Positions 1 to 64,000 of a stretch of DNA of 64,000 bases are shown here, piece after piece; position 1 is the stretch's first letter, and each line of letters opens with the position of its first letter. The notes below the pieces were generated by a model that had not been told where the DNA came from, did not search any database, and worked only from the letters and a program-made list of their open reading frames with translations. A program made the position numbers and the translations under genes. Location: contig NC_132892.1 of NCBI RefSeq assembly GCF_030463535.1, positions 34,350,109 to 34,414,108 on the forward strand, given 5' to 3'. Origin of the DNA: Salminus brasiliensis. Its lineage: Eukaryota; Chordata; Actinopteri; Characiformes; Bryconidae.

Positions 1-402
1 ACGCGGACTATCAACTCCCTCCACAAATTTTCTATGGGGTTGAGGTCTGGAGACCTCCAGGACCTTGAAATGCTTTTTACTGAGCCACTCCTTCCCTGCC
101 CGAGCGGTGTGTTTGGGATCATTGTCATGCTGCAAGACCCAGCCACGTTCCATCTATAATGCTCTCACTGATGGAAAGAGGTTTTGGCTTAAAATCTCAT
201 GATACATGGCTCCGTTCATTTTTACCTTAACACGGATCAGTTGTCCCATCTGTCCCCTTTGCAGAAAACAGCCCCAAAGCAAGATGTCTCTCTATAGTTG
301 AGGTGTACCTATAATAAAAAAGTATGGACCTCTCTCATCTTTCTAAGTAGGAGAACTTGCACATCAGTGGGTGACTAAATACTTTTTGGCCCCACTGTAG
401 AC
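1..402 (-). mobile_element. Tc1-like transposon fragment, cut by window edge
   Basis: Read on the minus strand, about 1-170 encodes the end of a Tc1 transposase, including the DDE-family signature S-P-D-L-N-P-I-E near 20-60 and a Q-H-D-N-D-P-K-H motif near 110-140. Positions 215-290 match the FWGCFSAKGT-type core. The right end (about 370-402) is the usual inverted-repeat end that reads 'ggccaaaaagtatttagtcac' on the minus strand. Only about 230 bp separate the core from this end, so the N-terminal half is deleted. It is a dead copy. Confidence 0.85.
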
Positions 403-1060
403 ATTTTTGAGCTTCTCTCACATCGGTTGGAAGGTTGTTCCAGCATTTTGGAGCATAGCGGCATCCTGCAGGAACAGCTTGCTGTGTTTCTCTGTGGAAA
501 TCTGGCGGCTGTGTAGCCTTGTTGGTCTGACCTCGCCGCTGCAGGGGTTATCTGTTTATCCAGGTGGAAGCTATGGTGATAAGCCCCGCCTTTCACTTCC
601 TCTAGGAAACGCTTTCAGTTCTCTGCAGTCCGTCTCTCATTTCCTGATAGGAAAGAGTTCGCTGGAAATCAGCGTCTAAAAGTGCCCGAGCATTTATTTA
701 CACTGACGCCCAGCCATCCACTCCCACCACACTATCAGACTGCCATGCCTTATACTGCCACACACTGGCCACTTTACTGGAAACATCTAGTGAGCCAGTG
801 AGTGGAAGCACAAGGTAGGTATTTCTAATAAAGTGACCAGTGAGTGGACACACAAGGTAGGTGTTTCTAATAAAGTGGCCAGTGAGTGAAAGCACAAGGT
901 AGGTGTTTCTAATAAAGTGGCCAGTTTAACAGATGGCGTTGGTAAATATTTATGTCTAAAGGCAGTAATATATGAGTTCAAGTAAATAGAGAGATTGAGG
1001 GGGGTGGGCAGTGGATGAGAGGGTGGGGGTGTCTAACATGGGTCAACATAAACATACTTC
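403..1060. other. Non-coding; short direct repeat at 770-930
   Basis: No gene is supported. Positions 770-930 hold about three copies of a 40-45 bp unit containing 'ctaataaagtggccagtgagtg' and 'cacaaggtaggt', which explains the overlapping short ORFs with repeated peptide words there. The flanks show no exon-like structure. Confidence 0.6.
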
Positions 1061-1061
1061 A

Positions 1062-1166
1062 TGTCTCTCTCTCTCTCTCTCTCTCTCTGTGAAGTGAGGG
1101 GGTGTTTGAGAGAGGCTATGGGCAGATGTTTCCTCTCTCACTATAAACTTTTAAGTGTGTATGTTT

Positions 1167-1216
<50 letters not shown>
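1062..1216. repeat. (CT)n and (GT)n microsatellites
   Basis: A CT run lies at 1062-1088 and a GT run at about 1157-1215, separated by about 70 bp of ordinary sequence. The ORF across them is composed of repeat-encoded residues and is not a gene. Confidence 0.9.
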
Positions 1217-1439
1217 ATTGACCCTCACTCTCAGACCCACTTAAAGTGTAAGGGTGCGATAGTTAAAACGTCTCCGTCTGTCTTTGTTATTTCCATGGCG
1301 ACAGACTCGACACTACTACCTAAGTGCTTCATCTGGCTGAAGGTTCGGGTTCATGACCTCCTTATATAACCAAACGCCCAGATTCTAAAATTTCATAAAC
1401 AGCTGAAAATGGTTTTATGAATGGACGCTGTTCCCCTCA

Positions 1440-1880
1440 GTCTAAGCAGAGTGATAGAGAAGTGGTTAGAGCATTGGGTTATCAACCACAAGGCTGTGGG
1501 TTTGCTACCCAGCTTAGATGAGATGAGGCCTTCCTAAAGCCAGGCCCTAAATCGCCTGAAGCTGAGCTACAAATGCACACATACAGCTCTACAGGTCTAG
1601 TCCCTGTAGAGAAGAAGTACTGCCAATACAATAAGACTCTCTGCAGCAGATCAGCATCATTAACCTATTGGCTCCATGCTGCTGTGGAGCAGTGGAAGAA
1701 CTGTGTTCTCTGGAATGATGGTGGTGGAGCTCCATCCAGTACTTAGAGTTGTAGAGTTGGGGAGTTGGGGATGATGAGGTTGGGTGGTCCTCACAGCAAT
1801 GCTCTTTCAGAATCTATTAGAAATGTCTTCTTCTCTGGACAGTAGAGACAGTTACTCCAACAAAAGCAGGAGAAAGTATT
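1440..1880 (+). mobile_element. tRNA-like SINE head joined to a MITE-type fragment
   Basis: Positions 1444-1516 resemble a tRNA-derived SINE head: a box-A-like 'gtggttagagcattgg' is followed about 30 bp later by a box-B-like 'gtgggtttgctaccc'. From about 1595 the sequence matches the internal part of the dispersed element described at 8566-9108 (wording such as 'gtactgccaata' and 'ggctccatgctgc'). Whether these form one composite element or two adjacent ones cannot be told here. Confidence 0.5.
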
Positions 1881-3290
1881 TTAATATCCTTAATTTCAGA
1901 AGAGAAGTCAGAATTACTACAGATTAAATTAATATTAACTTATTTATTATTAACTTATTCATAACTTATTTATAATCAATATAACTTATTTAGCTTATTT
2001 AAAAAAGAGTAAAAAGAGTAAAGACTAAAACTATTACAATTTAAACAATTAAATTAAAACAGTATTTTTTTTATTAAACGCTTACAAAATTCTCAATAAT
2101 ATTATAAAATATTATTAAAAATGTAAAAAATATCTAAAATGAAGTAAAAACACAATGTAGGCAGGTCCGAATGCAGGGGTTGACACTAGTGTGACCAAAC
2201 CTCTTTATTTTATTATTTATTTTCAAGTCAAATCTTCTCATCTTTTTGAGATATATTGGATTACAGAGGTCATGTTATCTCTAATCATCTGCAAGATACC
2301 AAGATAACCGCAGTGGAACAAACTGAGCATGGCAAGTTTAAATGGTGTCAATAGTTCAAGCACTCTTAGCCTTTGCGACAGTACTGTACTGGCTAGGTGG
2401 CTGGCTGGCATATGGTCAGACTAGCCTACTGTACAGGTGTCTTTGTCTTGCTCTTGGCTTTTCCCTTCCTGGTATCGCTCTGCCATTTGCACATCAGCAC
2501 ATGGCTCTGTTTATGTTTGTTTCTGGTCTCCGCCCCTAGTGAGTGTTCCCACCTGTGCCTCCTTTGTAGCCCCACCCTCTTGTTAGTCTCAGGTGTTCCT
2601 TGTTAGTCTATGTATGAGCAGTCCTTTTGTTGCAGTGTTTCCGGGGATGGTCTTTTACATGTTCATGTGCTCATGGCAGGTCATGGTTCATTTCCTTGGC
2701 CTTTTTATTCTCTGTCTGGTTTGTTTGTTTCCTGTTTGTTTATTTTGCTAGTTTTATTTTTCAGTTTGCATTTCCTGTGGTTCCAGTTTTGCTTTGTAGT
2801 TTATTTGACATATAACAAACCTGCATTAACATCTGCCTCCGCCTCCAAGCTCCAAATTCATGACAACCATAAACTATGGAGAAAAAAGCAAAGGTTTGTT
2901 TGTGTCATTGAATCAATTACAGCTCATTGGACAGTTTCAATGATGGCGCAAAAACTGGGACAATATTCAAGAAACCTTTTTTAAACCACACTGTTGTCCT
3001 ACAACACCGAATTGAAGGGTGCACTAAACTATGTCCTTGAGTGGATTATTGCTTTTAGAAAATGGGAAAAGCTTGACATGCTGTATTACGCAATCTTTCA
3101 GGTCGTAAGTGTTTATAGTGAGCATTTATAGTGGCTTTAAAGGCTTCCTTTAAAAAACCGAAAGTATCTGCTCTATGATTACCACCTGATCATTAAACAT
3201 CCAGGAGTCAAAACAGCATCAGAAACGTCTCTTTTCTAAGCACCAAAGAAACTCCGCAGAGAAGACTTGACGGTTCATGCTGTGTTCTGC
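1881..3290. other. AT-rich non-coding; possible LTR-like remnant
   Basis: Positions 1900-2160 are AT-rich with no coding signal. About 2430-2870 reads like the T-rich 3' end of a retroelement (gene-poor text ending in 'cctccgcctcc' and 'catgaca'), but no polyprotein or paired repeat is visible, so this is only a suspicion. The remaining ORFs look like chance. Confidence 0.3.
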
Positions 3291-3294
3291 CCAT

Positions 3295-3545
3295 TTATCA
3301 AATCAAATTTATCTGTATAGATTTTTACAACTGTTGTTGTCCCTAAGCAGCTTTATATAATCAGTAATTAATAAAAGATGGGAATCAACAACATAAAAGG
3401 ACATGAAAATCTAAGACCCCAGTGAGCAGCCAAAGACCACAGTGGTAAGGAGAAACTCCCTCAGAGCTGGAGGAAGAAACCTTGGGAGGAACCAAGACTC
3501 ACAAGGGAGACCCGACCCGTCCTCCTCTGATCAGAACTATTTATA
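3295..3545 (+). repeat. Dispersed teleost repeat (SINE-like)
   Basis: It contains the words 'caaatttatctgtatag', 'aaggagaaactccctcagag' and 'aagaaaccttgggaggaacc', and a related copy lies in reverse at 46290-46540. Two copies in one window plus the familiar wording support an interspersed repeat. The class is not certain. Confidence 0.7.
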
Positions 3546-6070
3546 AATTATTGATAAAAGTCACCAAACCATGTGAACTGTTGAACTGCTCTGGTGTGCA
3601 ACATATTCATATTCATCATATAATAATCCTGGTGTAGTATAACTTAATATAGTCATGGCAGGGATGCTCAGAGTAATGAGAGGAATGATGGGTAATAGTG
3701 GTGATATTAATAGTGGCAGATAGTTAAGAGTCCATGTAGGTTTAAACATGGTAATTAGGCAGGTAGCAGTGGTAGGAGGGTGTGCAGCTGGTCCGGCATG
3801 GGTGGTGGAGGAGCCTGGTGGCCTGACTGGTAGGTGGTAGCTGGTCTGATGCAGGTAGAGGTCCCCCCCAGCGGTCAGTCTTCTAACAGGTCGGGCTGGA
3901 TGAGTGGGCGATCATTTACTCGGAGAAGATAAAGAGACAGAGTTCAATCTGACATTGGCATTTAGACATTGTTTTTTTTTTTTTTTTTTTTTGCCCCATC
4001 TTGATTTTCCACTTCAATCAAGCTTACACACTTACAGACGTCTTTAGCATCTCAAGCTTAAAGTCCAACTGGGACGACACTTTTTATCTGACCCAATGGA
4101 AAAAAAACTGAAAGGACTTTCATTCTGTCCTCAATGAAGACGAATGTTGATGGCTTTGCCTTAGGGGAAACCCTTCTGAGCAGATTCCTTCCACAAAACA
4201 GTGCATGACACTGAACTTTGGAGGAAGTTCCCAAGCCCTGACCCTGTGTAAGATTTTACAGTGTCCTGACCCCTTTTCATTCAGCTTGGAGAACCATTGG
4301 AGCCAATCTGAGATGACTGCCGTGGATTATAGAGACTTACTGTGGGACAAGACGATTCCTATCAAACAATAAATGGGTGAAGGATTGTCCCAGACCTCCT
4401 TCAATTCAAGCCCTTATCAACCCCTTGGCCCTGATAAAGGTCAGGGTCGACATGAAGGTTTGGAGTCATTTACAATGGGTTTCTCCTAACCCTTCAAAAA
4501 TAAAGTAGAGGGGTGTCCACAAACTATTGAAAAAAAAAATACAAAACATAAATTTAGTAAATAAATGAAAAATAAAGTTTGCTGGAGGATTCAATAGAAT
4601 GTGTCATTTGAACAAGGGTGCCAAAACTTTTGCATAATGTTGTAGCTGTAATAATCGCGGTGATATTGTCTGGTAGTGCTTGTTATATATATAATATATA
4701 ATATATTATATATATATAATAGAAAATTTTATTTTTCGAGCAATTCCTACAAGACTAATTCCTCAAGCAAGCTGTTGTCTTTGGCTTACTGGTCAACTAT
4801 AATAAACTAAACATGGTTTTTAGATTCAAAAAAATCTAAAAAAAAATAAATAAATAAATAAAAAGTAAATTTTTGTGGTCTAAACATCCATTAGACCCTA
4901 AGAGCTTTTGAGGTTTTGAATCATTCTGAGAGCTTTCAAGAGAACGGCTCCCCAAATGGAGGGAAAATGCATTGCTATTGAATTTTACATTCAGTGAAGA
5001 GCTTCTGCACAGCTTCAGGTTTTTTTTATGGCAGTTTATCGATAAAGCCTTCAGGGCGTGTGCTTTCAACCTATTTGTCTCGAGCAATATCAGATCATTC
5101 TGGAACCTGGTCTTGGCTTGTGTAACACTCACAAAACCACAGAGCTGTGGACTGGAACAGATATAATTCAGCATTAAAAGCAGAGAAGAAGCTCCCAGCT
5201 CTCAAACTCACCCGAACTGAAGACCTTATAAAGTGTTTATGAGGATGAAGATGAGTCACAGTAAGGCATCACCTTGGACAGAAGCTATTTTTATTAGACG
5301 TACAGTAATAAAATCTCTCCACTTAAACTAACTGTGCAGAACGAAGCCGTGGGAGTTTATTTGAGATCCAGTTTGGAGACCACGTCACCACCATCTGGTA
5401 GCAAACTGGAATGCAACAGAGTTCATAAATCAGCCGTTTTAATCCAAGACGATTTCTGAGCTCCATCAACGTTACAGCATAAAGCGCTGATTCATCCAAA
5501 ACTGGTTGTGAAGACAATCAAACACTTTTGCTTTCCTGCAAGGTTCTTGGCTCGGATGTAGAACCTTTACATCATTTGAAGGTTCTTTATACTCCAAAAA
5601 CGTTCTCCACTCCCATTTTCAACACAAAAAAAATAGCTTTGAGGTTGTTTGAGTGGTTCTCAAACCTGTCCTCAGGGCTTCAGAGGTCCACAGCCTCATT
5701 TTGATTCTGAACCCAACCTAAGCCTGATAAAAGCTGAAAAAAGACCAGAAGGTTGTGGGGTCTGCAATTTAACCACTACTGCCCCTAGTTGGGATGTTTT
5801 GCTATCAATGCTGGGCTGAAACTGCTGAAACGGACACCCACCATCACCCAAAAAACTAAATAAAGCCTGTTCTTTGTAATCACTACTGGTGGTTTCCTCA
5901 ATAACACCAATAATAATTGCCAACACGTCAACATTGGCTGTTCCAATATGTATGAATGTTAATCACTGTTTTAATGGAATTTCTATTAATTGTCTTAAAA
6001 ATATCCTCACAATTCAGGGTTAGAGATTCAGAATGGGGGAAACTTAGCCACTCTGATTTCTTTACAGTGG
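3546..6070. other. Intergenic, no gene seen
   Basis: It includes a T-run at 3971-3992, an AT-rich tract at 4684-4722 and an A-rich tract near 4840-4866. Predicted reading frames are short and without recognisable domains. If the perlecan-like gene on the minus strand continues to the left, its next exons would have to lie here or beyond the window, but none could be recognised. Confidence 0.5.
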
Positions 6071-6075
6071 TGGTG

Positions 6076-6217
6076 AATGGAATCAGGTGCCGGTCGCCGT
6101 GACTACAACACAGATATACTCCATATTTCATTTCCTATCTAAACCCAGCAGTGAAACTCATGTGTCTTCTCAGTTTTGATGTTGGTAAAATAGTGGAGAA
6201 TCCTAATAAAATTAAAA

Positions 6218-6248
<31 letters not shown>

Positions 6249-6377
6249 AAATTGTGTATTTAAGTAACATCTCAAATGAAAATGTAATATATATATATAT
6301 ATTACATTTTCATTTGAGATGTTACTTAAATACACAATATTTATTTATTTATTTAAGTAACATCTCAAATGAAAATG

Positions 6378-6443
<66 letters not shown>

Positions 6444-6518
6444 TACATTTTCATTTGAGATGTTACTTAAATACACAATATTTATTTATTTATTTAAGTA
6501 ACATCTCAAATGAAAATG

Positions 6519-6588
<70 letters not shown>

Positions 6589-6788
6589 TACATTTTCATT
6601 TGAGATGTTACTTAAATACACAATTTTTATTTATTTATTTATTTATTTTAATTTTATTAGGATTCTCCACTATTTTACCAACATCAAAACTGAGAAGACA
6701 CATGAGTTTCACTGCTGGGTTTAGATAGGAAATTAAATATGGAGTATATCTGTGTTGTAGTCACGGCGACCGGCGCCTGATTCCATTT
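6076..6788. repeat. Large nested palindrome with (TA)n loops
   Basis: The outer arms are about 6076-6250 and about 6625-6788 and read as inverted copies with few differences (for example 'aggtgccggtcgccgtgac' against 'aggcgccggtcgccgtgac' after reversal). Inside, a block holding 'catttgagatgttacttaa' alternates in orientation six times, separated by TA runs or by 'tatttatttatttattt' spacers. A seventh, diverged copy lies at 7590-7630 next to a MITE. It is probably made of nested inverted copies of one small element. Confidence 0.9.
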
Positions 6789-7560
6789 TTTTTGAGAGGT
6801 GATTAACTTTTGCTCACATCTGAACCATTTAATTATGAAGAAGTATTGAGAAATCAGTGAACCTGAAAGAATAAAGTTAGGAGAAAAGTGGTAGGTGGGC
6901 TTTGAGAACCCCTACATGACTCCAAATCCATCCATTCTGTCAGGTTCAGACAACTCTTCAAAACTCTACTGAGGGCAGAGAAGAACTCCAAATTGGTTCT
7001 TCTATGGCATCCTTCCAAAGAACCCTTCGGTGTGTAGGCCGAGGTTTATGTTAACTTTATGTTCTATGTCTGAAACAAGAAGTGAACACATGAACAAGTC
7101 GTCTAGACTCTGAATGACGACAAACGAGCGAGTTTTCTCTGAGAAAGACCCATGCTGAAAGGTAAACACTGGAGGCTGGTAAGTAGGTGTATACGAAATT
7201 TATTAGGTGTTTATTGAACACGAAAGCAGAGCGTAAGGCAAGGAAGTGCTGGAAGGTTCTGCCACTCGGGCTGTTTAAGAAGTTCAACAGTAACTCAGGT
7301 CAGAAACAAACAGAGCGAAGAGATCAGAGATGATGGTCTTCCTGTTTTGGCTTCTGGTGAAGGTTAGCTATGTTAGTTTGGATACAAGAAATGAGGCTTG
7401 GTTTATGCTTTCAACTATAAATGCTGGTAAGGCATTCCCGTAGATAAGATCGAGGGATGATGTCAGGGGGATTCGGCGTGTGGTGTACAGGGGAGACATC
7501 TGGTCCTTACATGTTGTCTACCTTAGGAGGTGAATCAGGGCTGAGTCATTATGCTTTGGG

Positions 7561-7592
<32 letters not shown>

Positions 7593-7621
7593 TTACGTTT
7601 CCATTTGAGATGTTACTTAAA
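6789..7621. other. Intergenic, with a GA microsatellite
   Basis: No gene is visible. A GA run lies at 7560-7592, directly followed by a single copy of the unit that builds the palindrome at 6076-6788. Confidence 0.5.
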
Positions 7622-8184
7622 CACACAATATCGACAAAAGTATTGGGACACCTGCTCATGCGTTCATTGTTTCTTCTGAAATCAAGTGTATTAAAAAGAG
7701 TTGATCCTGCTTTTGTTGGGATAACTGTCTAATGTATCTACTGTCCAGAGAAGAAGGCTTGAAGGAGCATTGCTGTGAGGGTTTGATTGCATTTGTGTGT
7801 GAGGTCAGGAGGTTAGATGATCACCCCCCCACACACACACACACAACCTCATTCCCAACTCCCCAACTGATCTCAAAAGTACTGGATGGAGCTCCACCAC
7901 CATCATTCCAGAGAACACAGTTCCTCCACTGCTCCACAGCTCCTCAATGCTGGGGGGCTTTATAACACCCTCAGTCCACGCCTGGCATTATTAGGCAGCA
8001 TGGAGCCAATAGGGGCATGATGTTGATCTGCTCCAGAGAGTCCTATTCTATTGGCAGTACTTCTCTACATGGACTATACAAGCCGTGGGCACTTGCAGAT
8101 CTGTGGCAGCAATGGGTGAAGCTTACAGTAGCAGAGTGCATTCATTAAAAGGGGTGTCCACAAACATTTGGACATATAGTGGAC
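7622..8184 (-). mobile_element. MITE-type inverted-repeat element, copy 1
   Basis: It starts with 'gacaaaagtattgggacacc' and ends with 'ggggtgtccacaaacatttgg', which are imperfect inverted repeats of each other. The inside matches five other copies in the window (about 1595-1880, 8566-9108, 21959-22225, 28630-29005 and 29395-29840). It has no transposase. The ends resemble Tc1/mariner-type termini, so a non-autonomous member is likely, but this is an inference. Confidence 0.8.
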
Positions 8185-8565
8185 CTATCAGCTGTAAAAT
8201 TGTTCAGTGTTGTTCAGTACATGTAAAAGCTTTATGGAGTTTTAGCATGAAATGATTAGCATTATTAGCATCTCTATAATTAGCACTGCTAATTCTTAAT
8301 TGCTTAGCTTTCTTTAATGTCTGGCACAACACAATGGAAAAGCTCAACACTGCCATCTACTGTACGGTTCTGTAGATTGTGAAGATGGTTCCAAAAGGGC
8401 TGGGAAAATCAGAGCATCTATAATGTCGCTCTAAAAAAGGTTTTTTATGCTAATACATTTTACGCATCGTAAATGAATAATTCCAGCATAGTAAAGCTCT
8501 TTATATCAACATTAGATTACAGATAATATGGTTTGAAAACCTTTTTATAAAATTGTACAAGCCTT

Positions 8566-9108
8566 ACACTACATGTCCAAATGTTTGTGGACACCCCTTC
8601 TAATGAATGCATTCAGCTACTTTAAACCCTTGGGATTGCACCCTAGGGATTAGCAGAACAAGGCCTTTGAAGCTGTAGCACATGTGAAGCCAAAATGGTT
8701 TGATGCTTCAAAGCTTAAAGTCCCTGTAGAAAAGTACTGCCAATAGAATAGGACTCTCTGGAGCAGATCAACATCATGACCCTATTGGCTCCATGCTGCC
8801 TAATAATGCCAGGCGTGGGCTAGAGGGGTATAAAGCCCCCCAGCATTGAGGAGCTGTGGAGCAGTGGAGGAACTGTGTTCTCTCTCTAACACTTTTGGGT
8901 TGAGTTGGGAAGTCCTAAACACCCACTAATGCTCTTGTTGTTAAGTGCAATCTAATCCTCACAGCAATGCTCCTCCAAAATCTAGTAGAAAGTCTTCTTC
9001 TCTGGACAGTAGAGACAGTTACTCCAACAAAAGCAGGATCAATTCTTTTTAATATTCTTGGTTTGGGTGGGCTGGGGTGGGCAGGTGTCCCAATACTTAT
9101 ACTCCACA
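8566..9108 (+). mobile_element. MITE-type inverted-repeat element, copy 2
   Basis: The left end is 'acactacatgtccaaatgt' and the right end 'gtgtcccaatacttatact'. It lies opposite in orientation to copy 1 with about 380 bp between them. Its right end lies just downstream of exon 8 of the perlecan-like gene, and reading through that exon's donor reaches a stop at the edge of this element (9097). Confidence 0.8.
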
Positions 9109-9152
9109 CTGTGTGTAAATATGATTGAAGTGGTTCCAAACATGCAGCTCAC

Positions 9153-10883
9153 CTCTCACAGTGATTGTGGCGAAGGTCTCGCCGGAGCCCACATGGTTGG
9201 TGGCCACACATTTGTAGTTTCCGCTGTCGGACACTTTCAGCTGGGTTATAGTCAGCTTGCCGTCCTTGGTCGTCTTGGCTCCTGAGGAGAGCGCGGCCCC
9301 GCCCACACGGGACCAGCGGAAGGTGATTGGATGAGAGCCGTGGGCAATGCACTGTAGGCGCAAAGTGTCACCCCGACGGGCAACGACCTGGTCTGGGACT
9401 GAGGTGGCGTAGGGAGGAGCTGGAGAACAGAACCAAGACAAGATGAATAAATAAATATGAGCTCTAATAAGACACACCCACTTCAGCTAAACAAAGGCTT
9501 CTAAACGAGCTGATTGGGTCAGAACATCTTCAAAACATCAGGCTCCACCCGTGTGGTGCTCTTTAAATGATGGATTAGTCCGTCCTCTGTAGCTGAATAT
9601 CCCCAATGCCCTGGATCAGAAATACTGTTTACATGGTTTCTATCATGGGTTGAACTTTAGCCACCCTGCCTTTGAGCTCACAGTGAGGCGTTTACCCACA
9701 CTTCCCCTGTGGTCAATAAATCCAAAGTCCAGCAGAAAGTGCAGAGCTGGCTGAGATAACCCAGCCGACCTGATAACCCAGACTGAACCGTACAGAGCAG
9801 GGTACAGGTGATGTGATTCAGTTCAGTCTCTTTTATTCAGATTGGTCCCTTTGATTCAGGTTAGTTCTTTAATTCAATTCAGTTCTTCTAATTCAGTTCA
9901 GTCTCAATAATCCATTTCAGTCTCCTCAATTCAGATTTAGATTTTTGAATTCGTATTAGTGTCTTTAATTCAGTTCAGTTTTAATAACCAATTTCAGTCT
10001 CCTCAATTCAGTTCAGTCTCTTTACTTTAGTTCAGTCTTTTTAATTCAGTTCAGTCTCTTTAATTCAGGTTAGTCTTTATAATTCAGTTCAGTCTCAATA
10101 ATCAGTTTCAGTGTTCTCAGTTCAGATTTAGATTTTTGAATTCAGATTTTTTTTTAATTCAGTCTTTTTGATTCAGTTCAGTCTTTATAATTCAGTTCAG
10201 TTCATTTAATTCAGTTCAGTCCTTTTAATTCAGTTCAGTCTCTTTAGTTCAGTTCAGTTCTTTTTTAATTCAGTTCAGTCTTTTTGATTCAGTTCAGTTT
10301 GTTTAATTCAGTTCAGTTCTTCTAATTCAGTTCAGTCTCCTCAATTCAGTTAAGATTTTTTAATTCTGATTAGTCTTTTTAATTCTGTCTTTTTGATTCA
10401 GTTAAGTCTTTTAGAATTCAGTTCAGTTCATTTAATTCAGTTCAGTCTTTTTGATTCAGTTCTGTCTCTATAATTCAGATTGGTCCTTTTAATTCAGTTC
10501 AGTCTTTATAATTCAGTTCAGTTCATTTAATTTAGTTCAGTCTTTTTGATTCAGTTCTGTCTCTATAATTCAGATTGGTCCTTTTAATCCAGTTCAGTCT
10601 TTTTAAATCAGTACTGTATAATTCGTTTTAGTCTCCCCAATTCAGATTGGTCTTTTTGATTTAGGTTATTCTCTTTAATTCAGTTCAGTCTCTATAATCT
10701 AACGGTTCTTCAGTTATTATTATTATTATTATTATTAATATTATTATTATTATTAGGAATCAGCTTTCCGGCTATACAATCCATGTGTGTTTTATACATG
10801 TCTCTCACTTACTGTCCACCTCCAGCTGCACGTAAGCTTCACTGTAGCCGACAGCATTGGTAGCATTGCAGATGTACTGTCCT

Positions 10884-10931
<48 letters not shown>

Positions 10932-13900
10932 AGACACATAGAGGGAGACTCACACAAAGACAATGAAATGTGGTAATAATAAAACTATAAAAAAATCCTA
11001 ATATGACCTAACACACACCCAGACACACACACACACACACACAGACACACACACACACAGAGACACACAGTTGTACCTGAGTCTTGACGTCCCACGTTGG
11101 TGAGGGTTAGTGTTCCCCCTGCCACCTTGTGTTGCCATGGCAGTGGAGCGCGCAGCTTCGACCAGCTAATTTCAGGAGTGGGGTGACCTGAACATTCAGA
11201 CAACAAATTTATCAAACTGAGCAGAATAATCTGAATTACACTGATTTAACTCATCAACAGTGTGGACAGAGTGGACCACATGGACAGTGTGGACAGAGTG
11301 GACAGTGTGGACCATATGGATGGTGTGGACAGTGCGGACCGCATGGATATGAATACCTGAATATCTGAATACTGAATACTGAATACCTGAATACTGAAAA
11401 CTATATACTGAATACCTAAATACTGAATACCTGAATACTGAATACCTGAATACTGAATATCTGAACACTGAATACCTGAATACCTGAATACTAAATACCT
11501 GAATATCTGAATACCTGAATACTGAATACCTGAATACTGAATATCTGAATACTGAATACTGAAAACTGAAAACTGAATACCTGAATACTGAATATCTGAA
11601 TATCTGAACACTGAGTACCTGAATACCTGAACACTAAATACCTAAATACCTGAATACTGAATACTGAATACATGAATACTGAATACTGAATACTGAATAC
11701 CTGAATACCTGAACACTGAGAACTATATACTGAATACCCAAATACTGAATACCCAAATACTGAATACCTGAACATCTGAACACCTGAATACCTGAATAGC
11801 TGAATACTGAATACCTGAATATCTGAATACTGAATACCTGAATATCTGAAAACTGAAAACTGAATACTGAATACCTGAATATCTGAATACTGAATACTGA
11901 ATACCTGAATACCTGAACACTGAGAACTATATACTGAATACCTAAATACTGAATACCTGAATACCTGAATACTGAATACCCGAATACTGAACACCTGAAT
12001 ACCTGAATACCTGAATACCTGAACACTGAATACCTGAACACTGAATACCTGAACACTGAACACTGAATACCTGAATATCTGAATACTGAATACCTGAATA
12101 TCTGAATACTGAAAACTGAATACCTGAATACCTGAATACTGAATACCTGAATACCTGAATATCTGAATACGGAATACCTGAATACCTGAATACTAAATAC
12201 CTGAATACTGAAAACTGAATACTGAATACCTGAATACTGAATGCCTGAATACTGAAAACTGAATATGTGTATATAGAAAACTAAATACTGAATACCTGAA
12301 TACCTGAATACTGAGTACTGAATTCTTAAAATTTAATGTGTGTATATAGAAAACTGAATACTAAATATAAATATAAAAAAATCTGAATATCTGAATATCT
12401 GAATATCTGAATACCTGAATACTAAATACTTGATCTAGTAGTTGCAGATTACAGTCTCTAAGTGGGAGGCTGGGGTTTCTGATAAAGTGGACAGGGGAAC
12501 AGAGTGAATGTCTTCAGCACGGTGAGGTTTGTGTTACCGGTCGCTTGGCAGTGCATGGTCACTGCCTGACCCTCCACAGCCGTCAAGTCTGTCTGAGAGA
12601 CTGATGCTTTGGGCTCCATGGCAACTGAGGCTCCTCCCGCCATCCTTAGTTCCACCTTCTCTTCAGTTGACCCCTCCTTGTTCTGAGCACGGCACACGAA
12701 CGTCCCAGCATCCTCAGCAGTCGTGACTATTACCTATAGAGAATTATAATAGTAATAAATAATAATAATACATTTGAATAATATATCACCATCTCATACA
12801 AAAAAACTCCACTTTAAACTTTCCTCTATAATGTGAATATAATGTAATTATATGTCATGTCTGTATACCTGTAGCGCCACCTTGGCATCCGTTGTTGTGT
12901 AGGCCAAGACAGTCTCATGTCCTGCTACCTGTTTTAGCCAGGTGATTGAGGGGCGTGGCTTACCAGAGACATGGCATTCCAGACTTAGAGCTCCACCTAC
13001 TCTCACTGTAACAGGTCCAGAAGGCGTCACCCGCACTTTTGGAGCCTCTGACAAGTACACACACATAAATACACACAGACATGTATTCATACTGTATGAT
13101 CAGACATACACACATTCTGTATGATCAGACATATACACATACTGTATGATCAGACATATATACATTCTGTATGATTAGACATATAGACATTCTGTATGAT
13201 TAGACATATACACAAACTGTATGATTAGACACATACACATTCTCTATGATCAGATGCATACACATTCTGTATGATTAGACATATACACATTCTCTATGAT
13301 CAGATGCATACACATTCTGTATGATTAGACATATACACATTCTCTATGATCAGATGCATACACATTCTGTATGATTAGACATATACACATTCTCTATGAT
13401 CAGATGCATACACATTCTGTATGATTAGACATATACACATTCTGTATGATTAGACATATACACATTCTGTATGATCAGACATATACACATACTGTATGAT
13501 CAGACATATATACATTCTGTATGATTAGACACATACACATTCTGTATTATCTGTATAATTAGACACATACACATTCTGTATGATTAGACATCTCTCTATT
13601 TGTGTCTCTATTTTTGTTGTTTTTCACTTTTCTCCATAATGTGAACCTGTTGTTCTTTCCACTGTATCAGAATTTATAATGAATGGACCAATAGATATGC
13701 TCCAAAATTACCTGGAATAAAATCTTGCCCATTGACTTCCACTGAAAGTTAAGGTTTTTATCTTCTCCATACCGCTGACAACATGCACATACAGTAATGA
13801 TATACAGTCAGTGTTAGAGGTGGTGACTTTACAGGACTATTGGCCAGATGTTCTAATCACAGACCTTAATAAACAGTAAGGTCATCATTACCGAATACAC

Positions 13901-16900
13901 AGGTTCCTAGCTGTCTATTGTTTTACTCGATCTAACAAAAACACCTCAGCTTAGGAGCCTTCTGTAAATCAGTTGATTGGATGGAAAAGCTGGAAAAGAT
14001 TAGTGGATTTGGCACTAATGATCAAATTAATCAGCAAACACCTATCATTTCACTGTTAATGTAAAAATATGAAGTCACATTATGTAAAAAAAGTGAAAAA
14101 CAGAAAAATGGAGATACAAGGTTTTGTGTAACAGTGATGATATGCATTAATAAATGGTTTTAATTCAATGACAAATCATTTACTCAGTAATTTATGAATT
14201 ATATTGAATTATTCAATATGCAGTCATTAATAATAGTTATCAAATATTCTAAATATTATTTTTTTAGCTAATACATAATACAATATTATATATCCAACAA
14301 CTACCTATCCTTAAATTTAAAACTGTAATTTATTATTTTATTATTCTATACTTTATTCTTGATTCCATTACTATTGCCAATAGTGTACATCATCAGTGAA
14401 GTCATTTCTACTCATGCATGATGATAAACACACATACACAGACATGGACACACATACACTGGACTCACGTTTAACAGTCAGCACTGCAGTGATGGTTGTT
14501 TTGCCCTGTGCATTGGTTGCTATGCAGCGGTACTGCCCCTGGTTGCTTTGGCGGGCGAGAGCAATCGTCAGGACTGAACCATCAGGACCAACCTTAACGT
14601 TATCTAAAGAGTACAAAGTCATACCGGTAAATAAAACCTACAGCAGAATATTCCTGTCAAACCAGTTAATAAAATAAACTTACATCAGATAATTAAACTA
14701 GTTAACCAAGGTAACTCATTCTAACCCTACTAAAATTGATGTGATTAAAAACTTTAAATTAAATAGATATCTAACACTTACATATCACACTCTTGTTCAC
14801 AACACTTTGGATTTTCTACTGTTGTTTCTGTAGAATTCAGTCATTTTTTGTCCAAATTTATAAGAAAAAAACATATTTTCAGACATTGAAAAGTAGAGTT
14901 ATTGGTTTATCCAGATCAGAATAGCAAGGCTCTTTCATTTACTGCTGTATAAACTTAATATAAACATTTTTTGAGGAGATCCATGACATTTCTAGAACTT
15001 TTGTTATAAAATAGTTCTTAAAATCAGAAGCAACAGTATTATATTGTAACAATAACAGTACAATAACAATCTGTTGACTACATTACAATATTTAACTACC
15101 ACATATTAAAATTTGTATACTTGAGTTTGGATTTCTTCCTGTAAGCTAAGTATTCTAGCATGAATTACTATCATTAAAACAGTAAAATTAATTTAAAACA
15201 CCATTTTGTTAAGTTCTTATTTCTTTACTTTCTTCATTAAAATACAGCTTCGTACACTTGCAAACATTCTGCAAAAATGTCTTCTTAGCAACTAAAACAA
15301 AAATATTTGTGATATCAAATATGTCTTAATATTTAGTTAATTAAATTAATGTTTGATGTTATGTATTTTAAGAGGACTTAAAATTGGGATAAAATGAAAA
15401 TTGTTTGAATAATTTTATAAAATTCTTACAGCAATCTCACAAGGATGAACATTAGATATCACCTACATTCAAGCTGTTTTCATGTGTTGAGACCTAGGTG
15501 CAGCGTTCAGTGTGGTTACAATTGCACATGTGAGTGATTCTGAATCTAAGACCCCCTGCAGTACACACTAAAGCATTTAACACACCTGATACCACTCATC
15601 AGCTCATTATCAACCAACAAGAACTGAACTAGGTGGTGTACATTCAGGAAAGTCAAATGTGCAGTGCAGGAGTTCCTCAGGGGCTAGTATTGTTTCTTGT
15701 TTACATACTGCAACAGATAATATCTCCACAAATGAAAGGCAGTTATTGACAATTACATTTCTACATAAATAATACAATAACTAAAAACCATCCACTAACT
15801 ACTACTAAACTATTACTATGTTTTGAGAGTGGGATCTGAAGTGTGGACCCACATATTGACACTTAGGAATAGAGATTGAAACTCTGAATAGAGATTCTCT
15901 ACTGAAAAGAAAATGTAGTCCAGGACCAGCATTCCATTTCAGTTCACCAGGGTTTGTTTCTAAGAGCTGTGATTGACAAATAATTCTAGAGGAAACTGCA
16001 AAGAGTTGGGAATTGGGTTAAGAGTTCTGTTTGGGAAAAAACACTACTATCCTGGCTTCACCTCTGGGTCCACTGATGTTTTTTACAAAGAAAAAAAAAT
16101 CTTGGCTTAGACGTACAGTCTAAGGGGAAATCTTTAATTTGTACTTTTAAATTAAGAGGTTTAAAGCATTTCTTGTTTACATACTGCAACAGATGATATC
16201 TCCACAAATAAAATGCAGTTATTGACAATTGCATTTCTACATAACTAATTCAATAACTAAAAAACATCCACTAACTACTACTGAACTATTACTATGTTTT
16301 GAGAGTGGGATCTGAAGTGTGGACCCACATATTGACACGTAGGGCTAATTTGCTAGATCAGGCCTAGTTCTGAATAGAGATTCTCTATAGAAAAGAAAAT
16401 GTAGTCCAGGACCAGGAGTCAACCCTGTCCAGGAAACTGACCCATATGATTCAAGGTATTGGATATACATATTTTCCCAGTTTTCTCTCTAATTTAGTTT
16501 CCACTAACCCATTAACTATAGTTACTTAGTCCTATAAGACTCCACCAAATTCCAACCAACCTAGTCAGAGCAAAGCCAGTTGTGCAACATAACTGTGGCA
16601 TCACTGGGGATCAAACCAGCAACCTCCTGATTTCAGGGCCAAGCAAAATATTTTGTTGCAGTGTTTTCGAACCCACCTCCTAGTGGCTGGTTGTTGATCC
16701 TTTTCCACTCCAGCTGGACTGGCTGGGACCCACTGACCACACGGCACCGAAAACTGACCGAATCATCTTGATTAATGGCTGCACTGCGAGGTTCAATGGA
16801 CAGCACTGGTTTCTGGGCCAATGCTGAAACACACAAACACAAAACACAAGAACCCGTCTAATATGATTATTGTCAGGTTTGTAAAGAGATTTTTATCTAA

Positions 16901-18072
16901 TCAATTTCTTGCATATATGAAAAGAATGTTTCTTGTGTCCACAGAATAATTACACAATTCCCCTGCTTGTTTCTAAGAGCTGTGATTGAGAAATAATTCT
17001 AGAGGAAACTGCAAAGAGTTAGGAATTGGGTTGAGAGTTCTGTTTGGGAATAAACATCACATCCTGGGTTCACCTCTGGATCCACAGATGTTTGAAAAAA
17101 ATAAACTCTTGGCTTAGACATACAGTCAGAGGGGAAATCTTTAATTTGTACTTTTAAATTAAGAGGTTTTTCAAATGTTTAAATGTTAAAAGGTTCTTCA
17201 CCTACTCACTTTTTTTAAAATCTGGCTCTGAAGCCGTTCCTCAGGGCCACCTAGAAGGCCTACATTTTTTGCTTTAAACTAATGTTCAGTGCAGATAGAG
17301 CAAAATGTGGTTCCTTTCAACCGGTTTGATAATGTTTTTACAGAACACCCCACTAAAAAGTTCTTTATTGCACTAATTCTCCAATCAGTCCTCAGGACAT
17401 CTCCAGATGATCTTTATCTTTGCTTCATTCTAACTTTCAACACCTTTCAAAAGGATGTGCAAATGGTTTTCTAAGAATGTCATAAAAGAACCACTTTTGG
17501 GTTCACCTAAAGACTTCATAGAACCATAGACAAGGTCCCTTATACAACCTTTGCATATAATTGGGGTTCTTTAAACTTGAAAATGTTCTTCACACTCACA
17601 TATCTTATATCTTTATAGAAAAAAAAATACTGTACCAAGATTTAGCAAACTTCTAGCAAAACAATGACTGTAAGGTTCTAAAGACCTGTTGGATAATTCC
17701 TTGTTAAAAGAACTCTATAATGAAAAGTACTTTATTACAGTTATTATAATGTAATAAAGTATTTATTACTTTATCACAGTCGCCCCCCCCCAAAACCTTC
17801 ACTCAACAAATTTGCTCTATTCCAACTTCTAAAATGTACAGTCTTCACAAGTAAGAAAATACGCTGGCTATTTTTGAGTTGGTCGTTGAAGAACCACTTA
17901 AAAAAAAGGTTTAATGAATGTTGTATACCAATTTAAGGGTTGTTTATAGAACAATTACATAATGTGGAGGTTTTTGTTATGTCTCCTTTACAAATAAAGA
18001 CAGTCCACTAAAAGGACTAAAGGTTAGTGCTGCCGTTGCCAAGTGTTTTATCTCTGGTATCTTTGTAATAAG

Positions 18073-18114
<42 letters not shown>

Positions 18115-20802
18115 CTGGACTGTTTATAGATATTTCTCAGGTTTCACTGTGCCGTATATCATCAGTTAATTATGAAGGCCTCTGTGAGCTGAAACAGGTG
18201 TGTTAGATGAAAAGCACTGGGACATGGATCCCCCACTGACTTCACAGAGAATAAAGAAGAGCCTCAGGCCTTACTCTCCCACCACAACTCCAGATTTCAC
18301 TAATTACGTTCCCTTCCTCATTGCGGAGGAAAAGTCATTAGTGAAATCAGGTTCGGAGTAAATACCTGCAGACACAGCAGTGTTCAGCAGGTTTTCATTT
18401 GAGTGCTGCTGCACTAGAGCTGAAGCGAATACAGTGATGATTAAATGCCCTAAAGGCAATCTGACATGTTGAGGTGATTACACAAGACGTACAGTTAGCT
18501 CATTCCTCACTGTAGTGCTTACAGATGCACCCTGTTTATCATTTTAAACTATAGCAGACCTCCTTCTAGCACTGCTAACAGAGACCCTATCTGCCTTTTC
18601 ATATTTCGTGAATAGACTCAAACAAAGTCAAAGGACATCCTTAAAAAAAGAGTTTTTAGTAAATATTCTTTAGTAAATAGAAATATATGTTGGAGTACTT
18701 GCATGATTCATTCATGTGATGGATGATGTCTTTTATAAATGACTCTTTATATACTTTATAGAGCACCAAAATAATATTGTCTCGTCTATAGGTGAAATAA
18801 CTATTTGCTGTACTATAGAACATTTTGTAAAAATAAAGGTCAATGGGGTTCTTTGGAGCACCAGTTTTGCTTCCCAAAATAACTTTTTATTGAGTTTTGT
18901 AGTCTTGTAACTTAATAATACAAAAAAATCTCAATTTTACAGGAGAAGGAAAAAACCTTATGAACTTTCAATAGAATAAAATATTGAATTTTTGGAGCAT
19001 TTCTATTGGCCCATTCATTATGAAATTTGGATATAATGTAAAGAACACTGAAACACAAAAAAATGGAGATACCTGTTTTTTTGTGCAGCAAAATAGTTTG
19101 TGTCATTTTACATAAATGACACATGTAATTACATAATTACATAATTACGTAATTAACTTTATGATGTAATAAAACAATTTAGTTATGCAGAACATTCAAG
19201 CATCTCAGGGTACAAATATTGATCTAGAATCAGTGCTCATTGGCCATCTAACTGAATTTACAGTTGTGCAAAAGACATGAACTGAAACCAGATTAGCATT
19301 CTTACTCTGAAAAGCCTGATAAGTATGGGCTATTGTCTGTAAATGAGGGGTGAGTGTTAAGACCCATTTCACAGTGTAAAGAACGCCCACATGTGGTAAA
19401 GGGTTTTTCTTTCTAGGAGCCATATATTTCAGTCAAGAAACCAAACCTCTACTTTTAAGAGTGAATGGTTAAAAATGGAGACCACACACTTGGTATTTGA
19501 CTGCTTTCAGATGAACCAGGTGAACCAGACGGCCTAATTCTGGTCTTGAACAGAGGTCAGTGCCTTCTGTGTTAAACACAGAGTTCAGTCAGCAAACATT
19601 CAGTCACATATTACTGTTTTTCAGGTTTTTGACTGTTTCAGACTCTTGATGGGTTTGCAAAGCTAGTCTACGTAACAGTGACCAAACACAAATGAGTTTA
19701 GCTTACTGTTTTTACATTTGATAAAACTGAACGTCTGGATTTCATGTCATTTGTGTTTCAGCTCTTTTCACAGTCTGAACAATCACACCCAAGCAGAAGC
19801 TGGAGGAGATCCATCATGGACCTGGATCACGTTCAGCCCACTTCATTCCAAGCTGTTACTTCATTTAGGAGCTTAAATGTTCTTCCCAAGGTATCTTAAG
19901 AAATGTGAGGTCTTCAGCTGTCAGAGTTTATATAAATAAAATAAAACCATGCTTTATTTTAAAAACAAACAAAAAAGACTCTAAACTTTAAACAATACAG
20001 AACATTATCTTTTGCCACAATGTTGAAACTGTGGTGGTGGGGGGGACCTTGCACCCTTGGTTTACCCCTGGGATAACAGATGGATTTCTTTCTGTGGAGA
20101 CCCTTAACTGTTCTTTGCTTGGGCATACAATTGGTGGAAAATGTTTATGTGTTTCTCTAAACATTAAAAATGTTCTTCATACTCAAACATCTCATTCACC
20201 TCTGTTCTGAAACCAGATCTACAGCCCACATTTCAGCCCCAGCCATACTTATAAAGTTAGAGCTAAAATGTGGCTTTTATATGTTATTTATTTATGTATT
20301 AATATATATTTATTTTAATTTTTTAGTTTTTTTATGGCAATTGCTCAGCAGATGGTCCCAATCTTTGCTCTATCCAAACTTCCAACACATTCACTCACAT
20401 TAAAAAGTGCTACATTGTAGCCTTGGGTTTGAGTTCTAACTACAGACTGTTCATGGTAGACCATTCTTCACACCAAAGATTTTTATATTTTACAATAGAT
20501 TTATGATTAATCAAACATATTTTCATCTTATACATAAAACAAACAAGAAATACATTTAATTTCTTTAATTTTTGCTTATTTTCTAAACAATCATGCTCAA
20601 ATATTCACTTAAACACTTCTGTAAAGATTACCGAAGCATAATTACCAGTTTAATCTAACAGAAATGTATTCAAAACAATATGAAATCAACATTCTCAGAT
20701 TAGAATGAGTAAAAATGATGTGTTTATTATAAAATGAGTGGAGTTTATTTTACCTGTGAGCAAAAGACTGGACAGAATCACTGCAGCTCTGATGAAATCC
20801 AT
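9153..20802 (-). CDS. Perlecan-like secreted protein with four Ig domains (3' end not found)
   Basis: Exons in transcript order are 20802-20754, 16823-16677, 14603-14469, 13047-12869, 12733-12538, 11187-11077, 10881-10813 and 9419-9153 (49, 147, 135, 179, 196, 111, 69 and 267 nt). All have AG/GT borders and matching phases, giving at least 384 residues. Exon 1 encodes MDFIRAAVILSSLLLT. With exon 2 it gives a hydrophobic leader ending in A-L-A, a good signal-peptidase site. Ig domains lie at about residues 22-109, 111-203, 205-294 and 296-384, with paired Cys and Y-x-C motifs. Domain 3 has WSKLRAPLPWQH and DSGQYICNAT, and domain 4 starts PPYAT; these are diagnostic of the late Ig repeats of HSPG2, in the same order. 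No LG or EGF domain is visible. The gene may run off to the left, or stop at 9097 by reading through the last donor. Ig repeats of this kind bind matrix proteins; the role here is unknown. Confidence 0.85.
9829..10697. repeat. Degenerate ~20-bp tandem repeat in intron 7
   Basis: About forty imperfect copies of a unit close to 'tttttaattcagttcagtc' fill nearly 870 bp of the intron between exons 7 and 8 of the perlecan-like gene. Copies differ by small substitutions and length changes, so the array is old. Confidence 0.9.
10720..11065. repeat. ATT, GA and CA microsatellites around exon 7
   Basis: An ATT run at about 10722-10755, a GA run at 10887-10928 and CA runs at 11016-11060 surround exon 7 (10813-10881). 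The GA run begins only about five bases upstream of the exon 7 acceptor in transcript direction. It is read as CT there and may serve as the polypyrimidine tract. Confidence 0.85.
11262..12437. repeat. ~1.1-kb 'ctgaatac' minisatellite in intron 5
   Basis: A short array of 'gtggacagtgtggacagagtg' type units (11262-11340) is followed by a long array of 8-13 bp units of 'ctgaatac'/'ctgaatact' (about 11345-12437). The array lies between exons 5 and 6, which encode the two halves of the third Ig domain. The long ORFs with MFRYSVF words here come only from this repeat. Confidence 0.95.
13062..13592. repeat. ~26-bp minisatellite next to exon 4
   Basis: About twenty copies of 'cacattctgtatgattaga' plus 'catata' start within 20 bp of the exon 4 acceptor (13047) on its intron side. 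A higher-order two-unit repeat is visible at 13240-13440, where 'ctctatgatcagatgcatac' and 'ctgtatgattagacatatac' alternate. Confidence 0.95.
15690..17168. repeat. Rearranged duplication around exon 2
   Basis: Block X (about 15690-15925) recurs at about 16170-16410, and block Y (about 15952-16162) recurs at about 16968-17168. In the first copy X and Y are only about 30 bp apart. In the second, about 550 bp containing exon 2 (16677-16823) lies between them. The rest of intron 2 up to exon 3 is AT-rich without other features. Confidence 0.85.
16555..16650 (-). repeat. Possible tRNA-derived SINE remnant beside exon 2
   Basis: The minus strand carries a box-B-like stretch ('ggtttgatcccc' region, about 16603-16620) within text typical of short dispersed repeats. 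It ends about 30 bp from the exon 2 donor. No full box A is convincing, so this is a weak call. Confidence 0.3.
17169..20753. other. Intron 1 of the perlecan-like gene, mostly unique
   Basis: A 3.9-kb intron (16824-20753) separates the signal-peptide exon from the first Ig exon. It holds a TA microsatellite at about 18074-18110 and an A/T-rich middle, but no other exon could be recognised. The short ORFs on both strands have no recognisable domain. Confidence 0.55.
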
Positions 20803-20902
20803 GATGAAAAGACTGATTCCCTCTCTCTGTCTTTCTGTCAATGTATCACTCTTTTCACCCTCAGCCCCCTCCCTTCAACATTTCATCACACTCCCACCCC
20901 CT

Positions 20903-20942
<40 letters not shown>

Positions 20943-20988
20943 TACTCCAGCATCATTTTGAAATATGTAAAATCTCAAAATAGAAGAA

Positions 20989-21060
<72 letters not shown>
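20803..21060. repeat. CA and TA microsatellites upstream of the perlecan-like gene
   Basis: A CA run (about 20906-20941) and a TA run (about 20995-21057) lie 100-255 bp upstream of the start codon at 20802, where a promoter or 5' UTR should be. No convincing TATA box was separable from the TA run. Confidence 0.85.
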
Positions 21061-21061
<1 letters not shown>

Positions 21062-21236
21062 ACTGAAGAAAGTAGTGAGATCTTGTTGGTTCTCCAGGAG
21101 GATGTGTTCAACTCCATCATCATCATCAGTAGCAGCAGCAGCAGCTCAACTAATTTGTCATCATTAAGACTTTATATTAAAAGTTTTTAGTTGTGTATTT
21201 TATCTAATATGGACATTCAGAGCAGCCCTTTTTTAG

Positions 21237-21267
<31 letters not shown>

Positions 21268-21572
21268 TTGTGTGTGTGTTGGTTTCAGGACATGGTTTGC
21301 CTCAGATTTACTGTAATGTGTTTTAATGAGAGCCTGATGATGAGTCCTGTGATCTGCTCTGAAGCGTCCGGCAGCGGTTTGAGCCTAATCTGATTTCATG
21401 TTTAATCAACACACACTTTCACCATCCACAAACACAGGAACAGTCTGTGGTCTGGGAACGGGTGGGGGATGGGGTGGAGGGCAGTGGGTGGGTGGGTGAG
21501 TACGTGCCTGTGCTCAGGTTGTGTGGTTGGATAATTGAAGGGAATTCAAGATCATACTAAGAATAATGAATA
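21061..21572. other. Intergenic, no gene seen
   Basis: It contains a short AGC run near 21133-21146 and a GT run at 21238-21280. Otherwise it has no recognisable feature. Confidence 0.5.
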
Positions 21573-21662
21573 GTAGACTTACTGTTTATCTCCCTCTCTT
21601 TCTCGCTCGCTCGCTCTCTGAGAAAGAGAGGGAGATAAACAGTATGTCTACTGTTCATTATG
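21573..21662. repeat. Strong hairpin around a (GCTC)n loop
   Basis: The arm at about 21573-21608 ('agacttactgtttatctccc' and so on) is nearly the exact reverse complement of about 21619-21656, with a loop of 'gctcgctcgctctct' type. The stem is about 36-38 bp with about one mismatch or bulge. Confidence 0.9.
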
Positions 21663-21958
21663 AATCATAATGCATAGTTTTTGCAATATAAACATAAATA
21701 GATGCTTAAATGATGGGAAAAAAACGATCTCCAAGAATCGTAAAAAGTTCCAGATGAAACACTTCTGCAATATTTGGACAATATTTGGACTCCCTGCATG
21801 GTCACTACTTAGTAACCCTTGTGAAATCATTTTTTTGGAGCAGCCAAGAGACTTTCCATTGTTGTTTGAGGGATTTTCACTTACATACTTGCATACTAAA
21901 GGTTTGAGCTTTTTTACTAAGAAAATAGGCAGAACAATAAGCAAATTGACGTATATTG

Positions 21959-22225
21959 CATGTCCAAATGTTTATGGACACCCCTTCTAAATGCACTGTA
22001 GAGAAGAAGTACTGGCAATAGAATAGGACTCTCTGGAGCAGATAGTAAACATCATAACCCTATTGGCTCCATGCTGCCTAATAATGCCAGGCGTGGGCTA
22101 GTAGAGGGGTATAAAGAAGCCCCCCAGCATTGAGGAGCTGTGGAGCAGTGGAAGAAGAATTGTGTTCTTCGGAATGGTGGTGGTGGAGCTCCATCCAGCA
22201 CTTTTGATTGGCATGAGTTGGGGTG
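21959..22225 (+). mobile_element. MITE-type element, truncated copy 3
   Basis: It begins with 'catgtccaaatgtttatgga' and shares the internal words of the other copies ('ggctccatgctgcctaataa', 'gaggagctgtggagcagtgg'). The right end is missing. Confidence 0.75.
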
Positions 22226-22581
22226 TTCATGATGTCTGTGTGTATTGAGGTTTGTATATATTTTATTTGTTTACCTTGTTTGTCTGCAGATTATCAGGTT
22301 GTATGGTCATAGAGGAAGGCTGTTTCTCTCTGGCTTTTTGTTTATGTCTATGAATGAATATGAATATGTCTTTAAATATGTGAACTATATCTTTTTGTGT
22401 TACAGTTTTAATCATGGACTAAACTCTCAGACTAAAGTTTTATCATTATATTTATGTATTAATGCCTGTCTCTCATTTAGGGGAGGAAATAGGAAGAAAT
22501 TATAAGGATTTAAAATGTTATTCTTTTATTAATTGAATTTAATATTATATACATTTATATTAATTGTATATAATATTTATA

Positions 22582-22638
<57 letters not shown>

Positions 22639-23934
22639 AAAACCTGACATTCACAGCCAAACTCAAGCACAAGAAAATCCAACTATGATTGGTTTTCCTC
22701 CAGTTGGGTTTATCAATTCATCTGAGTCTGTAATTCCAATAGCTCGAATAGCATATGAGAAGCTGCAAGTTGGAGCTCATGGTACCCACTAGATGGCACT
22801 GTTTTGTGTGTAAAGTTAAAGTTAAAGATACACAAGTCTGAAATTGTACCGATGTTGAACAAGTAATGGTTAAGTAAATAAAAAAAAAGTAAATAAAATT
22901 TAAAGCTCAATGCTAAAGCTAGCCTCTCAAATACAATAGCCATATTATGCAAAGAAATTGGGACAGTTTTCCAACTATACAGTCAAAAGGGAAAGTCTGC
23001 ACACCCCTTCTCCACATTTTACATTACATTACAGACTTATTCTGCAATAGACAGAGTTCATTTTTGCCTCAAACATCTACATACATCTACAACTGCCAAT
23101 AATTACAAAGTGAAAACTGTTTTTTAGAAAATATATTAAAATAAAAAAATAACCCTTATTTAGGAATGTACACACCTTTAGCCAAATACTAGGCTTGGAT
23201 TGTACCTACAGCCCCTGGTCCTTGGAGCTGAACACACTTCCTGTTGCAACACCCTCCCACCGTGGTTCCATGCAAACTGATTCGAACCAATCTATCATAA
23301 ATAAGTGAATATTACATCCCACACACATTACATGTATTGTTATGATTGTGATACATGCCATTGCTGTTCAACCTAATGGGTAGACGTTTATCAAGAATGT
23401 ATGTATGTGAGGGTGGATATGGGGTTATGTCCCCACCAAATTCGTGACCAACAAAGAACATTTCAATATTAAGTGCATGTTGATAACTGCAGTGTGAAAA
23501 CAAGCTAATTGAAAAGATGAGGGTTACAAAGGACTCAAGCTGGAAAGTAAGAAAGGAAATGATAAGAACTGGTGTTTTTTATTAATTTATTTTGAAATAA
23601 AAGCTCATGTCTGCTGCTTACCTTGTCTTTGTTGCCTTTCTACCATGCTAGGACTTGCCCTGCCAGTGAATAAAACCCTGGTCTGCCATAAGGAAATCAG
23701 TGGTGTTACCCATTATGCTAACTAACCACTTACTCCCTAGCTTAACAACCATCACTTCAGGAGGACAGCAGATTCCTTGGCTAAACATTGTGCCTGTGTT
23801 TGGACAGTTAGTTTGGAAAACATGGTTGGGTCCTGTGGTCAGATTTAGTTGGCAGAACAAGGACGGTTTAATAGCCACGGTTCAAAACCGCAGAGAACAG
23901 GAAAGGACACATGGCAGTCATGGTGTGGTTGATT
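22226..23934. other. Intergenic, no gene seen
   Basis: A TA microsatellite lies at about 22579-22635. The ORFs in the stretch are short and unrelated to known domains as far as can be read. Confidence 0.5.
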
Positions 23935-24445
23935 CACATTATCCACATGTAGCTGACGCTCTTATCCAGAGCTCTTGTACGTGAATCTTGCCCAAGGTCT
24001 CTTACTGGTGTAGAGTGGTGAGCTTGCCCAGCCTGGCAATCAAACCCTAGTCTACCACATAGAAAGCAGTCAGAGTTACACCAAGTGCCCCCCTCCCCCC
24101 CTCATTTAACCTTCTTTACTTCAGGATGGACAAAAAGTCCTTCCATGTGTGTTTGTACTGTTCATACACAGAATTGAGGACATGGTTAGATGTTGTGGTC
24201 CTGTGGTTAGATTTATTTTAAAGAATAAGGAAGTTCAAAACCACAGAGAACATGAAAGGTCACAATGTCACATGGGTATCAGCATATGGTAATTCACATT
24301 TATGGCATTTAGCTGATGCTCTTATCCAGAGATCTTACATGTGAATCATGTTACACAGGTAGGAGAGTGTAGAGTGAGGAGTGAGGGGTGAATTTTGGTG
24401 GCCCAGTCAGAGAATTGAACCCTAGTCTGTCACAGAGATGGTGGA
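23935..24445 (+). repeat. Two copies of a common teleost dispersed repeat
   Basis: Both about 23935-24090 and about 24288-24445 begin with text close to 'catttagctgatgctcttat' and 'ccagag', then run through 'gtgaatc' to an end rich in C or 'caaaccctagtct'. Shorter relatives lie at 26505-26560, 30495-30550, 40858-40915 (reverse), 42185-42235 (reverse) and about 56600-56640. Confidence 0.8.
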
Positions 24446-24779
24446 GTTCTACACCATATGACCGGTTGATGGTGGGTGTTTGACTGCTTAACCATGTATG
24501 ACATGATCCCAGTCAAACATTCAGGTTTTATTTGGCCTGAGAGAAACCTTTAAACATTGACTTACCAATAAAGGTGCTAGATATGTGAAGAACCTTTGAA
24601 AGAATTAAGAACCTTCTTTTGATTTAAATACTTAATTCTTTATGGATGCAAAAGTGAACCATCTATGGCATTGTCCAATGAACCATCAGATTACCCAACG
24701 ATTGCAGAAAGATAGTTGTATTATAAACACTTGTGGAAAGTCTTCAGCAAAGTTTGGTAGTTGCCCTACTGGAACACAC
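24446..24779. other. Intergenic, no gene seen
   Basis: No coding, RNA or repeat signal was recognised. The right end leads into the minisatellite at 24780. Confidence 0.4.
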
Positions 24780-25095
24780 CGATGGTTCTTTGGGTAATCC
24801 GATGGTTCTTTGGGTAATCTGATGATTATTTGGGTAATCTGATGGTTCTTTGGGTAATCTGATGGTGCTTTGAGCAATCTAATTGGTTCTTTGGGTAATC
24901 TGGTGGTTCTTTGGGTAATCTGATGGTTCTTTGGGCAATCCGATTGGTTATTTGGGTAATCTAATGGTTCTTTGGGTAATCTGATGGTTATTTGGGTAAT
25001 ATGATGGTTCTTTGGGCAATCCGATTGGTTATTTGGGTAATATAATGGTTCTTTGGGTAATCTGTTGGTTCTTTGGACATTTTGATGGTTCTTTG
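24780..25095. repeat. ~21-bp minisatellite
   Basis: About fifteen copies of 'gatggttctttgggtaatct' with variants ('ggttatttgggtaat', 'ggttctttgggcaatc'). Short ORFs on both strands across it are repeat-encoded. Confidence 0.95.
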
Positions 25096-26949
25096 CTGGA
25101 GACTGGCCCTCCAGGGCTTGAGTTGTGCACTCCTGTGTTAAAGGATACAGAAGTGAGAAAGGAACGGTACACGTTTAAACACATCTTTTTAATTAATTAA
25201 AAATAATGATTAATCATTTAATTGGTGCTAGAATGAATTAGTTAGTAAAGCGGAAAAGAAAAAGAAGGCAGAAAAGGAGGTGGGAGGTGAGTACAGAAAG
25301 AGAAAGTCACAAATAGGACAAAGGAGGAAGAGAAAACAGGATGAGAAAGAGTGAAAGCCTGTAAAAAAGAAAGATTTTTTAACAAGAAAATTAAAAATAA
25401 AAAAACAAGATTCTTTTTAATTTTCAGTCTCTCTCTCTCTCTAAGTTCTTCAGTTCTCTTCTCTAAATTTAGTCACCCTTGATTACATTACATATTGTTG
25501 ATCTTCTAAGAGCTTGTTTACATTTGCATGCATTTTTGGTGATTGGATCACACTTAGGCTTCCCTTCATCCCCCAGGACGCACTGCGATCAGATTACGAC
25601 AGGATCCCTCAAACCACATTCAGAGGTGGTTAAAGACCGATCTCGTCCACATTTAATGCAGGCATAAATTAAATGCATTTTCTGTGATCGGATTCCATAA
25701 GGCAAACGGGAAAATGTCGGTTGAAAACTAGTAAAAATACGACTAATAATTACTGTGGATCTTGGCGTCTCTCAGCAGAACAGTTTTGATGAGAAACTGA
25801 AATCATGAGAAATGATAAATGTGTTGGAGTGATTGCTTATGCAGAAAAGTAAAATTGGATCTCATGTAAACAGAAATTGGTCAGTATTAGATCCAGGTAA
25901 TATTCAGATACAAAACACATGTAAATGGCAGGTCTAAACATTTCCATCAGTCACATCTTCTACAAAGACACGCTCCTGCACATTCTAATCCACAACAACG
26001 TTATTTACCGAATTTAACAAAATAAATCTTGTCTAATTCCAGCACATTACTTATTTCGTTAAATAAATAAATAATATGTATTTTATAAATATTAATACTA
26101 TAAATTGTCCTATTTAATATTTATGTTTGCTAATATACAATGAGAACATCAACACTGTGTGTAATTTGACTGGGGGGCCTAAAGATTTGCAGAAAATTAT
26201 AAGAGCAACACTGTCCAGTAAGAGAATGATTACAGTGTTCCTGATACAGTCCTAAGCTAGGCAAGGCTAGGTTGTGTGGCACCTGTGAACCATCAGGGTG
26301 ATGTAAACCCGCTAATGACAGCAGCACTGAAGCTACGATAAAAAAGAAAGAATCAGTGTTTGCTTCATTCTGAGTTCAAATAACAGGGTGGTAAACAGGC
26401 TCGTAAAGCCGCATCTAAGCCTTTCCACAGCAATCAAACTCACACATTTCCAATTTATACACAAACCAACTCAAATACTGAGAAAAGCACTGATTAGCAT
26501 CTTACATTTACATTTACGACATTTAGCAGACACTCTTATCCAGAGCAACTTACAAAGTGCTTTGCTATTTACCCAAGAAAAACTTTAGCTAGTTAGAATA
26601 GACCAATAATTCAAAGGATACCTCTAAGCTTAGACATTACTAAACACAAGACAATAAGGTGACCATAGTACTCTAATCGTCCAAGTATTCTCGGAAGAGG
26701 TGGGTCTGCATCTTTGATGGATATGAGATGCCTAAGTGAGGAAGAGCAACAAGCCTCTAAGATGTCAAGCCATCAAGCCTTGCTGGCAAGGATGCTTAAG
26801 GAAGTGGCTGTTACTCTTGACTGCCCCCCTTTGGGACGACCGGGTCATGTTCTTTTGCGCATGAACGTCAGTTTAGGAGTTTAAACGTTTCATCTGAAGG
26901 TTAGGATTTGGGCTACTTTATCTGCTGAGTGAAAGTGACGGTGTAAGAA
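25096..26949. other. Intergenic, no gene seen
   Basis: It holds a purine-rich stretch (25250-25400), a CT run (25428-25441) and the dispersed repeat word at about 26505-26560. No exon of either neighbouring gene type was found. In particular, no perlecan-like Ig exon appears on the minus strand upstream of 20802. Confidence 0.5.
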
Positions 26950-27237
26950 GACTGTATGATTGGTGTTGGATACTGTTCTGGTCACACTTGTTCTGTATGT
27001 TCTGGCCGTGTATGTGATCTGTGCTTGATTGGTGGGGAGTTGGTGCGAGAAGTCGTGATGTTGAGCAACCCTGATTCTCCTAAAGAGGAACCCGTCGACC
27101 CAGACAGATGTTCAGACGGAGACACACACACAGACAGAGAACTAAAGCAGGCTTAATTTATTCATTTTCAAGAACCTCTTTTTCCGAAGCGTACTGGAGT
27201 TCTGAGTTTTGGAACATCACCGAGGCTGAAGTTCAGG
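26950..27237 (+). promoter_or_regulatory. Putative 5' region of receptor A
   Basis: About 27040-27150 shares words with the upstream block of receptor H (61600-61690): 'gatgttgag' followed by CCT/GAC and 'agaggaac'. It ends in 'gaagttcaggatgaagatcc', the conserved context of the signal exon. No clear TATA box was found. Confidence 0.4.
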
Positions 27238-30200
27238 ATGAAGATCCTTTTCAGCTTCACCTTCTACCTGATCTCAGGTCAGCAGTCACTCTACCTAATA
27301 CTACTTAATTAAATCTTATTAATTAGTTTAGCTGTTTCGCAACAGTGTTGAAACAGCGGCTTTTGGGCTGCATGGAAGAGTTCTGTGGAACCAGAATGCT
27401 AGGCCAGATCAATCCGACGAGTTAGAACCTTCAATTTCTTTGGCAGGGCAAGTGGGCTGCTTGGATGTGATTGGATACTCAGGTGGCGGCGTCATTATCT
27501 ACTGCAATCAGCAACAGTATGGAGACCAAGATAGGTATTTTTGTAAGGAAATCCATAGTCCAGAGACCCGCAAGGAGTGTGTGTTTATAAAGGGTTCCAC
27601 TTGGGTTCAAAAAGACAGATTCTCTCTGTTTGACACCTCTGGAGTTCTTACAGTGATCTTCAGAGAACTGAGTTTACAAGATGCTGGATCATACCAGTGT
27701 GGCATGTCTACTGTGTGGAACCATGATTTGAACCTGAAAGTGAACACAGGTGAAAAGCCTTTGATAATCAGTATCTTCTGAAAAAGGGTTCAATAGACCT
27801 TATTAGAGAAGTTAATTTATTGTGTCTGGTCAACAGATCAATGTTGTAATAATCCAAAAACTGTGACTGGTTATCTGGGAGAGACCATCTCCATCAGCTG
27901 TTCCTATCCGGCTGGGTTTCAAAAAAACATGAAGCACTTCTTCAAACTGGGTGATCCATCCATTACTATCGAGGTCAGTTCTTCAGATTCTCAGAAAGGC
28001 AGGTTCTCCATCTCTGAAGACAGAAGGTATAATACTGTCAGTGTTAAAATCAGTGATGTGAGAGAAGAGGATGGAGGTGTTTATTCCTGTGGAGTGTGGA
28101 TTGGAGTGAATGGAATCAGCTATTACACCTTCTTCCAGAAGATTCAGCTACAGGTTACAGGTGAGATACATTGAGTTTGTCCCACTTTTTGGAACAGTTG
28201 AGAACACTATGTTTTAATGCATGATGGACGTTTTGTTTAGACAGACTTAATGTATGTAGATCAGGGCTGTTCAGTCCTGGTCCTGGAGATCCACCATCCT
28301 GCAGAGTTTAGCTCCACCCTGAATCGAACACACCTGATCCGGATAATGAAGGCCTTTAGTAGCAACTGAACATTAGAGTCCGCTGTGTTGGATCTGAACT
28401 CTTCAGGGTGGTAGATCTCCAGGATCAGGATTGAGCAGCCCTGCTGTAGATAATCCATCACCATTATTAATACTAGAGGATAAGAATATAATATATATGT
28501 AATATGTATATATGTAAAAATATATGTAAAACTATGGGAGCAATTGGAACTACATTGTCTTGTCAGGCAACATCTAGAAACATGTGGAGAAACAGCTTAG
28601 AACTACCATTGTAATAATATCAACATATACACTATATGTCCTGATGTTTGTGGACACCCCTCCTAATGAATGCATTAATCTATTTTAAGCTACACTTATT
28701 GCTGAAACAAATGTCTATCTAGGACTCTCTGGAGCAGATGGGTATAAAGCCCCCCAGCATTAAGCTGTGGAGAAGTGGAAGAACTGTGTTCTCTGGAATT
28801 GATGGTGGTGGAGCTCGATCCAGCACTTTTGGGTTAAGATGGGGATAGTTCGGGGTGAGGTGGGGTGGTGGTCATCCTTCAGAATATAAAAGCCTTTCCT
28901 GGACAGTGGAGACAGCTACAGCAGGATGAAACCTTTCCAACAGCCTAGATTTCAGAAAAAAACACTAAATGATCAGGTGTCCCAATACTTTTGTCCATAC
29001 TTCACAAAAAAATGAACCAGCAGATGCTTATTTCAGCATTTTTAGATCCTTCCTTAATATTTTAGCCTCACCACAAGACGATTTGTCACTTTCTTTTTTA
29101 GAGCTTTTGCCCCTTAGTGGTGGCACACACTTCCGCCTAAACTCTCAATTCCTTCAGCTGGGGTCTGAAGACTCTCTTATTCGGGCAATATCTGGCTTTT
29201 TACACTCATTCACTAAATTGTTTTGTTTTATTGTGTTAAAACAGTAGTAGTTATTTCAAGATATTCCAAGGTTATAATATCTCCAGGTACTTTATAGCAG
29301 TTAGCTTCCAGTGTTTGCACACATTTTAAGGTTGTTCTAGATTACAGGGTCTGTTAACTTAGACCTAAACACAGAGAATATACAGGATACGCTATTTGGA
29401 CAAAAGTATTGGGACACCTGGGCATTTACTGTTTCTTTCTAAATCAATGATATTAAAAGGTTTATCCTGCTTTTGTTGGAGTAACTTTCTCTGTACTGTC
29501 CAGGAAAGTCTTTCTATACAATTTTGGAACATTGCTTTGAGGATTTGAGAATTTGCATTCAGCAACAAGAGCATAAGTGAGGTCAGGATGTTGGATGATG
29601 ATGACCACCACCCCACCTCATCCCCAACTCCCCAACTCATCCCAAGAGTACTGGATGGAGCACCACCATCAATCATTCCAGAGAACACAGTTCTTCCACT
29701 GCTCCACAGGTCCTCAATGCTGAGGGGCTTTATACCCCTCTAGCCCATGCCTGGCATTATTAGGCAGCATTGTGCCCATAGGGTCATGCTGTTTATCTGC
29801 CCCAGAGAGTCCTATTCTATTGGCAGTACTTAATAGGTGTGGCTGTTACATTTTTTTTCAGATTTCAGGACAATCTATCAGAGCACATCAGCAGAACCAA
29901 CACCAAGCTCTGAACATTCCAGTGAGTCATGGTTCAGGACTCCCTCTTTCACTCTATACTTATGTTAAATATGTTCAGGTGAAGCTTCAGAGCTTTAGGC
30001 TCTACACCAGGACCTGGAACAGATGTGGAGCTGGAGGTTTGTGGTAAGATTGAGGAGGTTTTTATTAGTGATGTTCTGTTCTTGGTCTCTCAGCCGCAGG
30101 TTCCTCTGTTGTCGGCATCACTGTGGGTGTCTGTGTGGTTCTGGTGCTGCTGATTGGGGGATTGACACTGATCTTCTACAGACTGAGATGCACCAAGACA

Positions 30201-32130
30201 CAAGGTACCACACAAGGGCACATAGATGTATAGAAAATGATTGTAAATGTCATTGCATTTGTAGCGTGGGAAGTGTTTAGAAGAACCCAGGATGAATACA
30301 CTTTTACTGTCCTCAAGATAGAAATATTTATTTTAAAAAGGTTTGTGGGTTTAAGAATCCTGCCTAAAGCTGGCCTTGAATTTAGTCCTCAATGCAAAAA
30401 ACTCTTCTAACACAGCCTCTTCTACAGATCAGTGTTTGTCTTTTAGATAAAGATTTCGCCCTAAAACAGTTCCTATGATCCTCCTTCCAACTGATTTCCC
30501 TCAAATTTAGCATTTAGCAGACGCTCTTATCCAGAGCAACTTGTGCTTTGCTATTTACCCAAGAATAACCTCAGCTAGTTTGAATAGGCTAAAAATTCAA
30601 AGATACCTCTAAGTTTAGACTCTACTAAACACAAGTCAATATGGAGACCGTAATACTCTTCTCTTCTTTTTTCTGTCCTGCACTGAAGTGGTGGAACGAA
30701 CTTCCCCTGGGTGTCTGAACAGCAGAGTCCAACACTCGCTGTCCTCAAACCCAGACTGAAGACCCTCCTCTTCTGAGAGTACTCAGGCGAAGAGAAGAGT
30801 ACTATGGTCTCCATATTGACTTGTGTTTAGTAGAGTCTAGGATTAGAGGTATCTTAGAATTTTTAGCCTATTCAAACTAGCTGAGGTAAAAGCCTTAAAT
30901 GTAATGTAAATGTACTGTCTATTCAGTAAAACTTTATTAATGGAGCTACAAGTTGTACTGTTCACTGTATCTCTGCAAAGTGCAGGTTAAATGAACAGAA
31001 TAGTCGTATATGTGCTGCTCTATGATAGCTCTATGATTGGCTGGGCAGTAATAGGGGTGTGCTGAAAGCGAGCGTTGTGATTGGCTGAGTTCATCAGTAG
31101 TCGACATCCTATCTAAAAGGGATCAGCTGTCCCATTTCCTCAATTACGGCTTCTCTTTTCCTCGGAGTAGCAAAAGTTTCTGGACGCAGCCTTGGAGACT
31201 GTTTCTGTAAGCAGAAAGTAGAGCATTGTAAACCCTGTAGAAGCTTTTCACTTCAGGTCAAAGCCTCTAGCACCCTCTAGTGGACAGTACATGAACAGAA
31301 TATTTGAAAGACTGGTTTCCACTCTCTTTCTACAGGCTCTGCAAGTATTAGCAAGAAATCAGGAACAAATGACTCCGTAAGTAACTGGAGCTGATACAAA
31401 ACACCTGAAGATTCATAACATAATCAAAAATGAACCCTTATATGTGTGTTACAGAGAATCAGGACTGATAAATAATAGGCATTAAATGACTGGAATAACT
31501 TGTAGAATCCCCACATGGATATTTTCTGGTGTTTAGAATTATCATTATTTTATTGAGAGGTGTGTCAAGTCTAGATAGATAGATACTTTTTAATCCCATC
31601 GATCCCAAAGGGTAATTTAGGCACCCAATAGCATGTTACCACACAGTTAAATACACACTTTAAACCTTCAGACTACACTTTAGACTACAAAAGACTATAA
31701 AGTGGGAGACAACTGAGGGACAGCACTTTACATTTTCATGGGGTTAACCTTTAGCCTATCGTGGTCAACAGGCGACTTACCACATTTCTGCTTACTTTCA
31801 CACCACTTCCGTCCATTCACATGAAGCTGAGTTCTAGTAAACAAGGCTCTGCAGCTTCTCAGCTTACATGTTACAATGGTTTTATACAAAATATACAAAA
31901 ACAAGTGTTTTGGTGGCTCATCAAGGTCAAATGACATGATATCTCCCTGATTTTAGGCTGATGTTGTTTATGATGATGTTGAAAATGGTCCACCTGGAGA
32001 CGGGAACAACATGAGAAGACCGCCAGTCTACCAGAACATGAAACCCAGCACCACCCAATATCTGAAGATAGATCCCAGAACAAGAGAAGCAGATTCAGTT
32101 TACCTTGACCTGACCTCCAACACTGTCTAA
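27238..32130 (+). CDS. Receptor A: CD300/CMRF35-like two-Ig membrane receptor
   Basis: Exons are 27238-27277, 27447-27749, 27837-28160, 29862-29921, 30094-30204, 31336-31376 and 31957-32130, with in-phase GT-AG joins and 350 residues. A short leader (MKILFSFTFYLIS) is followed by V-type D1 with the YFC and YQCG cysteine motifs of the CD300/pIgR family. D2 has I-S-C and G-V-Y-S-C-G. A 20-residue Ser/Thr/Pro stalk exon leads to a transmembrane segment rich in V/L/I with no charge inside, then RLRCTKTQ. The tail has VVYDDV, TQYLKI and SVYLDL (ITIM-like, expected to recruit SHP phosphatases) and PVYQNM, a YxxM site that could bind PI3K p85 and also fits the YxN form for Grb2. It is probably a leukocyte surface receptor with dual or inhibitory signalling; ligand unknown. 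Its tail is the most diverged of the cluster. Confidence 0.88.
28263..28443. mobile_element. hAT-type MITE in an intron of receptor A
   Basis: The ends 'cagggctgttcagtcctgg' and the reverse complement 'cagggctgctcaatcctga' are inverted repeats of about 30 bp. Flanking 8-mers 'atgtagat' and 'ctgtagat' match at 7 of 8 positions, as expected for an 8-bp hAT target duplication. It is about 181 bp long with no ORF. Confidence 0.85.
28630..29005 (+). mobile_element. MITE-type element, copy 4
   Basis: It starts 'actatatgtcctgatgtttg' and ends 'gtgtcccaatacttttgtcc', with the family's internal words. It is internally shortened and sits in the intron between D2 and the stalk exon of receptor A. Confidence 0.8.
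29395..29840 (-). mobile_element. MITE-type element, copy 5, inverted
   Basis: It starts 'ggacaaaagtattgggacac' and runs in the opposite direction to copy 4. It is truncated at about 29830, some 30 bp before the stalk exon of receptor A (29862). Confidence 0.8.
30490..30900. repeat. Dispersed repeat with 'tcctgcactgaagtggtgga' core
   Basis: About 30490-30555 is the 'gcagacgctcttatccagag' repeat. About 30660-30900 matches 40590-40915, 41880-42240 and 56400-56640. These four share a transposon-like coding remnant (words such as 'cccagactgaagaccctcct'). All lie in introns or flanks of receptor copies, and some were probably copied with them. Confidence 0.75.
31566..31640 (+). repeat. LINE 3'-tail-like sequence
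   Basis: 'agatagatagatactttt' followed by 'aatcccatcgatcccaaagg' resembles the 3' ends of teleost LINEs. A similar tail in the same sense appears at about 60170-60215 ('aatttccccactgtggg'). Confidence 0.5.
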
Positions 32131-32650
32131 TGAGATTTAGTCTACCAGAGTATAAATTCCAAAAAGAACCAATAACATTCAGGCTTCCAGAGCCTAAACA
32201 TCAAGACCAATCTGAATCAGGCTACCAGAGTCTACATTTTAATACCAACTAATAAGATTCAGTTTCAGAAGATTCAGATTCAGTCTACTAGACCTTAAAA
32301 CCCAACAACCAGTCAAAATCAGTCTATCAGAGACTAAACCCAAACACCAATAATGAGATTCAATACGACAGAGCCTAAACCCCAACCTCAACCAATCAGA
32401 TTTGGTCTACCAGAGTCTAAAGTCTAATACCAATCAATCAGATTCCTTCTACTAGAATCTAAACTCCAACTCAAACCAATCAGAATCAGACTATCATAGG
32501 CTAAACTACAGTGCCAACCAATCAGATTCAGGCTACCAGATTCAGTCTACTAGACCTTAAACCCCAACAACCAATCAAATTCTACCAGAGTCTAAACCCA
32601 AACACCAATAATCAGATTCAGTACGACAGAGCCTAAACCTCTCTTTTCAA
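32131..32650 (+). repeat. Decayed ITIM-coding 42-bp repeats, 3' UTR of A
   Basis: At least eight imperfect copies of a unit near 'gattcagtctaccagag' plus 'tctaaaccccaacaccaaccaatca' lie downstream of the stop. If read in frame, the unit encodes D-S-V-Y-Q-S-L-N-P-N-T-N-Q-S, that is, an ITIM. The units carry stops and indels. Confidence 0.85.
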
Positions 32651-32795
32651 CCATCCTGTAGTTGATTTTCTTATCTGCTTTGGTTATTATAATGTAGCAT
32701 CTTCCAACTTCTCTTCAGCTTCAAGTCAAAAGCTGCTCTATGGTTTCCATCCATGATCACTTTTTTTGTTCAGTGTTTTATTCTAATACAGAACA

Positions 32796-32801
32796 AATAA
32801 A
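32796..32801 (+). terminator. Poly(A) signal for receptor A
   Basis: An AATAAA hexamer lies 666 bp after the stop codon, followed by a T-rich stretch. It is the first clear signal after the decayed repeat array. Confidence 0.55.
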
Positions 32802-33009
32802 CATTTTTTTCCAATGTCTTTCTTGAGCTCTTTTTCACATTTTTCTTAGAGTGATCTTAGCAAGGCATGAACTGGAGAGTAACAGCAGTACTGAATCTTT
32901 TCATGTTATAGACACTTGAGATTGATATACACATATACTTATATATCTTTAGCAATGCTTATTGATCATCATAAAATCATAAAACTCTGATGTACCATCC
33001 AGAGTTCAG

Positions 33010-33459
33010 TTAGAGACTCTTTTAACACCATCAATGACCTCGTCCACACTGACTTCCGTTCTCTCTGAGTCGTCTATATCTATAAAAAGACCCGCTGAAG
33101 ACCACAGCTGAAACTGGAGGATGGAGATCAGCAAACTGCAGACTTGTCTGATTAATATTGAATATTATGATATGAATAATTATTGATTCTCAGATGAAGA
33201 GAAAATGAAACTAAATGTTGATAAAAAGACAACAAATGAAGAGTTCTTCCCAAAACATAAAAGAAAACTCATAATGACCTTTGTGCAATTGTGTATGTGC
33301 TCAGTAATGCTGGTGGGAGGAGCTGTTAGTTTTGCCACTCTCTGTGAAAAACAGGAAACTCACAAACCAGACAGAAGAGAAAATACACACACACACACAC
33401 ACCTGAATACACACTTCTTTACGAAGAAACCGACTGAACTGGCTGACATTGAATTCAGG
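33010..33459 (+). promoter_or_regulatory. Promoter/5' UTR block of receptor B
   Basis: It is conserved with the regions before C, D, E and F: 'caccatcaatgacctcgtcc', 'gactgacttccg' type text, then a TATA-like 'tataaaaag' (33081-33089), then 'gctgaaactggaggatggag' and 'gatcagcaaactgcagact'. The distance of about 370 bp from TATA to ATG would be 5' UTR. A short upstream ORF (33205-33543) overlaps the start codon. Confidence 0.6.
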
Positions 33460-36270
33460 ATGATGATCCTCCTCATCTTCACCCTCTACCAGATCTCAGG
33501 TCAGTTATTCTCCTTCTGTTTGAGGACTTTTGATACAGCATAAAATTACACCACAATAAAGGGTTCAATTTCACATTATTAATAACATAGATTAGTTCTG
33601 AACTGTAGAAGTGAGAATATAATGGGAATTTAATTATTCATGCGAATCTTAATCTGATTGGCAGGTCCAGTGGGCTGTTTGGATGTGATTGGTTATCTAG
33701 GAGGCATTGTCATGATCTACTGTGAACACCAACAGTATGGACTATCTGATAAATATTTCTGTCAGGAGACACCAAAGGAGTGTTTCCATGTACAAACACA
33801 GAAAATATGGGTTCATAAAGACAGAGTTTCTCTATTCGACTCTGGATACCTTACAGTGATCTACAGAAACCTGAGTTTAGAGGATGCTGGATCTTATCAG
33901 TGTGGAGAGACTGGAGTGTGGAATTACACTGTGGACCTGTCAGTGAAAACAGGTCAGAAACATTTAAATAATAATATAATTTTTAATTTGTGAGGTTTAT
34001 TTATTGTTGCAGCATCATTTGTTGTGTTTGATTGACAGATCCATGCTGTTTGGGATCAAAGACTGTGATAGGTTATCTGGGAAAGACCGTCATCATCCAC
34101 TGTTACTATCCAGATGAGTTTGAGGCAGACATCAAGTACTTCTACAAACAGAGAAGTCCATATTTTCCTGCAGTGATCAGCACCTTACAGACTCTGAGAG
34201 GCAGGTTCTCCATCTCTGATGACAGAAGGTCTAAAGTGGTCAGGGTGGGAATCAGCGATGTAGAAGGAGATGATGGAGGAGTGTATTTCTGTGGAATTGG
34301 GATCGGAGGGAAATTATTCAGTTACTACACCCTCTTCACACAGATTCAACTAATCCCTGGTAAATTATTTGTCAGTGTAAACAATTTGTTTTCTGGGTAA
34401 CACTTTCTTTGAAGTGGTTGTTTGAAGATGAATAAACTCTTAACAGAGTATCAGTAACACTTTAACAGCAGATCAGTGCAAATATCCTGAGGATGATCTG
34501 TTGATGCTTTACTAACATTCAGTAGATTTACTGTTCATCTGATACATCAAGTATCCTCACCCACTCTAACCCACAACCTAACTCTAACCCTGATCCTAAT
34601 CCCAACCTTAACCTCAACCCACAACCTAACCCTAACCCTGATTCTAGTCCTAACCTTAACCCACAACCTAACCCAGCCTTACCTACAACTTGACCCTAAC
34701 CCTGATCCTGATCCTGATCCTAATCCTAATCTTAACCTCAACCCACAACCTAACCCTAACCCTAATCCTAATCTTAATCTTAACCCACAACCTAATCCTA
34801 ACCCTGATCCTAATCCTAACCTTAACACACAACCTGATCCTAACCCTAATCCTAACCTTAATCTCAACCCACAACCTAATGCTAACCCTGATCCTAATCC
34901 TAACCTTAACCCACAACCTAACCCTAACCCTAACTCTGATCCTAATCCTAACCTCAACCCACAACCTAACCCAGCCTAACTCACAAATTAACCCTAACCC
35001 CGATCCTAATCCTAACCTCAAACCACAACCTAACCCTAACCCTAACCCTGATCCTGATCCTAATCCTAACCTCAAACCACACCCTAACCCTAACCCTGAT
35101 CATAAGCCTAACCCTAACCCTGATCCTATTCCTAATCCTAATCCTAATCCTAATCCTAACCCTAACCTTCAACCTTTGAACTTTATCTCACACATTTATA
35201 TTCACTTCTTCACTCTTTAGTTAAAGAAGCAACAGAAACACTCAGGTTAAGCACAGCTATAAAACCAACGACAGGTGAGCACATCAGCAGCGTCACCAGT
35301 GACTAATTCTAAAGAAGAACATTTGAGTAAGATCTCTTTAGACTATTGTATTGATTTTACTGTATATATTAAAGGGTTAAAAGAAAAAGCACCAGTCATG
35401 CCAACAGCAAGACCAATCACTGTCCAACCAACTATCCAATCGAGAGCAGTGACCAAAAGGAGAATGTCAACATCACCAATGCCCATGACCACCTCTAAAG
35501 AACCTTCCAGTAAGATCTCAGTCATGACTCAGAACGTAAATGTGGTAAATGTGTTCAGGCAGAAATTCAGAGCTTTAGGCTCCACAGCAGGAGCTGGAAT
35601 AGGTGTGGAGGTGGAGGTTCCTGGTAAGAATGAGGAGGTGTTTGTAGTCCTGTGTGTGTAATAAGGTTGGTGTTGTCTCTCAGCTCCAGGTTCCTCCTTC
35701 ATCATCATTGTGACTGTCTGTGTGGTTCTGGTGCTCCTGATTGGAGGATTAGCACTGATCTTCTACAGATTGAGATGCACCAAGACACAAGGTACCGGTT
35801 TTCCAGATAGTGGGACCAGTTACTATTTAGCCAATGCAGACCACGCCTTCAGTCTACGTTTGAAATAAGAGCAGGGAAAGTGTAACACAGATTAATTTGT
35901 GGTTGAGAAAACAGTCTCCCCCAAGTGGACAGTACATGAACAGAAGATTTCTATGACTGATGTTTTCTCTCTTTTTGCAGAATCTCCCATCACCAGTAGA
36001 CGACCAGGAACAAATACAATGGCGAGTAAACAGGATTCATTAAGTTACATAAAAATATCAAGATAATTATAAAATTACATTTGTTTGTTTTCAAATCCAG
36101 TGTTTTTAGAGGGGATGCCTCCAAATATACCATTCAATATTTATTCAAGATTGCATGTGCACAGCAGAAACAAACAGTTACACGGTTTACTGAAATCCTT
36201 ACTTTGCAGTTCCTCCATTTACAGACATAATTTTATAAATATCAATATAAAAAGAGAGAAACTAAATAGT

Positions 36271-36340
<70 letters not shown>

Positions 36341-36806
36341 CTAAGTAAAAGAAAAACACCAAGTAAAGAAAGTTAAAGAGTATCATGTATATATCTAATT
36401 ACAAAAATAGAATACTTGTATGTATCACAGTTTACACTTTAATTCCCACACTAATGTTATCTGGTCATATTCAGCTGAGCTTCTGGAGTCTGACATAGAA
36501 GATGTTAATGTTCCATCATTTATAGATCTGCTGACATGAAATGTTTGGTCTTCATACATTTAATACTTTTTATTTCCTTGTGTTATTCTCTAATTTCAGC
36601 ATGAAGATCAAGAAGAATATGGACAAGTTAATGATCCACCACAAAACCAGAACATCAGGATGGGTCCAGACTACCAGAATCTGGAACCAAACTCCAGCCA
36701 ATCAGATTCAGTTTATCAGAGCCTGGATCCCAGTACCAGAGCACCAGATTCAATTTACCACAGTCTAAATTTCAACACCAATCAGATTCAGTCTGTCAGA
36801 GCCTAA
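33460..36806 (+). CDS. Receptor B: CD300/CMRF35-like inhibitory-type receptor
   Basis: Exons are 33460-33499, 33665-33952, 34039-34359, 35221-35274, 35375-35509, 35684-35791, 35981-36021 and 36600-36806 (397 residues, phases consistent). The leader MMILLIFTLYQIS is followed by D1 with IYC, YFC, KEC and YQCG cysteines and a WNYT glycosylation site. D2 has I-H-C and VYFCG. Two stalk exons (18 and 45 codons) are Thr/Pro-rich, as in O-glycosylated stalks. The transmembrane segment is uncharged and followed by YRLRCTKTQ. The tail holds EEYGQV, PDYQNL, SVYQSL and SIYHSL; the last two fit the ITIM consensus. The 41-nt cytoplasmic exon uses a GC donor (36022-36023) where the other copies have GT. A telomere-like array and the stalk exons lie between D2 and the membrane exon. 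It is a probable inhibitory leukocyte receptor; ligand unknown. Confidence 0.88.
34545..35175 (+). repeat. Telomere-like degenerate array in intron of B
   Basis: About 630 bp of 'ccctaaccctgatcctaatc' type units, a mixture of CCCTAA, CCTGAT, CCTAAT and 'caacccacaacctaa' words. It resembles interstitial telomeric sequence but with many non-telomeric hexamers. ORFs here on either strand (LTLILI, RIRVRV words) are repeat-encoded. Confidence 0.9.
36262..36340. repeat. TA microsatellite in intron of B
   Basis: A pure TA run of about 35-38 copies in the last intron of receptor B. Confidence 0.95.
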
Positions 36807-37239
36807 ACTCCAACATCAATAAGATTTAGTCTATTAAAAGTGAACACCGACCAACCAGCTCCAGACTAACAGAGTCTAGAACTGAAGCCAAGAACCATAT
36901 TCATTGTGTACATGATGAAGCTCATGAACTGCTTGTGTTTAGATTATGATCACCTGCAAGCTTTATTTTAGGTCAGGATGAGGGAATCTGTCACATGATT
37001 AAATGTGAAATTTAAAGGACAGCTGTAATATTAATGCTTGCAATATAACCTGAATATTAATGTGCGATTCAGATCATTTTTCAAGACAACATTTTTGTCA
37101 TTTTTGTCTCTGTGAAGGCCATGCCATCCCTGCCATCTGCCACGCCTCTTATCAACCTAGTTCCATGAATTCTAAAATAGTGTAACAAGAGGCACGTCTT
37201 CGAATGTGAGTATTTATTTAACCAGAGACTCTTTTAATA
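36807..37239. other. 3' flank of receptor B
   Basis: It holds one or two decayed copies of the ITIM-coding unit (36807-36870), then text shared with the 3' flanks of D and F ('gatgaagctcat', 'ttagattatgatcacctgca'). No clear AATAAA was found. Confidence 0.5.
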
Positions 37240-37626
37240 TGTGTAAAAGTACCATCAACGACATCGTCCACACTGACTTCCGTTAAGTCTGAGTTATCCG
37301 GTATATCTATATAAAGACAATATCCATATATAGGACTAGCTAAAGACGACAGCTGAAACTGGAGGGCGGAGATCAGCAAACAGCAGACTTTTCAAATAAT
37401 TACTGATCATTATGGTGATAATATCAATAAGTATTGATCCTCAAATGTAGATATGACAGTGATCCTGCAGATAGCAACCTGTGTATGAATGTGACATCAC
37501 AAAAATGGTCTTATAATATCCTGTGTGTTTCATTTGGTATGAGATCAGTGTTGCTGTTGGGAGGAGCTGTAACTTTAGCAACTTTAGCTCCTCTCGAGAA
37601 ACAGGAAGCAACCAAAACAGAGAGAA

Positions 37627-37680
<54 letters not shown>

Positions 37681-37726
37681 CACTATCAAGCAAAACTTAG
37701 AAGATAAAGCTGATGTTCAAACCAGG
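37240..37726 (+). promoter_or_regulatory. Promoter/5' UTR block of receptor C
   Basis: It has the same block as in B, with a TATA-like 'tatataaag' at 37308-37316 followed by 'gctgaaactggagggcggag'. A CA microsatellite (about 37630-37673) lies just before the signal exon in the presumed 5' UTR. An upstream ORF begins at 37434. Confidence 0.6.
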
Positions 37727-40700
37727 ATGAAGATCCTCCTCATCTTCACATTTCACCTGATCTCAGGTCAGTTATTCTGTTTTCTACTTTGAAGATCTTG
37801 TAGATTCAGTATGTAAATAACACCATAGTAAAACATTCAGTTTTACAGTATTGATGAAGTAGATTGGAGTATAGTGGAGGGGGAGAGGGAGTGTTAAGAG
37901 CCATCTTTGACATTTTTAATGCAATTTTAACAGTAAAACGTTTGGACAGGACATTGTCCTAACATGTCATTCAACACAGTTGGAGACAAGGATGGTTCAC
38001 TGGTAGGGGTATTGGATGGGGAGACAGGGCTGGTTCACTGGTAGGGGTATTGTATGGGGAGACAGGGCTGGTTCACTGGTAGGGGTATTGTATGGGGAGA
38101 CAGGGCTGGTTCAGCGGTAGGGTATTGATTGAACCATCAATGCATGGGGAGACAGGGCTGGTTCAGCGGTAGGGTATGGAGATCAGGAGACAGGGCTGGT
38201 TCATTGGTAGGGGTATTGGATGGGGAGACAGGGCTGGTTCACTGGTAGGGGTAATGCATGGGGAGACAGGGATGGTTCAGCGGTAGGGTATTGAGATCAG
38301 GAGACAGGGCTGGTTCAGCGGTAGGGTATGGAGATCAGGAGACAGGGCTGGTTCATTGGTAGGGTATGGAGATCAGGAGACAGGGCTGGTTCATTGGTAG
38401 GGTATGGAGATCAGGAGACAGGGATGGTTAATTGGTAGGGGTATTGGATGGGGAGACAGGGCTGGTTCACTGGTAGGGGTAATGCATGGGGAGACAGGGA
38501 TGGTTCAGCGGTAGGGTATTGAGATCAGGAGACAGGGCTGGTTCAGCGGTAGGGTATGGAGATCAGGAGACAGGGCTGGTTCATTGGTAGGGGTATTGGA
38601 TGGGGAGACAGGGCTGGTTCACTGGTAGGGGTAATGCATGGGGAGACAGGGATGGTTCAGCGGTAGGGTATTGAGATCAGGAGACAGGGCTGGTTCAGCG
38701 GTAGGGTATGGAGATCAGGAGACAGGTCTGGTTTATTGGAAGGAGGTTAGAAGACTGATTCACTCGTAGGGGTATCACATGGGGAGACAGGGCTGGTTCG
38801 CTGGTAGGGATATTGGATGGGGAGACATGGCTGGTTCGCTGGTAGTGTAATGGGGATGGGGTGACAGGGCCAATTCATTAGTAGTGTTATGGGTTAAGGA
38901 GACAGGAATAATTCATTGGTAGGGGTATGGGTATCAATTGGAGACTGCAGAACCGGGTTGGCATGAATGCTGTTTGTGATGGTTGCCACATGCTGGTGTT
39001 TGGCAGCAGGGACTTAGTTTCCATTTTTCTGTATGGTGAACTGTAGAAGTGAGATAATTTGAATTTGGACTTGGATTAGAGCTTATTGAGAATCTTCTCT
39101 CTGATCGACAGGTCCAGTGGGCTGCTTTCATGTGATTGGCTTCCCAGGAGGTAGTGTCATTATCTTATGTAAACATCAACAATATGGACTGTCTGATAAA
39201 TATTTTTGTAAGATGACTCCAAAGAAGTGTATCCATGCAGAAACTCAGAATTCATGGGTTCATAAAGACAGAGTTTCTCTACTTGACTCTGGACACTTTA
39301 CATCGATCTACAGAAACCTGAGTTTAGAGGATGCTGGATCTTATCAGTGTGGAGAGACTGGAGTGTGGAATTACACTGTGGACCTGACAGTGAAAACAGG
39401 TCAAATCATTAAATACCAGAAGTTACATTTTAATGAAATAATGTGTAACATCATGCATTTTATCAATATGCTTTGGATGTCTGGTCATTTGGCATACATA
39501 GGTCATACACATAAGGTAATTTGTATTATTTGGTTGACAGATCCATGCTGTTTGGGACCAATGACTGTGACTGGTTATCTGGGAAAGACCGTTACCATCA
39601 ACTGTTCCTATCCAGCAGAGTTTGAGACAAACCACAAGTACTTCTATAGACTGGATGGCCAGTATTTTTTTATACTGATCAACACCAATAGTACTAAGAA
39701 GGGCAGGTTCTCCATTTCTGATGACAGAAGGTCTAAAGTGGTCAGTGTGAGAATCAGTGATGTAAGAGGAGATGATGGAGGAGTGTATTTCTGTGCAGTA
39801 GGAATTCGGGAGAAATCAGTTGGTTTTTACACCCTCTTCACACGGATGCAACTAATCCCTGGTAAGATCCATTATATTGTTCTTAATGTTATATTACCCA
39901 TATTCATTGTTTTCATATTTCTGAAAATTGACGACTGATCACAACTATCAATAAACCAAACAGATCTGAGGTACTGAAGTACTGAAGACCTAAGATTTTG
40001 GTCAACTATATTAAGTCAGTCTGTTCATATAGAAGAGCTATATTTACTGACTTTATTTAAGTCAGTGGGGTCAAGCTCTATTTCAATGTTTATCTAAAGA
40101 TTCAAAGGAAACATTGAGATGTAGTAGCATTGACCTACAGGAGAACGTCAGCAGCACCAACTGTGACCATCTAGATCTCAGTCATGGCTCAGAACTCCCT
40201 CTTTCATTCTATACTCATGTTAAATATGTTCAGGCAGAACTTCAGAGCCTTAGGCTCCACAGCAGGAGCTGGAACAGATGTGGAGCTGGTGGGTTTGTGA
40301 TTAGATTGAAGAGGTATTGGTGATCATTTGTGTGACTGTGTGATAAAGTTGGTAATGGTCTGTTGTTTCTGTCTCTCAGCTCCAGGTTCCTCTGTCATCA
40401 TCAACATCATCATCATTATTGCTGTGAGCGTCTGTGCGGTTCTGCTGCTGATTGGAGGATTAACACTGATCTTCTACAAGCGGAGATGCACCAAGACACA
40501 AGGTACTGATGAGTCTCATTAAATCTCTGAGAGCATCTAAAGCCCTTCGAGCTTCAAGTATGGCTTGGCTCGACCCCCCATCCTTTAAGATCCACGGAAG
40601 ACGAGCGTCCAGACTTTTTTCTGTCCTGCACCGAAGCGGTGGAACGAGCTTCCCCTGGCTGTCTGAACAGCAGAGTCCAACGTTCGCTGTCTTCAAACCC

Positions 40701-41444
40701 AAACTGAAGACTCTCCTCTTCTGAGAGTACTCAGGCAAAGAGAAGAGTACTATGGTCTCTATGTCAACTTGTGTTTAGTAGAGTCTAAGATTAGAGGAGC
40801 TTTAAATTCTTTGTCTATTTAAACTAGCTGAGGTTATTCTTCAGTAAACAGTGAAGCACTTTTGTAAGTTGCTCTGGAGAAGAGCATCTGCTAAATGCCA
40901 TGAATGTAAATGTAAATAAATTAACAGAACTTTACTATTTTTTTTTCTCTTTTTGCAGACTGTTCCATCACCAGTAGAGGATCAGGAAAAAATGACACAG
41001 TATGTTTATTCATTGTATTTATTTAAATAGAAGATTCAGATAATTATAAGAGAACAATTGTCTTATTTATAGACAAATGACATTTAGATAGTGCTTAGAT
41101 TACAGAATCTGTAGTGCACAGATTCACTGCAATAATGTGTATAACACAATTTACTATATAATTCTTACTTTTATATTACCTGATCATGATAAGCAGAGCT
41201 TCTGGGGCCTGACACTATTTTACCTTGTGTGATTCTCTAATTTCAGAATGAACATGAATATGAGAATGATCTACCAGGAAACCAGAACATCATCAGGATG
41301 GGACAAATCTACCATAACCTGAAATCTGACACCAACCAATCAGATTCAGTGTATCAAAGTCTAGACCTTAGAAGCAAAGAGCCAGATTCAGTTTATCACA
41401 GTCTAAAACCCAACACCAATCCAATTATGTCTGGAAGACCTTAA
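37727..41444 (+). CDS. Receptor C: CD300/CMRF35-like inhibitory-type receptor
   Basis: Exons are 37727-37766, 39112-39399, 39541-39861, 40380-40502, 40959-40999 and 41247-41444 (336 residues, in-phase GT-AG joins). The leader MKILLIFTFHLIS is followed by D1 with L-C, YFC, KKC and YQCG cysteines and WNYT. D2 has I-N-C and VYFCA. No stalk exon with a usable donor remains: the matching region at 40100-40160 has 'gagaac' where B has a GT donor, so D2 appears to join directly to the membrane exon. That exon has a run of Ile/Val (INIIIIIAVSV). The tail has NEYENDL, QIYHNL, SVYQSL and SVYHSL, the last two being ITIMs. A 38-bp minisatellite fills intron 1. It is a probable inhibitory receptor; ligand unknown. 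Confidence 0.88.
37985..38935. repeat. ~38-bp minisatellite in intron 1 of C
   Basis: About 24 copies of a unit like 'ggggagacagggctggttca' plus 'ctggtaggggtattggat', with a variant unit ('agcggtagggtatggagatca'). Higher-order blocks of about 180 bp repeat at 38215-38330, 38440-38560 and 38590-38720. Confidence 0.95.
40505..40920. repeat. Dispersed repeat in intron of C
   Basis: It is a copy of the family seen at 30660-30900, with the reverse 'gcatctgctaaatgcc' motif at its right end. Short ORFs on both strands here belong to the repeat. Confidence 0.75.
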
Positions 41445-41600
41445 ACCCCTATCAGATTTATTCTACTGGGGTCTAAAATTCAACTCCAGCCAATCAGATT
41501 CAGTCTGTAACAGCCTAAACCCCATCACCCACCAATCAGATTCAGTCTGTAACAGCCTTAACCCAACTCCAGCCAATCAGATTTAGTCTTTTAATAATGA
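41445..41600 (+). repeat. Decayed ITIM-coding repeats, 3' flank of C
   Basis: Three to four imperfect copies of the 42-bp unit ('accaatcagattcagtctg', 'aacagcctaaaccc') follow the stop at 41444. Confidence 0.8.
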
Positions 41601-43000
41601 GTGCTTTTCTTTAGTTGAGTTTTCCCCTAGCGTTGTTTTCGGTCACCCTAGATGAGGGCATATGCCATATGAATAAGTGTAATGTAAAGGGCAGCTGCAG
41701 TAATAATGCAGGCAAGGGAAGGCTTTGGGAGGCTTTTTCATTGCGCATGTGGTTCAGCTGAAGCTGAAGGTGTTGATGTTAGAGCAGGAGCTTCTTTCTT
41801 GGATGGCAGTCTCTCAGTTCATGTTGATCTATAACTTGTATAACTGTAGATCTGCACCAAGAGCCCTTCCAGATTTAAGCACAGCTTGGCTTGAGGTCAT
41901 CCTGCCATCCCTTAAGGTCCATGGAAAACAAGCGTCCAGACTTTTTTTTTTGTCCTGCACCAAAATGATGGAATGAAGTTTCCATGTGTGTCCAAACGGC
42001 AGAGTCGCTCACTGTCTTCAAACCCAGACTTAAGACCCTCCTTTTCTGAAAGTACTCAGGCGAAGAGAAGAGTATTATGGTCTCCACATTTGTGTTTAGT
42101 AGACTCTAAGATTAGAGGATCTTTGAATTTTAGTCTATTTAAACTAGCTGAGGTTCTTCTTGAGTAAACAGTGAAGCTCTTTTTTTAAGTCCCTCTGGAT
42201 AAAAGCGTCTGCTAAATGCATAAATGTAAATGTAAATGTATACAGTAACACTGGTATTCAAGCAATTTCCAGTTAATGACAGACCTGTGTCTTGGTGGTT
42301 CTTGGGTTGTTTATAACTTTCTGAAGCATTTTCCTCTCAGCTGAGGGTCTTCTTCCATCATTCGGCCCATCCCTAAAACTTTTAGTTATTATGTATAGTT
42401 GCTTGAACTGATTATTTTGGAATCTGAAGTTGTTTAGAAATTATTATCAGCTATAGTCAGGATTATAGTAATCATGTTAGAAGAAAAGAGGTTTAAAGAC
42501 AGGTAGGGAACTTTCAGCAAGTGGGTGTATGCACTGTATATGTATGTAAATTTTGTTTCGAAATTTAATAAAATTAGTTTTTTAACAGCAAACTTATAAA
42601 TACATCAATATTTCTCATTTAGGATAGAAAAATGTTTTGGTAGTAACATTTTAACAATCTGTCTCATAGCGTTTTGGCCAACTGGAGCCATAGAACATCT
42701 CAAGAAGAACAAATTTATTGAACCAAAAGGTTAAAACTACTAGGACTGGAATTATCGTCTATAAATTCTGAACCTTCTAGAAACTTTACTGCACGAACAC
42801 ACCACAGTGGTCTGCACTGACATATGAAGGGTCCTGAGGAAGAGCTGTTAATATGTTTTTTGTGTAATCTACCACCCTGGAATCTACCATCACTAAAACT
42901 GTGTGATGAGTTCTGTCATATCATGTTCCTTCATGGTACCAGATCTGTCATTGGTAAATGACCTTTTCTACCTTCATACAGTGCAGCTGATTCAGTAAAA
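41601..43000. other. Intergenic, with dispersed repeat at 41870-42240
   Basis: The repeat is the family of 30660-30900. The rest is AT-rich with no exon signal. Confidence 0.5.
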
Positions 43001-43426
43001 ATACCATCAACGACATTGTATACGCTGATTTCCTTTAAGTTTGAGTCATCAGGTAGGTCTACAAAAAGACCTGCTGAAGATGACCACAGAAACTGACTTT
43101 TCTAATAATTACTGAACATTATGGTGATAATATCAATAAGTATTGCTCTTCAGATGTAGATATGACAGAGATCCTGCAGATAGCAACTTATGTATAAATG
43201 TCACATCATAAAAATGGTCTCATAATATCCTGTGTGTTTCATTTGGTATGAGATCAGTGTTGCTGTTGGGAGGAGCTGTAACTTTAGCAACTTCAGCTCT
43301 TCTAGAGAAACAGGAAGCAAACAAAACAGAGAGAAGACACACACACACATATATACACACTATCAAGCAAAACTTGAAGATAGTGGAAGCTGCATAAACA
43401 TAATTGAAACTGATGTTCAGTCCAGG
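43001..43426 (+). promoter_or_regulatory. Decayed promoter block of pseudogene D
   Basis: It aligns by eye with the upstream regions of B and C ('ataccatcaacgacattgta', 'gtcacatcataaaaatggtc'). The TATA position reads 'ctacaaaaagacc', so the box is lost, and the 'ggaggatggagatcagcaa' part is deleted. Confidence 0.5.
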
Positions 43427-44060
43427 ATGAAGATCCTGCCCATCTTCACATTCACCTGATCTCAGGTCAGTTATTCTGTTTTCTACTTTAAAGATCTTGT
43501 AGATTCAGTATGTACATTATGCCACAATAAAATATTCACAGTACTGATGACATAGATTCTGTTTGTCTATATGGAGTTATATATAAACATACAGATAATT
43601 CCTTTCAGATCAGCAGACCTTCTGGATTCTTACACAGAATATATTTATGTTTATTGTAGGTGGTTCTATACTTGGTAGAATATGAAATTATTTGTCTTTA
43701 TAATCTGCTATTTTTACTTTGTGTGATTTGTCTAATTTTAGGTTAATGAAAATTATCTTCAAGGAATCAGAACAACATCAGAACAAGAAACCCAACTCCA
43801 ACTAATCAGATTTGGTCTATTAGAGCCAAAAAGGCCAACATCAACCAATCAGATTCGATCTATTAAAGCCGAAACACCAACAACAAACAATCAGATTCGG
43901 GTCTATTAGAGCCAAAACGCCAACAACCAATCAGATTCAGTATGAGAAGGCCTGTAGCCCATATTATCCAATCAGATTCAGTCTGTGAGAGCCTTAACCC
44001 CAATACCAACCAATTAGATTCAGTTTAAGAGAGTCTGAAACACAATGCCTGACTAACAGA
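43427..44060 (+). pseudogene. Receptor D: internally deleted pseudogene
   Basis: The signal exon (43427-43466) lacks one T compared with C, so ATG AAG ATC CTG ... ends at a TGA after ten codons. D1, D2, membrane and 41-nt exons are absent: only about 275 bp separate exon 1 from the last exon (acceptor at 43740-43741, 'attttag'). The last exon begins GTT AAT GAA AAT TAT and runs into decayed ITIM units (43780-44050). It is clearly non-functional. Confidence 0.85.
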
Positions 44061-44680
44061 GTCTGGAACCGAAGAACTAAATTCTGCTTGTGTTTAGATT
44101 ATGATCACCTGCAAGCTTGATTTAAGGTAAGGATGAGGGAATCTGTCACATTATTAAATGTGGAATTTAAAGGACAGAAGTAATATTAATGCCTGCAATA
44201 TAATCTGAATATTAATTTGCTAATTCAGATCATAATGCATTATTGAGTGGTTTATAATTTCTTAATGAATTTCCTTAATTACTTTATTTTTATTTGTATT
44301 TAAAATATGAGATATAATAGTATTTTGTTAAAATATTTAAAATCATATTAATTGTTTTTTTTAGCTTTAATGATATATGAATAATGAATAATATATAAAT
44401 ATAATATCTACAAGCCCCTGAATATCTACTAAATAAACACCGGTTTTGAAAAATGTATGAATAATATATTATTGGTCATTTCAAATACATACCATTTTAA
44501 TATTCGCTTTAATAATTATCTTGATGTTTGGATGGAACTTCATCAATCCTGTTTAGTTTCTATTCCATGTGTTTCTGATCATCTACTGGTGATGGAAAAT
44601 AAATATCTGTAATCTAACGATCAAGAAAATATGAGTAAAATAAAAAGTAACTCATGTACCATGTGCTCTAAATGATTTTT
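44061..44680. other. Intergenic, AT-rich
   Basis: It shares 'gattatgatcacctgcaagc' with the 3' flank of B, then becomes AT-rich. No gene is seen. Confidence 0.45.
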
Positions 44681-45013
44681 TATGTCCTAAGACTTTTCTA
44701 ATAATTACTGAATATTATGATTACATAAATAATTTTTGCTCCTCAAATGTAGCTTTGATGTATGAAAATTACATCACAGAAATCATTTCACAATATCCTG
44801 TGCGTGTAATTTAGGATGTGGCTGGTGATGCTGAATGAAGAAGCTGAAAATGTAGCAACTTTGACTCTTCCTAAGAAAGAAGAACCATCCAAACCAGACG
44901 GTAGAGAAGACAAAGCCACTTAAACAACAAACTGTACGAAGAAACAGGCTAAACTGTGAAGACAGTGGAGCAGACTCTGGATGAACATCATTGAGGCTGG
45001 CGTTGAATTCAGG
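44681..45013 (+). promoter_or_regulatory. Upstream block of pseudogene E
   Basis: It keeps the part 'taataattactgaatattat' and 'aatatcctgtgcgtgtaatt' of the family block, but the TATA-containing part is missing. Confidence 0.45.
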
Positions 45014-46284
45014 ATGAAGATCCTCCTTGTCTTCCCCCTTTACCTGATCTCAGGTCAGATATTCCACTTCAGTTTGAAGTTTGAAGATTCACATTACTGA
45101 TGAAGTAGATTATGTACTGCAGGCGTTCTGATCCTGAACTGATAGAAGTGAGAGAATGTGGACTTTAATTATTAGAGAGAATTTTTCTTTGATTGGCAGG
45201 TCCAGTGGGCTGCTTGGATGTGATTGGTTATCTAGGAGGCATGATCTACTGTGAACATCAACAGTATGGACTATCTGATAAATATTTCTGTCAGGAGACA
45301 CCAAAGAAGTGTTTCCACATACAAACACAGAAAATATGGGTTCATAAGGACAGAGTTTCTCTATTCGACTCTGTGGGAGTTCTTACAGTGATCTACAGAA
45401 ACCTGAGTTTAGAGGATGCTGGATCTTATCAGTGTGTAGAGCCTGGAGTGTGGACTCACACTGTGGACCTGACAGTAAAAACAGGTCAGAAATCAGACAC
45501 TATAATATCGTGGGGAAAAATATGTATAAAATGATGAAAATGTTATTTCTATAATTGACAAGAAATGATCTGTGATGTGTGTTTGATTGACAGATCCATG
45601 TTGTTTGGGGTCAAAGACTGTGACTGGTTATCTGGGACATACAGTCACCATCAGCTGTTTCTATCCAGCGGGTTTTGAGACAAACTACAAACACCTCTAC
45701 AAGCTAAATGGCCAAAATTGGACTGAAATAATTAGTACATCAGCATCACAGATAGGCAGGTTCTCCATCTCTGATTAGAGAGGCTCTTAAGTTGTTACTG
45801 TGAGAATGAGTGATGTGAGATAAGAGGATGGAGGAGTTTATTCCTGTGGAGTGTGGAATGGAAAGAAACCAGTCAGTTACGACATCATATTCACAGACAT
45901 TCATCTACAGATTATTGGTGAGATATATATTGGTGTTCATGATGTTTATTGGTTAACTGGTTTAATTATTAGTGTTTATTTTCTGATAGCAGAGTCTAGA
46001 AGCACTTGTTGAAAGAAGCATTTTATGGTATTAAAAAATGGCCACATAAAAAGGATGATTGGTGACCATGTTAAAACCTAAATGGACTATTAAAAAAACA
46101 AATGGCCACTATTAATATTAGCACTATTAACTATTATCACTCTGGCCATCACTGCCATGACAATATTAAGTGATTATTATATAATATCATTAGTATATAT
46201 TACCTATATTACCATGATTATTATATAATAATTATCATCAGAACAGTTCAACAGTATAGATGGTTTGGTAACTTTTTTAATCAA

Positions 46285-46540
46285 TAATTTATAAATAGGA
46301 AGATGGGTTCCCCTTGTGAGTTTTGGTTCCTCCCAAGGTTTCTTCATCCAGCTCTGAGGGAGGTTCTCCTTGCCACTGTCGCCGTTGGCTGCTCACTGGT
46401 GGTCTTGCATCCTTCATGGCTTCTTATTTTATATCTTTTTTCTGTCTCTTACTAATTACTAATTATGTAAAGATGCTTTGTGATGACAACAGTTGTAAAA
46501 AGCTATACAAATAAATTTGACTTGACTTGATTACAGTGGG
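46285..46540 (-). repeat. Dispersed teleost repeat, reverse copy
   Basis: It matches the repeat at 3295-3545 in reverse ('ggttcctcccaaggtttctt') and ends with 'ctatacaaataaatttgact' followed by 'tgacttga', a common fish repeat end. Confidence 0.75.
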
Positions 46541-46551
46541 ATCAAACTCTT

Positions 46552-47730
<1,179 letters not shown>

Positions 47731-48758
47731 CAATTATCATTAAACCAAACAAAAATTGTGAATGAAAAAGATAGTACTTCAGAGCTTCAGCTGGAGGTTC
47801 CTGGTTAGATTGAGGGGGTGTTTGCGGTCGAGTGTGTGTTTGAGATGAAGATGGTCATGGTCTTTTCTATCTATCCCTAAGCTCCAGGTTCCTCTGGCAT
47901 CCTTGTCATTATCATGGTCATCACAGTCAGTGTGAGTGTCTGTGTGGTTCTTCTACTGATTGGAGGATTAACACTGATCTTCTACAAGTTGAAATGCACC
48001 AAAAGAGAAGGTATCGCACACACACACTAACATAACCAACAAGTAAACGAAGGCATAGCCCAATTTCAGTCTAGGAATTCAGTCACTGGTCTGAAATTCT
48101 TGTTCAGGTGGGATTTTAGCTGGGCAAAGGCAACCTTTTCTGGACAGTCTTTGTTTGACAGGGAGTCCTAGGATGTAATTCATTACTGTCCACCACTGAT
48201 GTGGTCATCAGGATGTGGCAGTGCCTCTCTTTAACAGTTCTGTTCAGTTCTGTAACAGTTCCTCATACCTGGATGATGCCATAGACTCCATGAATTTATT
48301 AACAAGAAATATGTATATTAATGTTTTCTCTCACTTTGCAGACTCTTCCCTTGGCAGTATACGATCAGGAAAAAATGACACAGTAAGTAAACAATAAAAA
48401 AATACTGTCAATTTATTTATAGAGTAGATGCTTCAGATTACAGCATGTTTGGTGCAGATTCATTATAACAACAGATTACTGTATGTATCGCAGTTTACTG
48501 TAGAATTCCCACACTAATGTTATCTGATCATGAACAGCAAAGCTTCAGGGGTCTGACAGAGAATTTGTTTATGTTCTAACTGATTATTGAAGGTAGATCA
48601 TTGAATGTTTTGTTTTTGTAATATTTTTATTTTATTATTTTATTTTTTGTGATTCTCTAATTCTCTAATTCCAGGACGGAAGTCTGGACAGACATCCAAA
48701 TTCGGTTTATTACAGCCTGAAACCTAACCTCAATCAAATTATGTCTGAAAAATCTTAA

Positions 48759-49390
48759 AACCAACCGAAACAGATATGGTCTACTGGAGCCTGAACCCCA
48801 ACACCAACCAATCAGATTCAGTCTGTGAGATCCAAAACCTCAATATCAAATCATATTTATAGACTAAAACCCAAAATCAACCAATCAGATTCAGTGTGAG
48901 AGCCTTACCCCCAACACCACCAATGAGCTATTGTGTTGCAGCATTAACCCTAATAACAACCAATAATATTGAGTCTATTAGATCATGAACCCTAACAACA
49001 AGCAATCAGAATCTGTGGGAGTCTGTGTCTTCATGGTTCTTGGGTTGTTCTTGACTGTCCAAATCAAGTTCCTCTTTGGTTAGATTGAGAGTTTGGGCTT
49101 TTTTCCACAGCTTGGGAAAGTGGCTATACCTCCCGATAGCTTGAACTTATAAGCAACTGTTTGTTGTTTCAAAGCCATTTTGAAACATTCCTAACTAGGA
49201 TTATCCTTCTCAGATATTCACTGATCTCTTGGGACCTTTTTCCATTGTACTGTGTGTTAAAACCCAGATCAGTCAAACCCAGTCAAGCCAGTGCATGTAT
49301 GTGGCACAGAGAAACTACCAGCTATAGCCATGAGTCATCATGATCATTAACAGAAAGTTAGGATGTATTGGCCCTGGTAAGTTAAAAGAT
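48759..49390 (+). repeat. Decayed ITIM-coding repeats and 3' flank of E
   Basis: About 48770-49010 holds five or six imperfect ITIM-coding units ('ccaatcagattcagtctgtg'). The rest to the Tc1-like element shows nothing recognisable. Confidence 0.75.
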
Positions 49391-49394
49391 ACTA

Positions 49395-50901
<1,507 letters not shown>

Positions 50902-50904
<3 letters not shown>

Positions 50905-51295
50905 GGAAAAAATGACACAGTAAGTAAACAATAAAAAAATACTGTCAATTTATTTATAGAGTAGATGCTTCAGATTACAGCATGTTTGGTGCAGATTCAT
51001 TATAACAACAGATTACTGTATGTATCGCAGTTTACTGTAGAATTCCCACACTAATGTTATCTGATCATGAACAGCAAAGCTTCAGGGGTCTGACAGAGAA
51101 TTTGTTTATGTTCTAACTGATTATTGAAGGTAGATCATTGAATGTTTTGTTTTTGTAATATTTTTATTTTATTATTTTATTTTTTGTGATTCTCTAATTC
51201 TCTAATTCCAGGACGGAAGTCTGGACAGACATCCAAATTCGGTTTATTACAGCCTGAAACCTAACCTCAATCAAATTATGTCTGAAAAATCTTAA
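50902..51295 (+). pseudogene. Second copy of the last exons of E
   Basis: The tandem duplication repeats the final 15 nt of the 41-nt exon (to 50919, with its gtaagt donor) and the whole last exon (51212-51295). There is no upstream acceptor or membrane exon of its own, so it could only be used as an alternative 3' end of E. Confidence 0.8.
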
Positions 51296-51931
51296 AACCA
51301 ACCGAAACAGATATGGTCTACTGGAGCCTGAACCCCAACACCAACCAATCAGATTCAGTCTGTGAGATCCAAAACCTCAATATCAAATCATATTTATAGA
51401 CTAAAACCCAAAATCAACCAATCAGATTCAGTGTGAGAGCCTTACCCCCAACACCACCAATGAGCTATTGTGTTGCAGCATTAACCCTAATAACAACCAA
51501 TAATATTGAGTCTATTAGATCATGAACCCTAACAACAAGCAATCAGAATCTGTGGGAGTCTGTGTCTTCATGGTTCTTGGGTTGTTCTTGACTGTCCAAA
51601 TCAAGTTCCTCTTTGGTTAGATTGAGAGTTTGGGCTTTTTTCCACAGCTTGGGAAAGTGGCTATACCTCCCGATAGCTTGAACTTATAAGCAACTGTTTG
51701 TTGTTTCAAAGCCATTTTGAAACATTCCTAACTAGGATTATCCTTCTCAGATATTCACTGATCTCTTGGGACCTTTTTCCATTGTACTGTGTGTTAAAAC
51801 CCAGATCAGTCAAACCCAGTCAAGCCAGTGCATGTATGTGGCACAGAGAAACTACCAGCTATAGCCATGAGTCATCATGATCATTAACAGAAAGTTAGGA
51901 TGTATTGGCCCTGGTAAGTTAAAAGATACTA
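51296..51931 (+). repeat. Second copy of the 3' flank of E
   Basis: It repeats 48759-49394, including the decayed ITIM-coding units. Confidence 0.85.
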
Positions 51932-53478
<1,547 letters not shown>

Positions 53479-54889
53479 ATATAGATAATTGTACTGGAAT
53501 GAAGTGGGTATATGGATATTTTTTCTCTGTATGTATAATTTAGCTTCAATGCTTCATAAAACTAAGATGAGTAAAGGCATTTTCATTTCTAACCGTGACA
53601 TTGGCAATTGCATTCATACATGTGAAACTTTTTTATGTGATGGTGTGGTTTATCTCTACTGGAAAATGCAAATGAGGGAAAGCAGCAGTAAAGGAGTGCT
53701 AGAGTTCATAGCATGCTAGGAACTGAGAAAATGTCAATAATCTTTACAAAGAAATGAACAAACAAACTCTTCGATCGATTTTTAGACCAAATTATTGCAT
53801 GTCAAGGTAAGAACCAGCACTTGTGGAATGGACTTCACTGAAACTCTGATGTGCTGTGCAGAGTTCTGTCCTGTCCTGTTCCTGCAGGGTACTAGACCTG
53901 CCTGTACATATCAGAGTGGAAAAGACAAGATCAGTGCAGGGCAAAAGGTTCAGAGCACATCTTTTAATCTTACATAGAGCCACTCTGTAATAAGAGGTTC
54001 TGCCATCTCTGACAGTCTGCTTGAAACTTCATCCACCACACTGATCAAACATGGGTCTCGTCCCGCATTTGCAGACTTTGTTGAATCAAGTCCTCTACCG
54101 ATGAGACGTCTCCTAGATCCCCATCCCATGAAAGCAGGGTAGCTGGTACCCCATACTAAAAATTAGGTGAGGGCAACCTTCTCAGTTGTGGGTGAGGATC
54201 TTCTGGATTGCTCCTGACCCTGTCATTTGTACCCTGTCAACTGGGTCGTTGGGTAGTTTAAAAAATAATAATAATAAAATCAGTAATCAAGTAGTGTGTG
54301 AGGGGCACAGACAAATTTTGGCCTTCTGATTGTGTCAGAGTATATCAAACATGTTTGATATTTTTCAACCCAAAAATAATCTAATAATGTATAGTGGTCA
54401 GCGACTCAATCTGAAAGGACCCCACCACTGAGCAAGAAAAGTGCAGTTTCTAGGCTTGGGTTTCTTCTTTTAATTTTACATTTCACATTTAAACGATGAA
54501 GCAGATACATGCTGGCTCTAGTACATGTCCAATTCTGTAGCACCATTTAAGGTGGAATGGAAATTTATTTAAGAAGCCAATGTGTGGTGGGCTACTTACC
54601 TGCAACTCCCTCCATGCTGACGACTGTACAGACCACGCTATCTTCCCACCCATGACCTCACCAAAAGCCCCTTCTGTCCCCGCAAACATGTCCATGTTTA
54701 ATCTGAGTCTCCTAGGTGACATGAGGCAACTTTAGAAAACTTTAAAAAAAAAAGGTGTGAGATTTCCAGTATTTTAATAATCTGTTATTACTTTAAAAGT
54801 TGTGTAGTCTACCCAAGGCTTAAGGTAACGGTGCAGCAAGCAAACTACGCTAAATTGTTTGAGTATTTATTTAAACATTTTGTGATCTT
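53479..54889. other. Intergenic, unrecognised
   Basis: Several short ORFs (for example 54489-54722 minus) have no domain that can be named. About 53990-54240 has a retroelement-like texture, but no motif supports that. Confidence 0.35.
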
Positions 54890-55348
54890 TCAACATGTGT
54901 AAAAATACCATCAGTGACATCGTCCATGCTGACTTCCGCTCTGTCTGAGTCATGAGATCTAAATTAAGCCAGGCTGAAGACGACAGCTGAAACTGGAGGA
55001 TGGAGATCAGCAAACTGCAGACCTTCCTAACAATTACTGAGTATTATGATGATGATTATGTTAATTATTCTTGCTTCTACTATGTTGCTATGACAGTGAT
55101 CATCCTGCAGCAAAAGTCCTATGAATGAATATCACATCACAGAAATGATCTCATAGAGTAATTGAGCAGTCATGCTGTCAGTGATGCCGGTAGGAGGCAT
55201 TTAGCCACTCTGAGTCTTACCAGAGAAACAGGAACCATCCACACCCGACATAAAGAGACATGCACATTCATATATAAACTTAATCAAGCAAATGACTGAA
55301 CTGTGTAGACTCTGGATGAACATCATTGAAGCTGACGTTGAATTCAGG
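54890..55348 (+). promoter_or_regulatory. Upstream block of pseudogene F
   Basis: It conserves 'ataccatcagtgacatcgtc', 'gctgaaactggaggatggag' and 'atcagcaaactgcagacc'. The TATA position reads 'gatctaaattaagcc', so the box is lost. Confidence 0.5.
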
Positions 55349-56394
55349 ATGATGATCCTCCTAGTCTTCACCATCTACCTGATCTCAGGTCAGTTTATCT
55401 TGTTCAGTTTAATAAAAGTTTATTAACCTTCTGATAATGGATTGTAGAAGTGAATGGAGAATTGGTTGGAATTTGAATCTGATTGGCAGGTCAAGTGAGC
55501 TGCTTTGATGTGATTGGTTATTCAGGAGGTAGTGTCATGATCTACTGTGAACATCAACAGTATGGGACAATCTGAAAAATACTTTTGTAAAGAGACACCA
55601 AAGCAGTGTTTCTACATACAAATAAAGAAATTCTGGGTTCATGAAGACAGAGTTTCTCTGCTCAACTCAGCTGGAGTTCTTTCAGTGATCTACAGACAGC
55701 TGAGCTCAGAAGATACCGGATCATATCAGTGTGGACAGACTGGAGTGTGGAATCACACTGTGAACCTGGAAGTGAAAACAGGTCAGAAACTATTAGTAGT
55801 AAATATTAGAAATCATATTTCATAAAATGATGTCACACATTTTTAACAAAAACATGAAATACTATGTACATTACTGTGTTTGATTGACAGATCCATGTGA
55901 TTTGGGGCCAAAGACTGTGACTGCGTTTCTGGGAGAGACCATCACCATCAACTGTTCCTATTCAGAGGAGTTTAAAACAAACACCAAGTCCTTTGAAAAA
56001 ATGGACGGTCAATATTATACATATTTACCACAGAGTCTCAGAAAGACAGGTTCTCCATCTCTGATGACAGAAGCTCTAAAGTGTTCAGTGTGAGAATCAC
56101 TGATTTGAAAGAAGAGGATGAAGGAGTTTATTTCTGTGGAGTGGGGATGGGACAGAAGTCAGTTAGTTATGATGCTTTCTTCTCAGAGATTCAGCTACAG
56201 GTTAAAGGTGAGATACATGAACTACTCTTCTCAGTGTTCAGGTAGTTGATAATTAGTGCTGTGGCAAACAGTATTATTTACTAGATCTGTATGTATGTAT
56301 TTATTTGAGCAGTAATGGAATAATTGTAGTTATTGTAAATAATTCCACCTGACGTCACCATTGGAGAAAATGTCATTCGTTGTTGTTAAGTGAC

Positions 56395-56645
56395 CAACTG
56401 TTCTGGCATCGAAATGGTAGAATGAACTTCCCCTTGGTGTCGCTCGCTGTCTTTAAACTCAGACTGAAGACCATCCTCTTCTGAGAGTACTTGGGTGAAC
56501 AGTAGAGTACTATGGTCTCCATATTGACTTGTGTTCAGTAGAGTCTAAGATTAGAGGGATCAATTTTAGTCTATTTAAACTAGCTGAGGTTATTCTTCAG
56601 TAAACAGTGAAGCACTTTTTTAAGTTGCTCTAAAAAGATAGAGAT
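56395..56645. repeat. Dispersed repeat in intron of F
   Basis: It matches 30660-30900 and 40590-40915, with wording such as 'actgaagaccatcctcttct' and 'aactagctgaggttattctt'. Confidence 0.7.
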
Positions 56646-57249
56646 GTATAAACTGTATTTTTTTCTATAAATTTAATAACAGTAATATACAGGACCACAT
56701 CAACAAAACCAACAGTGACCATCTGATGAGGAACCTTCCAGTACGATCTCAGTCATTACTCAGAACTCCCTCTTTCATTCTATATTCATATTAAATATGT
56801 TCAGGCAGAACGTCAGAGCTTTAGGCTCCACACCAGGAACTTAAACAGATGTGGAGCTAGGGGGTTCCTGGTTAAATTGAGGAGATGTTTGGGGTGATTG
56901 TCTGTTCTTTCTGTCTCTTAGCTCCAAGTTCCTTTGTCATCATCATCACAGTGAGTGTCTGTGTGGTTCTGGTGCTGCTGATTGGAGGATTAATACTGAT
57001 CTTCTACAAACTCAGATGCACCAAAACACAAGGTACTGTTGTTCTTGAACTTATTATATCTCTGAGAGCATCTGATGTTCTGGTGGCCCTCTAGTGGAAA
57101 GTAAATGAAAATAACACATATAAATATATAACTGATTGTTCCTTTTTTGTTGCAGACTCTCCCATCACCATTCCACAATCAGGAACAAATGACACAGTGA
57201 GTAAAAAGGTTTGTCATTTTTTTATGGTCTTACACTGAATATGTTTGTT

Positions 57250-58250
57250 GTAGTCCTTCCTAGTTGGAGGTCTTGTTGTGGCGAAAGGGCTTGAGAGAAG
57301 GGCTAGGTGTTCCTGGCTGGGTCTCCCAAACAGGAGATGAACAGAAGATCCTAACAAACACAACCCAAAAAAAGCAACCCAACAAAGCTGAGTATAGTAA
57401 TGGAGCACCCTGCCTGGAAAAGAGTTGCTGGGACATACCCCTGAAGCCAGGATTTTGGGTCATGTCAGCAGGCGAGCACCTGGTGGCTGGGCAGCCCACA
57501 TAATACAGGTGGGCTTAGCCTGGACAAGTACTGTGGGACAACCATGAACCATCCACAAGGTTCTGATTAGGAAGGTGGTGCAAGGACACTTGGTGTTAAG
57601 AAATTGGCTCCTGGTACTTGGAATGTAACCTCTTTGGGGGGTAAGGATCCTGAGCTGGTGTTGAGAGATACCAACAAGGGATAGTTGAGCTCACCTTTAC
57701 ATGCAGAATGTGCTCTGAAACCAAATGATGTAGTTTCTGTTCTGATTGTGGAACCATGTACTAGCTCTTTACCCTCTCTCTGATAGTTGAGAGGGCATAA
57801 ACATTTGCCACTTCAGTCTACCTGTATTTTGTTTTGCTAATACATCCTGTGGGAGATGTTCCGGGAGTATGTGGCATCAGCGTTGCTAATGTGAGGTGTG
57901 AGGTCCTTGTACACCCATCAGGGCTGTGCCTTGTCTCCACTCCTGTTTGTGGTATTCATGGACAGGATAGCAAGGCACAGCTGGCGGCAGCAGGGCTTCT
58001 GGCATGGAGGCCAGTTGATGGTGTCTCTGCTGTTTGCAGGTGATGTTGTCTACTTTTATAGGTGGTAGAGGGTAAGCCTTCCCCAAATGTTATCTGGCAT
58101 GACCGACTGGGATCATGCCCAGAGAAAGGTATGATGTCTTCCAGCAGGCCTTGGGGGCTCTAAGGGATCCCCAAGCAGAAGCTGGTAGAACATGCTAGAA
58201 CATGCTATTGCCACCACAATGCTGAATTGAACAAAGCCGCAGAAAGATGA
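57250..58250 (+). mobile_element. Decayed non-LTR retrotransposon in last intron of F
   Basis: About 57605-57700 reads G-T-W-N-V-T-S-L-G-G-K and a following E-L-V segment, like the start of a LINE endonuclease. About 57915-58045 reads G-C-A-L-S-P-L-L-F-V-V-F-M-D-R and then L-L-F-A-G-D-V, a reverse-transcriptase core with the FADD motif changed. Most of the element is deleted. Confidence 0.7.
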
Positions 58251-58528
58251 TGGCAATGTTTTTTGTTGGTAGTTCTATTATTTATAGACCATGACATTAT
58301 ACTCTTTTAATTATACTTTGTGTGTTTCTCTAATTTCAGTTGTGTGAAAATGACCTACCAGTTTACCAGAACAACATTGGGATAGGTCTAATCAACCAGA
58401 ACCTGCAACCTAACTCCAGCCAAACGGATTCACTATATCAGAGCCTGGATCCCAAAAGCATAGAGCCAGATTCAATTTACGACAGACTACAGCCCAAGAC
58501 CAATCAGATTCAGTCTGTGAGAACCTAA

Positions 58529-59640
58529 ATTCATCAAACACCAAAACACCAACTACTTTATTAGCACCTATTAGCAACTAAACCCCAACACCAACCAATC
58601 AGATTTGATCTGTGAGAATGTTAACCACAACTAACAGAGTTTGGAACCTAAGGACCAGATTCGTTCTGCACATGATGAAGCTCATACACTGCTTTTCTTT
58701 AGAAACTTGCACATTTTATTAGAGATAATGATTAAATGTGAAATTTAAATGGCAACAAAGCTATTAATGTGTTAATTGAATTTTTATGCTTATTTAAATA
58801 ATAACATGTTGCAGTGATGAAATCATTTTATATTTTTCTTCAATTTACTTAAATTTGTTTGTTAAATTTTATCTTATTTTCTTATATCTGAATCATATTA
58901 AATCATTGTTCCAGGGCTTTATTTTGTCTTAATAAACTGACAGTTTTATCTCAGACTCCAGTGAATGAAAAATCTTTATTTATGAGCCTAATAAAGTTCT
59001 GTAATATATTGAGATGATTGAGAAAACATATGTAAATACACAATCATAATCAACAAAACTAATTAAATAAAATAATGATGATCACTCTGAAGGAAAGTAA
59101 AGATTCTTAATGTATCAAGAGATGGTTTTGATAACCTGCCGTTAGACAGTCGTTTCTAATTGTTGGTTCAATAAGCTGAGATTCATCCCTACCCTCCCAC
59201 TCTCTACTGCACCTCCTTTCATTTAGGATGGATCAGTTGTAGAAATGGAAACAGATGTAGAAATAGTAAAAACTGAAAATGAAAAGAGACATTCTTGACT
59301 ATCTATAATCATCCTTCTCAGATCTGCACTGAACTCCTTGGACTGTGTGTTGGTCAAACCAATGAAAGATGTCAATTAAACGTGTTTTTTAACCTGTAGT
59401 CCATCATGATCACTAACAGGGAATTAAAAGCTCCTGGTCCTGCAAAGTCCTGGAAAATGTAAACTGTTGCACCAAATTCCTGTTTATGTCTATTAAAGTT
59501 GTTATGAGCTAATAGATGTAGTCCATCATGATCACTAACAGGACGTTACAAGGTCTTGATCTTGGCAAGTTAAAAGATATTTTGGAACTTTCAGCAGCCC
59601 TGAATCAATCATCTAAGTGGGTGACGGTGTCTGAAAAAGT
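58529..59640. other. 3' flank of F, AT-rich
   Basis: Decayed ITIM units lie at 58570-58640, then 'gatgaagctcat' text shared with B. An AATAAA at 58931-58936 is a possible poly(A) signal. No further exon is seen up to the membrane-like exon at 59669. Confidence 0.5.
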
Positions 59641-59668
59641 TGGTGATGGTCTGTTCTTTCTGTCTCAG

Positions 59669-60606
59669 GATCTATCCAAGGTTCTCTGTCATCATTATCA
59701 CTGTGAGTATATGTGTGGTTCTGCTGCTGTTTGAAGGACTAACACAGATCCTCTAAAAACTGAGATGCACCAAGACAAGAAGGTACTTTATAAACACACA
59801 CAACACCAATTATGTTCATGTTAAATATGTGAACTATTAGACTATGGTGAAAGATTGATTTGGCACCTTTTAAAAAGTCATCTGAGCCAGAGTGTAAAAA
59901 ATGACACTAGAAGGCCTGAAGCCCACTGTATCTAAACATCCTGCTCTGTAGTAAACATATGAAGTTCTGTAGTTCCCACACCTGGTTGATGCCAAACCTC
60001 ACTCTAGTGGAGAATAAAGGAACAGAACATTGCTATAATATGTTTTCTTTCTTTCTACAGACTCCACCTCTATCAGCAGATCATCAGCAACCAATGATCC
60101 AGTAAGTGAAGGAAACTGCCGACTTAAAAACATTAATTACTGACTGTAATTATATTATATTATAATTTGAGAATTTCCCCACTGTGGGACTAATGAAAAA
60201 TGATCTTATCTTATCTTATAGAAGACGATTTACACAAATTACCAGTTTTATCTAACTGTAAACAAACAGTCCCAGATTTAGCACTTTTAACAGAGCAGAT
60301 ACCTCAGATTACACTGTGTGCACTAAATACATTCATTACACTTACAGAATATTTATCAGAACTGTGTAATCCCCATTCTGACATTATCTGAATACCTGAG
60401 GTTCTGATTTAGAGAGCAGATCAGACATGTTCAAATCTGAATCACAATGAGTTTATATTCTAGCTGTTTACTGCAGGCGGTTATGTAGGTTACAGAAATG
60501 CTGGTCTTCATAGTCTGGAATTTTTACTACTGTTTGATTTTGATTTCAGATTGATTGTGTCCAATCTACCAGAACCTGGGAGCCAACACCATCGATTAAA
60601 ATTTAG
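59669..60606 (+). pseudogene. Receptor G: 3' remnant of a receptor gene
   Basis: A membrane-type exon (59669-59782) retains V-I-I-I-T-V-S-I-C-V-V-L-L-L but has a TAA at 59754-59756 and lacks the usual start. The 41-nt exon (60061-60101) and a short last exon (60550-60606, ending in TAG) keep good splice sites. No signal exon, D1 or D2 is seen between F and this point. The last exon has lost all Tyr motifs. Confidence 0.8.
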
Positions 60607-61240
60607 TCTGTGAAAATCTGAACCTTACCAATAAATTCCAACACACTCCAACCAATCAGTCTACCAGACTCTAAACCTCAACACCAACCGATCCGACTCA
60701 ATTTGCTAGAGCCTAAACCCATCTACCAACCAATTAAAATTCAGTCTACCAGAGTTTAAATCCTAACACCAATGAATCAGGTTCAGTCTATCAGAGTCTA
60801 AACCCCAACACCAACCAATCAGGTCCAGTCTACCAGAGTCTAAACCACAACATCAACCAATCAGATTCATTTGAGCCTAAACTCTAAAACTAACCAATCA
60901 GATCCAGTATAGCAGATCAGACACCCTAACACCAACCAATCAGATATTACTTTTTTTTAGATCATGCTGCCAAATAATTAAATGTAAATATATAAAGAGT
61001 TAGTCTACCAGAGTCTAAACCCCAACACCAACCAGTCAGATTCATCTGAGCCTAAACCCCACCAGCAACCAATTAGGATGAGTCTACCAGAGTCTTAACC
61101 ACAAAATTAACCTCACCAATAACAAAACTCAGTTTACAAAATTCAGTTTAAAGAAGCCTAACCCCCAACAACAACCAATCAGATCCAGTCTAGCAGATCC
61201 GACACACAACCTTTTTTTTAGATCAAACTTTTTTTTAGAT
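60607..61240 (+). repeat. Long array of decayed ITIM-coding repeats, 3' flank of G
   Basis: About ten imperfect 42-bp units ('caaccaatcagattcagtct', 'accagagtctaaaccccaac') are present, with a duplicated piece 'ttttagatcatgctgccaaa' at 60957 and 61229. This is the longest such array in the window. Confidence 0.85.
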
Positions 61241-61574
61241 CACGCTGCCAAATAATTAAATGTAAATATATAAAGAGTAACTGCATGTAAAAATTAATAT
61301 ATGTAAATTTATACAAATGTTAATTTGATAATTGAAATAATTAAACATTTCTGTAAACATTGCAGTAAAGGATTACAGCCTTCATAAATTTATAATTTAT
61401 GTATCTTTTTTTATTAAACTGAACTTCTAATACTATGGTAACATATTTTAAGACATGGACTCTTCTTCTGTTAACTTACTACTAGAAGTTAAGACTCCAT
61501 TTTTATGATCATGAGAAAGACTGTGATTTAAACAGTGGGTTACATTGAGAAACCTGCATCTTTTGACCATCACC
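61241..61574. other. AT-rich spacer
   Basis: No gene or repeat was recognised. Confidence 0.4.
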
Positions 61575-61764
61575 TTCACCAGTATATGTCGGTCAGTGAT
61601 GCTGATGGGAGGAGCTGGTGATGTTGAGAAATGCTGACCCTTCCAGAGAAAGAGGAACCAACCAAACTAGACAAAAGGGAAGACAAAGAACACACTCCGA
61701 TACCAGAAACAGCAAAGATTTAAGTGGAGTTTCAGTGAAGATCAGTGAAGCTTCCTCAGTTCAG
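61575..61764 (+). promoter_or_regulatory. 5' region of receptor H
   Basis: It holds 'gatgctgatgggaggagctg' and 'agaggaaccaaccaaactag' as in the family's 5' UTR blocks. The distal TATA part is absent or unrecognisable. Confidence 0.4.
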
Positions 61765-63483
61765 ATGATGATCCTCCTCATCTTCACCTTCTACCTGATC
61801 TCAGGTCAGTTTTTCTACTGAAGTTTGACGATCTTATCTACAGTTCTTACAGGTTATTTCACACAGCAGCATGAGCTCCATACGATTAGTACTGATGATG
61901 GAGGACGTTCTTGTGATCTTGTTGTGATGCTGAACTGTAGAAGTGAGAGAATTTTGTGAAATTTATTGAGAGATTACTGAGAATCTTTACTCTGATTGGC
62001 AGGTCCAGTAGGCTGTTTTGATGTGATTGGCTACCCAGGAGGCAGATTCACAATCTTCTGTGAACATCAACAGTATGGACGATCTGAAAACTACTTTTGT
62101 AAAGAGACACCAAAGCAGTGTTTCTATGGAAAAAAAGAGAAAATCTGGGTTCATGAAGACAGAGTTTCTCTACTGGACTATCCTGATGCTCTTACAGTGA
62201 TCTACAAACAGCTGAGCTCAGCAGATACCGGATCATATCAGTGTGGAGAGACTGGAGTGTGGAGTCACACTGTGAACCTGAGTGTTAAAACAGTTCAGAA
62301 ACATTCAATATTAGAAATCATATTTCATAAGATTATCAGCAACATCACACCTTTATAAATGAGAAGATATTCTGTGGAGTTCTTGACCTACATCACTTTG
62401 TTTGATTGACAGATCCATGCTGTTCAGGGTCAAAGACTGTGACTGGTTATCTGGGAGAGAACGTCACCATAAGCATTTTCTATCCAGATGAGTTTAAGGG
62501 AAACACCAAGTTTTTAGAAAAACTGAATGGTCAATCTTTCACTGCAGTGGCAAATACCAGAGAGTCTCCAGAAGACAGATTCTCCATCTCTAATGATGAA
62601 ATATCTAAAACTCTCAGTGTGAGGATCCGTGATGTGAGAGAAGACGATGGTGGAGTGGGTGTTGGAAGAGAGTCAGTGAGTTACAACACTTTCTTCACTG
62701 AGATTCAGCTACAGGTTAAAGGTGAGAAACATGAACTCTTCTCAGTGTTCAGGTAATTGAGGATTATGGGTCTGATCAGGCTCACCAAAATTTCACCATG
62801 TTACACAAAGGGAGTCGAGGCAAGCGGTCAGTACAGTTGCAGTCAGAATTGGATCATTGGCTGGATGCAGTATTTGACTACGGCAGAATTGGTGAAGTTT
62901 ACGAGTTTCCAGAACTTTCTTAGCCTGCTTTACCCTTTCTAATCCACCTCTGCTGTGTGTTTGGGGTCATTGGGTCTCATTCACCAATATCTTCCTAAGA
63001 ATTGTCTTAAATGAGTCCTTGAGAAAAGTCCTAACAGAAATTCGAGGACAGATTCATGATGTGTTTTAAGGAGCAGAATTATTCTCAGCTCTGATCCTAT
63101 AATGATGATCCCTCTGTCCTCCTAGACTGATCAAATCCCACCTTAGAAAACACTGGAGAATTCCAGAATATTTGTGAAAAACTGCAGAAGTGGGTTTTAA
63201 ATAGACTTTCCTTCTGAAGAACAGTTCATGAAAAAGGTCCAATGTCCTGTTGGAACAGCCACCAGTGACCAGGACTAAACTGTCTAGCTGATGGTTCGAG
63301 GATACAGTGCTCCTTTTTCATTATTTCACTCACTTTGAGCAGTTAAGGTGTTGGTCCATTCCTTCTGTTTCTCAGCTCCAGGTTCCTCTGTCACCATCAT
63401 CATTCTGACTGCCTGTGTGGTTCTGCTGCTGATTGGAGGATTAATACTGATCTTCTACAAGCTGAGATGCACCAAGACACAAG
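61765..63483 (+). CDS. Receptor H: CD300/CMRF35-like, altered, runs off window
   Basis: Exons are 61765-61804, 62003-62293, 62413-62721 and 63376-63483; tail exons lie beyond the window or are interrupted by the LINE. D1 is intact (FC, YFC, KQC, YQCG; V-N-L-S glycosylation site). After D1 the donor reads ACAG-ttcag where all sister copies have ACAG-gtcag, so the normal GT is lost. Reading on gives a stop at 62356-62358 and a soluble leader-D1-short-tail protein. A shift to a GT one base earlier would break the frame. D2 is open but has lost both core cysteines (I-S-I-F for I-S-C-S, and the VYFC block deleted). The membrane exon is open (I-I-I-L-T-A-C-V-V-L-L-L-I-G-G). It could be a secreted product or an early pseudogene. 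Confidence 0.7.
62722..63375. other. Intron of H before membrane exon
   Basis: No stalk exon was recognised. Short ORFs are without domains. Confidence 0.45.
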
Positions 63484-63589
63484 GTACTACACACACACAC
63501 ACAGCACCAATCATGGTAATGTAAATTACTTGGGAGATTTCTGCCTAATTAAGTTTGTTAAGTAATTGGTAATTGATTATAAGTTACTG

Positions 63590-64000
63590 TTAAGGGCAGT
63601 GTACTGAGTCCTCTGTTGTTCACCCTGCTGACTCATGACTGTGTTGCGAAACACAGTTCTAACAGCATCATAAAGTTCGCCGATGATACAACTGTGCTGG
63701 GTCTCATCAGTAAAGGCGATGAGTCAGCATACAGAGAGGAGGTGCAGCAGCTGACAGACTGGTGTACAGTCAACAACCTTCACTGGAATGTAGAGAAGAC
63801 CAAGGAAATGGTTGTTGACTTCAGGAAAACAAGACACGACCACTCTCCGCTCAGCATCAACGGCTCCTCTGTGGAGATCGTTAAGAGCACCAAGTTCCTT
63901 GGTGTCCACCTAGCGGAGAACCTCACCTGGTCCCTGAACACCAGCTCTACAGCCAAGAAAGCCCAACAGCGTCTCTACTTCCTCCGGAAGCTGAGAAAGG
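63590..64000 (+). mobile_element. LINE reverse-transcriptase fragment, cut by window edge
   Basis: One open frame reads through G-S-V-L-S-P-L-L-F-T-L, then K-F-A-D-D-T-T-V-L-G (the RT catalytic box), L-T-D-W-C, N-V-E-K-T-K-E-M-V-V-D-F-R-K and K-F-L-G-V-H. This order is typical of L2/CR1-type non-LTR elements of fish. It lies after the membrane exon of receptor H, probably in its next intron. Confidence 0.85.

Follow-up and report, generated by a model that had tools for sequence, protein, structure and literature searches.

One of the questions that this locus raises is whether a part of perlecan can exist as a gene of its own. The window analyzed here (the whole 64-kb stretch, C15:34350109-34414108, of a 1.07-Gb assembly) contains a perlecan-derived gene of eight exons on the minus strand, running from 20802 to 9153, with 384 open codons and no internal stops (Table 1). 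The original prediction, made from the letters alone, described eight exons with consistent phases, a first exon whose phase (1) and ALA-Q cleavage site fit the first Ig exon, four Ig domains in the order of the late domain-IV repeats of perlecan and no perlecan exon between 20802 and the receptor cluster at 27238; our analysis, with corrected exon boundaries, bears out these points but not a complete gene. Features beyond that prediction are an additional intron, the agreement of the exon boundaries with those of hspg2 and the age of the copy. The splice sites are canonical, with GT at 8/8 donors and AG at 7/7 acceptors, and the exon phases chain in order from exon 1 to exon 8 (0-1, 1-1, 1-1, 1-0, 0-1, 1-1, 1-1, 1-1). 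Minisatellites are found inside three of the introns.

Table 1. Features of the perlecan-derived gene, in positions of the 64-kb window, in order of transcription.
Feature	Position	Strand	Basis
Exon 1: initiation codon and predicted signal peptide (16 codons + 1 nt), with a phase-1 donor	20754..20802	(-)	Splice chain, leader-exon filter, genome DNA search
Exon 2: signal-peptide end (A-L-A|Q) and N-terminal half of Ig domain 1	16677..16823	(-)	Splice chain, perlecan alignment; 3' boundary as in C14 hspg2
Exon 3: C-terminal half of Ig domain 1	14469..14603	(-)	Splice chain, perlecan alignment, C14 comparison
Exon 4: N-terminal half of Ig domain 2	12869..13047	(-)	Splice chain, perlecan alignment, C14 comparison
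Exon 5: C-terminal half of Ig domain 2, beginning of Ig domain 3	12538..12733	(-)	Splice chain, perlecan alignment, C14 comparison
Exon 6: middle of Ig domain 3 (WSKLRAPLPWQH)	11077..11187	(-)	Splice chain, perlecan alignment, C14 comparison
Intron, 195 bp, within Ig domain 3, absent from C14 hspg2	10882..11076	(-)	C14 exon unsplit, 180 nt
Exon 7: end of Ig domain 3	10813..10881	(-)	Splice chain, perlecan alignment, C14 comparison
Exon 8: complete Ig domain 4; phase-1 donor, no stop	9153..9419	(-)	Splice chain, perlecan alignment, donor score

Pfam analysis of the 384-residue product shows four I-set stretches (E 5.6e-66) and families of the Ig type only; V-set also matches in one stretch (E 1.7e-25), as related Ig models do, with I-set as the best model. 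The Ig cysteines and tryptophans are retained in the all-open frame. By blastp, the product is strictly collinear with the C-terminus of human perlecan (160/365 residues identical, 44%, E 4e-102), where the human sequence, as in all our comparisons, is an approximate one. Counted from the end of domain IV, the four repeats match the seventh- to fourth-last Ig repeats; in perlecan, three more Ig repeats and then domain V follow them. Because human perlecan is given 22 Ig modules in all in an excerpt of PMC4398486, and because of this position before the last three, the repeats would be Ig16 to Ig19 when counted on the human modules. A perlecan-Ig profile, which was built from the four domains of the gene and seven human ones, was used to search the 2416 six-frame ORFs of the window; 7 had E below 1e-7, all of them within the gene. 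This profile thus revealed no further perlecan-like Ig exon in the window, the next-best match being a plus-strand V-set ORF (E 0.01). Comparison with the PDB was uninformative, as it matched generic Ig chains (titin, Robo, DSCAM, contactin), and a scan of prokaryote genomes with the protein gave a single Ig-like match on a bacterial contig, with 27% identity, that was dropped.

The first exon translates as MDFIRAAVILSSLLLT, the ALA|Q site is completed by exon 2 and the start codon context has A at -3 and G at +4. Across the entire minus strand, this exon is the sole match to a loose leader-exon filter that requires a fit to the phase of exon 2. In forty Markov copies of 16824-27237 the mean was 0.125 loose matches and none was equally good with a strong Kozak context, with the thresholds for 'as good' set from the observed exon 1 itself. 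The same filter found 9 loose matches on the plus strand, of which 3 were equal by hydropathy and donor and 0 had the full Kozak context; these nine matches indicate that the filter is unspecific by itself. Based on these data, exon 1 would encode a signal peptide that is spliced in phase into the first Ig exon of a presumed transcript, and secretion of the product is likely. It was also considered whether the exon was borrowed from another gene. A genome DNA search with 216 bp around it, in which simple repeats and common words were skipped, found the self-match only, so no donor was found at the DNA level, in a search that is blind to an old source.

Where, then, is the true hspg2? Genome searches, which score the best candidates only, found a second hspg2 on contig C14 at 30.20-30.27 Mb, where Laminin_B modules and domain V accompany an Ig run longer than that of the window gene. 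The exons corresponding to the 384-aa product are at C14:30.228-30.231 Mb, with 39-64% identity per exon, and from them the locus extends one way into the last three Ig repeats and the beginning of domain V, and the other way into earlier Ig repeats. Domain V (human sequence) gave 47 matches in the genome, 11 of them at C14:30.2047-30.2231 Mb with 53-65% identity, and 5 of the 15 Laminin_B matches are at C14:30.253-30.274 Mb and none on C15. The remaining domain-V matches are elsewhere; three of them, all short, fall at C15:30.14-30.41 Mb (34-52%). When the C14 Ig repeats preceding the four were used as a query, they found their own C14 exons and in the window matched only Ig domain 4, with 38% identity; other matches of this query on C15 are at 26.2 and 36.7 Mb (29-38%). 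The genome holds one full-looking hspg2 on C14, full-looking in its Laminin_B, Ig run and domain V modules, and one four-Ig copy on C15. This is in agreement with the original prediction of a partial perlecan duplicate apart from a true hspg2 elsewhere in the genome: in the 204 kb around the gene (100 kb of left flank, with one stretch of N, the window and 40 kb to the right) no perlecan module was found other than the four Ig, and the sole hit in the flanks is a short EGF-like one (E 0.45). The condition set to refute that prediction, a genome with no further hspg2 locus, does not apply. A misassembly, or a true hspg2 split by the receptor cluster, was rejected in view of the C14 hspg2, which carries the same exons in divergent form (184/362).

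Another question regards where the gene ends. There is no stop before the phase-1 donor of exon 8, which is the strongest of the eight donors (score 5.77); the gene model is incomplete and the gene does not end at 9153. What had been described as a stand-alone secreted gene is likely to be one, but incomplete as read, because exon 8 runs out at a donor. Comparison of 1-9152 with the human C-terminus revealed no perlecan exon, and the scan for a terminal exon gave eight candidates with an acceptor score of 5 or more, none of them convincing, at a cut-off that would drop 5/7 of the gene's own acceptors and that a true exon could escape. One ORF in 1-9152 can provide a phase-1 exon with a hydrophobic segment and is reached from two acceptors, 3895 and 3787. 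Because its hydrophobic part sits in a stretch that shares 74% identity with window 46065-46525, it is probably repeat-derived. Beyond 9153 there may still be a transmembrane segment or another C-terminal module.

The most serious alternative follows from this open end. The gene could encode a membrane receptor, in which exon 8 splices to a transmembrane and cytoplasmic exon, as the open phase-1 donor would allow. The neighbors also fit such a reading: nine ORFs of the 204 kb, picked by eye, include TRIM/PRY-SPRY, secretin-family 7TM, V-set receptor and NACHT genes, together with an AMP-binding enzyme. Four adjacent receptor ORFs were tested and V-set was the best model in 4/4, 2/4 being above the curated cut-off; we take this cluster to be CD300/pIgR-like. 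Yet the only phase-1 hydrophobic ORF in 1-9152 is the one that is probably a repeat, and the tested V-set exons sit on the opposite strand, so that we regard a membrane receptor as unlikely.

The relationship between the two loci indicates how the copy was made. Over the four repeats C14 has six exons and C15 has seven, and the comparable splice positions and phases agree save for one extra C15 intron (195 bp), in a comparison that leaves out the start of the first Ig exon, which was not fixed in C14. Since the compared boundaries agree, the copy is genomic and not a retrocopy. The extra intron is either a gain in C15 or a loss in C14.

Could the C15 copy be a dying duplicate or pseudogene, with a signal exon that is a chance match? 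Its branch is longer than that of C14 (0.49 against 0.28, with human at 0.49, in a three-point comparison), 1000 bootstraps give it a greater length than the C14 branch in 99.9% of cases (the human branch in 99.8%), and the three minisatellite-bearing introns can be seen in the same light. However, 384/384 codons are open, the splice sites are canonical and the Ig cysteines and tryptophans are kept. The divergence between C14 and C15 (Nei-Gojobori) is dS 1.42, which is close to saturation, and dN 0.44, giving a pairwise dN/dS of 0.31 that averages both copies, so that part of the constraint may belong to C14; the differences by codon position are 121/116/208 in 362 codons. In simulated random mutation of the C14 coding sequence, stop-free runs were 0/300 at 0.3 substitutions per site and 11/300 at 0.1. 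Against this simulation, the intact C15 frame points to selection across most of its history and probably to a function of its own, and we consider decay to be quite improbable. Least probable of all is a larger truncated perlecan, with signal peptide, four Ig and the remaining Ig and domain V to the left of the window: the phase of the 9153 donor is that which leads to the next Ig repeat in C14, but 9.1 kb of window and about 95 kb of readable left flank contain neither domain V nor further perlecan Ig, and 0/47 genome domain-V matches fall in the 204 kb around the window, one flank stretch of which is N.

Regarding age, the protein identity is 184/362 (51%) between C14 and C15, 184/362 between C14 and human and 158/361 between C15 and human. 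Residues shared exclusively by one pair number 56 for C14 and C15, 56 for human and C14 and 30 for human and C15. These values fit a fish-lineage duplication of roughly the age of the teleost genome duplication, after which C15 changed faster. As the dating uses three sequences and is unrootable, a duplication that predates the split of fish and tetrapods, combined with a rapidly evolving human branch, is also possible. The C15 gene is best dated as an old, constrained partial paralogue of hspg2 that originated in the ray-finned lineage. Synteny was considered as a proof of whole-genome duplication and was rejected. WNT4, which we assume to be a neighbor of human HSPG2, gave its top identities at C25:7.56 Mb and then C5:25.0 Mb in a genome search with the human protein, with none on C15 or near C14:30 Mb, and this result lends no support to C14 and C15 as duplicated chromosomes.

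A more probable explanation that fits these data, and one that we hold with reasonable confidence, is that the gene is an old, still-constrained partial paralogue of hspg2 with a signal-peptide exon, the product of which would be a small secreted four-Ig protein. A genomic stretch with the exons of the seventh- to fourth-last domain-IV Ig repeats may have moved to another contig; by an alternative route, a fuller hspg2 duplicate may have lost its remainder. A signal-peptide first exon would have been joined in phase to the first Ig exon, giving a small, basic, secreted four-Ig protein without LamG as far as it is read. The predicted mature product, as read, has 365 residues, 38.8 kDa and a pI of 9.2. 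Each Ig domain contributes two of its eight cysteines, and it carries a single N-glycosylation motif as well as an RGD that is absent from C14. Such a product would most likely be a secreted matrix or soluble protein in which the domain-IV contacts are kept or changed. As a binding protein it may keep some of the domain-IV ligand contacts without the other modules of perlecan; nidogen, fibronectin, collagen IV and PDGF are ligands of domain IV. Such contacts could let it link perlecan's partners or compete for them, and a competitor role towards perlecan is plausible. An immune co-option is thinkable from the neighborhood, with position alone being weak evidence.

One can go further and suggest, tentatively and with more doubt than belief, that this gene represents a distinct gene family of fish. 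In this view, four Ig repeats of perlecan would have split from hspg2 at about the time of the teleost genome duplication, acquired a new leader exon and been kept by selection among innate-immunity genes; the secreted product would act as a decoy or adaptor, either for the ligands of perlecan or for perlecan-binding cells and microbes. Perlecan is usually taken as one giant gene, and an old, intact gene with four domain-IV repeats only would indicate that this part is able to work alone; it would also be a natural small construct for binding studies that are difficult in the giant core protein.

The closest known system is perlecan (HSPG2) itself. The C15 gene shares with it four consecutive domain-IV Ig repeats in order and the same compared exon boundaries and phases, with identities of 51% to the fish's own C14 copy and 44% to human. 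It differs in having its own first exon that leads directly into Ig, in its location on another contig, in the extra intron in the third Ig domain and in that no Laminin_B or LamG was found near it. Automatic 'perlecan-like' gene names are present in fish genomes, and some annotations may already carry this gene. The short perlecan forms of mammals (mast-cell isoforms, endorepellin) are also shortened secreted perlecan products, but they derive from a single gene, as isoforms or fragments, and include domain V, whereas the C15 gene is a separate gene and lacks domain V as far as seen.

Two other systems show a partial likeness. In Trichoplax adhaerens, according to the same excerpt, perlecan is split into two genes that together make up one perlecan (PMC4398486), so that perlecan modules also occur on separately transcribed genes; the fish differs in that it has a full-looking perlecan beside the short gene. 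The carp soluble immune-type receptor SITR (PMC3031540) is, by its title, also a soluble fish Ig-domain protein, but it belongs to a family of immune receptors, and CD300 is mentioned frequently in that paper; the C15 gene is of the perlecan I-set type. In an excerpt of PMC2771047, HSPG2 and perlecan are named in passing only. Among the matches listed from the open-licence literature, none describes such a fish gene in its title or the opening of its abstract. Shortened products of perlecan are already known, as is its division between two genes; what would be new here, with no other case among the matches listed, is a separate four-Ig fish gene that exists beside hspg2.

The perlecan-type gene of the window differs in one intron from the second, full-looking hspg2 gene of the same genome (contig C14). 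When the exons of the two loci are compared, the corresponding C14 exon lacks the short intron, which is rich in TG and TC microsatellite sequence and was either gained by the copy in the window or lost by the one on C14. The two copies of the direct repeat around exon 2 share 89% identity; the repeat could be the result of a mobile element or of a local duplication. One interspersed-repeat copy begins 37 bp past the end of exon 8.

Features in and around the window gene
Feature	Position in window	Strand	Remark
Intron, 195 bp	10882-11076	-	interrupts third Ig domain
Direct repeat, ~209 bp	16967-17169, 15954-16162	-	on either side of exon 2
Large minisatellites	9816-10698, 11350-12433, 13076-13551		in three introns
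Interspersed repeat, related copies	1595-1903, 7621-8078, 8716-9116, 21996-22243, 28628-28920, 29399-29831		
RGD tripeptide	9367-9375	-	within Ig domain 4
V-set receptor exons, tandem cluster	27332-62756	+	

In an alignment with C14 hspg2 and human perlecan, neither of the two has an RGD, and the tripeptide may have arisen by chance.

Elsewhere on the contig that holds the window (C15), about 354 kb (31.71-32.07 Mb) contain 31 of the 150 genome matches to Ig_3, among the matches listed, and these represent a large tandem Ig family. The V-set cluster in the window includes leader-like ORFs, such as MKILLIFTFHLISG, and its receptors are CD300/pIgR-like.
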